Assembly (NCBI GenBank): GCA_963920575.1
Contig: OY986974.1
Span: 7,688,610 to 7,752,609, forward strand
Source of the DNA: Narthecium ossifragum
Lineage: Eukaryota > Streptophyta > Magnoliopsida > Dioscoreales > Nartheciaceae
Reading direction: 5' to 3'
Length of the DNA: 64,000 bases
Below are positions 1-64,000 of the stretch, one piece after another (position 1 is the stretch's first letter; each line of letters begins with the position of its first letter). The notes beneath the pieces were generated by a model. It was given only the letters and a program-made list of their open reading frames with translations, had not been told where the DNA came from and did not search any database. Position numbers and translations under genes: made by a program.

Positions 1-135
1 ATATGACATGTATGCATAAGAAGATTTTATTTTAAAACAGATTTTATGTGAAAAATGGATGCACAGATTAAGGGGGAGCCTTTGATGTTTATCATCATAA
101 TTAAAAGGGTTTGTCATCATAAAAAAAGGAGAGAT
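1..135 (+). mobile_element. 3' end of the internal region of a Ty1/copia element, cut by the window edge
   Basis: Non-coding tail of a copia element lying just upstream of its 3' LTR. It contains the AGGGGGAG-type purine stretches near 70 and 121-135 that are usual before the 3' LTR of SIRE-like copia elements; the last one abuts the LTR start TGTTGA and is the likely polypurine tract. The coding part lies outside the window. Confidence 0.7.
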
Positions 136-1141
136 TGTTGACTCTAACCTTGTTTTGATGATGTCAATATGTGTATGATGATAAAAGCAATGATGTTACA
201 TATATATATCCCTTAATTTGGAACTCTTTAAATTCATTTTTTTTATTTTTTATTACTTACGGTCGATGTCAAGATCGACCGTGAGATGGCACAGTTAATG
301 GTCAAGACATGGTTATTTTGGAGCAATCCTGACGGTCTATCCAAGCATCGACCCTGGATGCATCATTTCCTCACAGAGGATGATGTTCGATACGAAGATT
401 GACCGTAAAGACTAGACGGTTGATGCAATGGATGATCCAGGCTATTTTTTAGCGCGACAGATGATGAGACGGTCGATGAACCGGTCGACCTTGAAGACTG
501 GATGGTTGATAAAATCGATGATCCATGCTATTTTTTAGCGCTACAGATGATGTGATGGTCTATTCATGGATCAACTGTCAGCATGTGCAGAGTCAAAAAT
601 ATAGCCGTTGGAGAAAAATTAAATAACTATTCGGAGCTAATTTTGGAGGCTTTGAAGCACAATTATCAGAAGGAAGATGTTGTAAACTTGTGTAACAACT
701 AAGGTGATTATTTGTTTATATTTGAGCAAATTTATGTTTCATTTTCCTCATTTTTGAGAGCTTTAACATTTATAAAACTACTTCAAGTCGTGACGTAGAT
801 TTTGAGAGAATTTAAGAGAGACTTGGAAGATACCCAAGAGATCTTGCTAGATGATTGTAAGGTTGCCAAGCACCCGGAAACTTGGTTGAAAATATTGTAA
901 AAGTTCTTGTAACTAGTGAAATATCAAAGAGTACATTGAGTGAAATGAACGTAGACAAAGAGTTGGGTCGAGCCACTATAAATTCAGTGCACGCTCTCTA
1001 ACCCTTCTCCGATCCTTTGCTTGTTTAATTTACTTTTCATTTCATTTACAAGCATTCAAGAATTTTAGACTCATCCTACCTAGGTTTTCCATTATCGACT
1101 TATCGAAAAAGATCCAATTCATCCCCCCTCTTGGACTTTCA
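136..1141 (+). mobile_element. SIRE-like Ty1/copia 3' LTR
   Basis: The segment begins TGTTGACTCTAACC after a polypurine tract and ends in ...CCTCTTGGACTTTCA. Its first 50 bases resemble the 5' LTR start of the copia element at 27088. No tRNA primer site follows, so this is the 3' LTR. It is about 1.0 kb. The middle carries a run of 24-bp inverted repeats that is listed separately. The host-side target duplication cannot be checked because the 5' end is missing. Confidence 0.8.
259..492. repeat. 24-bp inverted-repeat array in the copia LTR (TCGA palindromes)
   Basis: At least four units with the geometry ACGGTCGAT, six variable bases, ATCGACCGT start at 259, 332, 383 and 469, with a weaker unit near 415. 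The arms are partly mutated (for example the left arm at 383 and the right arm at 332), but the total length stays at 24 bp. Spacers contain a CTCACAGAGGATGATG-like stretch that matches the cassette in the other copia element. Confidence 0.75.
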
Positions 1142-1541
1142 ATTTCATCTTATACGAGTCAATTTGACACGTATCGTTATGAGGGTTTGACTCGTGACCT
1201 TGACCGCCTTTATTCGGGTTGGGGAAGTCTCATGTAACGATGGCGTGACGGAGAAGAGGGTAGGTGGAAGGGAAGCTAAGGTTAGGGTTAGGGTTTTGGA
1301 GGCTGGAGATGATGATGATGGGGAAGAGGAAGGAGGGAAGGAAGGAAGGTTACTAGGGATGCGGCTGACGAGGCATATAGTCGGGCAGCGGTAAGCCACC
1401 GTTGGGACGCGGTTTGGGCTGCGATCCTTACAGCAGGTGCCAGTGGCGCCGGGCCGAAGGAGAAGAAGGGCGGTCGGCCGATTGGGAGAGAAGGAAGGAG
1501 AGAGTAGGGAAGAGAAAGAAAGGGGGCAGCTTGGTCAGCCC
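1142..1541. other. Unassigned sequence between the copia LTR and an LTR-A fragment
   Basis: No gene was recognised. The stretch is purine-rich after 1240 and has two telomere-like GGTTAGGG units near 1281, too few to be a telomere tract. Short open frames on both strands are low-complexity and are not supported as genes. Confidence 0.5.
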
Positions 1542-3639
1542 TATCACACCCCGACCCAGAAAACCCATTCGGATTAGGGCGTGAGCCAACCCTTAACTAT
1601 TCAATTCATCCCGTGGTGCACAGTTACAAATTTCACAACTAATTTAAACGATTCAATCATCAAGTTATATTATAATTAAGTAACTGGTACAAACCTCTAT
1701 TAGCATTAAATAATAATACAATAATGATACAACTCTGGTAAGTACAAATATCTCTATCAATTTACAACATAATCTTTCAAATACAACAATTTTGATTACA
1801 AGTAGATTCTTCCTCGAATTTGATAAATTATACATCAAGATTTACAATTGTAAATAAAATTATAAGTAAATCGGAGAGAGATGCTTCGAAGATGACTCCT
1901 CAAACTCACGCACCATCAAGAGAAAGACCACATCCAGTGTTGTAACCACATGACAAGGGAACCGCACCTGTACCTACAAACGCAACATGGATAGGTGTGA
2001 GCAATAAGCTCAGTAGGGATCTACTCTACGTCACTCACAAATAGGGGTGAGCATTCAGTTCTCGGTTTGGTTCTCGGTCCAGAACCGAAGAACGGAATTT
2101 TTTTCGATCTAGATTTTAGAGAACCGAACCGAACCGAATTACCATTGGAACCGAACCGAACCGAAATTTCCAAACAAAAAATCCTGAAATTAATACACTT
2201 CAATACTTCATAATACACTTCTTGAAATTAATACACTTCCTGAAATTAATACAACCAAGTATGAGATTACACACATTGTTCCTGAAATTAATACTTGCTG
2301 AAATTAATACACTTCCTGAAATTTCCAAACAAAAAATCCGAAATTCCGAACCATAATCATCAAGATTACACACATTGTTCCATTACATCAGAAATTAATA
2401 CAACCAAGCATGAGAAAATCCTGAAATTAATACACTTCATGTATCTTATATTGATGGATTGGATCTACTTTCGGTTTCCCGGAGAAAGACATCAACTTCA
2501 GAACCTGGGAACCTTTCATTTCATAGCAAAACCTGCATAAAAAAGACTGATTGAGTAATGAGATGCATTATCATGGATAGAATGCTTTAATACCACCAGC
2601 AACTTCAGTAAGTGATGACTGTCAACATTTCATGTATTTCATTTCAATGCAATACCACCAGCAACTTCAGTACAAACTACAAAGTAGAGTAGCATATCCA
2701 TTTTAATACAAACTATCAAAACTTCTTTATCAACATGTACAAAGCCAGAGTCTCAATAGCATATGCTCAATGCTATATATAGACAAGAAGGACGACAACG
2801 CTACAGCTCATCATACTCTAACTATATTCACTCAATTTAAAGAATGCCACTGGCTTAATAAGCTATCCTAAGCTTTTCTAGAACATGTCTATCTGAGATC
2901 ACTATTAGCTGGTTTTAAAAATGTTCACAAAATTCTCTCCTATCCTCATAGGCTCTAGAAGCTGACCTCCAAAACAATGCAATCATCCTTTCCATAACAA
3001 CCAACTCAAGTTTAAAACTAAATGTTGTTAATGTGCAATTAATCCAATTTGAACCCATAACTTACATGTTTTATTCTATTCGTTGAGCTGGTGAACCTGC
3101 CTTAGAGGCCAAAGCATATCCTATGTCAATCAAGGACATCTAACCTTTAAAGATGATAAAAAAATACACCTTCACAGATCTCCTAACATCAGTTTGCCGC
3201 CAAATTGAGAGTTTGTAAATACCATCCAACTCAAGAAATCAAATCTTGCAATAAAACAAGACAAAAGCTGTATTAGGTTCAGCCCTGGTTGCCTAGACCA
3301 TTGTAAATTACTAGCAGGTCTTTGCCTAGACCAAAATCAAAACTTTCTGCTCCTCCCTGACAGTGATGCACTCTATGAACTATAGAAAAATGAAATCCAA
3401 AATTATACTATAGACTATCATAGTAAAATTTCACATCAATAAGGAAAAGCACAACTTCAATCAACCTTGCAGACAATTTCACCGCATAAAGAGAAATGAA
3501 AATTGGCTTACTAACTATAGACTATCATAGTAAAATGAAATCCAAAATTATACTGGGCTCTCAATTATCAATAATAAGACAAAATAAAACATGTTCACCA
3601 ATATGTTTTTCCAACTCTCATCTTTATCATCATTATCAA

Positions 3640-3835
3640 AGATAACATAAACTACAAAGTAGAGTAGCATATCAATTTTAATACAAGCTATCAAAACTTC
3701 GAACCTTGCAGCATGATCCATTTTAATACAAGCTATCAAGAATTGAGTAATGAGATGCATTATCCTGGATAGCATATCAATTTTAATACAAGCTATCAAC
3801 TTCAGTACAAGCTATCATGTGTGCAGCATGATCCA
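3640..3835. repeat. Short interspersed repeats TTTTAATACAAGCTATCAA
   Basis: The 19-base motif occurs near 3674, 3721 and 3780, with related pieces (GCAGCATGATCCATTTTAAT near 3710 and 3823; a variant near 2700). It lies inside the hAT element and looks like local duplication of a short segment. Confidence 0.6.
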
Positions 3836-4063
3836 TTTTAATGCACCATTAATGAATGTTCCCAATCATAGAGAGTAAGCTCAATTCTTAGTATATGTCA
3901 AGGTTTGAAATACAAGGTTTTGCATGAGTATATGTCAATCAAGCAGAAAGCTGAAATTTGGGACCAAAAACCTTAAAAGATAAGAAAATTGTCAATTCTA
4001 AGGATAATCTAAAATATACACATATCAAGGATAAAGACATAGATTGATATACTCATTCATGTG

Positions 4064-4407
4064 CTATTCAACGCTAGCAATAGCATCCAATCTACGATCA
4101 CCACCCGTACCATCTACTATATCAAGCTTTGCTAATTCTGAAAATTATATTCCAATAAAGATAAGTGATTAGTAAAGAGTAATAATACAAACATAAATGA
4201 AGGAAAGCAATTTATATAGACTAAATTTAGTAAGATACCTTGTTCAAATGTTTCTTGTTCTATCAAATCTTCCTCCACAATCATAGATTGAAGCTTCGAA
4301 GAGCTCCGTAGCCAATCTTCTACACAAATTAGGGCCTCCGCTATCTTAGGAGTAAGAGAACTTCTAAAGGCATCTAGAACTCTCCCACCGGTGCTAAAGG
4401 CAGATTC
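4064..4407 (-). pseudogene. hAT transposase C-terminal dimerization domain remnant (two exons)
   Basis: The minus-strand reading from 4407 contains ESAFSTGGRVLDAFRSSL and, after a short gap, EALICVEDWL, the hallmark core of the hAT C-terminal dimerization domain (usual pattern S..AFStgGRvld..RssL.p..veaLic..dWl). The exon appears to end at 4239 with a GT donor (GGTATC). An AG acceptor at 4138-4139 opens a last exon, 4064-4137, that continues in frame and ends at TAG (4064-4066). The DDE/RNase H-like catalytic part is missing, so it cannot transpose the element. Confidence 0.8.
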
Positions 4408-4549
4408 TTTTCTTCTGTGCTACTATTTTAGTCCAACTAGCTTCAGCGTCGGTGGATGGTGCCACAATGGAGGCTTCATCTTTAGATTCATTACCATCTC
4501 CCTCAATTGATTCTTGGGAAACTGAGCGAGAGGGAGAATGAGATGCCAT
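4394..4549 (-). pseudogene. hAT transposase N-terminal remnant (51 codons)
   Basis: Reads from ATG (complement of 4547-4549) through a Ser/Glu-rich leader beginning MASHSPSRSVSQESIEGDG and ends ...ASWTKIVAQKKR before a stop at 4394-4396. Acidic, serine-rich starts followed by a Trp/Lys stretch are usual before the BED finger of hAT transposases. The frame stops where the reading passes into the dimerization-domain segment, so the two pieces appear to have been joined by an internal deletion out of frame. Assignment rests on position inside a hAT element and on the adjoining domain; alone the peptide would be unrecognisable. Confidence 0.6.
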
Positions 4550-5390
4550 GCCAAGGGAGGACATCTGATATGAAGAGCTTTTAAATCAAATATCACTAAA
4601 CTTTGTACTCAAATTCAGTATCTACCAAAAAAAATCAAACCCAAACAAAAGGAAGGAACAAAACTTATCAAAAATCATACTCATTGAAGCACTGAGAATG
4701 AAGTGTCACTTGAAGATAGATACTCGTCTCAAACTGACTTTTCAAAGCATACTCATTGAACACTAAATGAATTTCCATGGTCATTCACCTAGTACAACTA
4801 TTGAAGTTAGAAAATAGCAGAGATTAAGAAAATTACCACAAACATCTAACTAGAAAAACAATCAATAAATGAAGATAATCTCCGTTTTAAAAATCAGCTT
4901 TACAAATTACAAGTGCTTGCTGATCCTTTCCTATGAAGCCTACATCCCTTGTCACTTAAAGCTATTTAAAATCAGTTCCTTGCACCTTCCATTTCTGTTT
5001 TTTCAAGTTTCTCTTCTCTAACCCAATTAGAATGCAAATTTCAACTAACAACTTCAAGCTCCAAAAGGGTTGCATCAAGGAAAAAGAGGGGAACGGTAAG
5101 TAGAACTACAACAATTTTATCCCCGAACTCACAACTAAGTCAGATGTGCACCAAAAAATTTCCAATCTAGCAAATAGCTGTGGGGACAGTAATCAAAAAA
5201 GAAAGAAGATAGATGATTGATCTTCATGTAAATGAAATCCACAAAGCATGCAGATCCCGTTGTACCTGGTTGGCTGGTTGCACAAGCACCTCCGTTCTCT
5301 TCGGTTGCTTGGTTGCCCTCGTTCTCCTTCGGATCTGTGAGCTTTGCTAAGAATATGTTGGGAGAGACCGAGAGAGCTTGGAAGAGAGGG

Positions 5391-5720
5391 AGGAGGCGGC
5401 GTTGGAGACCTTAGGGCATCATCGGCGTTGCCTGGTTGATGCCGATCAGAGCGATCACAACTTGTCTCTTCGGGATAGCCGGAGAGAGCTTGGAAGAGAG
5501 GGAGGAGGCAGCGTTGGGGTTAGGGTCTTAGGGTTACGGTCTTAGGGAGGAGGCGGCGTTGGGGACCTTAGGGCATCATCGGCGTTGCCTGGTTGATGCC
5601 GATCGGAGCGATCACCACTTGTCTCTTCGGGAGAGCCGGAGAGAGCTTGGAAGAGAGGGAGGAGGCAGCGTTGGGGACCTGGGGTTAGGGTCTTAGGGTT
5701 ATGGCTTTAGGGAGGAGGCA
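5391..5720. repeat. Tandem duplication of 157 bp inside the hAT element
   Basis: A segment starting AGGAGGCGGCGTTGG at 5391 repeats at 5548 (period 157 bp) and ends with GGAGAGAGCTTGGAAGAGAG in each copy. Copies differ at scattered bases. The repeats include GGGTTAGGGTCTTAGGG strings resembling degenerate telomere repeats but not regular ones. Confidence 0.75.
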
Positions 5721-6952
5721 GCGTCGGGACTCAGGAGGGACTAGGGAGTCTGATCGCCATCGGGTTAATGGCCTAATGGAGTAATGGGTATCTGGTTAGT
5801 GGGTACTGGGTCTGGGACCTCTGGGTTAACGGGTTAATGGGTAGTCGGGTTATTCGGTTCTGACCCGAACTGAACCGAAAGTTTTTTCCAGGAACCGAAC
5901 CGAACCGAGAACCGAAGTTTTCCTACATACTAGAACTGAACCGAACCGAATGGACCGAAGAACCGAACCGAATGGACCGAACTACTTCGGTTCGGTTCGG
6001 TTTTTCGGGTTCGGTTCGGTTCTGCTCACCCCTACTCACAAAGGAGGGGCAACAACAGCAATGTCGCTTCTCCGCCTAAGTCTAAGGTATGCCAAGGGGT
6101 CCCATAACCCCATTGATGTCCTAATGACTCTTGTCATGAAACCTCTCTTGAACATGTTACCAAGAGGCAGCGGAACAGTAACATGTAGGATCACCCTTAC
6201 CCAGACAGGATTCCATGCCCGGGGATTACGTCGGGAACACATCGACAACCATCCTTAACACTTGGTCTTTTAGAGTCAACACGGCTTCTAAACCTCAATA
6301 ACAATATAATTGTAACCAAGTAGACATTAACCTCGATAACGTAGGGATTCCAACAATACAATCACGCCCAAAACCTTGCTACCCAGCCTTGGTTCTAGAG
6401 CTAGATCCAAGCTACCCGAGCCCTCGGATCGACGAAACCCCTATTCGCCCACGTCCTAGCTTTATGTTTTTAATGCAATCAAATGCATGCACATAAATAA
6501 GAACACAGGAATGCAACAATATGCCAAAACAACTTTCAAGGGCCAGGCATAGCATACAACTTGCCAAAGGGGTAAACATGGCATGTTATAATTAAATTAA
6601 AGGGGGTCTACGCAATAAGGGTTGAACTAGCCCACAAGCCTCCATGAGGCTAACCAAGAACCAAACATTACATTGCCTCTACAAGGCCAAACAACCAAAT
6701 ATACAATTTAACATTACAGCGGCGCACACAAGCCACTAACAAACAACTAGACATTCAAATTTCAGCGTTACGACGACATGCACTGGCCGTCAACCGAAAT
6801 CCTACATCGGGGCACACCCCTAGCCAGACAATTAACAAGAGCATGGAGAGCTTATCCCTAGTTCAGTTACCAAGAGCATGGAGAGCTGATGCCGCAGTTT
6901 CCTATGGCAAGGAAAGTGCTATGGGACCAACGTTGTGGCTTGACGTGATGTA

Positions 6953-7807
6953 TGCAAACCCAAGGAGTAGGGAGGATTGGGGATTAGAGATTACTCAATC
7001 TGGCAAAGGGCTTTGATGGTGAAAAGGGCAGCGGTCTTCCTTTCTGATCAGAATTCGATTTGGTCTTCTCTGGCCCGTGCTAAGTATCACTGGACTAGAA
7101 GGCTATTGATCTGTCAGAACAGTCGAGCAAGCTCTAAACATTGGCAGATGGTTGGTGCGGCTGTGGAGGACTTGAGGCTTGGTCTCACATGGGTTCCTGG
7201 TCATGATAGTCAGGTCAGTGTGCCTCGAAATTGCTGGGTCATGGATGAAGCCCTCAACAACATGTCGAGCCTCATCAGCTTAGAGGTGGATGGTTTGCTT
7301 GTCAGGGACCTGCATGAGAATAACGGGTGGAAACTTTTTCTACTGCAAGGTCTGTTTCACCCCGAGCATGCCAACACCATTGATAGCCTTCCGATCGGTA
7401 TCATGGGGAGTAGGGATACACCTCGATGGGTTTTCAGTGGTGGCGGTACGGTATCTTCCTCCTCGGCATACCATCTTCTACTTCAGCGGTTTGGCCGTTG
7501 TACTGAGGACACAGAGTATTTTAATTGGGCATGTTTATGGCATCTTCCGGTGGGACCTCGAGTTCGGCAATTCTTTTGGAGGGTATTGAGAGGTAAACTT
7601 GCTGTCCAAGATGGTATGTGGAGTATTGGTCGATCTTGTGAAAGAGCCTGCCCCCGTTGTGGTGCTGACAAAACGGTTGAGCATGCTTTGTTCGATTGTT
7701 ATTTTGTTCGACCGGTGGTGGAGTGGCTGCTTCACGAGCTGGGCACGGGTGCTTGCGATTGGAGTCAAGACAACCTCCTCAGAGTATTCATGTGCTCTTC
7801 AAGTTAG
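6953..7807 (+). pseudogene. LINE reverse transcriptase C-terminus and zf-RVT domain
   Basis: Reads CKPKE, a stop, then GGLGIRDY at the start, the typical block at the end of LINE reverse transcriptases, so the frame is broken by TAG near 6968. The open part from 6977 continues about 277 codons. Around residues 185-250 it shows FNWACLWHLPVGPRV, FFWRVLRGKL and CPRCGADKTVEHALFDC, which fit the zf-RVT zinc-binding region. The YADD catalytic part lies upstream and is absent. The frame ends at 7807, and RNase H follows in another frame after a shift. Confidence 0.8.
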
Positions 7808-7912
7808 CAAGGAATTCGCAAATTGCAGGCCTACTTGGGTTATGGTGTGTAGCTATCATGGCAAGAGCGAAATGCCCGAGTCTTTGGGGAGCTTTGCGAG
7901 TCCGCAGAGACT

Positions 7913-8420
7913 GTGGCGCGTAGGGCCAAGCAATCGGCGAAGGAGTTTTTGACTCATAGGAAGCCTACTACTAGCCTTGCCAAGGCGGGGCTTATGTCGG
8001 GTGGCACTGTGGTGTTACAGGTTGATGCCTCTTGGGACCTTTCTGGTGTTCTCGATGTCGTAGTTGGGGTGGTAGCTACTGATGCTGCTAGTATGATTTG
8101 GTGGGTTCAGGGAGCAGGGGTGGCTCGGTCGGTTTTTGCAGCAGAGTTGCTGGCTATGTGTCGGGCTTTGGAGTGGGCAAGGGAGAGAAATGAATGACGG
8201 ATCATTATAGAATCAGATGCGAAGGGCATCATTGATGTTTTCACTGGGTGGAGAACTTGGCCGAAAGAGGAGGAAGAGCTCGCCAAGTTGGTGTGGAGGC
8301 TGTTCATGGAGTTCGAATCTACGGTTGTTCTGTATATCCCTAGGTCTGCTAATGTTCATGCAAACCGGTTTTGTATGGCATGTTGATGAGGGTCTTGAAG
8401 CCCTGAACCATGTCATGTAA
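7913..8420 (+). pseudogene. LINE RNase H domain, interrupted by a stop
   Basis: The reading has LQVDASWD (first catalytic Asp), FAAELLAMCRALEWA (catalytic Glu) and, after an in-frame TGA at 8195-8197, IIIESDAKGIIDVF (second Asp) and PRSANVHANRFC near the end, the pattern of RVT_3-type RNase H in plant LINEs. The final usual N-x-x-AD motif is changed. The domain is recognisable but cannot be made in full because of the stop and the frameshift from the upstream part. Confidence 0.8.
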
Positions 8421-8459
8421 ATAATTGTTTAACTTTGGCTCAACTCATTAAAAAAAAAA

Positions 8460-9620
8460 CTCACTACTCCCAAAATAAAGGCGTGATCCAATGGTAGCAT
8501 GGCTGTGGATAATAAAATGGAAGCCGAATTTTTGGTCCGTATATACAAATCAAAATCTAAGAACCGGAAACGGTCACCAAAGCTTATATGGGCATTCAAA
8601 TTAAATCATAATATATAAGTTTAGTTATGTCACGGTGATTCTGACTCGTCCAAAATCTTATTTTTGTATCTCCAGTCAATCTAACAAAGAACTTGGAAAA
8701 ATAAAACTACCGAAAACATGAAAGGAAATGATGCATACGTGCAGTTATATTTCAAATTGGGCAATAGTCTTTGAACCCGAAACATGCGAAATTTTGCATG
8801 TTCAAATCAGATTTGCGTACATCCCAATATGGGAAAGATATTTTACTTTGAAATAATGTTAATAAAATATTGAACACTCAAACTTGTTAAATCTACAGAT
8901 AATTGGCGTTTAGTCCTCTGGATAGGAAATATTTAGTTGTAAGTCCGGATACATTTGCCTTAAGGTGTTTACTACATGACACATGGTTATGCTTAACTAT
9001 TTTTTTTAATGTCCAAAATACCCTCCCACACGCTTGGGCTTCCTGATGCTTCACCTTCCTTTCCAAAGTCGTCGGAGGTGGTGATGGGGAGGTTGTCAGA
9101 GGTGGTGATGGGGAGATCGTCGGTGGAAGGCTGATCGAGATCAGGTGGGGAGGTCGGAGATCCCATCGCTGTCAGTGATGGGGATGGGGAGGTCAGAGAT
9201 CCCGTCAGTGAATGGGATCCTGAGGAGGTCGGAAGGAGGAGGAAGAGGTTGGGGTGGGGAGGTTGGAGATCCCGTCACTGTCGGTGAAGGGGAGGTCGGA
9301 GTGGGAAGGTCGTGATCCTGTCGGAGATCTCCGTGGCCGTCGGTGAAGAGGATTGTGACGGGGGCGCAGGGGAAGGAGTGATCGCGACGGACGGTCGGGG
9401 CGGGGGGTGAGGTGATCGGGGACGAGAAGATCGGGCGGGTGAGGAGATCAGGGATGATGAGAGGAGGTCGGCTAGGTTAGGGGGGGGGGGGTGAGGACGA
9501 GATCGGTCAGGTCGGAGGAGGTGAGGACGAGATCGGCTAGGTCGGAGGAGAGCGGAGGAGATCGAGACTTGGATGCAGTGGAGGAGCTCGGGAAGATCGA
9601 AGGAGATCGGAGGTCAGGGT
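8460..9620. other. Unassigned sequence, AT-rich then G-rich degenerate repeats
   Basis: From 8460 to about 9050 no domain or repeat family was recognised. From about 9060 to 9615 the + strand is purine-rich with loosely repeated pieces such as GGTGATGGGGAG and GGTCGGAGATCCCGTC, like a degenerate minisatellite. Open frames here are low-complexity and are not taken as genes. Confidence 0.5.
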
Positions 9621-9840
9621 TGTGAGTGTGAGGACCTGTCCCTCTACCCCTGTGGCTCGTTGTAGACCGCAAGGGTAATTTGGTAAATTGCGCATTGTTG
9701 GTTTGTTTCACACCCGCGTGTGCACACACTGGCCTTGTATATGTTAGTGTTTGTTTAGAATGGCTAGGTGGACCCGGGATCGGAAGATCCCAGCTCGGGC
9801 GTGCGGAAGCTTGCCTTTGGGCAGCTGACGACCCTTGAGT

Positions 9841-9995
9841 GATCGATTGCTCCTCGGAACGATCGATCGGACTCGTGAGCGAGTCGGTGGGTTTTGACCC
9901 ACTCGGATCGATCCGACTTGGTGTTGGGATCGATCCAGGGCGCGAGCGACCGATCGCTCCTTGGACCGATCGATCGCTCCTTGGAGCGATCGATC
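9841..9995. repeat. GATCGATC palindrome cluster in the 5' LTR
   Basis: GATCGATC or one-base variants start at 9841, 9861, 9906, 9928, 9968 and 9988, so neighbours within pairs are 20-22 bp apart. The 3' LTR of the same element has the block with a different repeat number: it lacks one CTCCTTGGA-containing unit and has an additional GGGATCGATCCGACTTGTTG-like unit, so the block has changed by slippage since insertion. Confidence 0.8.
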
Positions 9996-10372
9996 GGAAT
10001 CGCGTCGGTGGTTTTTCTGCTTCGCGAGGACGGCCGCCGTTGGCCGTCGCTCTCTCCTGTCAGAGGGGGAGGACTTTCCCTCCCCTCCTTTCACTTTTCC
10101 CCCTTCTCCCGGCTGTCCCCTCCCCCTTTTCCTTCTTTTCTCCTTCCCCTCCTTCCTTCTTCTTCTTCCTCTTCTTTCTCCTCACCCGAAGGATTTGTTT
10201 TCTCTCTCTTTCCCGCCGGCGAGCTTCTTCTCCTCCGTTCTCCCTCCTCCGACCATCGTTTTGGGTGTTCTAAGGCTCGTTGGATCCGTGACAACGAGAG
10301 GAAGATCCCTGAAGTGGTTTGGAACCTTGTTGGTGATCAACTCGCGGGAAATCAGCCGAGGAAAGCGCTGTT

Positions 10373-10388
10373 AGGTAGGTTTCTACCT
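10373..10388 (+). promoter_or_regulatory. Hairpin overlapping a candidate 5' splice donor in the LTR leader
   Basis: AGGTAG, loop GTTT, CTACCT form a 6-bp stem. The GT inside AG|GTAG resembles a plant splice donor, and candidate acceptors TTGCAG follow at about 11014 and, in most copies, in GGGCTGCGTTTGCAG. The same structure sits at the equivalent place in other LTR copies (20051, 43541, 50336, 58808; minus strand 48572-48589). Splicing itself is an inference. Confidence 0.5.
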
Positions 10389-11915
10389 ACTGATGTTGTT
10401 TTCGGGTTTTCTCTAGATCTAGCCGTTAGATCTTATTGATCTTTGTCTTGTTGGATTCCTCATGCCTACTAAAATTACTAGTTTAAGTTTCATGATCTTT
10501 GGATGAGTTTTGAGTAGGATTTATTTATGATTAAGCTCAGATTCTCTGTTTTCTGCTGTTCTTGAAGAACAGCTGGCTTGCGGCGAGTTTTTCAGCTGGT
10601 ACGTACATGATCTTGGGTTGTGATGAACATAAGAGTTGTAGATATTTGAATTTACTCTCTAACCCAACTGATTTCATAATTTGTCGATTTTTCTACGATT
10701 TGTTATGAATTGTTTACTGGAGGGCTGCGTTGCAGCAATTAATTGGTAAGTTAGTTTGTTTAGTGATTTTGACTAGTGGTTTCCCGTTAATCCAACCGTT
10801 GGATGATTATGAATTTTGTATATGATGATCCTGGTATATACACCTACTGATGACTAAGTTGGATTTTGAATCCGACGTCGTTTGGACATCGGATCGATGG
10901 GATCAATTAGCCCCTAAGTAGAGGTTTTGGGTGTTTGAATATAATATTATATTTCGAAATATAATATTATATTGTTTACTGTTCATCATCGTTTTCGGGG
11001 TTGCTTCCCGTTGCAGGAGTCCGCGGTTGACGGTCGCGGTATCGTCGTAATGCCGGGACCCGCTGCGGATCGGCTGGCAGCGGTCGGTAGTACCGCTGCA
11101 GCGATCCGATAGACTTATATGATGTTTGTCATACTGTTGCATGCCTATCTCCTGTTTGTGTATGTCATAGCACTTGATGATAGGCTTAGATGACAGATAC
11201 ACTTGTTGCTTGATGATGTAGAGGTCGTGTCGGCCTCGAGTCGGATGCTGAGGTGTAGCCGGTGTTCCACTGTGTTGACTCTTGAGTGGTGGAGAGGCCC
11301 CCTCAGCGGTGCCTTTTCCCGCCTGCAGTGTCGGGTTCCTGCATGTGAGTCAGCAGTGTTTGTTGAGCTTACTGAGTGCTGCTCCTGGGCCTCAGGGACA
11401 TGCGGTGGGGTTATGGGGCCCCTGTATACACCCAGGTCTTACTTGAGGGCGACACTCTTGCGTTTCCCTCTTCCTTCTGTGTGTCGTAGTGTAGAACCCT
11501 ACTGAGCTTAGTGCTTACACCTACCCGGGCTGCATTTTGCAAGTACATGCGTCAGTTCTTCTTCCGTGGCCCCTACCGGGCAGTTGGTCGGCGGGGCGGC
11601 GGCGCCAGGCGGAGTATGAGAGGTGGTGATCCTTTACAGTTTTTATCCTATGTTAGATAGTCTCCTACGGGAGTAATGTTGTATTTGAACCTCCTCGTCT
11701 CCGAGGATATGTATATTAAATCTTTTTGAGTTCGTAAATCTGTGGTTCGAGGTTTCATTAAATTATTGTCTTTTAATTGGGGGGTGCTTTTGGTGAACTG
11801 TTAGGGAGACCAATAGGTTAGAGGGAACCCTCGCCATTATCTTTCCGTGGTTTGTTAGGTTTCGGTTCGCGTCGCCCCGCCCGGTTGGGCTTTCGTGGGT
11901 CGGGGCGCGACAGCT

Positions 11916-11927
11916 TGGTATCAGAGC
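11916..11927 (+). promoter_or_regulatory. Primer binding site (initiator Met-tRNA type)
   Basis: TGGTATCAGAGC lies three bases after the end of the 5' LTR. This is the usual primer site complementary to the 3' end of plant initiator methionine tRNA and marks the start of minus-strand DNA synthesis. Confidence 0.93.
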
Positions 11928-12114
11928 ATAGGTTGTAGATCCCAGGGTTTAGGATCAGGATTCGGTTGAGATTGAGCGTGGAATGGGTTAGTTCTATGTC
12001 TAGAACATCCGTGCATGCTCCTTTTGATGTGTTATGCTTTTCCGCTTTATGTTGTGCTGTTTTGTCTTGGGTTTGTGACGAGTGAACGCTCGTTTGTCGT
12101 TGGTGATTGCGCAG

Positions 12115-13380
12115 ATGGCGGGAGCTCGAGACTGACCTTTGGTTGTTGGTCGAGGTGGGGCACGACCTGGTCGGCCCGCTCGACCAGACAGGGTAGCACT
12201 TGTCAGGGCAGTCAGAGCTCGACGGATTGAGCCATCACCGGCGACGGTTGCGGTCGCACGGGAGGAGGCCCCTCTCGCCGAGGAGGGGGTCCTCGCTCCG
12301 GTCGACGGGCGGGCCACGGCAGCGGTCATGAAGGACTTCCAGCGGCTGAACCCACCAAGGTTCAACGGTGAGACTGGAGATCCGACTACGGCAGACGGCT
12401 GGGTCCGAGGAGTCACGCGCGTTCTCGACGCTCTCTTCGTCGGGGATGACCGGATCCGAGTCACCCTTGCGGCGTTCCAGCTCGATGGTGACACCCTTGA
12501 CTGGTGGTGCACTGCCCAGCACACCAGTGGCGGAGAGGAGCCGACGTGGGAGGAGTTCAGGGCGTTGTTCTTGGACGCGTACTTCCCGGAGAGTACGCGT
12601 GACGCCCTGTCTCGCGAGTACCAGTCCCTCTTGCAGGGTACTCGCACCGTTCAGCAGTATGCCACCCGGTTCACGCACTTGGTCCGTTTTGCGGGGGCAG
12701 TGGCAGCAGATCCAGTGGCCAGGGCACGGCAGTTTGAGTGGGGTCTTCGTCCAGAGATCAGGCGCCAGACGTGTTCCTACCGCTTCCAGACGCACTCAGC
12801 AGTTCTGAACTTCGCCTTAGTTGTGGAGGCGCAGTCGCAGGACGAGAGACGCCAGGCAGTTCCACCGGCAGTCTCTACCGGCTCACAGCAGAAGAGGCCC
12901 CAGTTCAGAGGGGGATTCGGCGGAGGGCACCAGCGGCATCAGCGACGCTTTCAGCAGTGGTCGCAGCGCCCGCAGCAGTTCCAGGCACAGTTGCCTTGTC
13001 CGCCAGGCTAGTTTCTCCTGACCGCCGGGCCGTCTGGGCAGGCTCCGTCAGGGGGAGGCCAGGGTCAGCAGCCTGGTGGCGCGCCAGCCACTTGTTTCCA
13101 GTGCGGGCAGCCGGGACACTTCTGCCAGGACTGTCCCATGCGAGGGGCGCGAAGCGCTGTGCCGCAGGGCAGTAGAGGCGGGGGGTACGGTGCCTGGCAG
13201 GGGAGCGGTGGTGGTCGCGGGTCAGGGGCTAGACCGGGCCACTCCAGGGGTGGAGGCGGCCAGCGGGGGCGTGTGTTTGCTCTTCCGGTGCGTGAGCAGT
13301 CGGACACCATTCAGCTTTACCAGCCCTACCAGCAGCCGCAGCAGTACCAGCAGGCAGCGGCAGAGCCATCCGTCCTCAGA
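12115..13380 (+). pseudogene. Ty3 gag (capsid and zinc knuckle) with two nonsense codons
   Basis: The likely start is ATG 12115 (MAGARD), followed at once by TGA at 12133-12135 in the frame that carries the rest of gag. The Retrotrans_gag region (about 12310-12850) shows FQRLNPPRF, GDTLDWWCTAQ and WEEFRALFLDAYFPES. A second stop, TAG at 13009-13011, lies in a Gln-rich linker. A CCHC zinc knuckle (CFQCGQPGHFCQDC, 13093-13134) follows in the same frame. Both stops can be explained by C-to-T change from Arg or Gln codons. Gag would package the element RNA; this copy cannot make it whole. Confidence 0.88.
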
Positions 13381-13836
13381 GGTATCTTTCAGCTTTCTAG
13401 TTCTTTAGTAGATGTGCTGATAGACTCTAGGGCGTCTCATTCCTATATTGCTAGCATGTGTGTGGCATCGCTAGGATTAGAGACGAGTTGGCTAGAGGTG
13501 GCACAGTCTCTAGATTCACCGATCGGCGGCACAGTCAGGGTAGACCGGGTCTGCCGATCTTGTTCTTTGGATGTTGGAGGCCTCTGTGTCTGTCTAGACC
13601 TGCGGGTACTAGACATGACAGGGTTCAATGCGATACTCGGTATGGACTGGTTAGCAGCATACCGAGCTATCATCGACTGTGGTCGCCGGAGGGTGGTCGC
13701 TTGGACACCCGATGGGACACAGTTTGTGTTGTTGGGGGATCGGTTCTCAGCCGATTCCTTTGCTTGTGGTGTGGGGAGACGTGGCAGCGAGCTCTCAGCC
13801 TTGTTGGCCAGTTTGTCCCTGTTCGGTTCTGAGTGA
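13381..13836 (+). pseudogene. Ty3 aspartic protease region, active-site Gly replaced by Arg
   Basis: Continues gag in the same frame. The catalytic motif reads VLIDSRASHSYIA, so the usual D-S/T-G triad is DSR (13423-13431); loss of the Gly should abolish activity. The later ILGMDWL block typical of plant Ty3 proteases is present near 13636. The frame ends with TGA at 13834-13836 just before reverse transcriptase, again a possible C-to-T change. Protease normally cuts the polyprotein into mature parts. Confidence 0.85.
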
Positions 13837-14913
13837 GTGCAGCAGAGCAGTTTTTCCAGGATCGTGTGCGACTACGCCGACGTGTTTCTCGAGGTGTTGC
13901 CAGGGCTTCCGTCGCCCAGAGAGATCGATTTTGAGATCGACCTAGTACTAGGTACCGCACCGATCTCTCTCCCAGCTTTCAGGATAGCACTAGCAGAGCA
14001 GAGTGAGTTGAGGACTCAGCTAGACGAGCTTACCAGCAGAGGCTTCATCCGTCCCAGCATGTCTCCCTGGGGGGCGCCAGTGTTGTTCGCAAAGAAGAAG
14101 GATGGTACCCTTCGACTTTGCATAGACTACAGGTGGCTCAACATGGTGATGGTGAAGAACATGTATCCGATGCCGAGGATCGACGACTTGTTTGACCAGC
14201 TGCGAGGATCTTCAGTGTTCTCGAAGATAGACCTCCGCACCGGCTACCACCAGTTGAGGGTTCGGGATTGCGACATCCCGAAGACGGCTTTTCGGACTCG
14301 GTACGGCCTGTACGAGTTCGTGGTGATGCCGTTTGGGTTGACGAACGCACCAGCAGCGTTCATGGATCTCATACAGAGGATCTTCCGGCATTTCCTAGAC
14401 GAGTTCGTGGTGGTGTTCGTCGACGACATCCTTATCTACTCCCGGTCAGAGGCGGAGCACGAGCGACACTTGGCGACAGTGTTGCAGCTACTTCGGGAGC
14501 ATCGACTTTATGCCAAGGCTTCCAAGTGCGAGTTCTGGCTTGCACAGGTGGGGTTCCTTGGACACGTGGTGTCGGCAGCAAGGATCTCAGTCGACCCCGC
14601 CAAGGTCGAGGCAGTGGTACAGTGGCAGAGACCGAGGACAATGTTCGAGGTCCGTAGCTTCTTAGGCCTGGCAGGTTACTACAGGTGGTTCGTGCGGGAC
14701 TTCTCCAGAGTTGCCGGACCGTTGACCAGACTGACACAGAAGGCCGTCCCGTTCGTGTGGGATAATGCTTGTGAGCGAGCTTTCGTGGAGCTGAGGACCA
14801 GGTTGACCAGTGCACCGGTGCTGATCGTCCCCGAGCAAGGCGTTGGTTACAGTGTCTACTGCGACGCCAGCGGTGAGGGTTTGGGGTGTGTCCTCATGCA
14901 GAGGGCCACGTAG
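13837..14913 (+). pseudogene. Ty3 reverse transcriptase and start of RNase H
   Basis: Same frame as gag and protease. Motifs in order: REIDFEIDL linker, [34 protein letters not shown] (first catalytic Asp), [12 protein letters not shown], and FVDDILIYS (14416-14427, the YVDD-type box, both Asp present), then the connection region KASKCEFW and [10 protein letters not shown]. RNase H starts [18 protein letters not shown] and is lost at about 14903, where one base is missing in a G run so the frame ends at 14913. The catalytic residues visible in RT are intact, but the part is not made from an intact polyprotein. Confidence 0.9.
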
Positions 14914-15660
14914 TTTCCTATGGTTCTCGTCAGCTGAAGAACCATGAGAGGAACTACCCGACTCACGACTTGAAGCTAGCAGCGGTGGTCTTCGCCCTGA
15001 AGACCTGGCGTCACTACCTCTACGGCGAGAAGTTCTCTGTCTTCTCGGACCATAAGAGCTTGAGGCACGTTTTCACCCAACGTGACCTCAACCTGAGGCA
15101 GCGACGCTGGATGGAGCTACTAGAGGACTACGATTTTGACTTGCATTACCATCCCGGTAAGGCAAACGTCGTAGCAGACGCGCTGAGCAGACAGGTGAGA
15201 GACACCAGAGCAGCAGTTGCAGGGTTGTCAGCGCGGCAGTGGCAGGCTCTAGAGACAACGTGCCAGTTTGGGCTCGAGTTTGAGGATCAGGGATCCAACA
15301 GTTTTCTCTATGCAGTGCAGAGTATGCCAGCAGTTCTAGCCAGAGTGTTAGAGGCACAGCACAGTGACCCAGAGCTCGAGGAGTTACGCACATCGGCGGG
15401 CACGGAGGGCGCAGACGGAGACTGGACAGTATCGCCAGACGGAGGGCTACGGTTCCGAGGCAGAGTAGCGGTTCCAGCAGATCCAGTTCTTCGAGACGAC
15501 GTCCTACGAGAGTTCCACCACTCTCGTTTTGCAGTTCATCCCGACGGCACCAAGATGTATCAGGATCTTCGGCGACAGTTCTGGTGGCGCGGGATGAAGA
15601 GGGCAGTGACGGAGTTCGTATCGCGCTGCCTTTCCTGTCAGAAGGTCAAGGCAGAGTACC
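14901..15660 (+). pseudogene. Ty3 RNase H remainder and integrase zinc-binding domain
   Basis: Continues the polyprotein after a one-base deletion at about 14903-14905. RNase H residues include [20 protein letters not shown] and VVADALSR (final Asp). The integrase HHCC finger has paired His near 15512-15540 and CLSCQ (15627-15638). It stops because a family A solo LTR entered at 15661. Taking out that LTR and one copy of the target duplication makes the frame continue with the integrase core at 18097. Confidence 0.88.
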
Positions 15661-15945
15661 TGTGAGGGCCCGTCCCTCTGACCTGGCTCGACCGCGTGGG
15701 TCGAGAGTCGGTTTCCTGTTGGTTTGGTTCCGCGTCGGGCACGATCGGGCGATCGTGTGGCGGTTTGGACCCCGGGGGCATTTTAGTAAATATGCCCTCT
15801 GGTGGTCGGTTTCACACCCGCATTGCACCCACGGCCTTGGATTGAAGTGTGTGTTTGATTAGAATCCCTAGGGTGCGTCCGATCAGAAGATCGGAGCTCG
15901 ATCGGGAAAGATCGAATCGGACGGCTGAGATAGATTCGAAGTTTC

Positions 15946-15952
15946 TATATAA
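15946..15952 (+). promoter_or_regulatory. TATA box of the family A LTR
   Basis: TATATAA within TTTCTATATAAGCCTGTCC, about 285 bp into the LTR and just before the pyrimidine-rich leader, the expected place for the LTR promoter. No such box was seen at the matching place in the family A copy at 49767, where the sequence is different. Confidence 0.6.
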
Positions 15953-16486
15953 GCCTGTCCCTTTCTTCTCTTTCCTTCTCTTCTTCTCCTGTCATTTTCT
16001 CCCCTCTCTCTATCTCCTTCGGCTGAGCTAGAGTTTGGAGACTTGGACTTCGGAGCACGGATCTTGGCGGCTTGACCAGCGGGACGCGTGGAGGAGCTAC
16101 CCTACTTGCTCAAGTAGGTGTTTCTACCTCGATCTTTGGATCGGGTTCTCCTAGGATAGGTTTCATGTGCTTTCGCTGTAGGAATACCTGTTAGAATGCT
16201 TTGTAACTCCTTGCATGTGTAGTGTTGTTCATTTCCGGTATTCCTACATTGCGATTTCAGTATTCTAACGGTTGGTTTCTGTATTATCGCCGTTTTGTCG
16301 GTTTTCGTCAATTTGGACCTAGATTGGAGATTTAGCCGTCAAAAACTGGATTTCTTCATTGCATTAGCTTCCCCATTGTTAAATACACTTGCTTGCGAAA
16401 TTTCATCTTATTCCAACTTGATTTGATCCTCGAAATCCAAAGAAATGGATTTTCGGCACTGTTCTGATGAACTGTGCCAAGGCTCG

Positions 16487-16850
16487 ACGGTCGATCAGTG
16501 CATCGACCGTCAAGTGTTGTTTTACCCTTTCTGGACCTGACGGTCGACTGTCGGATCGACCGTCGCATCGACCGTCGGGCTTTGTCGGGATTTTCGACTC
16601 CCACGGTCGATGGATGGATCGACCGCGGGATCTTCTCTTTTTGCCATTTACCTGACGGTCGACTGTCGGATCGACCGTCGCATCGACCATCAGGCGCTGT
16701 TTGGTTTTGGGCTTCTCAGGGTCGATGGGTGGATCGACCGTCGCCCTTGGTTTTCTTCGCTTGGGTCTCACAGTCGATCGCTGGATCGACCGTGACATCG
16801 TCCGTGGTCTCACGGTCGATCTCCGGATCGACCGTGGCATCGTCCGTGAC
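16487..16850. repeat. 24-bp inverted-repeat array in the family A solo LTR
   Basis: Units of the ACGGTCGAT, N6, ATCGACCGT geometry start at 16487 and recur to about 16845, most with one or two mismatches. Between units is the spacer GCTTCTCAGGGTCGATG (16711-16727), also found in reverse complement inside the copia element at 27563-27579. Two adjoining 12-bp ATCGACCGT units occur twice (near 16546 and 16662). Confidence 0.82.
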
Positions 16851-18095
16851 CTTTTGAACTTGGTTTTCTGGTTTTTCTTGGATGGATTTGATTGGTGATT
16901 AATATCTAAATATGTTGGGAAGTATGTAGGTGGATTTCTTGACGTTTTCAAAGGACTTCCATCGGGTTTGAGGATCGATTCGAGTATCCTTTCCTTCTTG
17001 AGAAAACCTATGGTTTCGATTGCAATTGATATATGTTTGGATGTAGTTAATTGCTTAATGGTGTGCTTAGCCATTAGCTAGCTATGAGTGCTAGCTAATG
17101 AGAAATTGTGGAACCTTAGCCTCTTGCCAGCGGGTGTTGAGGGCTATTGTATATCTGTTGGACTTGTAACTGATGATGTGACATGTAGAGACATCTAGGA
17201 TAGTTGTTTGCCTAGGATCATGCATTGTATGCATTAGAAGCATTTGAGGTTAGGCGGGCGATGGTTTGGGTCGCCGATCCGAGGCTCTCGGGTAGCTCGG
17301 ATCTAGCCTTAGGGCCGTGGATGGGTAGTCAGGATTAGGGTGTGATTGTATTAATCGAAATCCCTTGTTGTTGAGGATTTGTGATAGTTGACTCTGATCA
17401 GTATATGAGGTTTAGAGGTCGTGTTGTCTTCCAAGGCCAAGTGCTAAGGATGGGTGTCGACGTCCCTGACTTGGTCTCCAGGCAGTGGTTTCCTGCTGGG
17501 TAGAGGTGATCCTACTGGTTCTTGTCCCTCTCCTGCCAGCGTGTTGGTTGATGTTTCCAGCGTGGTCGGTTGAGAAGACTAGGATCCCTTGGGGAGTCGA
17601 CAGGGTTGTGGGACCCGTGGCATCCGCTAGACTTGAGCTGGGAGACAACACTGTTGATGTTTTCCTCCTTTCAGTGTGCCGTAGAGTAGAACCCTACTGA
17701 GCTTATCGCTCACTCCTACCCGGGCTGCGTTTGCAGGTGCAGGCGGCTGCTCTTCTTCCGTGGAGCCGGCAGGATCGGCCTTTGGTGGCGCGAGTACATT
17801 CAAAGGCGCTTGAGGTTGCTGGAGGATGATCTGTTGTACTTTTTGATATATATGTATATGTTGTAAACATTTTGAGGACTTTGGGATTTTGTATAAATCT
17901 GTCTCTTGGGAGCTTTTGTATCAAATGTGAACTGTACAACTTGATGATATATTATAATTGAATCTGTTTCGCCTCTGGAATACAATTGTTTAAATTATCC
18001 GTCTTTTCCGCTTTGTATCGCGCCGATTGAAGATGAATAGTGAAAGGAACCCTCACGCCCCGTCCTGGATGGATTTTCTGGGTCGGGGTGTGACA

Positions 18096-19230
18096 GCACC
18101 AGCGGACTCCAGGGTTACTTCAGCCGCTTCCACTAGCTGAGTGGAAGTGGGAGCACATCACGATGGACTTCGTGACCGGGCTACCGAGATCTCCTAGGGG
18201 GAATGACGCGATTTGGGTCATCGTTGATCGATTGACCAAATCGGCGCACTTCTTGCCTTTGCGGGTGACAGACTCGACGGACAGGTTGGCCAGCTTGTAC
18301 GTTAGAGAGGTGCTCAGACTACATGGAGTTACAGTTTCTATCGTGTCAGACCGTGACCCCAGGTGCACCAGCAGGTTCTGGCGAGACTTTCAGGAGGCAG
18401 TTGGCAAACTCCTGACTTTCAGTACGGCTTTCCATCCGCAGACAGACGGGCAGTCAGAGTGGACGATCCAGATCTTGGAGGACATGCTGAGAGCATGTGT
18501 CCTCGACGCAGGAGGCAGCTGGGAGGAGCACGTTCCCTTGGTAGATTTTGCCTACAACAACAACTACCAGTCCAGTCTTGGAGTAGCACCTTTCGAGGCG
18601 TTGTACGGTAGGCTGTGTCGTTCCCCAGTGTGCTGGATAGAGGTTGGAGAGGCTTCACTCACCGGTCCAGACATCGTCAGACGGTCGTCAGAGAGGTTAG
18701 TGCAGATCAGGCAGAGGCTTCTGACGGCTCAGAGCCGGCAGAAGAGTTATGCAGATCAGAGGCGACGACCGTTGGAGTTTGCAGTCGGCGACCGAGTGTT
18801 CTTGCGAGCATCGCCGTACAGAGGGTCCGTCAGGTTTGGCAGAGGTGGTAAGTTGGCGCCGAGGTTTGTCGGGCCGTTTGAGATCCTAGAGAGGGTCGGC
18901 GAGGTAGCTTACCGCTTGTATCTTCCTCAGCACATGTCTGCTGTGCACCCGACTTTCCATGTGTCGATGCTGAGGAAGTATCACCCAGACCCGTCTCATG
19001 TCATCTGGGTGGATGACATTGAGCTTGAGGCAGACGCGAGCTTTGTTGAGCAGCCGGTTCGGGTACTTGACCGGAGGGATCAGGTCTTGCGGGGCAAGAC
19101 GATTCCCTTGGTCAAGGTACTGTGGAGGCACAGAGGCACTGAGGAGATGACCTGGGAGCGCGAGGTGCGCATGCGACAGGAGTTTCCGCAGCTGTTCTAT
19201 TCTCGAGGTACTTCTTGTCCTGTCTTCTAG
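18096..19230 (+). pseudogene. Ty3 integrase core and chromodomain (C-terminal part of pol)
   Basis: Open from 18097 to a stop at 19228-19230. The DDE core shows HITMDFVTGLP (first Asp at 18166), VSIVSDRDPR (second Asp) and HPQTDGQSEW (Glu), with WVIVDRLTKSAHFLP between. A GPFEIL region follows. The last 55 residues (VEQPVRVLDRRDQVLR...KVLWRHRGTEEMTWERE) match the chromodomain of Tekay-type chromoviruses, thought to steer insertion to heterochromatin. All three catalytic residues are present, but the piece is separated from its start by the nested LTR. Confidence 0.9.
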
Positions 19231-19278
19231 TGTAGCTGTTTTGTTGTTCCGAGCTCTACCCTTATCGAATCTCGGGAC

Positions 19279-19303
19279 GAGATTTCCTTTAAGGGTATTA
19301 GGA
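19279..19303 (+). promoter_or_regulatory. Polypurine-tract region before the 3' LTR
   Basis: GATTTCCTTTAAGGGTATTAGGA lies directly before the TGTGAGG start of the 3' LTR, preceded by TCGGGACGA. This arrangement is usual in Tekay-type elements, where plus-strand DNA synthesis is primed here. The tract is interrupted by pyrimidines, so its exact limits are uncertain. Confidence 0.65.
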
Positions 19304-21729
19304 TGTGAGGACCAGTCCCTCTACCCCTGTGGCTCGTTGTAGACCGCAAGGGCAATTTGGTAAATTGCGCCTTGTTGGTTTATTTCACACCCGCGTGTGC
19401 ACACACTGGCCTTGTATGTGTTAGTGTTTGTTTAGAATGGTTAGGTGGACCCGGGATCGGAAGATCCCCGCTCGGGCGCACGGAAGCTTGCCTTTGGGCA
19501 GCTGACGACCCTTGACCGATCGATCGCTCCTCGGAACGATCGATCGGACTCGTGAGCGAGTCGGTGGGTTTTGACCCGCTCGGATCGATCCGACTTGGTG
19601 GTGGGATCGATCCGACTTGTTGTTGGGATTGATCCGGGGCGCGAGCGACCGATCGCTCCTTGGAGCGATCGATCGGAATCGCGTCGGTGGTTTTTCTGCT
19701 TCGCGAGGACGGCCGCCGTTGGTCGTCGCTCTCTCCTGTCAGAGGGGGAGGACTTTCCCTCCCCTCCTTTCACTTTTTTCCCCTTCCCCCGGCTGTCCCC
19801 TCCCCCTTTTCCTTCTTTTGTCCTTCCCCTCCTTCCTTCTTCTTCTTCCTCTTCTTTCTCCTCACCCGAAGGCTCTGTTTTCTCTCTTTCCCGCTGGCGA
19901 GGTTCTTCTCCTCCGTTCTCCCTCCTCTGACCATTGTTTTGGGTGTTCTAAGGCTCATTGGATCCGTGACAACGAGAGGAAGATTCTTGAAGTGGTTTGG
20001 AACCTTGTTGGTGATCAACTCGCGGGGAATCAGTCGAGGAAAGCGCTGTTAGGTAGGTTTCTACCGACTGATGTTGTTTTTGGGTTTTCTCTAGATCTAG
20101 CCGTTGGATCTTGTTCATCTTTGTCTTGTTGGATTTCTCATGCCTAGTAGAATTATGTATTTAAGTTTCATGATCTTTGGATGAGTTTTGAGTTGGATTT
20201 ATGCATGATTAAGCTCGGATTCTCTATTTTCTGCTGTTCTTGAAGAACAGCTGGCTTGCGGCGAGTTTTCCGGCCGGTACGTACATGATCTTGGGTTGTG
20301 ATGAACATAAGAGTTGTAGATCTTTGAATTTACTCTCTAACCCAACTGAGTTCATAATTTTACGATTTTCCTACGATTTGTTATGAATTGTTTGCTGGAG
20401 GGCTGCGTTGCAGCAATTAATTGGTAAGTTAGTTTGATTAGCGATTTTGATTAGTGTTTTCCCGTTAATCCAACCGTTGGATGATCCTGAATTTTGGATA
20501 TGATGATCCTGGTATATACATCTACTGATGGCTAAGTTGGATCTTGAATTTGACGTCGTGTGGACGTCGGATCGACGGGATCAATTAGCCCCTAAGTAGA
20601 GGATTTGGGTGTTTGAATATAATATTATATTTCAGAATATAATATTATATTGTTTACTGTTCATCATCGTTTTTGGGGTTGCTTCCCATTACAGGAGTCC
20701 GCGGTTGACGGTCACGGTACCGTCGTAATGCCGGGACCCGCTGCGGATCGGCTGGCAGCGGTCGGTAGTACCGCTGCAGCGATCCGATAGACTTATATGA
20801 TGTTTGTCATACTGTTGCATGTCTATCTCCTGTTTGTGTATGTCATAGCATACATCGTTGTTTTATGCATTAGTTGCATTGCTTAGGGCGTGGGTGATCT
20901 TTGGGTCGCCGTCCCGAGGCTGGAAGCTCGGACTTAGCCCGAGGACCGGGGTTGGGTAGTTTGGACCCGGTTTGAATTGTGGTGTCCAGTCGATTTGATG
21001 ATAGGCTTAGATGACTGGTACACTTGTTGCTTGATGATGTAGAGGTCGTGTCGGCCTCGAGTCGGATGCTGAGGTGTAGCCGGTGTTCCACTGTGTTGAC
21101 TCTTGAGTGAGAGGCCCTCTCAGCGGTGCCTTTTACGGCCTGCAGTGTCGGGTTCCTGCATGTGAGTCAGCAGTATTTGTTGAGCTTACTGAGGGCTGCT
21201 CCTGGGCCTCAGGGACACGCGGTGGGGTTATGGGACCCCTGTATACACCCAGGTCTTACTTGAGGGCGACACTCTTGCGTTTCTCTCTTCCTTCTGTGTA
21301 TCGTAGTGTAGAACCCTACTGAGCTTAGTGCTTACACCTACCCGGGCTGCGTTTTGCAAGTGCAGGCGCCAGTTCTTCTTCCGTGGCCCCTACCGGGCAA
21401 TTGGTCGGTGGTGCGGCGGCGCCAGGTGGAGTCTGAGAGGTGGTGATCCTTTACAGTTTTTATCCTATGTTAGATAGTCTCCTACGGGAGTAATGTTGTA
21501 TTTGAACGTCCCCCTCTCCGAGGATATGTATATTAAATCTTTTTGAGTTCGTAAATCTGTGGTTCGAGGTTTCATTAAATTATTGTCTTTTAATTGGGGG
21601 GTGCTTTTGGTGAACTGTTAGGGAGACCAATAGGTTAGAGGGAACCCTCGCCATTATCTTTTCGCGGTTTGTTAGGTTTCGATTCGCGTCGCCCGGCCCG
21701 GTTGGGCTTTCGCGGGTCGGGGCACGACA
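19304..21729 (+). repeat. 3' LTR of the complete Ty3 element (family B)
   Basis: 2,426 bp, starting TGTGAGGACCAG and ending GGGGCACGACA, followed by target duplication GTGAG. By eye it differs from the 5' LTR by scattered substitutions, by the deletion in the 5' copy after 11172, and by repeat-number changes in the GATCGATC block. This is not a fresh insertion, but no age is given here. Confidence 0.92.
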
Positions 21730-22905
21730 GTGAGGACATGCCCCTCTACCCCTGTGACTCGTTGTACACCGCAAGAGCAATTTGGTAAATTGCGCCTTGT
21801 CGGTTTGTTCCACACCCGCGTGTGCACACACTGACCATGTTTGTGTTAGTGTTTGATTAGAAAGGTTAGGTGGACCCGGGATCGAAAGATCCGGGCTTGG
21901 GCTTGAGTTTTATCCCAAGTCTAGCTTTCTGCACCTAAGGGATCGTGGTGAACCAGGAGAGTGATGACTCCTGGGATGTTTACAATAAGTGGGCGGGTAG
22001 CCCTACTGCTTTACATAGCCTTGCATGCCGACGTGCGCCGTGGGCTTTTACCTGCAAGGTTTGTCTCTGTTGTTGAGGAGGCTGCTTCCCGATGCAGGTT
22101 GCTGGTGAACTGGCTGGCAGTTGGTGGTGTTCCACTGCATTAGTTCCAGACCTTAAATATCTATTCACCACCCCGGGCTGGCAGTGTGCCGAGCCCCGAC
22201 CGTGTTATGCTATCATCATATACTGCTGCATACTTTAACTGTTCTCTATGCGTATGTTCATCGCATGCATATCTATTGTGCATTAGCTGCATGGTTAGGG
22301 CGTGGGTGATCTGTCGGTCACCGTCCCGAGGCTGGAAGCTCGGATTTAGCCGTAGGACCAGGGTTGGGTAGTTTGAATCCGGTTTGTATTGTGGTGTACA
22401 GTCAAATTCGATGATAGGTCTAGATGACTGATATACATGTTACGTGACGATTGTAGAGGTCGTGTCGGCCTCGAGTCGGATGTTGAGGTATAGCTGTTGT
22501 CCCATTGTGTTGACCCTTGAGTAGAGGGGTTGCCTACTCAGCAGTGCCATTTCTCGCCTGAAGTGTCGTTCCCTGCTTGTGGGCCACCAGTGTTAGTTCC
22601 TGCTTACTGAGGGTGACCCATCATATGACCAGTTTTTTTGGAAGACCATGGTCGTGGACCTCAGGGACACACGGTGGGATTATGGGACCTTTGTATACAC
22701 CCAGGTCTTACTTGAGGGCGACACTGTTGTGTTTCCCTCTTCCTTTTGTGAGTCGTAGTGTAGATTCCATGTTGAGCTTAGTTGCTCATTCCTACCCGGG
22801 CTGCGTTTTGCAGGTGCAGGCGTCAGCTCCTCTTCGGTGGCCCCTACCGGGCAGTTGGTCGGCGGTGCGGCGGCGCCAGGCGGAGTCTGAGAGGTGGTGA
22901 TCTTT

Positions 22906-25004
22906 TAGGTTGGATGATGAAGTCATAGGTTAATCGGTCATCGATCACTAGTACTTTGCTTACATGTCGATCATTGATTGGTTAGCTATTATTTTGGCCA
23001 ATTAGCTGTATAGCAGATTTAAGAATGATTTTGTGAAACTACTCCACTTGTACAAGAAATGAAGCAAACTTTAACATACCCCGGAATTAAAGAATCGGTG
23101 AGAACTGAATCAACAAAATCAACTTTCGATAGCAGCTTGTTCAACCAGCAAGCCCTTTGCCCTCCACAACAACTGATTGATAGAAACAACAAGAAGAGAA
23201 AAGTAATGATGATTTACATAAAAGACACATACATAGAGTCATATTCACCAATACAGAGTTATAAACACATACGCGGTCATAGACACGAAAAAGAAAGAGA
23301 AGGTTGAAGATATTTTGCTACGCTTCATAATCTGGACTTGACAATCATATCTTTCTGCTTATAAGAAATGTTTTGTTATTATGCTTCATAAAGGAACCTA
23401 GAATATGCAGTTCATGTTTGATAAAGCATTTTTATTAAGATCACCCTGTCATGGCATAAAAACACAGCAACATAGCTATTCAAACACTCCAAGATAGTGC
23501 AACCAGCTAATAACGAAGCTATTGCACCCATTCCAAGCAGCAAGCATGGATTTTCAGTATCTGCTACTATTACTGCCAAAGGGGTCAGAAAGTGAATGAT
23601 TGGTTTACTAGATGAACAGAAGGTCACGATGCAAACTGAACTCAGGATAAGTGTGCATCCTATACCATAGATCCCACAAACAATCCAGTCTTTGCTCTCC
23701 AACAGTGTGATCCAGACAGGATAGTAGTGACTGTATCAAACTCCGGATAAGTGTGCATCGTATACAATCAAGATTCACCAAAACTAAAGAAAGAGTAAAC
23801 TAAGTATATCCATGACCTGTTCTATTGAAGTCACAGGAAGTTGAGAAGTCTCCATAAAGCTGGCCTCTTTAATATCTGTATGGAGAATGGCCTCTTTAAT
23901 ACTATCATCCTATGGTCACTATCCTCATCTTTCCTCTATGGAAACGGATATGCCCCTTCAAAAAGCTCCAATAGCGCACATGAGGTCTTAAACTAAAAAA
24001 GACATTGGATTGCAGAATACATCTGGGACAATAATATGTTACTGAGAGTATCTCAGTGCAGGTGACAGGAAACTTACTGCATGAAAGACATATAGTATCT
24101 CACCTATATGGACTCAGATTTCAGTATGAAACATAGATGTTCTTGGTGCCCTGAGAAAGGAAGGAGAAATGCAGCAAAGCTCATTCGTCCATATGCATGT
24201 GCAGAAGTCAATGAAGTTGGTTGAACATCTATCGCATCTATTGGGTCAAGTAGGCAAGAGCAATATTCTGCTTAAGTTTTCTCTCCTTCTAGCATGTAAT
24301 GGTGCATCAATCATTCTAAATGGTTAAAAAAAAAGCTGATCTTTCATTTTCTTTTCTGCCTATTTATTGTCTCTTACCAGAAAGGAATGTATGGTGGGTT
24401 TTTATTGTTATGGTGGTGAGGAATACACTTTGCTTCCTTTAAAACGATATGATTATTCAAGTATAGTGGATTTTTAACTGAATTTAGATTACGATGCAGA
24501 CAATCTGCTGGTGAGGAATACACTTTGCTTCCTTTAAGCTTCTTCCTTTAGAGTGCACCTTTGACAAAAAAAAATTTTTGTCGAGCTTGACAAAAAAAAT
24601 ATAACAAATTCCATATGATTAACCAATCTGTTGGCACTAAAAAAGAAATAACAAAAAACCTAAAAAATACATCTTTGACCAGCACTTCAGATACCTAAAC
24701 AACATTGAAGCAATGAATAAACAAAAAAACAAATAAAGGGATAACAATCCGATCCTGTCCAAATAGGGAAAACAAAACAACAACATTGAAGCAACGAAAG
24801 AACGACCACAGTAAAATAAGAAATCACCTTATACCAAGAATAACCAAGTTCCCCAAACGCAAACCCGATCCTGTCCAAATAGGATTACTTCTGTGAATGC
24901 TCTCTAATAGCAGAGGTTGAGAGGTGCATTAGAGATCAAGAGAATGACTATGCATACCTGAGGGATTTAGGTTGAGAAAAAAATAAATGGGGAAATTACC
25001 GTTT
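22906..25004. other. Unassigned AT-rich sequence
   Basis: No domain or repeat family was recognised. The longest minus-strand frame, 23412-23702 (96 codons), encodes several hydrophobic stretches such as GIGCTLILSSVCIV and MGAIASLLAGCTIL and might be a gene or transposon remnant, but nothing else supports it. A GTGAGGAATACACTTTGCTTCC string occurs twice (about 24416 and 24511). Confidence 0.45.
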
Positions 25005-25007
25005 TAA

Positions 25008-25467
25008 TACCATGTTTGGTTGGACATAACCGCCGGGAATGGAATGGTCAAATCCTTAGTCAAATCCCATTCCGTTGTTTGGTTAGACATTAAAGTTGGG
25101 AATGGAATGCTCCATTCCTGACAAGTTGGGAATGAGGCAATCCCATCTAATACCCCGGAATGCCTCGTTCCATTCCCGACGGAATGGCGGTTAATGGTGG
25201 TTAAAAAATTAAATTACTAATCTACCCTTAATCGGATCTCTCTATGTTAAAAAAAGAGGGTATTTTAGTCATCTGTATTTCATTCCTATTCCATTCCCAG
25301 GCTTCTGTTTGTATACCAAACATGGTAATGCTTCATTCCCATTCCCAATCCTGATATTACAAAATCACCTTGGTAATAGACCATTCCTAATCCCAATCCC
25401 ATTCCATTCCCATTCCTAAGTCCATTCCCATTCCCATTCCCATTCCTTGTGCGAACCAAACATGCCG
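25008..25467. mobile_element. PIF/Harbinger-like miniature element(s), probably compound
   Basis: The left end TACCATGTTTGGTTGG and right end AACCAAACATGCCG are inverted copies with core CATGTTTGGTT, flanked by TAA (25005-25007 and 25468-25470), a 3-bp target as in PIF/Harbinger. A second inner end, CCAAACATGGTA at about 25316, pairs perfectly with the left end and may mark a shorter element to about 25325. The inside is rich in GGAATGG/CCATTCC, so it would fold strongly. No coding region. Confidence 0.65.
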
Positions 25468-25525
25468 TAAGTTTCATCCAAGTAACGTTTAAATCCATAA
25501 TATTTTTTAAGTTTCAATTGGGTCA

Positions 25526-26165
25526 CTACAATCTCTTTTTCATCTCGATGTGGGATATCTGCCCGACGCTGTCTCTATTTTTAACGGCTGGATTGCTGAT
25601 CATAAGTTCCTGGCAATAGTCCATGATCTTGCTATATTGTTCTACAAAATCCCCCACATAATGTTGTCTAGCCTTGTTCCTAGCTCTCCAAGCAACCATC
25701 TTTAGTGATTTCACACAAACAGTATGTCTTCACCAACTACTGGAACCTAAAAAATTTCATTGTTGGGTCCATCTTGAAGTCAACCATGTATTTCTTGGCT
25801 AGCCAAGTGGCCAACACAAGCTTGTTCTTGTATCCCCTGCTGCAAGTATGGATATTATCAAGAGTTTTAATCTGGAAAGCACTCTTCCCTTGAATTGGGA
25901 AGGCATGTGCCCTCCAAGAATAGCCTTCTTGGCACTCCACTGTAACCATACGTTTGTCATTTTTTGTGAACCTTATGCCATACCCATCTTTCACTCCATA
26001 CTCTTTAATGTGATCCTTGAACACTGCTGCACTTGGGAATTTCATTCCCAATTTTGGTTGGATGCCCCCAACCATGTCAACAACCTCTCTAAAGATTAGA
26101 TAATTATCCCTCTCCTTTCCATCATCTGATGAACCAAAAATACTAATGGGTTCATCATTAGGCAA
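25526..26165 (-). pseudogene. MuDR/MULE transposase N-terminal fragment
   Basis: Two minus-strand pieces (26165-25737 and 25714-25526). The first has FPSAAVFKDHIKEYGVKDG, RFTKNDKRMVTVEC, WRAHAF and FQIKTLDNIHTC...WLAKKYM, the DNA-binding and MuDR-type zinc region at the start of Mutator transposases. The second has ARNKARQHYVGDFVEQYSKI, the following conserved block. The frame breaks between them, and the catalytic MULE domain is missing. The CACTA-like end at 26170 lies just upstream and may have cut the element. Confidence 0.8.
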
Positions 26166-26169
26166 GTAA

Positions 26170-26520
26170 CACTACAAGAAATGTGAGCTACAGTGACGAG
26201 TTTTAGTAACAAGGGCCATTATTGTCACATAAAGTAGACCTTCAGTGACAAGATTAATTTCTCGTTACATGTTTAAGTTTTTTTGATTGTTTTGTGACGA
26301 GATCTTCTAGTTGTCACTAAAATATCATATGTACAGTGACAAATATAATTTGTTGTCACTAATGCTCGTTACTAAAAATAGGAAGATCACATGGCGGAAA
26401 AAATTTGGCTAGTTGGAGGCACTAAAATTTTGCTTGAGTGACTGCGAATAAGATATAATCACTGATAATATTTTGTGACAAGAAAATAATTAATTACTTG
26501 TCACTATAGGTCTTAATTAA
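26170..26520 (+). mobile_element. CACTA (En/Spm-like) transposon terminus with subterminal repeats
   Basis: CACTACAAGAAA at 26170 is the standard CACTA terminal repeat. The next 350 bp have repeated GTGACAAG, TTGTCACT and CTCGTTAC strings in both orientations, as in CACTA subterminal regions. No partner end (TTTCTTGTAGTG) was found to the right, so the element is truncated; its right limit is arbitrary. The following stretch to 27087 has no recognised gene. Confidence 0.7.
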
Positions 26521-27087
26521 AAGTAAAACTAAAAAACATAAAGGTAAAATGCTAAAAGCTAAATTCCTAAGCCGGTCCTCTTCTCTGCCCTCTCGTAAGC
26601 CATTCTTTCCGGTCCTCTCCTCTCCCCTCTCCTAACGGTCTAACTCGTGGTGACGGTGAGATTGCTCAGCGGATTTCGACGGCGTGGTCAACGGATTCCG
26701 AAGACAAGATTGGTGGTAGACCCTCTCCCCACTCTCCTCCCCCCTTCACTCTCGACATGGTTTCTCTTTTTATAGAATAGGACATGTATGTCCATGTTGT
26801 CTGGTGGTAATGAGGCCCTTGTAGGACCATGGTGGCAACTATTGTCACTTTATCACAAAATATTCTAGGGCATCGATCATCTCCGGCCATAAAAGGGAGG
26901 CCACGCGGTGGGGTGGGTTACTACCCACAGTTTATAGGAGAAAAAAGGTCTATTCAGATTCATCACCTGCTTCATACCCAAATCTGGTTGCACCCTCTAT
27001 GTTCTGTTCTTCACCCTCTTATTGTACCTCTTTGTGTGCAACTTCGGCCTTCCCCCTGTCTCCACCAAAATAATTTAGAGTAATGTT

Positions 27088-27625
27088 TGTTGATCATAAC
27101 CTTTTTTTGATGATGCTAATATACATTAAATGATAAAATATATGTTTAATATTTATTACCCCTTTAATTGGAAATCTTAAATTCAATATTTAAGTCAGTT
27201 TTGTACTGACGGTCGATGCATAGATTGACCGTGGGAATGTGACGGTCGATCCATGGATCGACCGTGTGGTTGCACGTTGGATGCACCCTACTTGGCAATA
27301 TGCATTATTGGCTCACGGTCGATCGGTGCATCGACCGTGGGAAGCGATTTTCTTCACAGAGCCTGATGGACGATGCGACGGTCGATGCGGCGGTCGACCG
27401 TGGGGCATTAATGAAGAAAAGTGAAGAAGCGACGGTCAATCCGAGCATCGACCCTAGGAAGCCATTTTCTTAACAGAGCCTGATGGACGATGCGACGGTC
27501 GATGCGGTGGTCGACCGTGGCGCATTTATGAAGAAAAGTAAAGAAGCGACGGTCGATCCGAGCATCGACCCTGAGAAGCGATTCTCTTAATAGAGGCTGA
27601 CGGACGATGTGACGGTCGATGTCTT
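27088..27625 (+). repeat. Partial copia 5' LTR carrying the 24-bp inverted-repeat array
   Basis: Starts TGTTGATCATAACC, similar to the LTR at 136. From 27209 it is filled with 24-bp inverted repeats starting at 27209, 27242 (a perfect palindrome over all 24 bases), 27315, 27378, 27432, 27495 and 27549. The spacer CATCGACCCTGAGAAGC (27563-27579) is an exact 17-base reverse complement of a spacer in the family A Ty3 LTRs. The LTR breaks off near 27625. Confidence 0.85.
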
Positions 27626-28602
27626 CTAGCAAAAACTCATCCGATTCAAGTGAAGGAGATGACGATGAGGAGTTGGCGATGATATCAAGAAGAATATAAA
27701 AGATCTTCAAGCGCCAAGGAGGAAAGAAATTCTTCAAGAAACAATTCTTCAAAGGTGAAAAGTATAATCCTTCCTCTTCTAACTCAAATGAAATCATATG
27801 TTATGAGTGTAGAAAATCTGGACACTACAAGTCCGATTGCCCTCAACTCAAGAAGCCAACAAAGAAGGAGTTCAAGAAAAAGAAGGCAATGATGGCTACT
27901 TGGGGAGAAAGTGATGTGGAGACCTCATCCGATGAAGAAGAACAAGAGGTAGCCAACATATGCTTAATGGCACATGGAGATGAGGAAGAAGAAGAAAATG
28001 AGGTAGAGGATGAGCTTACATTTGAAGAACTTTTTGATGCTTATCATGCTTTAGCTAATGATTTCAAAGTCCTTAAAAAGAAATACTATGCTACTTGTAA
28101 GGACTTGAAGAAAGTAGAGGAAGAGAAATTAGATGCCATGCATAGGATTGGAACATTAGAAAATGAAAACAAATGCATGCTAGACAACAACTCTAGTGAC
28201 ACTAGTAATACACTTGTTGAGGATGAACTCAAGGACACTCAATATGAGCTCACCATATTGAAGAACACAAACTATGATATGCAAAGGGAACTTATCTTCT
28301 TGAGGAAATCTAAGAGAGATCTCACTCTTGAGGTTAATGACTTAAAAATCACTATAGCTAAATTCGTGAATAGTAAAGACAAGTTAGATGAGATCCTTGA
28401 TAGCCAAAGGAACTCCTTAAACAAGGAAGGAATTGGCTACAACCGTAGGAAGGTGAACAACCAAAAGAAGACTAACTTTGTTAAATCTTCTTCTCATCCT
28501 TCTAAGGTAGCACAAGCACCTATATGTCACTATTGTTGCAAAGTAGGTCACATTGCACCTAGTTGCTATCTAATGAGGCATGCTAATGCTAAGAAAATTT
28601 GA
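27626..28602 (+). pseudogene. Copia gag with two CCHC zinc knuckles
   Basis: Begins in mid-gag. The first knuckle is CYECRKSGHYKSDC (27799-27840); a stop lies upstream near 27696. The open part from 27889 (238 codons) has acidic tracts, LCLMA-like ICLMAHGDEEEE, a coiled-coil region around residues 50-150 with heptad-like Leu/Lys/Glu, and a second knuckle CHYCCKVGHIAPSC (28525-28566). Two knuckles and a long coiled coil fit SIRE/Maximus-type gag. Confidence 0.85.
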
Positions 28603-28699
28603 GCACCTAGACATTCATCTTCTTCTCTTATGCATAGTACTGACGCAAATGGACCCAAAAAGATTTGGGTAACAAAAATCAAGGTTTGATCTCCTATTT

Positions 28700-28919
28700 G
28701 TAGGAATGCATGAGATCCAAGATCAAGACCAACACAAAGTCTAAAAGATGGTACCTTGATAATAGATGCTTAAGACACATGACGGGAGAAAGGAGCATAT
28801 TCTCAACCTTCCAATCCAAAGATTGTGGAATGGTGACCTTTGGAGACAATGCAAAATAAAAAATAATTGGCATTAACAATATTGGTAAAACCTCTTCCAC
28901 TATTATTGAAAATGTTCTT
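28700..28919 (+). pseudogene. Copia protease remnant, active site DNR instead of DSG
   Basis: The usual WYLDSGCSRHMTG block reads WYLDNRCLRHMTGERS. The catalytic D-S-G is D-N-R (28758-28766), which should inactivate it. Downstream, VTFGDNAK is followed by a stop, then IIGINNIGKTS. No long frame covers this part. Confidence 0.75.
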
Positions 28920-30106
28920 TTGGTAGAAGGTTTGAAACATAATTTGCTTAGCATTAGTCAATTATGTGATAGAGGTAACAAAGTCATTTTTGAAGATTCA
29001 AAATGCTATGTTAAGAATGCTATTAATGATAAAATCATACTAGTTGGTCATCGTGATGGTAATGTGTATACATTTTATCTTAATGATCTTGTTTGCCATG
29101 ATGATTTATGTCTTAGTGCTTTAAATGATAATTCTTGGTTATGGCATAGGAGACTTGGACATGCTCACATGGATTTAATTTCCAAACTCTCTCGAAAAGA
29201 CCTTATTCTTGGACTTCCCAAGATCAAATTCGAGAAAGATAGGATTTTTGATGCATGTCAAAGAGGAAAGCAAGTAAAATCCTCTTTCAAGTCTAACGAT
29301 ATAGTTTCCACCACAAGAGCACTAGAACTCATTCATATGGACCTTTTTGGGCCTACTAAACAGACTAGCTTAGGTGGTAGCTCATATGGGTTTGTTTTAG
29401 TAGATGACTACACTAGATACACTTGGGTGATTTTCCTTGCACACAAAGATGAAGTCTTTGAGGAATTCACAAACTTCTGTAGAAGAGTCCAAAATGAGAA
29501 AGGTATTCTCATTACATGCATTAGAAGTGACCATGGAGGAGAATTCAAGAATTTCCATCTAGAAAAGTTTTGCAATGACAACGGGATTTCCCATAACTTC
29601 TCTTCACCGAGAACCCCTCAACAAAATGGTATTGTTGAAAGGAAAAATAGAACCCTACAAGACATGGCTAGAACTCTATTATGTGAAAATAATCTTCCTA
29701 AGTATTTTTGGGCCGAAGCAATTAATACTTCTTGCCATGTGATAAATAGAGTAACCTTGAGACCCATTTTGAAGAAAACCCCTTATGAGCTTTGGAAAGG
29801 AAGAATTTCAAATATTTGGTACTTTAGAGCTTTTGGTTGCAAATGTTTGATGCTAGATCCGATGAAGGAGTTTTTCTTGGATACTCGGGGAGAAGCAAGA
29901 GTTATAGAATCTTCAATAAAAGGACCTTGGTGGTTGAAGAATCAATGCATGTTACATTTGATAAAATGATTTTAATTTCTAGTAGAATTGATAATGGTAA
30001 AGATGAGGAAATCCCAAATGACAAATCAAAAGATTTATTGGATGAAACCCAAAATGATGTTGAAGAATTGAATGATAGATTTGAGGAATCCCTTGAGATT
30101 ACCTAG
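28920..30106 (+). pseudogene. Copia GAG_pre-integrase and integrase core
   Basis: The open frame 28920-29969 has LLSISQLCDRG, SWLWHRRLGHAHMDLI (zinc-binding start), then the core ELIHMDLFGP (first Asp), TCIRSDHGGEFKN (second Asp) and PQQNGIVERKNRTLQDMAR (Glu), all catalytic residues present. The FGCKC block follows; a frameshift near 29850 moves the coding into the next frame, where FLGYSGRSKSYRIFNKRTLVVEES continues to 30106. Integrase would insert the DNA copy. Confidence 0.87.
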
Positions 30107-30249
30107 TGATCAACATCATGATTTGCCTAAAGATTGGAAATATGCATCCTCACACCCAAAGGAATTGATTATTGGTGAACCATCAAAAGGAATACAAACT
30201 AGATCTTCATTGAACACTTGTGCAAATCTAGCCTTCCTATCTCAGATTG

Positions 30250-31521
30250 AGCCCAAAACAATTTGAAAGAAATGAGGTTTCGAATTTGGTACCTAGACCT
30301 TATGATCATCCCGTCATTGGCACTAAATGGGTGTTTAGAAACAAAATGGATGAATCGGGGATAATTACAAGGAATAAAGCTAGACTAGTTGCAAAAGGGT
30401 TCAATCAACAAGAATGAATTGATTTTGATGAGACTTTTGCACCGGTAGCTAGACTTGAGGTAATAAGACTACTTCTAGCTTTTGCATCTTACAAAGATTT
30501 CAAATTGTATCAAATAGATGTTAAAAGTGTCTTTCTTGAATGGTTTACTAAAGGAAGAAGTCTATGTTGAACAACCCCCCGGATTTGAAGACTTCAAATT
30601 GAGAGATCATGTATTCAAACTCACTAAAGCCTTGTATGGATTAAAACAAGCTCCCAGAGCTTGGTATGAAAGCTTAGCAAATTCTTGATGGATAATGATT
30701 TTTGTAGAGGAAAAATTGATACTACATTATTTACCAAATCAAAAGGCAAAGATTTGCTCTTGGTTCAAATTTATGTTGATAATATTATTTTTGGCTCTAC
30801 AAATGATAAACTTTGTGAAGAATTTCCCACATGTATGCAAAGTGAGTTTGAGATGAGTTTGATTGGTGAACTCAATTATTTTCTTGGTTTATAAATCATG
30901 CAAACTCGAGGAGGGATCTTTGTAAATCAAGCCAAATACATTAGAGACCTACTCAAGAAATATGATTTTATTGAATCCAAAATTTATAGAACCCCCATGT
31001 ATACAAAACTCAAATTAGACAAGGATGAAGATGGGAAACCCGTTGAACAAACACTTTATAGAGGGATGATTGGTTATTTACTCTATTTGACTGCCAGTAG
31101 ACCGGACATCATGTTTAGTGTTTGCCTTTGTGCTAGATATCAATATTGTCTTAAGGAATCTCATTTGGTTGCGGTCAAGAGGATCTTTAGATATCTAATA
31201 GGAACCCAAAATTATGATTTGCGGTATTCTAAAAGATCATCTTTTGATCTAATTGGCTACTCCGATGCGGATTTTGCCGGATGTAGGCTTGATAGAAAAA
31301 GCACAAGTGGTACATGTCATTTTCTTAGTCATGCACTTGTTTCTTGGTTCTCGAAAAAGCAAAATTCAGTTGCTTTATCCACCGCCAAAGCGGAATACAT
31401 TGCGGCGGGTAGTTGTTGTGCACAATTACTTTGGATGAAAATGCAATTGGAAGATTACAACATACATGTAGGCAAAATGCCCATTAGATGGGGAAGGAAT
31501 CCGACAAAACCAAAGCTCTAA
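30250..31521 (+). pseudogene. Copia reverse transcriptase and truncated RNase H
   Basis: RT pieces: VIGTKWVFRNKMDESG, ARLVAKGFNQQE followed by a stop, [27 protein letters not shown], then a frameshift; [21 protein letters not shown] sequence near 30626. The catalytic YVDD box reads YVDN (30772-30783), which would kill polymerase activity. RNase H from about 31080 shows GYSDADFAGCRLDRKSTSG and AKAEYIAAGSCCAQLLWMK, then breaks after GKMPIR near 31485 into unrelated DNA. Confidence 0.85.
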
Positions 31522-31880
31522 TCCACTACAGCCAGGAGAAGAAGGCAACCTCACAGAGATCCTATGCTAGCATGCATCCTGGTAGAACAGCAAGGAGGGA
31601 AAAGACACCCATTTGAAGCCAAGAAATCCAACGGGACAACCAGATCCTACCCTAACAAGCATGGAAGCAAACCCTATTGGTCTAACCAAAGGTTAGCATA
31701 GAAATCCCTACCTTTCTAGACCGAGATCACTTACTTCCTTGTCTTCTTTAGCCGCGGTCGTCGTCTCTGATCTTGTTGCCGCCTCGTTCCTCTCCAACCG
31801 CAGTCATCGCAACCGTCGCCAATCTGTCCATCATTGAAGAGGGAAGCTCAGCCGCCGTCGACGCCCTCCCCTCCGGTCGC

Positions 31881-31918
<38 letters not shown>

Positions 31919-32280
31919 GAACCCAACAGTACCCTAACGGGCGGGGGTTAACAAGAGGGGTTTTTATATGGCTAGCTTAAGATTACATCTTGGTCGTCCA
32001 ATCAACCAGATCTGATCCTAGCCGCTCAAATCTCGATTCTCGTGAATCCTCATATCTAGAGTACTCCTAATGATCTAATCAAGCACATACATCATTACAA
32101 GGTCGTGGTTAATTACCACTGGAGTCGCAACAATCAAGGGAGATCGCGAAATAAGGCCAACTGGGCCAAACCAACTAAACCAGACCCTCGACCCATGCGA
32201 TCGGACCGGGTTGGAGGTACGGGTTCTCATAAAACAGCCCCTTAAGCAAACGACATCCGCGCATACAAGAGCTAATGAAT
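31488..32280 (-). mobile_element. LTR-like or promoter-leader fragment, minus strand
   Basis: On the minus strand there is a TATA-like box CATATAAAAA (31961-31970), a CCCGCCCG stretch, a (GA)n leader (31884-31916), a purine-rich leader and a donor-like AAAGGTAGGGATTTCTAT. This order (TATA, GA/CT tract, leader, donor) is like the LTRs elsewhere in the window, but no LTR termini were seen, so it could also be a host promoter with its first exon. It abuts the broken copia RNase H. Confidence 0.4.
31884..31916. repeat. (CT)n microsatellite
   Basis: About 16 uninterrupted CT units within the leader-like fragment. Confidence 0.9.
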
Positions 32281-33184
32281 AATGTTATTTGTCCGATGCG
32301 GGATTATGGAGCGAGGTTTCACAAATCTTAATGCATGTTCAATGGAGAGTAGATGCGCTTCCGGGCCCAACATCGGTGGCGCATCTTTGGCTTTGGGGTC
32401 TGTACTTTGGGTTCACTATTATTGAATGGCTTGGTTCGGCTAATATGTCCAATTTCATTAGCCAAAGTGCCAAATTCACTCACCTTTTGTTCCTAATTAG
32501 TTGTCCAATTTCAAGCGTTATCTGACTAATATAATGGAAACATGGGCCACTTGGACTTTAACAAATGACTTTATTGGGGTTTTTTTTTCTATATTCCCTT
32601 TTAAATAGTGTTATTTGTGTCAATACCCCTCTAATGTTTTTTGTCGTCTGCACAGGATGAACTTTGACCATCACTAATTTTGAAATCTACATTTGCTCGT
32701 GATTATGTAATATCACTGTTGGGAAACAAATATGGCTCAAACTTTACAACTAGCAACACTAATTTCAAAATTAATCATGATAAAAAATTATAAGGATACG
32801 AGGATAAAAAAGAATATTTGTAAATATATATAAGCATTTACAAACTTTAAAGGGGTATTTTTACAAATATCACCATGACAGGGTATATAAATAACGGAAA
32901 ATTGATGTTTAGTCTCTTTTGGAGACTTTATTTGCTGTATAGTCTTCTTGAAAGATTTTAAGCCATTTAGTCCCTTTTTGGACAGCTGTACTTTTTTTAT
33001 CTCTAAAATACTCTTTATGTATTTTTTTAAATGAGAGATGGATGAATAGTTTTGAATTAGGTGGTTGGCATTAAATGAAGTGGTTGGGAATATATACACC
33101 TATTCCCAATACATGGAAGGCATGCATGCATCCACTTTATGGCCGGATGCATGCATTAATGGGGGCATTAATAGTAAAATTGGG
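32281..33184. other. Unassigned AT-rich sequence
   Basis: No coding domain or known repeat recognised on either strand. Short open frames are not convincing. Confidence 0.5.
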
Positions 33185-33900
33185 GGAGTAACTACCAATT
33201 TATATGGGAAGTAACTACCAGTTAACTGTGAAGTATCTACTAGTTTAATTGACAAGTAAATACCAGTTTGAATGGGAAGTAACTACCAGTTGAAGTGTGA
33301 AGTAATTACAGTTTTTTTGTAAAGTAATTACCGCTTAAACTGAGAAGTAACTACCAGTTAAATGGGGGAAGTAACTACCAGTTTGGATGGGAAGTAACTA
33401 CCAGTTTGGGGGGGAGTAACTACCATTATGATGGTAAGTAACTACCATCATATTAGAGAAGTAACTACCATTACAATGCGAAAGTAAAAGTAAATACCCA
33501 TACTTGGGAAAATAACTACAAGTGACCACCATTGTATTGGGGAAGTAACTACCATTACAACAGAAAAGTAACTACTAATACTTGGGGGAAGTAAGTACCC
33601 CAACATAATGGTAGTTACTCCCCCCCAAACTGGTAGTTACTTCCCATCCAAACTGGTATTGGGGAAGTAACTACCATTACAACAGGAAGTGACCACCATT
33701 GTATTGGGGAAGTAACTACCATTACAACAGGAAAGTAACTACCAATTTTGGTAGTTACTTCTCAGTTTGAAGACGGGCAATGTGGGGGGAACGCCGGTGG
33801 CGGAGCTGGAGCAGACCCGGGGACGCCGGTGGCGGCTGGAGGCGAAGTAACTACAATTTTTATGGGAAGTAACTACCAATTTTGGTAGTTACTTCCCAGT
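33185..33900. repeat. Minisatellite of GTAACTACC units, about 23 bp, with inverted blocks
   Basis: Units such as GAAGTAACTACCAGTTTGG repeat at roughly 22-24 bp from 33185. Between 33607 and 33657 and again near 33750 and 33880 the units appear in the opposite orientation (GGTAGTTACTTCCC), so the array contains internal inversions that would fold back. Units vary in the last few bases. Confidence 0.85.
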
Positions 33901-34243
33901 TTTGGGGCCTGGGAATGTGGCGGGGGACACCGGTGGCGGAGCTAGAGCAGACCTGGGGACGCCGGTGGCGGCTGGAGGTGACTGGAGGCGGCTGGAGTCG
34001 GGATCCGCCGTTGGGAGGTGGCTGGAGGCGGCGTCGGGTGAAGCTGGGAGGTAACTGGAGGCGGTGGCTGGTGGCTGGGGACGCCGGACGAAGCTGGGAG
34101 GTGGCTGGGACGCCGGACGGAGCTGTGAGGTGGCTGGGGACGCCGGACGGAGCTGGGAGGTGGCTGGAGGCGGCGTCGTGTGAAGCTGGGAGGTGGCTGG
34201 AGGTGGTGGCTGGTGGCTGGGGACGCCGGACGAAGCTGGGAGG
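33790..34243. repeat. GC-rich minisatellite running into an assembly gap
   Basis: Units built from GGACGCCGGACGAAGCTGGG and AGGTGGCTGGAGGCGG repeat with variants. A longer block (GCGTCGGGTGAAGCTGGGAGG...GGACGCCGGACGAAGC, about 34028-34094) returns near 34161-34235. The array is cut by the N gap. Long open frames here come only from repeat composition and the N run. Confidence 0.85.
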
Positions 34244-34443
34244 NNNNNNNNNNNNNNNNNNNNNNNNNNNNNNNNNNNNNNNNNNNNNNNNNNNNNNNNN
34301 NNNNNNNNNNNNNNNNNNNNNNNNNNNNNNNNNNNNNNNNNNNNNNNNNNNNNNNNNNNNNNNNNNNNNNNNNNNNNNNNNNNNNNNNNNNNNNNNNNNN
34401 NNNNNNNNNNNNNNNNNNNNNNNNNNNNNNNNNNNNNNNNNNN
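34244..34443. other. Assembly gap, 200 N
   Basis: Exactly 200 N, a common placeholder length, so the true distance is unknown. The left flank is a tandem array, which is the likely cause of assembly failure. Confidence 0.97.
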
Positions 34444-34479
34444 CACTCGTACTTAGTCTAGTTCTTGCACGTCCTACAC

Positions 34480-35650
34480 GCATATTACTTAAAAGAGACA
34501 AAGTACGCGTAAAAACTAGTAAATAGCGCGTATAAAAGACCTTTACAACGCGTAGAAACAACCATAAGTACGCGTAGAAACAACCATAAGTACGCGTATA
34601 AACAAGAGGGCATAGAAAACACCAAAAAGACACTTAGAAAGAACAAAAAGTACGCGTGTGAATGCTACATTTCTTAGTGCAAAAAATTATGTAGGATACG
34701 GGGATGAAAATAATAGTATTTATTTTTTCCACAATAGATGAGATGAGAACACACCGCCTTGTGCTAAAAAAAAATTAAAAAATTAAAATTAAAAGGATTA
34801 AGTCGGGATGAACAAGGGCTTACTGGAGTCAAAGACGAGTGAGATTAGTAAAAGGGCATGTATTTATGTCTGTGGGTGCACTGCTGTTCTGCTCATATGG
34901 TATTATGAGATTACCGATTGCAAGGCACCAACCGTCGCGGACAGTATCCCACGCATGATGAGGTGGGGTCATTTACAGCTGGTGAGGAGAAAGAACCTCA
35001 CCGACACTGTTATGCAAGGAACGACTACACGGGTAATGTCGAGCTAAAATATTGTTCGGATTTCTTTATGGCCGTCTAGTTTGGAATGTCTACTAACCAA
35101 CTGTTGTTTTTCTATAATTTCCAGCTTGTTTACATCGATGTGGAATGGACCTTGTATCTGAGGCATTCCACGCAAGCCGAGCAATCACGAAGACATACAA
35201 CGGTGGCTGGGACTTCTGATGCACTGTCCTCTCGTGAAGACGCATCCCCTAGGCGTGTTCAATTCATGACCATGCCGCGGTCGACCGAGAATGCCCATGC
35301 CAGCCCAAGAATTGAGACTAAGCTGGCTGAGGTACGTCGTTATAATCGATATTACTCGTCGTTAGATTTAATTACGTGTGATACTCGGTAACTGTTAAGT
35401 TTTTATGTATGAAAATCTAATATACTCGTGTTTTTTACTCAAAATATGTGTGTTTTAGAGCTATCATACTCGTGTTTATTAGTATAAGTACGCGTAGTTT
35501 TGATCTATCATACTTGTGTTTAATATTACTAATACGCGTCTTTATTAGCTATAATACACGTGTTTATTAGTATAAATACGCGTCTTTTTGATCTATTGTA
35601 CGTGTCTTTACTTTTAGTGATACACGTGTTTGTGTCTTATTATACTCGTG
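34480..35650. repeat. Dispersed TACGCGT / TACACGTG / TACTCGTG motifs
   Basis: The heptamer TACGCGT recurs in the flank (34502-34660, for example AGTACGCGTAGAAACAACC in tandem) and in the intron 35332-35710, alternating with TACTCGTG and TACACGTG about 30-40 bp apart. One more lies in the next putative intron (about 35973). It may be a subterminal repeat set of an unidentified transposon that carries the gene fragment. Confidence 0.6.
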
Positions 35651-35954
35651 TTGTTTGACAAGTATTTTTCGTGCGCACTTAACATTTTTTTTCCCCACTC
35701 TTGTCTCCAGCTGAGATCGGACGTCGATACATTGACTCGGAGGATTGTGGCCCAGGACGATGCTGTGAGGACGATGAACATCCAAAACAATAAATTGAGA
35801 TTCAAATTGGCGGCAACGAATGCGCGGCTCGCTGAAGCCGAACAAGAAATTGAAAGGCTCAAAGCGAAGTCACGGACACCTTCAATCATGAAGACACCGC
35901 GGAGTGTGTCCTTCCGAGAGGATGTTTTGGAGAAGGAGAAAGCGGCGCCCTCAG
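34808..35954 (+). CDS. Three-exon gene fragment of unknown function
   Basis: Three pieces join in phase through GT-AG introns: 34808-35032 (donor GTAATG), 35125-35331 (69 codons, acceptor TTTCCAG, donor GTACGT) and 35711-35954 (acceptor CTCCAG, donor GTACTA). The first encodes CTAVLLIWYYEITDC and PRMMRWGH; a hydrophobic strand followed by PR..RW is seen in some plant transposon-encoded proteins, but I cannot name the family. The third is charged and coiled-coil-like (NNKLRFKLAATNARLAEAE, EIERLKAK) with a basic PSIMKTPRSVSF patch. Upstream exons may lie in or before the gap; the 3' end was not found. ATG 34808 may not be the real start. Confidence 0.5.
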
Positions 35955-36106
35955 GTACTACATTAAATACATTAAGTACGCGTAGAACTAACACATGAAA
36001 CAAAAGAAGAAGAAAGACCTAAGTTTTTCAAATAGGGAAACTTTAGACATGACCACCCTGGAGATAGAGAGCTAATTAGAGACAACATCAGATAGTATAC
36101 CACTGC

Positions 36107-36111
<5 letters not shown>

Positions 36112-36146
<35 letters not shown>
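36112..36146. repeat. (CT)n microsatellite
   Basis: About 17 CT units. Confidence 0.9.
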
Positions 36147-36148
<2 letters not shown>

Positions 36149-36159
36149 CATGAGGGAGA

Positions 36160-36460
36160 TGTTAACAAGGCCATGCCAAGAAGAACCAACCCCAGCCCAG
36201 TAATTATCTCTGCCTGAATCCAAACCCATGTTCCCATGATCTCCATTTGGCTGCCACTGGAGGTTCATGGCCACCTTGCTCTCCTCTCCACCTAAACCCT
36301 TGCCAGACCCATGGCTAGCTGCAGGTGTAGCAGCTGTTGGAGTACTTGCTGCACAAGCATTGCCATGCCACCTTGCTCTCCTCTCCATTTGACTGCCATT
36401 GAGCGTTATTATTATAACATACATGCCATGCCGCGTCATGTGGCAGGGCATGGCATGCAT
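36160..36460 (-). pseudogene. Possible 3' fragment of a transcription-factor gene (Dof-like C-terminus)
   Basis: The minus-strand reading has SGKGLGGEESKVAMNLQWQP and RDNYWAGVGSSWHGLVNISLM and then runs into a GA microsatellite (RERERE). Short NYW...SWHGL tails resemble C-termini of some Dof-type plant transcription factors, which is the only basis for the label; the Dof zinc finger is absent. The segment GCCACCTTGCTCTCCTCTCCA occurs twice (36271, 36368). It could equally be another protein. Confidence 0.3.
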
Positions 36461-36890
36461 GTGGTGTCATATGGCCATGGGTTAAGTGAGGGGTAAGATG
36501 GGGTTTTCCATGTCCATGGGGTATTAAGTTACAAAAAAACAAGACAAATGTATTAAATCGGCAAAAGTAAAGTCTAGGGGTACTAAAATGCAAAAAATTC
36601 ATAAACAAGGATAGCCATCAGCATCCTTTGTTCCCTAAAGTCAGATAGCCATCACCAGTCCATCATCCAAGGATACGGATCCCGAGGCATTGGATCCCAA
36701 GTGGAATCTCCAACGGTCGAAATAGGCCCGGGATCCCCTAACGTTCACCGAGCACTCTTAAAAACACCAAAATTAATTAATAATATATCCTCTCCAACGG
36801 CTCTATTCCTCACCCCCCAACGCCTCGTTAGTCCCCACTTCCGCTCTCCTCTCCTCCTCACCTCCTCCGCTTCTCCACTCCAACACGCCA

Positions 36891-39390
36891 ATGGAGCCGG
36901 CGAACGTCGACTGGAAGACCGTCGAGTCACGCTTCGTCCGGGACGATGTGTACGAGCGCATCGAGGCCCCGAAGTGGGCCGACTTATCGGCCCCCTACTC
37001 CCCCGGCGTCGACGACGACGCTTGGTTCTGCCGGCCGGATTGCCGGCATCCAAAGACTTTCGAAGACTTCCAAAGATCCTCACCGAGCCCTAAGGTGCTC
37101 TTCTTAGCTGTTCCGCGACTTTTTTTTCGATTTGGTTCTTGAGTCTTGATGGGTTGAACTCAAAATCTCATCTTTCTAGGTAGACTGAGATGTCGAATTG
37201 CACTTAAGACATGTATTTCGATGTTTTCATGTGTTTTCTTTACATAATTCCGATCGACCTTTGGTAAGATACCTTCTTTTAGCTCTTTCTTGCGACTTTG
37301 TTTGCGTTTCTTTTTCTAAGATTCTCGATGGGTCTTGCTCGAAATCGTCATATCTTAGGTGAATTGAGCTCCCAAAGGTTATATACAATACCATTTCCCA
37401 GCTTTTCTCATGATTTCTTGGTGTTTTCTAACTAAACATTGTTCAGCCCCACCAATGTTCATTGTGATTATTGCTGCAACTCTTAATGGGTTTCGTTTGG
37501 AAACGTTTTGCAGGTGAAACAGATGAGATGCAATTCAGAGCTATTGCCTCTCAGCGAAAGAAGATCTAATTTAAGGTAATGGTAATCTTTAAGAAGAGGC
37601 CTATTTTTGGATTTCTTTTAGGCTAGGACTGATTCAAAACATTGTTTCTCTTGATTCTTGTGATGTTCTCTAGAGATGCGAATTTGAAAAGAAGAGGAGG
37701 GATTGCCGCCCCATTAGTGTCATCATCTTCGATCCGGGATTACCCCAATCCCAAACCCAGTTCCAAGAAATTCCGTGAGGACCTTGAGAACCAGGACCCC
37801 AATCTTCCAGCTGCTGCCGTTCCTAGAACTACTGCTAATAGTACTACTACCCCTTCTCCTAGCAAGCTGAAGGTGGTTTCCAAGACAGCAAAGGAGGCAA
37901 TCAAGTCGAGTGCACAGAAGAGGGACCTGGGAGGTGAAGAAAAAGTTGAGGATTGGAAGCAGAAGAAACCTGTGCCACGCCTGAGGAGCACGCTGTCAGC
38001 GAGGAATCTATTTACTGGGAAGGACATCTTGGCTCAGATATCGGAATTCTGTAGCGAAATCAAGAAGATGGTAACCATGAAAGAGAGACCCAATGCCGAA
38101 GAAGTGGTTGCGAACGAGGAGAAAGGGGTTTTAAATGAAGCCATGAAGAACGTGGAGGTGGTGGAGAAGGGAGGAGGAAGTGACTTGAGCATGAATACTA
38201 AGTGAGTATTGAAAACAAGATAGGATCTTTTGAGTTAATTACCTAAATGGAGTTTGTTGATCTAATTGAATTTTATGTTTCCTGTTCGTGAAATGGATAG
38301 TAGGAAGAATGATGAACCACTGAAGAATGGTCGCAGAGTTGGTTTGAGGGTTGAGACCAAGGAGATATGCAAGAATGATGGTTATGAGAAGTCGCCACTG
38401 TTGAGTGAATCAGTGAGAGCATGCCCTCCCACACCTCAGCGATTCCCTTCACCTTCAATTCATCGTCAGCGGAGCACTAGACCCCCAAAAGTTACTAGCT
38501 CTCCTCTCAACAATCCTTCTCAATCAAAAACTTTGGTAAGTTTATTCTAGCACTTTGTCTGAAGAAAGGTTTTCGGAGTGCTGTCACATAAGGGTGAGTT
38601 AATAGGATGTAAATCAGACTGATGAATGAATGATATGAATTTAGTGCATGATAAAAACTCGATCAAATCATAGCTATATATTTCGTCGCCCTGCAAAATG
38701 TAGGTTTATATGTAATAGTGACATGTTGAACATAGTGCCTCATTCCTGTATATAGGGTTAAAGTAAACCACTTTGTGAATTTATTGGCTAGATCCTAAGT
38801 TTTGATATCTCTGGTTGGTTGTAAATGTTGTTATCCTCTGCCATTTAAGTGAAATGTAATGCTACACGGTGTCCTTATGTGACTTTAGTGCATGATAAAA
38901 ACTCGATCAAATCATAGCTATCTATTTCATCGCCCTGTAAAATGTAGGTTTATATGTAATAGTGACATGTTGAACATAGTGCCTCATTCCTGTAAATATG
39001 GTTAAAGTAAACCACTTTGTGAATTTATTGGCTAGATCCTAAGTTTTGATATCTCTGGTTGGTTGTAAATGTTGTTATCCTCTGCCATTTAAGTGAAATG
39101 TAATGCTACACAGTGTCCTTATGTGACTTAATCCAGTTTTCTTTAAAAATGTATTCAAAACATACGATAACTACCTTGCATGATTCAATGTGCCCTGCCA
39201 ACTTTTGTTTGCATTGACCAAGTTGGAAAAGCATTCAAGACGTCTAGCTGATGAGTATAATTATGCTTTGTTTTCCTTTCTAGAGAGGAGTACTTCAAGA
39301 GATGGACCAGAGCAGAGATGAAAAAAGGGCTTTGGCTGCTGTTGATGAAGAGCAAAACAGGGCCATTGGTGCGCCTGAAACAGAAGGAAG
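36891..39390 (+). CDS. Five-exon plant gene of unknown function, 3' end not found
   Basis: Phase-consistent GT-AG exons: 36891-37094, 37514-37575, 37674-38201, 38301-38535 (or from 38304) and 39284-39390, about 378 codons. The start ATG follows a pyrimidine-rich leader. The N-terminus (residues 25-52) has EAPKWADLSAP and DDDAWFCRPDCRHPKT, a Cys/His-containing block that looks conserved. The middle is basic, Ser/Pro-rich and probably disordered; SARNLFTGKDILAQISEFCSEIKK may form a helix. Exon 4 ends Pro/Ser-rich; exon 5 has DEKRALAAVDEEQNRA. I cannot name the family; a nuclear or cytoskeleton-associated role would be a guess. The last donor GTCAGT at 39391 implies a further exon. Confidence 0.78.
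38640..39127. repeat. Tandem duplication of 244 bp in intron 4
   Basis: TTTAGTGCATGATAAAAACT begins copies at 38640 and 38884 and both end CCTTATGTGAC (38883, 39127). Only a handful of substitutions separate them, so the duplication is recent compared with the surrounding transposons. It does not touch exon sequence. Confidence 0.93.
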
Positions 39391-42299
39391 GTCAGTGGAT
39401 GTTTTCTGGTTCTTGAAACCATGTACTTACCTAGCCAAGTAGCTGGAGTTATCTACAAGGACGACACACCTAATATACCTTTATATAATTGCTCAGCGAA
39501 ATTTATTCATTCAGATATACTTGATTCATTGACTTCAAATATGTAAAGAGTTGTCTGCAGTTCTTAGAATAATAATTGAATTTACATAGTTAGCAAGATT
39601 CTTTCATTCAAATTTATTTTTGTTTCATTGAATTTAAAGATGTAAAGAGATGTATGCAGTCTCTGGAATAATCAATGTGTTGAGTTCGAAATATTTTGAG
39701 GATACTACTTAAATTCTGGTTTTGCATTCAGGGCATATGTTTCTTTCTCTTTCCTCTAACAGATGGTCAATTTGTTCCAGAATTTCTTGCTTAAACCGTT
39801 TATTATGAGTCAGAATATGTCTTCTCTATTCACCCAGAATTATACAGTTAAAAACAATAAACGATTCATAGTCTTTATGTCTATGAACTGTCTTTTCTTT
39901 TCTATGAAATTTACTGCTTTGCTTGCAACCTATGGCCGATTTTAAGGAGGTATATATGGTGAAGTTTGACTTTTTGGCTAGTAGGTTTTCAGATCTGCCA
40001 GGGAAGCTATAGTAATACAGGGGTGTTATCCTTTGTGGAAGCATGGCTAATGGAAATGTTACTTACAGCGAAAAAAAATCACAATTGAGAAGAACCTGTG
40101 TCCTTCCCAGAGACACCTCAAGCATTAATGTGACCAAATATGATTTACTTATCTTCAGCAAAACTGCAAGTTTTAAAAAACATTTCCTTGTTCTTTCTGA
40201 CAAAAAAGTAACAAAGGCTTGAATGAAGTAGAATGATATTATTCATGCAGTCATCTCTAAAAAACATTTCCTTGTTCTTTCTGACAAAAAAGTAACAAAA
40301 GCTTGAATGAAGTAGAATGATATTATTCATGCAGTCATCTCATCCTCATACATTTTCATCTCATCGTAATAGAATGAAGCAGATGTACAAAAGTACTTTT
40401 TTGTTTTCATTGTTGACTTTAACTTTCTCTTTAGGATGGCCAAATGGCTTGTTATATATTGTTGTCATAAAATATACTAGAGCCTAGAAACTGGAGGCTT
40501 CAATTTTTGGCAAGAGATAGTTTCAAATACTGAATGAAATCATACCAAGTCAGGTGAGACTATCAATAAGTATGCTACCTGGTTTGAAATTTTGAATCTT
40601 GTAGTTCCCAGCTTTAATAAGATCGGGAATAGTGGAAGAAGAGTTGAAAGCCAAAGATGTATATGGGTTTGGGACATCAAGGATCCATTCTGCAAGTAAG
40701 TGATCAAAAGTGTGAGACCACATGTAAGAGCAAGGACTTTGTGGTGGTTGTAAAATTGCAAGTTTTGAAGCTTTTATTTTGTCAGCAGCTAAGGCTAACA
40801 AAGGCAATCTCTTGGATAGCAGGTGTGAATCTCAGTGGATTGGGCTTAGTTGTTGTAGATTTTGCTATGGTTCTGCTAAGCAACACCATTATGTTCGATT
40901 TATATCCAGAAAGTATAAATTGCCTAGGTGGGGCATGTGGCACGTGTAACCACCTCCCCCAATACTCTCTCTCTCCTAACCACCCCCACCTTTCACGTGG
41001 CTTCAACTCGATCGCCGGATATATTCGGACATAATTTGAATCGGACATCCTCAACCACCATGATTTTATATAATAGAATACTTGTTTCTCATCCGTGCCC
41101 CTAGCACGGTGGAAACCATTTCCCACTACTCTCAACCATATCTCTTCTCTAATTCCCTCTAATCTCAACCATATCTCTTCTCTAATTCCCTCTAATCTCA
41201 ACCATATCTCTCCACCGATCCATCATGAAATAAGAGATCTGATCTCCACTATCTCCACGTGGCACGTTTATTCCTCATTCGGTTTTCGCAAAAACTGAAT
41301 TAAATTAAATAATAGGTTCATGATTATTCACGTAACCCTACGCCACGACCACGAAACCCACGCTACGTGTGCGTATATACTACGACTCATAGCACACCTT
41401 ACTTCATATATATACCACGACCGCGGAACCCGTGCCCCTGGCACGGTTGGGCACGGTTCTCTCTCTCACACCTCTCCCGACCCCTTCCTATTAATAAGAC
41501 TAATGTATTTGATGTAAATATCTCACTAAAATTTGTACTCAAAAATAGACAACAATGCCATGATGAAAAATGAATACGCATATATGTATAGTGCAATCAA
41601 CGACGACCCAAAATTTATCACCGGCATGAGAACGCACACTTTGTTATCCGTCTTCTTCTTTCCCAACAAGTTACAGTAACTTCTCCACCTCTACGTTCCC
41701 ATTCAAAGTGTTGCAAATAACAACACAAATTATAAGTATCTGGTTAAAAAAACTATCAAATATTAGTGAATATTAATAGCACCAAATATCAATAACCAAC
41801 AGTGTCATTTGCTTTATTTCAGCAACAGTTCTGATAAGTGTAGAAAGTTCAGAAATAAGGGAAGCACATAATTTTGAAATAAATTATCAGCCCAAAAGTG
41901 TTTTTTCAACATGCTAGGCTGCCAATACATTCCTTCATTCTATCCTTCCAGGACGTAACCACCATGGCATCCCTAACATTTGACTGATAACACGTCTGAG
42001 AGTGTAGGCCCCGTTCTGTCATCTAGCTTATGTTCTTCATGTTTCTATCACGATGGAGAAGCTCGCCCATTGCACATGAAATACAACCTTTAACAGAATA
42101 TTGAGAACGAAACGATTAAAAAATACTTGCACAACGTGGTATATAAAAGGTAATGTACGGTACTTACACTATTCGAGGTCCAATTGATCAGAATTGTTCT
42201 GCTATTGTACGCAATGTTTCGAACATGACTATCCCAATCTTGTGTTAGCAGAGAACATTAAATTCAAGCAACATTTTAAACCTACATTGAATTAACATA
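39391..42299. other. Intergenic or 3' intronic sequence with local tandem duplications
   Basis: No clear final exon for the upstream gene was found. Direct repeats: 84-bp copies at 40175-40258 and 40259-40342, and a 33-bp unit CTCAACCATATCTCTTCTCT... repeated about 2.5 times at 41131-41213. CACGTG-like G-box cores occur near 40938 and 40995. One minus-strand open frame is listed separately. Confidence 0.5.
40550..40807 (-). pseudogene. Unidentified minus-strand open frame, possible exon remnant
   Basis: 85 codons of ordinary amino-acid mix with CSYMWSHTFDHLLAEWILD and TSLAFNSSSTIPDLIKAGNY. It does not look like random translation, but I recognise no family. A GT donor-like CCAGGTAGCA sits near its end, so the true exon could stop at about 40583. 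No neighbouring exon was identified. It could be a gene fragment carried by a transposon or chance. Confidence 0.3.
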
Positions 42300-42498
42300 G
42301 GGCCTGTTTGGTAGCCTTGGATCCGGTGGAATCCAAGGGATGGGAGGGATGCGTAGATCCCGTCCACGGGATCCGCGTGTTTGGATCGACGTCGGATCCC
42401 AGTCGGATCCCAGAAAATGGGATCCGTCCTTTTTGGAATCCGAGGGGCGAATTCCGGATCCCGCGGATTCCAGATCCGCCCCTCTGCCAAACAGTCCC
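42300..42498. mobile_element. PIF/Harbinger-like miniature element (199 bp)
   Basis: Ends GGGCCTGTTTGG and CCAAACAGTCCC are inverted copies with one mismatch. A 3-bp direct repeat ATA flanks it (42297-42299, 42499-42501), the duplication length of PIF/Harbinger. The inside has many GGATCC strings in both orientations, so the single strand would fold. No coding capacity. Confidence 0.75.
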
Positions 42499-42776
42499 AT
42501 AGAGTACTTGTCGCGCCCCGACCCGCGAAAGCCCAACCGGGCCGGGCGACGCGAACCGGAACCTAACTAAATGTGGAAATAATAGCGAGGGGTTCCCTCT
42601 AACTTACTGGTTTCATTAAACAGTTCATAAGCACCCCTGAATAATACAATAATTTCAAACCTCAAAGATATAATATAATATTCAAAAACCTCAAAGGGGT
42701 TACAACAGTTTATACATCATACTCCCGTAGGAGACTAACTATAACAAAAGTGTAGAAAGTGATCACCGATCCTCAG

Positions 42777-45250
42777 TGTGAGGACCCGTCCCTCTACTCC
42801 TGGGTCGACCGGTTGGGTCGGGCCCGTGGCTCGTTGGTTTGTTTCGCGTCGAGCGCGCGATCCGGTGGATCGCATTGTTTCTTGGACCCCAAAGGCAATT
42901 TGGTAAATTGTGCCTTGTTGGTTTGTTTCACACTAGCGTGTGCACACACTGACCTCGTTTGTGTTAGTGTTTGTTTAGAATGGCTAGGTGAACCCGGGAT
43001 CGAAAGATCCGGACTTGGGCTTGAGTTCTTGCCCAAGTTTAGCTTTCACCACAAAGAGGATCGATCCTTCCTATGTAGAAGATCGATCCTTGTGGTGCCA
43101 GAAAGTCTTGTGAAATCGTCATGAAGGATCGATCCTCCCTTGAGGAAGGATCGATCATTCATAAGTCGGTTGGTTTTCTGCTTCGCGAGGACGGTCGCCG
43201 TTGGCCGTCGCTCTCCCCTGTCAGAGAGGGAAGACTTCCCCTCCCATTCTCTCACTTTCTCCCCCTTTCCCCGGCTTTCCCCTCCCCCTTTCCCCTCCTT
43301 TCTTCCCCTCCTCTTCCTCCTTCTCCTCTCTTCTTCTTCCTTCTTCTCTTCTTTCCCGCGGTGCTCTGTTTCTTCCCTTCTCCGCCGGCGAGCTTCATCT
43401 CCTCCGTTCTCCCTCCTCCGACCATCTTTTTCAGCGTTCTAAGGCTCGTTGGATTCGTGGCAACGATAGGAAGATCGCTGAAGTGGTTTGGAGGCTTGTT
43501 AGTGATCAAATCGCGGGGAATCAGCCGAGGAAAGCGCAGCTAGGTAGGGTTATACCTACTGTGTTTATTTCGGGTTTTCTTGAGATCTAGCTGTTGGATC
43601 TTCTTGATCCTTATTTTGTTGGATTCCTTATACCTGTTAGAATTACTGATTTAAGTTTCATGTTAATCAGTTGAGATTTGAGTAGGTTTTATGGGTGATT
43701 AGTCTCGGATTTCTGGTTTTCTGCTGTTCTGCAGTTCTTGAGAAACAGCCGGCTTGCGGCGAGTTTTCCGGCCGGCGATTACATGATCTTGGCTTTTCAT
43801 AAACATAAGAGTTGTAGATCTATTTGTTAGCTTTCTATTCCATCTTGTTTCGTAATTGTCTGATTTTTCTACAATTTCTTATGAATTGTTTACTGGAGGG
43901 CTGCATTGCAGCAATTAATTGTTAAGTTAGTTGATTAACGATTTTTGATTAGCGTTTTCCCGTTAATCCAACCATTGGATGATTATGAAATTTGGATATG
44001 TTGATCCTGGTATATACACCTACTGGTGGCTAAGTTAGATCTTGAATCCGACATCGTTTGGACGTCGGATCGATAAGATCAAATAGCCCCTAAGTAGAGG
44101 TTTTGAGGGTGTTTGATTATAATATTATATTTCAGGATATAATATTATATTGTTTACTATTCATCGTCGTTTTCGGGGTTGCTTCCCGTTGCAGGAGTTC
44201 GCGGTTGACGGTCGTGGTACCATCGTAATGCCGGGACCCGCTGCGGATCGGCTGGTAGTATCGCTGCAGCGATCCACTAGACTTATATGATGCTTGACAT
44301 ACTGTTGCATGCTTCTCTTCTTATCTGTGTATGTCATAGCATGCATTGTTGATCTGTGCATTAGTTGCATTGGTTAGGGCGTGGGTGATCTTTGGGTCGC
44401 CGTCCCGAGGCTGGAAGCTCGGACTTAGCCTTAGGACCGGGGTTGGGCTGTTAGGACCCGGTTTGAATTGTGGTATCCCGTCGATTCGATGATAGGCTTA
44501 GATGACTGGTGCACTTGTGGCATGATGATTGTAGAGGTCGTGTCGGCCTCAAGTTAGGTGTTGAGGATGCCACCGGTGACGGGTCTTATTCTTTGGGCAG
44601 TGTCCGTTCCTGCCAGTAGGGGCATCAGTGTGGGCCCATGGCGAGTTGGGTGACCACAGCTGGAACCCTGTGACACTAGGCGTATCCAGGATGGGCCCAG
44701 TCCGTTGGGGTGACCATGGTTGGATATGCCTAGAGATCACCGGTGAATGGTAATGGGACCATTGTAGCTCACTCGAGTCTGGCTTGAGGGCGACACTGTT
44801 GCGTTTCCCTCTTCCTTCTGTATGGCGTAGTGTAGATCCCTACTGAGCTTAGTGCTCACACCTACCCGGGGCTGCGTTTTGCAGGTGCAGGCATCAGTTC
44901 CTCTTCTGTGGCCCCTACCGGGCAGTTGGTCGGCAGTGCGGCGGCGCCTGGTGGACTTTGAGAGGTGGTGATCGTTTACTGCTTTTACCCTATGTTAGTT
45001 AGTCTCCTACGGGAGTAATGTTGTACTTTGAATCTTCCCCTCTCCGAGGATTTGTATATTAACACTTTGAGTTTATAATCTGTGGTTCGAGGTTTGCTAA
45101 TCAATGTTATTTTAATTGAGGGTGTTTTGGTGAACTGTTAGGGAGACCAGTAGGTTAGAGGAAACCCTCGCCAGCTTTGTTTTCCGCGTTTTGTAGGTTC
45201 CGGTTCGCGTCGCCCGGCCCGGTTGGGCTTTCACGGGTCGGAGCGCGACA
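42777..45250 (+). mobile_element. Family B solo LTR, plus strand
   Basis: 2,474 bp, TGTGAGGACCCG...GGAGCGCGACA, with perfect 5-bp duplication CTCAG (42772-42776, 45251-45255). GATCGATC palindromes start at 43059, 43081, 43127 and 43149, two pairs each exactly 22 bp apart. A hairpin TAGGTA/TACCTA lies at 43541-43558, and an AT palindrome pair near 44122. It inserted into a minus-strand copy of its own family. Confidence 0.94.
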
Positions 45251-46096
45251 CTCAGACCCCGCCAGACGCCGCCGCGCAACCAAACACCTGCCCAGTAGGG
45301 GCTACTGAAGAAGAGCTGGCGCCTGCACCTGCAAAATGCAGCCCGGGTAGGAGTGAGCATAAAGCTCAGTAGGGTTCTACACTACGTCACACAGAAGGAA
45401 GGGGGAACGCAACAGTGTCGCCCTCAAGCAAGACTTGGGTGTGCAGCAAGGGTCCCATAACCCCTTGCCGGTGTCTCTAGGCATACCCAACCATGGTCAC
45501 CCCTAAAAGACTGGGCCCATCCTGGATACACCTAGTGTCGCAAGGTTCCAGCTGTGGTCACCCAAACGAACTGGGCCCACACTGGTCGCCACTGCGGGCA
45601 GGAACAGACACTGCCTGGGCTGGACTTACTCTGACGGCCCCCAAAGAACAAGAACCGACACCGATTGCACCCACAACATCTGGCTCGAGGCCGACACGAC
45701 CTCTATAATCATCAAGCAACATGTGTACCAGTCATCTAAGCCTATCATCAAGTTTGACTGGACACCACAATTCGAACCGAGTCCAAACTACCCAACCCCG
45801 GTCCTAGGGCCAAATCCGAGTTTCCAGCCTCGGGACGACGACCCACATATCACCCACGCCCTAACCTTATGCAACTAATGCACAACAGAGAATGCATGCT
45901 ATGAACATACACAAGCAAGAGAAATAGGCATGCAACAGTATGTCAATGCAGCATGCAAGTCCAACAGGATCGCTGCAGCGGTACTACCAACCGCTGCCAG
46001 CCGATCCGCAACGGGTCCCGGCATTACGACGGTACCACGGCCATCAACCGCGAACTCCTGCAACGGGAAGCAACCTCGAAAACCGAAGAACAGAAA

Positions 46097-46235
46097 AATA
46101 TAATATTATAATCCGAACATATAATATTATAATACAACACCAAAACATTCTCTCCGAATAAAAGTAAAATATAATATTATAATCCGAACATATAATATTA
46201 TAATACAACACCAAAACATTCTCTACATAGCAGCT
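46097..46235. repeat. Duplicated AT-palindrome pair in the minus-strand family B LTR
   Basis: ATATAATATTATA units occur as pairs separated by ATCCGAAC. The whole pair plus flank CAACACCAAAACATTCTCT is present twice (from about 46099 and 46168, period about 69 bp), whereas other family B LTRs have one pair. Confidence 0.8.
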
Positions 46236-46418
46236 AGTTGACCCCATCGATCCGATGTCCAAATGACATCGGATTCAAGATCCAACTTAGACTCTAGTAG
46301 ATCTATATGCTGGGATCAACATATCCAAAATCGGGAAACATCCAACGGTTCGATTACCGGGAAAACACTAATCAAAACCACTAAAAATAGTCTACAAAAC
46401 CCCATCAAACAGCTTTGG

Positions 46419-46484
46419 GATCGATCCGGGACATTTGGATCGATCCAGAAAATAGTGGATCGATCCGGAATATTTGGATCGATC
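46419..46484. repeat. Four GATCGATC palindromes at 19-20 bp spacing
   Basis: GATCGATC starts at 46419, 46438, 46458 and 46477, mostly within GGATCGATCC, in the minus-strand family B LTR just before the nested family A LTR. Confidence 0.85.
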
Positions 46485-46608
46485 CAAACAACTTCATACT
46501 AGCTTCAGATCAGTCTCGTCGCAGGCCACGAGAAAATTCACCACAATTCGTAGAAAAATTGGAAAAATACGAAATAAGCAGGAATGGAAAGATAACTCAG
46601 AGATCGAC

Positions 46609-49158
46609 TGTCACACCCCGACCCAGAAAACCCATCCAGGACGGGGCATGAGGGTCCTAACTCTATTCATCATCAACCGGCGCAGTACAAGCGGAAAGGA
46701 TAAACAATTTAAGCAAAAGTATTCCAGAGGCTAAGCAGATTTTAATCATAATACAACATCAAGTCTTACAATATCTGAGTTCCAAAATACAGATTTATAC
46801 AACATCCCAAAGGTTCTCCAAAGAGGGTACAACATGCATAATTATATATCAAAAAGTTACAACAGTTATATCCTCCAACAAAACCTCAGACGCCTCTGGA
46901 TGTACTCGCGCCGCAAAAAGCCGAACCTGCTGGCTCCACTGAGGAGGAACTGCCGCCTGCACCTGCAAACGCAGCCCGGGTAGGAATGAGCAAAAAGCCC
47001 AGTAGGGTTCTACTCTACGGCACACTGAAAGGAGGTAAACAACAACAGTGTCATTTCTCCGCCTAAGTCTAAAGGATGCCACGGGGTCCCATAACCCCTA
47101 TCGATTCCCCAAGGGATCCTACTCTTCTCAACCGACCACGCTGGGAATACCATCCAAACACGCTGGGAGGAAACCAAGAACCAGAACCAGTAGGAACACC
47201 CTTTACCCAGCAGGAAGCCACTGCCTGGGGACACACGTCGGGGATATCGACAACCATCCTTAGCACTTGGCCTTGGAGAGCCGACACGACCTCTAAACCT
47301 CAAGCAGTATAATATTCCAGTCCGACTAACGCAATCCTCAATCACCAAAGATTTAGATCAACAATCACACCCTAACCCTGACTACCCATCCACGGTCCTA
47401 AGGCTAGATCCGAGCTACCCGAGAGCCTCGGATCGGCGACCTAAAACATCGCCCGCCTATCCTCAAATGCTTCTAATGCACACAATGCATGAGCTTAAGC
47501 AAACATCTACCCTAGATGTCTCTATATGTTACATCAACAGTTATAAGTTCAACAGATATACAATAGCCCTCGGCACTCGCCGGCAAGAGGCTAAGGTTCC
47601 ACAATTCCTCATTAGCTAGCACTCATAGCTAGCTAATGGTTAAGTAAACAACCAGACATTTAATTTCTATCAAGCTTGAATTAAATGCAAACACAACCAT
47701 AAGTTTGCTAAAAAGGGGAGAAACTCGGATCAAATCTCAACCCCGATGAAAACCCTTTGAAAACCTCATCAAATCCATCTATAAACCTCCCAACACGTTT
47801 AAGACTCAATCAAAGTTGAAAGCCATTCAAGAAGAATCAAAGAACACTATTCAAAGGGTCACGGACGATGCCACGGTCGATCCGTGGATCGACCGTGAGG
47901 CCACGGACGATGCCACGGTCGATCCGTGGATCGACCGTGAGACCCATACGAAGAAAAATCAAGGGCGACGGTCGGTCCAACCATCGACCCTGAGAAGCCC
48001 AAAATCGAACAGAGCTTGACGGTCGATCCGACGGTCGACCGTCAGGTAAAAGGGAAAAGAAGGAGATCCCGCGGTCGATCCATGCATCGACCCTGGGAAG
48101 CCAAAATCTCGACAGAGCCCGACGGTCGATCCGACGGTCGACCGTCAGGCCCAGAGTAAATATACTAAAGCATGACGGTCGATACATAGATCGACCGTCG
48201 AGCTGACGGTCGATGCACCGATCGACCGTCGAGCTCCAGACGCAAAATACCAGAAATCCTAATTCTAAGATTTCAAGAATCAAAACATGTTAGAATACCA
48301 TCAAATTTTGCAAGCAAGTATATTTTGAGATGAGGAAACTAATGGTGTAAAGAAATCCAGTTTTTAACGGTTGAATCCCATTTTAGGTCGGAAAACCAAA
48401 AACCGACGAAATCGTGAGATACGGAAACTAACCATTGTAACACCAGTTTTGCAATGCAAGAATACAAGGAATGAGCTACATTACATAGGCAAGGATCTAC
48501 AAGCATGCTATCATGGTATTCACAGCAAAAACACAAACATCCTAACCAAGTAGAACCCGATCCAAGGATCGAGGTAGAAACACCTACCTTAAACGCAATC
48601 CCAGCTTCTCCACGCGTCCAGCCAACCGCGCCGTGAAGATCCGCTGCTCAAGCTCAGTCCTCCAAGGTCAAGCCCAGCCGGAGGGGAAGAGAAGAAGGGG
48701 AGAAGAAGAAGAGACGTCGGTGGAGAAGAGAAGGAAGAACCAGCCAAAGAAGGGAAGGAGAGAAGAAAGGAGAGAAGAGAGGGAAGCAGGTGGGGGTTGG
48801 AGCCAACTGCTCCAACCACCCTCCACTCACCAGGCCCCTAATGGGCCGGATCTTCTCTAACGGGTCAAAAAACCCGTTGACCCGCTAACGAGCCCGAAAA
48901 CGAACTTTAGCGCGCCCGAGTTGGGATCTTCCGATCCCGGGCCCACCTAGCCATCCTAAACAACCACATACAACAATCCAAGGCCGTGGGTACAACGCGG
49001 GTGTGAAACCGACCACCAGGGGGCATATTTACCAAAATGCCCCCTGGGGTCCAAACCGCCACACGATCGCCCGATCGTGCCCGACGCGGAACCAACTCGA
49101 CAGGAAACCGGCTCTCGACCCACGTGGTCGAGTCAGGTCTGAGGGACGGGCCCTCACA
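46609..49158 (-). mobile_element. Family A solo LTR, minus strand
   Basis: 2,550 bp; starts TGTCACACCCCGACCC and ends GACGGGCCCTCACA, flanked by perfect 5-bp duplication TCGAC (46604-46608, 49159-49163). It carries the 24-bp inverted-repeat array (about 47870-48235), a hairpin AGGTAG/CTACCT at 48572-48589 and a purine-rich leader (48660-48790). It is nested in the minus-strand family B LTR. Confidence 0.94.
47870..48235. repeat. 24-bp inverted-repeat array in the minus-strand family A LTR
   Basis: Several units of the 24-bp geometry, for example near 47874, 47917, 48017, 48121, 48174 and 48204. The spacer CATCGACCCTGAGAAGC is at 47982-47998 and a related one, CATCGACCCTGGGAAGCC, near 48085, followed by ACAGAGCCCGACGG, which parallels ACAGAGCCTGATGG in the copia element near 27472. 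Confidence 0.82.
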
Positions 49159-50335
49159 TCGACAACTCTTATTCTCATCACAACCTAAGATAATACACGT
49201 ACCAATCGAAAAACGTGCCGCAAATCGGCTGTGAAACCAGAAAATCCGAGATAAAACATGCATAAATCCTACTAAAATCTTAACCAAAGTTCATGAAACT
49301 TAAACCAGAGATTATACTAAGCAACATGCATCCAACAACACAATTACAGCAAGATCTAACGGCTATACGAAGAGAACACTCCTAAACAACTCTCGTATGT
49401 AGAACACCTACGAACTGCGCTAATCCTCGGCTGATTCCCCGCTAATCAGTCACCAACAAGGTTCCAAACCACTTCAGGGATCTTCCTCTCGTCGCCACGG
49501 ATCCAACGAGCTTTAGAACACCCCAAACGGTGGCCGGAGGAGGGAGAACGGAGGAGAAGAAGATGGCTGCCCCGGAAGGAAACAGAGGAAAAAAACAGAA
49601 CCGCGGAAGAGAAGAAAGGAGAAGGAAGAAGAAGAGAAGGAAGAAGAGAAGGAGAAGAGAAGGGGAAGGCCGGGGAAGGAGGGGGAAGGTGAAGGAGAAG
49701 GTGAAGGAGAGATCCTCTCCTCTGACAACGGAGAGCGACGGCCATGCCGGCCGTCCTCGCCGCTCATGTGAGGGCCCGCCCCTCAGACCTGACTCGACCA
49801 CGTGGTTCGAGAGCCGGTTTCCTGTTGGTTTGGTTCTGCGTCGGGCACGATCGAGCGATCGTGTGGCGGTTTGGACCCCAGGGGCATTTTGGTAAATATG
49901 CCCCTGGTGGTCGGTTTCACACCCGCGTTGCACCCACGCACTTGGATTGATGTATGTGGTTGTTTAGGATGGTTAGGCGGACCCGGGATCGGAAGATCCC
50001 AGCTCGGGCGCGCTAGAGCTCGGTATCGGGCTCGTTAGCGGGTCAACGGGTTTTTGGCCCGTTAGAGAGGATCCGGCCCATTAGGGGCCTGGTGAGTGGA
50101 GGGTGGTTGGAGCAGTTGGCTCCAACCCCCATCCGCTCCCCTCTCTTCTCTCCTCTCTTCTCTCCTTCCCTTCTTCTCTTTCCTTGGCTGGTTCTTCCTT
50201 CTCTTCTCCATCGACGTCTCCTCTTCTTCTCCCCTTCTTCCCTCTCCTTCGGCTGGGCTTGATCTTGGAGGGGCTGAGTAGCGGATCTTCGTGGCAAGGT
50301 TGGCTGGACACGTGGAGAAGCTGGGATTGCGTTTA

Positions 50336-50353
50336 AGGTAGGTGTTTCTACCT
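50336..50353 (+). promoter_or_regulatory. Hairpin at candidate splice donor in family A LTR
   Basis: AGGTAG, loop GTGTTT, CTACCT; the sequence TTTAAG|GTAGGT looks like a splice donor. A candidate acceptor TTTGCAG lies near 52052 in the conserved CCCGGGCTGCGTTTGCAG block. Confidence 0.5.
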
Positions 50354-50695
50354 CGATCCTTGGATCGGGTTCTACTAGGTTAGGATGTTTGTGTTTTTGC
50401 TGTGAATACCTTGATAGCATGCTTGTAGATCCTTGCCTATGTAATGTAGCTCATTCCTTGTATTCTTGCATTGCAAAACTGGTGTTATAATGGTTAGTTT
50501 CCGTATCTCACGGTTTCGTCGGTTTTTGATTTTCCGACCTAAAATGGGATTTAACCGTTAAAAACTAGATTTCTTTATACCATTAGTTTCCTCACCTCAA
50601 AATATACTTGCTTGCAAAATTTGATTGTATTCTAACATGTTTTGATTCTTGAAATCTTAGAATTAGGATTTCTGGTATTTTGCGTCTGGAGCTCG

Positions 50696-51160
50696 ACGGT
50701 CGATCGGTGCATCGACCGTCAGCTCAACGGTCGATCTATGTATCGACCGTCATGCTTTAGTATATTTCCTCTGGGCCTGACGGTCGACCGTCGCATCGAC
50801 CGTCGGGCTCTGTCGAGTTTTTGGGTCCCCAGGGTCGATGGATCGATCGACCGTGGGGCCTTCGCTTTTTCGCCATTTACCTGACGGTCGACCGTCGGAT
50901 CGACCGTCGCATCGACCGTCGAATCGACCGTCGCATCGACCGTCGAATCGACCGTCGCATCGACCGTCGAATCGACCGTCGCATCGACCGTCGAATCGAC
51001 CGTCGCATCGACCGTCAGGCTCTGCTTGGTTTTGGGCTTCTCAGGGTCGATGGTTGGATCGATCGTCGCCCTTGGTTTTCTTCGTATGGGTCTCACGGTC
51101 GATCCACGGATCGACCGTGGCATCGTCCGTGGCCTCACGGTCGATCCACGGATTGACCGT
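50696..51160. repeat. 24-bp inverted repeats with an expanded 12-bp array
   Basis: Units of 24 bp start at 50696, 50727, 50780, 50831, 50884, 51043, 51095 and 51137. Between about 50896 and 51015 the half-unit CGNATCGACCGT is repeated ten times, with N alternating C and A after the first, giving a 24-bp higher-order period. The other two full family A copies have only one or two half-units here. The spacer GCTTCTCAGGGTCGATG is at 51036-51052. Confidence 0.9.
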
Positions 51161-52451
51161 GGCATCGTCCGTGACCCTTTGAACAGTGTTCTTTGATTCC
51201 TTTTGAATGGCTTTCAACTTTGATTGAGTCTTAAACGTGTTGGGAGGTTTATAGATGGATTTGATGAGGTTTTCAAAGGGTTTTCATCGGGTTTGAGATT
51301 TGATCCGAGTTTCTTCCCTTTTTAGCAAACTTATGGTTGTGTTTGCATTTAATCCAAGCTTGATAGAAATTAAATGTCTGGTTGTTTACTTAACCATTAG
51401 CTAGCTATGAGTGCTAGCTAATGAGGAATTGTGAAATCTTAGCCTCTTGCCCGCGAGTGCCGAGGGCTATTGTATATCTGTTGAACTTATAACTGTTGAT
51501 GTGACATATAGAGACATCTAGGATTAGATGCTTGCTTAAGCTCATGCATTGTATGCATTAGAGGCATTTGAGGTTAGGCGGGCGATGTCTTGGGTCGCCG
51601 ATCCGAGGCTCTCGGGTAGCTCGGATCTAGCCTTAGGACCGTGGCTGGGTAGTCAGGATTAGGGTGTGATTGTCGATCTGAATCTCTGATGATTGAGGAT
51701 TGCGATAGTCGGCTTGAATCTTTGTTTGAGGTTTAGAGGTCGTGTTGTCTTCCAAGCCCAAGTGCTAAGGATGCAACCGAGGAGTTCCCGACGTGGTCCC
51801 CAGGCAGTGGTATCCTTGCTAGGTAAGGGTTAGAGCCTGCATGTTACTGTTTCCGTGGTCCTCCTGGTAACATGTTCAGGAGAGAGGTTTCATGACAGGA
51901 ACCTTTGGGACATCGGTGGGTTATGGGACCCGTGGCATCCTTTAGACTTAGGCTGGGGGACAACACTGTTGTTGTTTTGCTCCCTTCAGTGTGCCGTAGA
52001 GTAGAACCCTACTGAGCTTTTTGCTCATTCCTACCCGGGCTGCGTTTGCAGGTGCAGGCGGCAGTTCCTCCTCAGTGGAGCCAGCAGGTTCGGCTTTTGG
52101 CGGCGCGAGTACATCCAGAGGCGCCTGAGGTTTGGTTGGAGGATATGGTTGTTGTAACTTTTTGATATATAATTATGCATGTTGTGCCCTTTTTGGAGAA
52201 CCTTTGGGATGTTGTATAAATCTGTATTTTGGAACTTAGATATTGTAAGACTTGATGTTATATTATGATTAAAATCTACTTAGCCTCTGGAATACTTTTG
52301 TTTAAATTGTTTAACCTTTCCGCTTGTACTGCGCCGGTTGATGATGAATAGAGCTAGGACCCTCACGCCCCGTCCTGGATGGGTTTTCTGGGTCGGGGTG
52401 TGACAGCTCAACTGCCCTGCTACAAGCTCAACTGCCCAGCTACAGTACCCG

Positions 52452-52501
52452 GATCGATCCAAGGCCAAAATGGATCGATCCAACACTAGTTTGGATCGAT
52501 C
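52452..52501. repeat. Three GATCGATC palindromes at 21 bp spacing
   Basis: GATCGATC starts at 52452, 52473 and 52494, each inside GGATCGATCC, in the last piece of the minus-strand family B LTR. Confidence 0.88.
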
Positions 52502-52875
52502 CACAAGTCAAAAACCCCCTAAACGGATCTAGTCAAACACAATCATCAATCAGAGGCTGTGTGTGCACACGCGGGTGTGAAACAAACCAACAAGGCGCAA
52601 TTTACCAACTTGCCCTTGCGGTCCACAACGAGCCACTTACCCGACCCAGGCGATCGACCCAGGAATGGAGGGACAGGTCCTCACAGCACTCTAATTTATT
52701 TGTCAGGATTACAAATACAATTCAATTTGGAAACTTATATCCATATGTTTCAAATATCAATCAAAACTTCTGGGTAAACTATATTTATGGTCGTGTTTGC
52801 GTCAACATCATTATTTAGGAAGCTAATACGGTTTGTGAAGTACATCTGGACAATGCAGCGTAGAGCTGACCATGA

Positions 52876-54230
52876 CTAAACACCGGAGTGCGTAAGTCGA
52901 CCCCTACAAATTTCAGTGAGGCTCTGAGATTTATTAATTGTCATGGTGTAAGCCAGTCGAATAAGGAACTGACGGCGAGACATTTTAAATGGCATCTCTT
53001 TACCGGACGACACCAACGATATTCTGGGTATGAAAATCACCTCCCTAGCTTTGGCCCTAGTCATTATACGTGCATGTATAACTTGTTGGCAGCATTTCAC
53101 AACCAGTAGGCATGTACTGTTGCAAAGCCCATCCTTTGGCACCAAGTTCCTCAACAGCATTACCAGTGCACCTACTTTCTGGTCCAATCGGAATGGTGGC
53201 AATCATGGTGGATCTAACGTGTTAAGATACTCGGTCGGGTATCCACTCATGTCCGCATTGTGACCTTCTTCGATGACCACTTTATCAGCTGCTAGATACT
53301 TGATCGTCTCTCCGAGGAAGTTTTTCAAGGCTATCACATTAATATCGGAGACATCATCATTCCGTACCGAGAGGATTGTCCGCTCCATAAAAAATGTTGG
53401 AGTAACAGTGGATAACACATCCAATTGAGGATAAACCATGGACAACATGACCTCTATACCCTTGCACTGATTCACAGAATGTGATAAAGTCACAGTCTTA
53501 CTTGGATTGACCCCTATCTGTGTTGCAAAAGAGATGTAGCAAATTACTCATGCAATATAGAAAACTAACATAAGGGTTTAATAACTTGGTTGTATTAGGC
53601 ATACCTCATTTAGGAATTCCATGAACATAAATGCCACATGGTCTGAAGTTTGCATGCGTATGTTTGTAGTCAGTTTCAAAACTTTTAGATTTTTCCATAG
53701 AAAAGAAGTCTGCAATGACACATGTACAATTTCCTCACAGTTCCCACCACATAATACAATAGTTTTACCACCGAATGGGGATTCATTGTCACATATGTCA
53801 CGGAGTGTCCGCTCGACAGTCTCAACGTAATATTTGTGCTACATTGGAACCCCATCCCATATTATGAGCTTTGTTGCTCTAAGAAGTTCCGTGTGAATGG
53901 ATTGCTTACTAAATGTACAGTATGAATCGTGTGCTATGTCAAGGAGAATTTTGAAAGTCGAGTGAGTTGTGCGTGCGTCCGCCTGTAAACAATAAAGCAG
54001 TAATACCCGAAGAAGCAACGGTGACAACTATATTACCGAGCTGCTGACATTTCCAAGCGATGGTGTTGTAAAGAAATGTCTTTCCTGTACCAGCACCCCC
54101 ATTTAGGAAGAATGACTGGCCATTATCAAAATTTACAGAAGACATTATAGCATTGTATGTAGAACGTTGTTCCGGGTTCAACATTTGTATATTATTTTTC
54201 AAAGTCTGTATTCTTACCATTATCAATTAG
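52876..54230 (-). pseudogene. Helitron PIF1-like helicase
   Basis: Pieces in several frames: [15 protein letters not shown] and [19 protein letters not shown] (Walker A at about 54100-54077), [30 protein letters not shown] near 53850 (Walker B, with Gly where PIF1-type helicases have Glu), then LSTVTPTFFMERTILSVRNDDV and, at the end (53202-52876), [20 protein letters not shown] and [16 protein letters not shown], the final helicase motifs. Helicase would unwind DNA during rolling-circle transposition. The Walker B change and frame breaks make it inactive. Confidence 0.87.
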
Positions 54231-55060
54231 AACTTGATGTTCCGTCATAAGCCTATTTTGAGAATGCGCATTCCAATTACCTGTAGGATGAGGCATCAAT
54301 GGATAGCTCGCTAACGACAACTCATGTTCCTGTAACATTTGCTCTAAAATGTACAGTCCATAGTCATTGACTTGCTCATCTGATGGCAACTCTATTTGAA
54401 ATTGAGCACGTAAGAGATGTGGGATGCCATCACATATTTGAGTATAAAACTATACCCATAATGTGGATGGATTTTGCGGGTTACAATATAAAAGTGCGGT
54501 AGTAAACAACTGTCTCAATTGGTACCCCGTCTTGATAACAACCGATTCTTGCATACACTGGACCCATTCTCCATCGTCCTCCAACAAACTTAATGCTTGA
54601 CGTGCGTCTTTAAAAGTCGCATGTTGGATCCCAGCAACAGTTCGTAGGTGCTCATATGATTCCAGACCTTTAACTATAGTTAGTAACAACCGTAGATAGA
54701 AGCGCTCACCTTCTGTTAGTGGGACATAATACAGTCTTCCGATGGAGAACCCCTATTTACATGGTCTCCACATGCCATCTTTTTTCTTCCAGACATAATG
54801 TTCAGGAAACTCTTGATAATAGTAGGCGCGTGCAGACGTATCATTAGCACAACAGGAGAAGTATGCAGTCAAAGTTGTTTGTTGATTCAATCCTGGTTCA
54901 AGTACCGCTGAGGCTGGTTCCAATGCATTAAATATCACATGTTGTTCCCTGGGCAAGTGGACATCCAACCGATGGACTGCAGGATAGTCCTCGTGTATGT
55001 GATACTCATAAAGACGCCATGCTGCTTTACACGGGCCTATATATATCATGCATTGATATG
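54231..55060 (-). pseudogene. Helitron region between Rep and helicase
   Basis: Broken frames with PSDEQVNDYGLYILEQML and LASYPLMPHPTG (just upstream of the helicase), GLESYEHLRTVAGIQHATFK and ALSLLEDDGEWVQCM, and, near 55049-54753, DYPAVHRLDVHLPREQHVIF with YYQEFPEHYVWKKKDGMW, all typical of plant Helitron proteins in this position. No catalytic motif is expected here. Confidence 0.82.
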
Positions 55061-55690
55061 CTATTGAATCTCATTGTCACCTCCCAAAACCATTGTAGCT
55101 CGGTCATGACCCTTGTAGATATATTTGTGAATATAAGCCACACAGTGAACACCTGTACAGACTTCCACGTTGATGTGATAGTTAAACATCCTTGATAAAT
55201 ATAGATTGTAGGGCACAACATCTGCATTATTGACCGGCACTCCATGAACTAATATTTCCACGTCACTCGGACGTCGATGATATACTAGGTATCCATCGTG
55301 ATCCATACTTGTTATGTCGGTGAGTGGCTTCCGGTACATTTTAGTACAACGGTCATTCTCCATACATTGTGTTGTGATACCCGTAGCTGCAGCTCGAGCA
55401 CCACATGGTCCACGTACCATGCAAGTTTTCACAATATCGAACAAAGCTGGCTCAGCTTGCTTATCTGGGAATTCGGCACAAACGATGGAGTCAACCTGCG
55501 CACATGTTCTTATCTTGTCTCTTCTCTGCAGGAAAAATAAGGCATGCATGTGTGGAAGTCCATGTTTTTGAAACTCAATAGTGTAAATATGCGCTACCTT
55601 ACTACCAAAGACTTTGTTCTCCTTAATCTCTCTGAGCAATGTCTTTCTTTTCTCATTAAAAATGCGCACAATTATGTCTGGATGATCCAT
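55061..55690 (-). pseudogene. Helitron Rep endonuclease domain
   Basis: 210-codon open frame. Residues 38-55 read TIEFQKHGLPHMHALFFL with the HUH motif as HMH (47-49). Residues 183-193 read CVAYIHKYIYK, giving the two catalytic tyrosines Y186 and Y190 in Y-x3-Y spacing. The HUH pair binds metal and the tyrosines cut and rejoin the strand in rolling-circle transposition. The motifs are intact here, although the flanking coding parts are broken, so this is the best-preserved section. Confidence 0.88.
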
Positions 55691-55768
55691 AGCATTATAA
55701 TACCGGAGCAGAGGTTCTTGAATCTCTGGCCATCTTGGATTGCTGTCATTGTAAGGAGCACAATTATA

Positions 55769-56926
55769 TCAGATTATCGCCATTGAGTCGTGGTAGATCT
55801 GGTTTAGATGTCTAGTGCTACCTGTGAATGATGAAGGCAGGACTACCCTCTGCCCAATCTGATTTGTGTCAGTTATACCACCTCCCATGTCATTAAGGCA
55901 CTGATAGCACTCCGATCTTAACTTACCATGATTTGTTATGTTCCAATAAAGTATGTTCTGTTCGGATGAGGCCCATGCATCAACAATAAATTCTTGGAAC
56001 ACCCTTTTACTGCAAAGTATAGTTGAATACTCCCCGTCTCGTTCGTACAAACGGTAACAATAATACTCCGACATTGTTAATGTCTTCACCGAAGAGCAAC
56101 CACGACTAACATCCCACTGCTTGAGGTACGTACTCCATCCAAGATCACCGTTTGGGAATAAAAGAACATAATGCAGAAGCATATATGCATGATGGCATTC
56201 ACTTATTCCTTCTAAGGGCCCATCACCTCGAAGATGTAGCAATATATCACGTTTCGTAACTATTTCAGCACCATCACTTGGCAAAATAACAACAACTTCA
56301 TTTACAGTTGGCAAATTGAACCTGTGGCAATCAGTTGATGGTCTATATTTCAAGCGCACTGGGAGAGGTGGCGCAATTCTACTTGTATCCGATTGGATTT
56401 CATGTGCTTGTCTATAAATATGGATAAATGGATTAGAATTCCAAAGAATATTATGGATAAGTTGAATAACTTCTGAACTTAACTTTGGATTATTATTTAT
56501 ATGCATCCTCACTGCTTCATCCGGATCATAGATATAAAGCTGAGCATAGATCCAATCGGTTCTTGACTCCGGCAATAATGCCCCTATAAAATGTCTTAAT
56601 TCTCCATGGATGTTGAATGACATAGAACCGGTTCTTTGTCTAATCCTATCATTGATCCGCACACCTAGGCTGGTAAAGGAATTTGCTATGTTGTATTGGC
56701 AAATGTTAATACGGAATGAACGCGCATTTGCGTCATCACCCTCGAAAAGATTGGGAGGATATGTTAAAGGTACCAACTTGATTTTATCTTGCCTGCAACA
56801 ATATTCAAATTTTGGATCGTTGACTGAGGATATATACAATCTCTCGGCAAGCCAATGCTTGGCGTTACAATGGCCGCACACTACATTCATTGTACCGAGT
56901 CAATGACTGCCTGGGTACATGCGAGC
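55769..56926 (-). pseudogene. Helitron N-terminal region (Helitron_like_N)
   Basis: The open frame from 56890 starts MNVVCGHCNAKHWLAERL and has KFEYCCRQDKIKL, the zinc-like start of plant Helitron proteins, then FTSLGVRINDRI, SFNIHGELRHFIGALLP, LPSDGAEIVTKRDILLHLRG and HAYMLLHYVLLFPNGDLGW, and ends LPSSFTGSTRHLNQIYHDS. The coding seems to start upstream (HHARMYPGSH, then a stop at about 56900). A stop near 55769 separates it from Rep. Confidence 0.85.
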
Positions 56927-57339
56927 ATGGTGATCCATAATTGTATCTGCTTCTAATACATCTTCATCTACTAGACAGTAGAAAGATTGAATTAATGTAA
57001 TGAGGATAAACATTTTAAGTTTCATTAGCGAAGCTATAACTGTAAAAAGTTTGGTGGACGAGGAAGTTCTCACACATCAACGGGTGTAGTATCATCGTCT
57101 AGCGTCGGCGAGGGAGCAATAGGTAAGATCGTTTGATATTCAATTGGTGCCTATGTCCGGGGTTTCTTACGACCACTTGAGGATGGAGGAAGGTATTCCT
57201 CATGTTCCAGACATAAGCATTCCCTCATTCGGTCCTGCCCTAACCGTTGAGCATTAATAAATCGGGGTGGAGATGGCCCGGTTGTCATAGATGCACCCAA
57301 GGTTTCTTGCTGTGGCTCAGTCACAACAGTTGTATCTTC

Positions 57340-57650
57340 AGCCTCCTCACGTAGTATGATCGGCGCATTAGAAATGTTTGATGCAATTCCATATGAAAAA
57401 TGACATATGTTTGTTGTCGAATTGCCATCATATGGTCCATGCGCCATAAGACTCTCTTGCCTTTCGCGTTCTCTTCGTCGTCACTAGCCCAATTATCGTG
57501 TTGTCAAAGCCTCAGTGACAACAGTTGTATCATCAATCTCCTCATGAACTATGAACGGCGCATTAGGAACATTTGATCTAGTTCCATATGAAAAATGTAC
57601 GGGGTGAGTTGTTGAAATGCAATCATATGGTCCACACACCATAAGCTCTG
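57340..57650 (-). repeat. Diverged tandem duplication at the Helitron 5' region
   Basis: Two minus-strand copies of about 110-130 bp (57645-57515 and 57440-57335) translate as VCGPYDCISTTHPVHFSYG and AHGPYDGNSTTNICHFSYG, each followed by NAP(F/I)I...EE...DTTVVTE. They are about three-quarters alike by eye. The first is fused to the end of the Athila-like gag frame and the second leads toward the Helitron N-terminus, so the Helitron boundary probably lies at or before the first copy. Confidence 0.7.
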
Positions 57651-60600
57651 TCAAATACTCAAGCGTCAGGATCTTTTTGTAAAATTCACCATTACACATC
57701 ATCTCAACAAATTGGCGTTCTCTAACAGTTAAACCATCATAGAAATAACTAACAAGACGCCAACTTTCATATCCATGATGAGGACATAAATTCAACGTGT
57801 CTTTAAATCGTTCACACGCCTGATACAAAGTTTCACTATCCTTCTGTGTGAAGATCGAAATCTGTCTCTTAAGTGCATTGGTTTTGTGTTGTGGGAAATA
57901 CTTGTTGAAAAATATCTGTGTCATTTCAGCCCAAGATCCTATAGATCGTGGCCTCAAGGAATATACTCTTTGCTCTATCCTTCAGTGAGAAGGGAAAGAA
58001 CTTAAGTCGGATCATATCTAGTGCACCTGGTTGGCCATGGAAGGTCGCTACTACTTCCTCAAACTCCCTAATATGCACATATTGATTTTCATTTTCCAAC
58101 CCATGAAAGGTAGTGTGAGGACCTATCCCTCTACCCCTGTGGCTCGTTGTAGACCGCAAGGGCAATTTCGTAAATTGCGCCTTGTTGGGTTGTTTCACAC
58201 CCGCGTGTGCACACACTGGCCTTGTCTGTGTTTATGTTTGTTTAGAATGGCTAGGTGAACCCGGGATCGAAAGATCCGGACTTGGGCTTGAGTTCTTGCC
58301 CAAGTTTAGCTTTCAGCACACAAAGGATCGATCCTCTCTGGCTAAGGGATCGATCCTCTTCGTGCCAGAAAGCCTTATGAAATCATTGTGAAGGATCGAT
58401 CCTCCCTTGAGGAAGGATCGATCATTCATAAGTCGGTTGGTTTTCTGCTTCGCGAGGACGGCCGCCGTTGGCCGTCGCTCTCTCTTGTCAGAGGGGGAGG
58501 ACTTTCCCTCCCCTCCCCCAGCTTTTTCCCCTCTTTCCCGGCTGTCCCCTCCCCCCTTTTTCCTTCCTTTTCTTCCCCTCTTCCTCCTCCTCCTTTCTTC
58601 TTCTTCTTCTCTTCTCTTCTCCCCCGAAGCTCTGCTCTTCCCCTGTTCCGGCAGCCAAGCTTCATCTCTTCCGTTCTCCCTCCTCCGACCATCAAATTGG
58701 GTGTTCTTTGGCTCGTTGGATTCGTGACAACGAGAGAAAGATCCCTGAAGTGGTTTGGAGGCTTGTTGGTGATCAAATCGCGGGGAATTAGCCGAGGAAA
58801 GCGCAGCTAGGTAGGGTTATACCTACTGTGTTCTTTTCGGGTTTTCTTGAGATCTAGCCGTTGGATCTTGTTGATCCTTGCTTTGTTAGATTTCTCATAC
58901 CTGTTAGAATAACTGATTTAAGTTTCATGTTGATCAGTTGAGATTTGAGTAGGTTTTATGCATGATTAGCCTCGGATTTCTGGTTTTCTGCTGTTCTTGA
59001 GAAACAGCCGGCTTGCGGCGAGTTTTCCGGCTGTTGAGTACATGATCTTGGCTTTTCATAAACATAAGAGTTGTCGAGCTCTTCATTAGCTTTCCATTCC
59101 ATCTTGTTTCGTATTTTTCCGATTTTTCTACGAATTGTTATGAATTGTTTTCTGAAGGGCTGCGTTTCCGAAATTAAATGGGAAGCTGGTTTGATGCCTT
59201 AGGATCGATCCCAATTTTGGTAGGATCGATCCCAAGGCTGGCTGAAGGTGTTTTATGATCTATATTTAGCGATTTTGATTAATGCTTTCCCGTTAATCCA
59301 ACCGTTGGATGTTTGTGGATTTTGGATATGTTGATCCAGGTATATACACCTACTGGTGGCTAAGTTGGATCTTGAATCTCGTTTGGACGTCGGATCGACG
59401 GGATCAATTAGCCCCTAAGTAGAAATTTATGGGTTTTGAATATAATATTATATTTCGGAATATAATATTATATTGTTTACTGTCCTTCATCGTTTTCGGG
59501 GTTGCTTCCCGTTGCAGGAGTCCGCGGTTGACGGTTGCGGTACCGTCGTAATGCCGGAACCCGCTGCGGATCGGCTGGCAGCTGTTGGTGGTACCGCTGC
59601 ATCGATCCAGTAGACTTATATGATGCTTGACATACTGTTGCATGCCTTTCCTATTATTTGTGTATGTCATAGCATGCATTGTTGTTGTGTGCATTAGTTG
59701 CATTGGTTAGGGCGTGGGTGATCTTTGGGTCGCCGTCCCGAGGCTGGAAGCTCGGACTTAGCCCTAGGACCGGGGTTGGGTAGTTTGGACCCGGTTGGAA
59801 TTGTGGTGTCCAGTCGATTCAATGATATGCTTAGATGACTGGTACACTTGTGGCTTGATGATTGTAGAGGTCGTGTCGGCCTCGAGTCGGAGGCTGAGGT
59901 GTAGCCGGTGTTCCACTGTGTCGACTCTTGAGTGGTAGAAATGGCCCCCTCAGCGGTGCCATTTCCCGCCTGCAGTGCCGGTTACCTGCATGTGAGTCAG
60001 CAGTGTTTGTTGAGCTTACTGTGTGCTGCTCCTGGGCACCAGGGACACGCGGTGGGGTTATGGGACCCCTGTATACACCCAGATCCTACTCGAGGGCGAC
60101 ACTCTTGCGTTTCCCTCTTCCTTCTGTGTGTCGTAGTGTAGATCCCTACTGAGCTTAGTGCTCACACCTACCCGGGCTGCGTTTGCAGGTGCAGGCGGCA
60201 GTTCTTCTTCTGTGGCCCCTACCGGGCAGTTGGTTGGCGGTGCGGCGGCTCCAGGTGGGCTTGAGAGGTGGTGATCGTTTATTGCTTTTATAGCCTAAGT
60301 TAGATAGTCTCCTACGGGAGTAATGTTGTATTTGAATCGTCCCCTCTCCGAGGATATGTATATTAACACTTTGAGTTTTAAATCTGTGGTTCGAGATTTG
60401 GCTATTTATAATATTGTGTTTTAATAGAGGGTGCTTTTGGTGAATTGTTAGGGAGACCAATAGGTTAGAGGGAACCCTCGCCGTTCTTTTTCCGCGTTGG
60501 TTAGGTTCCGGTTCGCGTCGCCCGGCCCGGTTGGGCTTTCGCAGGTCGGGGCGCGACAGGTAGGAAGCAACTAAATCATGCCAGGTTTAAAGTCAACATG

Positions 60601-60855
60601 TGCAGCATTAGGTGAAAACATGATGCATGAAGGTGTAGCAGTGCGTGTTGGATGCAAATATTCTTGCAAACTCCTAGGAGCTTGTTGTTCCTCGTGCTCA
60701 GCCATAATGAAAGTATGATGTGAAGTTTGTGACTGTGTGTCAAAGAGATCAGCAATATATGTCTCACTATCAGAAGTTTCAGAATCACCCTCGGGGCGTC
60801 TAGCAAATCTGCCTAGTTCGTCTCTATACCGAGCCATACACCAACAAACACGCAA
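57493..60855 (-). pseudogene. Athila/Tat-like Ty3 gag, split by a family B solo LTR
   Basis: The minus-strand start at 60837 (MARYRDELGRF; or 60855) leads through MAEHEEQQAPRSLQEYL and VDFKPGMI, a stop (possible CAG to TAG), then LLP, where the solo LTR entered. Beyond the LTR the frame resumes as TFHGLENENQYVHIREFEEV and LKFFPFSLKDRAKS, then after a frameshift near 57955 RSIGSWAEMTQIFFNKYFP and CNGEFYKKILTLEYLTEL. These are the Retrotrans_gag blocks of Athila/Tat-type elements. No pol follows: the Helitron region takes its place. Confidence 0.85.
58114..60558 (+). mobile_element. Family B solo LTR nested in the Athila-like gag
   Basis: 2,445 bp, TGTGAGGACCTA...GGGGCGCGACA with perfect 5-bp duplication GGTAG (58109-58113, 60559-60563). 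GATCGATC palindromes at 58326/58348 and 58394/58416 (both pairs 22 bp apart) and 59203/59224 (21 bp). Hairpin TAGGTA/TACCTA at 58808-58825, AT palindrome pair near 59439. Removing it makes the gag reading continue across the site. Confidence 0.94.
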
Positions 60856-60993
60856 TCCAAAAGATGCAAACCAACTAAAGAAAAAAAAATCAAATCCAAA
60901 ATAAAGAAATAAAGACTAAAGAAAATGAACGAAGTTACCGCTTTCGGTGTCTACAATCACAATAATCTGATTCTGGCGCTTTTCTGAATCGTC

Positions 60994-61011
60994 TCCCCGG
61001 CAACGGCGCCA
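60994..61011 (-). promoter_or_regulatory. Primer binding site of the Athila/Tat-like element
   Basis: The minus strand reads TGGCGCCGTTGCCGGGGA, the usual primer site of Athila and related elements, often attributed to an Asp-type tRNA. It lies between the LTR end (about 61017) and gag, fixing the element's orientation. Confidence 0.88.
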
Positions 61012-62033
61012 ATTTTTGATGTCGCTCAAATGTGTCACGCACAGCGGTCACGGTGTAGTACAGCATAAGAGAGGTCGAATCCCACAGAGAGACAAGCAGG
61101 AAAGATCCAGAAACACAGATAACAATGAATTGAAAACAATCAAGAGCGATGAAAGTTAAGAAAATAGATCGGAGATGTAATGGTAAGATAAAGTTAACGA
61201 AAGAAATCAGGATTTGAATGAGGCTAGGCTTCAGGAATCACTTCACTCGGATTTAGGTTCTTCTCTTCTCAATGGTTCATATAATACTCAGTTAAGGGAT
61301 TCACATCCCAATCACCTTAACCGGAAGATATGGAATTATGAATCTGATAAAATATATAAATGTATCTTCCTACAATTGGTTCTTCCTTTTTATAGTTCTA
61401 ACTTCATCCAACCAAACCTAAGAATACACGATACCGGCTGTCACTACAGACAACGCGCAGCAAAAGTTCATCGGGACAAAGCCCTAACTCTAACCGGATC
61501 TCTAAGAATACACAATACCAACTCTCACAATCGGCAATGCATAGCAAAGATCTCACGGTATAGAGCCCCAACCTTATCTAACCAGATCCCTAAGAATACA
61601 CAATACCAGCTGTCACTACGGGCAATGCATAGCAAAGGTCTCACGAGACTTGGTAGGAGAATCAAAGGAGATAACTATGGGATCACAATATCATAAAAGA
61701 AGCATGACTGGATTTATAATAGTGTTTAACCACAAAGCATTCTGTGAAGATCCAATACATAAGAAGAGTTTAACAATAAAGATTAAAAACATGAACCATC
61801 GTTAGAGAAGAAACCCTAGTCCTCACTAGATCATCCGTCCGCCATGCCCGCGGATTACTCGGCCATAGATGGAGATTCCTCCATCTTCTTCCCTTGGAAA
61901 ACGTCCAAAAAAAGCCTCCAAAATCGTCCAAGAAGTCCCCCTCAAACCCTAGAAAGAGTCCTATTTATATCCCCAAAGTCTCTCCATCAACGGATTTGAT
62001 CTAAACCGTTGATTTAATTCACAGGGAACGTCC

Positions 62034-62480
62034 GATCGATCCTTCTCGGGGTGCTGGATCGATCGAATGCGTTAAAATCTTCAACTTCTAACTTCGCCCG
62101 TGTCCGATCGATCGGACTAAGGGAGTCGGATCGATCGGTCTCGTAAAAATCCTTCGTCTCTGGCTCTTCCCGAGTTCGATCGATGGATGGATCGATTGAA
62201 CTGTGTTCCTCTAAAAAGCATACGTTCTGTCACCCTTTAATTCCCAAGTCCGATCGATCGAATTACGAGTGTTGGATCGATCGGTTGAGTAAAAATCCGC
62301 TGTTTTTGGCTTTTTCCGAGTCCGATCGATCGGACCATTGGTGTCGGATCGATCGGACCATTGGTGTCGGATCGATCGGACCCCGTATGAGCGATGGAGA
62401 GATCGATCGGATGCATTATGGCTGAAAAACACATGTTCTGTCACGTTTTTGCGTGGTCCGATCGATCGGCGGATCGCTCG
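62034..62480. repeat. GATCGATC palindrome doublets in the Athila-like LTR
   Basis: GATCGATC pairs start at 62034/62056, 62106/62129, 62252/62275 and 62324/62347/62370, spaced 22-23 bp, usually as TCCGATCGATCGGA. Weaker copies lie at 62178, 62190, 62401, 62460 and 62472. Spacers between doublets contain short AAAAATCC and CTTTTTCCGAG-like strings. Confidence 0.85.
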
Positions 62481-63770
62481 GACTTCCAGCTTATTTTCCT
62501 TTCTGCCATTCAGACTGCGCCATCGGTACTGAAATTGCCGTAACTTCCTCTAGGAAACTCGGAATCACGAACCGTAAAATTCTCCAGAATCTAGACTTCA
62601 AGAGCTTTCCAACCATATATGGCACATCATCTGGTTCTTCATGAGCAGGTACAGATTAATTGTTGAAGTTGATCCATATACTCTTTTCAGCTTCTTTTAG
62701 CTCCAATTTCCTGCATTTTCCAAACAACCATGTGAAGCAACATATAGATATAAAAATAGTAATAAAGATGCTGATTAAGGATAATAATCTAGCAATTGAG
62801 ATGGTTATAAGGCTATTTAGAGTGCACTTTCATGCACTCATCAGTGACTCCCCTGGTTCAACCACAAGCCACACATGGGCCCACACAGATAAAGTAACAT
62901 ATATCGAGAATAACATTAAAAATAGTCGATTTATTGAAATCAGACCAACTATATAGCAAATTTCAAAAAAATCTTATCTTTCAATCTAGCACTCCGATTG
63001 ACATGAAATTTGGCATACCCTGAATCATATATCAAAACCTATAATTTCGGTAAGAATCTAGATTCTGTAAATGATGCATAAATCCTTCAAAGATAACTCA
63101 AATTGAAACCAAACTTCACAGATCTCTTCCTAAGATCATTAAGATCATCGCAATCAAGAATCAACTTAATCGAATAATTAAAAACCATAATTACACTAAT
63201 AAAGCTAACTATCCTATTTCAGCACAGGCAGATCATTTAATTTAGCAGAAATTCAACTTAGCTCCAAAAATCATGAAACCAGTTGCAGTTGAAAGATAAC
63301 TCATCAATATACAACTTTAATGTAGAACAATAACTGAGATCATGTTCACACAGCTGAGAAATCGAGCTTGAGCTCAACTATTCATCGAAGAACAGAACTT
63401 TGATAAAATCCGGGAAAAACATGCTTAAATCCGATTGAAATCCAAATCAATTCATTCCAAACTCAAGAGAGTAATTAAACTACCCTAGGAGCATCAATTA
63501 CTTTGAGGAAATCAAAGAATTAAAGGTTCAAACACATATTAACACTTAATCAAGGTCCTACGTCAAGAACCCTACCTCTACTAAGCTAATCCTTGGTTAA
63601 TCCGTCGTCAACCTTGCTAATCCACCTCCTCCCTCACCGTGGCATGCCTCCAAGCCGTCGGGGAAGCTGCCGAAGTCGGCCAGGCACTCCCTTTCCCACA
63701 GCCGTCGTCAAAGAAGAAGGAAAAGAAGGGAGAGAAAAGCCGGGTGGCGGGAAACAGAGGAAACAAGAGG

Positions 63771-63800
63771 AAGGAAGGAAGGAAGGAAGGAAGGAAGGAG
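63771..63800. repeat. (AAGG)n microsatellite
   Basis: About seven AAGG/GGAA units in the purine-rich leader of the Athila-like LTR. Confidence 0.85.
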
Positions 63801-64000
63801 GGGAAGCCCTCACCGAGGAACACCTCCAAGCTCGCCGAAGCTGCTTCCCTCTCTCTCTCTCGCCGGGGAAGGGATCGCGGGAACAACGGAAAGAAAAAGA
63901 AGAAGAAGAGAGGAAGGGGCTGATATCGGGTTCCGCGCCGACCTGCTATAGTAGCCGACCTGCCACAATAGCCGACCCGACTGCCCTCACGCCCGGGCTC

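Follow-up and report, generated by a model that had tools for sequence, protein, structure and literature searches.

A palindrome array apparently shared, in opposite orientation, by copia and Ty3-type LTRs of Narthecium ossifragum

Given that one and the same 24-bp inverted repeat recurs in long terminal repeats (LTRs) of both copia and Ty3 type within a 64,000-nucleotide stretch of the Narthecium ossifragum genome (the window), we asked how two retrotransposon superfamilies might have come to hold it in common and what it might do there. Specifically, we scored all 24-mers of the window against ACGGTCGAT-N6-ATCGACCGT, counting mismatches over the 18 arm bases. With at most three mismatches, this scoring of the whole window returned 34 units, located in five clusters; admitting four mismatches, of which no more than three in the left arm, yielded 35 units, and lifting the left-arm limit yielded 37, two of which overlap other units. 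No unit appeared in 20 simulated first-order Markov sequences of 64 kb, and none with up to four mismatches lies outside the five clusters in the 64-kb window; what does lie outside them is six isolated half-sites with one mismatch or none. These numbers agree with the original prediction, which had placed about seven units at 27209-27572 (seven counted), four or five in a copia LTR at 259-492 (four counted, plus a degenerate fifth at 555), and many in the LTRs of a Ty3 family, here family A (7 at 16487-16835, 8 at 47873-48229, and 8 at 50696-51160). The exact pattern had no matches in viral contigs, while the 23 prokaryote stretches that contain it hold one site each and are spread over many taxa, among them two Bradyrhizobium and three Roseibium/Labrenzia; we take these single sites as chance.

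The spacing of the two arms is similarly regular. Among 55 arm pairs with at most two mismatches per arm, at most three in total, and a spacer of 0 to 30 bp, the spacer is 6 bp in 34 and never 3 to 5 or 7 to 10 bp, in line with the constant 24-bp geometry claimed beforehand; within the 64-kb window the spacers are thus not spread around six. The other lengths, 18 (12 pairs), 11 (4), 23 (3), 2 (1), and 30 bp (1), trace to extra half-sites at 12-bp steps or to overlapping half-sites. The six middle bases had been described as varying freely, but they approximate SSNNSS, with G or C in 124 of the 140 outer positions of the 35 units. Half-sites are present also as direct repeats of 12 bp, with a period of 12/24 at 50888-51016, and the 24-bp unit is best read as two 12-bp half-modules set face to face. 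Since its length follows from these two half-modules, the proposed connection to the 24-nt size of siRNAs is unsupported, all the more because it is the 9-bp arms that stay conserved, whereas both N6 and linkers have diverged.

Two of the five clusters are located in copia LTRs. The first comprises five units (259..578, plus strand) in the U3 region of a 3' LTR (copia1; 136..1141, plus strand), whose element body extends beyond the left window edge and whose boundaries, set by eye, include a terminal CA; a TATA-like box follows downstream of the array at 771. This LTR displays two traits of Sireviruses, a polypurine tract (PPT) followed by an AT/TG attachment site (junction GGAGAG-AT-TGTTGA at 128-141) and a poly-C signal near the LTR 3' end (ATCCCCCCTCTTGG at 1121-1134), and by eye there is a possible additional PPT copy, GGGGGAG, at about 72-78. 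The stretch preceding the PPT aligns with the LTR start, taken in reverse complement, at a gapped local score of 16, a value uncalibrated by shuffling, and an inverted repeat at the PPT/3' LTR junction is a feature of nearly half of the classic copia elements as well (PMC2829016). The second cluster, at 27209-27572, occupies the U3 of an incomplete 5' LTR (copia2; 27088..27621, plus strand) that begins at about 27088, where it aligns with the start of the copia1 LTR, and is broken off at about 27621. The array itself (27209..27621, plus strand) holds seven units and a cut eighth and includes a 117-bp dimer repeat. At 27621-27622, judged by eye, the U3 array is fused directly to mid-gag-like sequence, as if the remaining LTR and the start of gag had been deleted. 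Downstream of this junction lie an ORF with a CCHC motif (27700-28602), followed, by eye and in an element that is broken, by a long run of charged residues and a further CCHC-like motif, and then an ORF with gag-pre-integrase and integrase domains (28860-29969). Within the best 120 of 6480 integrase matches, which come from many plants and carry no lineage labels, the top relatives show 64-65% identity at 90% coverage, and one shows 70% at 63%.

The remaining three clusters are located in family A LTRs of 2435, 2550, and 2639 bp, namely, A1 (15661..18095, plus strand; TGTGAGGG...GTGTGACA), A2 (46609..49158, minus strand), and A3 (49767..52405, plus strand). Because each is flanked by a 5-bp target site duplication (GTACC/GCACC, identical at 4 of 5 positions, TCGAC/TCGAC, and GCTCA/GCTCA, respectively), the three copies are independent solo LTRs. 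A1 is nested in a Ty3 element of a second family, family B, between its reverse transcriptase (RT) ORF (13837-14913) and its integrase ORF (18094-19230). A2 and A3 (46609-52405) face each other head to head across roughly 600 bp that include a fragment of a family B LTR. As solo copies have no internal part, family A is classed as Ty3-type by its LTR only, through similarity to family B LTRs near the start (71-83% over 128-250 bp) and near the 3' end (75-86% over 118-180 bp); two family B LTR copies, in turn, flank gag, protease, RT, and integrase in Ty3 order. The A1 array (16487..16847, minus strand) consists of seven units with a 115-bp repeat, the A2 array (47861..48229, plus strand, hence antisense to its LTR) of eight units, and the A3 array (50696..51172, minus strand) likewise of eight, together with the 12/24-bp half-site expansion mentioned above. 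From the absence of units beyond the five clusters it follows that the family B LTRs of the window have none; two of their copies do contain a lone half-site, with one mismatch and at the same place (9859 and 19536), so that family B may have lost an array.

We then compared the linkers between units across the two superfamilies. With half-sites masked, 10 copia and 15 family A linkers gave a best score of 14, reached by 1 of 200 shuffles, and a top-20 score sum of 183 versus at most 168 in shuffles, the match being between the copia sense strand and the antisense strand of the Ty3 LTRs. One 27-nt linker, L1, was then aligned without shifts between four copia copies, three of which are those of copia2 (27339-27365, 27456-27482, and 27573-27599, plus strand), and six family A copies. 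This comparison showed 368 identities in 648 positions, compared to 185 in reverse register and a maximum of 297 in 20,000 column shuffles. Variants of the arms follow the same order, as read from the table of units: an ATCGACCCT-type arm is present in 8 of the 35 units, every one of which adjoins an L1, and a GTCGACC-type arm in 9, of which 8 lie on the far side of L1, either directly or past 12-bp half-sites. Counted by linker, 8 of the ten L1 copies have an ATCGACCCT-type neighbor and 8 a GTCGACC-type neighbor. In one P-L1-Q-P comparison, 51 of 54 arm, 11 of 18 N6, and 16 of 27 L1 positions are identical. Outside the array, no similarity between copia and family A LTRs was detected (the highest score does not exceed the mean of 15 in shuffles). 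Because the L1 linker and the site-specific arm variants match in register, we read the array as a single homologous module, present in copia and in Ty3 family A and inverted relative to transcription. The argument that the two superfamilies are too distant to share LTR sequence by descent therefore fails for the array. Nor did we see, at least in simple form, copia units that are explained by insertion of the Ty3 family, in that the copia LTRs showed no match to Ty3 LTR sequence other than the array itself.

As for its history, the Ty3 lineage probably acquired the array from a copia LTR by copying at the DNA level, for instance, through an antisense nested insertion that was subsequently reduced by deletion. 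The direction from copia to Ty3 appears likelier because such arrays are common in Sireviruses and family B LTRs, in this one window, carry no unit. Simple template switching between two sense RNAs is disfavored because the array is inverted.

Did the arms then evolve under constraint? We compared A1 with A2 and A3 in four directed comparisons, in which sites were classed as arm, linker, N6, or rest of the LTR by the labels of one copy of each pair. Arm divergence amounts to 2.7, 4.2, 7.4, and 8.7%, compared to 17-20% in linkers, 29-31% in N6, and 21-22.5% in the rest of the LTR; among these older family A copies, the arms thus evolve about two- to sevenfold more slowly than the linkers. Fisher tests on these classes treat sites as independent. 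When the arm mask was shifted along the LTR, divergence was as low as at the actual placement, or lower, in 0 of 2087 positions for A1 to A2, 0 of 2087 for A1 to A3, 1 of 2194 for A2 to A1, and 5 of 2176 for A3 to A1; other blocks of the LTR are likewise well conserved. Restricted to CpGs, the test of arms versus the rest fell below 0.05 in three of six directed comparisons. The recent pair A2/A3 (arms 2.8-3.0%, N6 6.2%, linkers 10%, rest 7.5%) does not discriminate, because 324 of 2194 mask shifts are equally low. These rates bear on the possibility that the arrays have no function and are tandem repeats kept alike by slippage or gene conversion and spread by recombination. Array growth and loss are indeed clear, as seen in the 12-bp expansion of A3, the 117-bp repeat of copia2, and the 115-bp repeat of A1. 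However, position-specific arm variants have been retained at corresponding sites, both within and across the superfamilies, where homogenization would erase them, and linkers and N6 diverge right beside the slower arms, which makes this explanation improbable in our judgment.

The same slow arms might instead belong to palindromes that act as RNA or single-stranded DNA hairpins, with transcribed U3 stem-loops feeding small-RNA production or packaging, roles that have been proposed for the LTRs of maize Sireviruses. All arrays fold far better than their mononucleotide shuffles (z from -4.5 to -13.6; 30 shuffles each), and maize Sirevirus palindromes are described as small-RNA hotspots (PMC5311732, PMC10760457). 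Yet any palindrome array folds well, and conservation in the arms contrasts with divergence in N6 and linkers. Moreover, 34 of the 315 arm pairs in the 35 units have changed, all on one side, 20 of the 34 no longer pair, and none is compensated. As independence alone predicts just about 1.8 two-sided changes, this shows no sign of compensation but falls short of proof against it. The hairpin explanation accordingly strikes us as unlikely, if somewhat less so than the absence of function. Slow arms together with the lack of compensated pairs favor a dimeric DNA-binding protein over RNA folding; of the two readings offered originally, a putative dimer-binding site fits both the slow arms and the fixed geometry, whereas the 0 of 34 compensated pairs speak, weakly, against a folding constraint.

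Taken together, we consider it somewhat more probable than not that the clusters represent a Sirevirus-type array of dimer sites, copied at the DNA level from copia into a Ty3 lineage and bound by a host protein. They would constitute a cis-regulatory array of the Sirevirus kind, in which repeated palindromic motifs precede the promoter. Each 24-bp unit would most likely be the site of a dimeric, sequence-specific host DNA-binding protein that contacts two facing ACGGTCGAT half-sites, and several units may jointly raise or protect LTR transcription. A related alternative, to which we give about as little weight as to the absence of function, or marginally less, is that the arrays are targets of an anti-silencing protein, comparable to the VANC motifs of VANDAL elements, and that all elements bearing the array would be shielded from methylation alike. 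Dense, dynamic arrays of short motifs in noncoding DNA do resemble VANC targets as these are described in PMC5735166, according to which VANC6 motifs occur too in the unrelated AT9TSD1. Furthermore, CpGs are enriched in the arrays: the observed/expected ratio is 1.14-1.75 in the five arrays versus 0.59-0.83 in the remaining sequence of those four LTRs that are complete (copia1, 1.14 versus 0.59; A1, 1.52 versus 0.83; A2, 1.56 versus 0.75; A3, 1.75 versus 0.72; copia2 array, 1.53). Against this alternative, VANC21 motifs point in one direction, whereas the units here are paired head to head.

If the dimer sites are indeed bound by a host protein, their mutual spacing might matter as well. Start-to-start distances between units cluster near 31, 42, 52, 63, and 73 bp, with 86 bp found twice and 159 bp once, and for 30 spacings the best period within 7-25 bp is 10.7 (R 0.86). 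Since spacings are inherited together, we tested seven spacing classes, picked by hand and omitting 159, which gave R 0.845 at 10.5 bp with P 0.001, or P 0.026 over all periods from 7 to 25; copia spacings alone are weaker (R 0.74). The other palindrome arrays of the window, built on GATCGATC, show no such phase (R 0.32, P 0.26). We therefore rejected helical phasing as a general rule, it being weak across all periods and absent in the GATCGATC arrays, and regard the phasing of units at about 10.5 bp as a lead only. It is tempting to speculate, and we do so tentatively, that an entire regulatory cassette, the row of dimer sites and the distances between them, was transferred from one superfamily to another and functions whichever way it is turned, so that a single DNA-binding protein would control both copia and Ty3 elements, and that the sites perhaps lie on one face of the helix. 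The inverted presence of this type of array in a second, distant superfamily hints that regulatory switches can be handed from one mobile element to another. Should such an exchange have occurred, a homologous, slow-armed array in a Ty3-type LTR would mean that control regions are tradable between superfamilies, and unrelated elements would be predicted to be switched on or silenced together; the copia/Ty3 pair of arrays would also offer a natural replicate for finding the binding protein.

LTR retrotransposons are numerous in the window, and further repeats were noted. GATCGATC palindromes number 40 in the whole window, compared to about one expected from uniform base use, and form clusters in or beside family B-type LTRs (9861-9995, 19518-19674, 43059-43156, 46419-46484, 52452-52501, 58326-58423, and 59203-59231); palindrome arrays with related cores seem common in family B-type elements. 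A further palindrome array at 62028-62469, with core CCGATCGATCGG and 11 GATCGATC cores, lies within an unassigned repeat. We considered it as a third relative of the shared array and rejected it, its linkers being not significantly like those of family A (P 0.09) or copia (P 0.29). Elsewhere, a tightly packed, partly inverted array of about 23 bp around GGGAAGTAACTACC spans 33183-33978, a run of 200 N at 34244-34443 is probably an assembly gap, and a Helitron helicase-like domain extends across two minus-strand ORFs at 55061-56899.

How does this array compare with known systems? The U3 region of Tnt1 contains the BI/BII boxes, repeated and partly symmetric enhancer boxes present in few copies; the units here are alike as repeated, partly symmetric U3 boxes, and differ in sequence and lineage. 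The symmetry of Tnt1 box I is mentioned in PMC2829016. VANDAL VANC targets (PMC5735166) are, in the aspects covered there, similar in being short motifs in tandem, noncoding arrays with fast turnover, but they belong to DNA transposons with their own VANC gene, and their VANC21 motifs keep a single orientation. A closer parallel is the maize Sirevirus palindrome CACCGGACNNNGTCCGGTG, reported in both Copia and Helitron elements (PMC10760457), which is likewise one LTR palindrome in two kinds of element; there, however, the motif alone is reported as shared, whereas here linkers and array order match as well, and between copia and Ty3.

The closest counterpart is found in Sireviruses themselves. 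In 13 of them, palindromic repeated motifs (RM boxes) were described, with a CGG-CCG core in 12 (Bousios et al. 2010, PMC2829016); they number at least eight copies per element, occupy for the most part the LTR's upper half, ahead of the TATA box, and form CpG islands. Sireviruses are also cited as preferring insertion at short palindromes (PMC5738225). The RM was termed Sirevirus specific because the other Ty1/copia elements compared lacked it, and the Ty3/gypsy passages of PMC2829016 do not test Ty3 LTRs. Literature on Tekay and other chromoviruses, Sireviruses, gypsy elements, palindromes, and chimeric copia/gypsy elements, judged by the titles and abstract openings listed, yielded no Sirevirus-type array in a Ty3 LTR, nor is one reported in the corresponding parts of PMC6911290, PMC11963269, PMC5632726, and PMC5738225; a literature search with four 10-mers of the unit matched 128 papers, and no retrotransposon title was among the 40 listed. 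Judged against the published RM descriptions, the copia arrays here are the same in having CGG-CCG palindromes in many copies, CpG rich and located in U3 upstream of the TATA box, and the RM of the Vitis Sirevirus, CGGTCGACCG (PMC2829016), is the core of ACGGTCGACCGT, which is formed in variant units of the window. Copy number, at least eight per element for RM, is five in the copia1 LTR and seven plus a cut one in the copia2 LTR, both from elements that are incomplete here, and the copia array begins closer to the LTR edge than RM averages and is more distant from the TATA-like box. The arrays of the window differ further in their longer unit with a 6-bp spacer, in their conserved linkers, and in the homologous, inverted array in a Ty3-type LTR. 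The copia clusters look like a new member of the RM kind of Sireviruses, and the novel part is the copy in Ty3.
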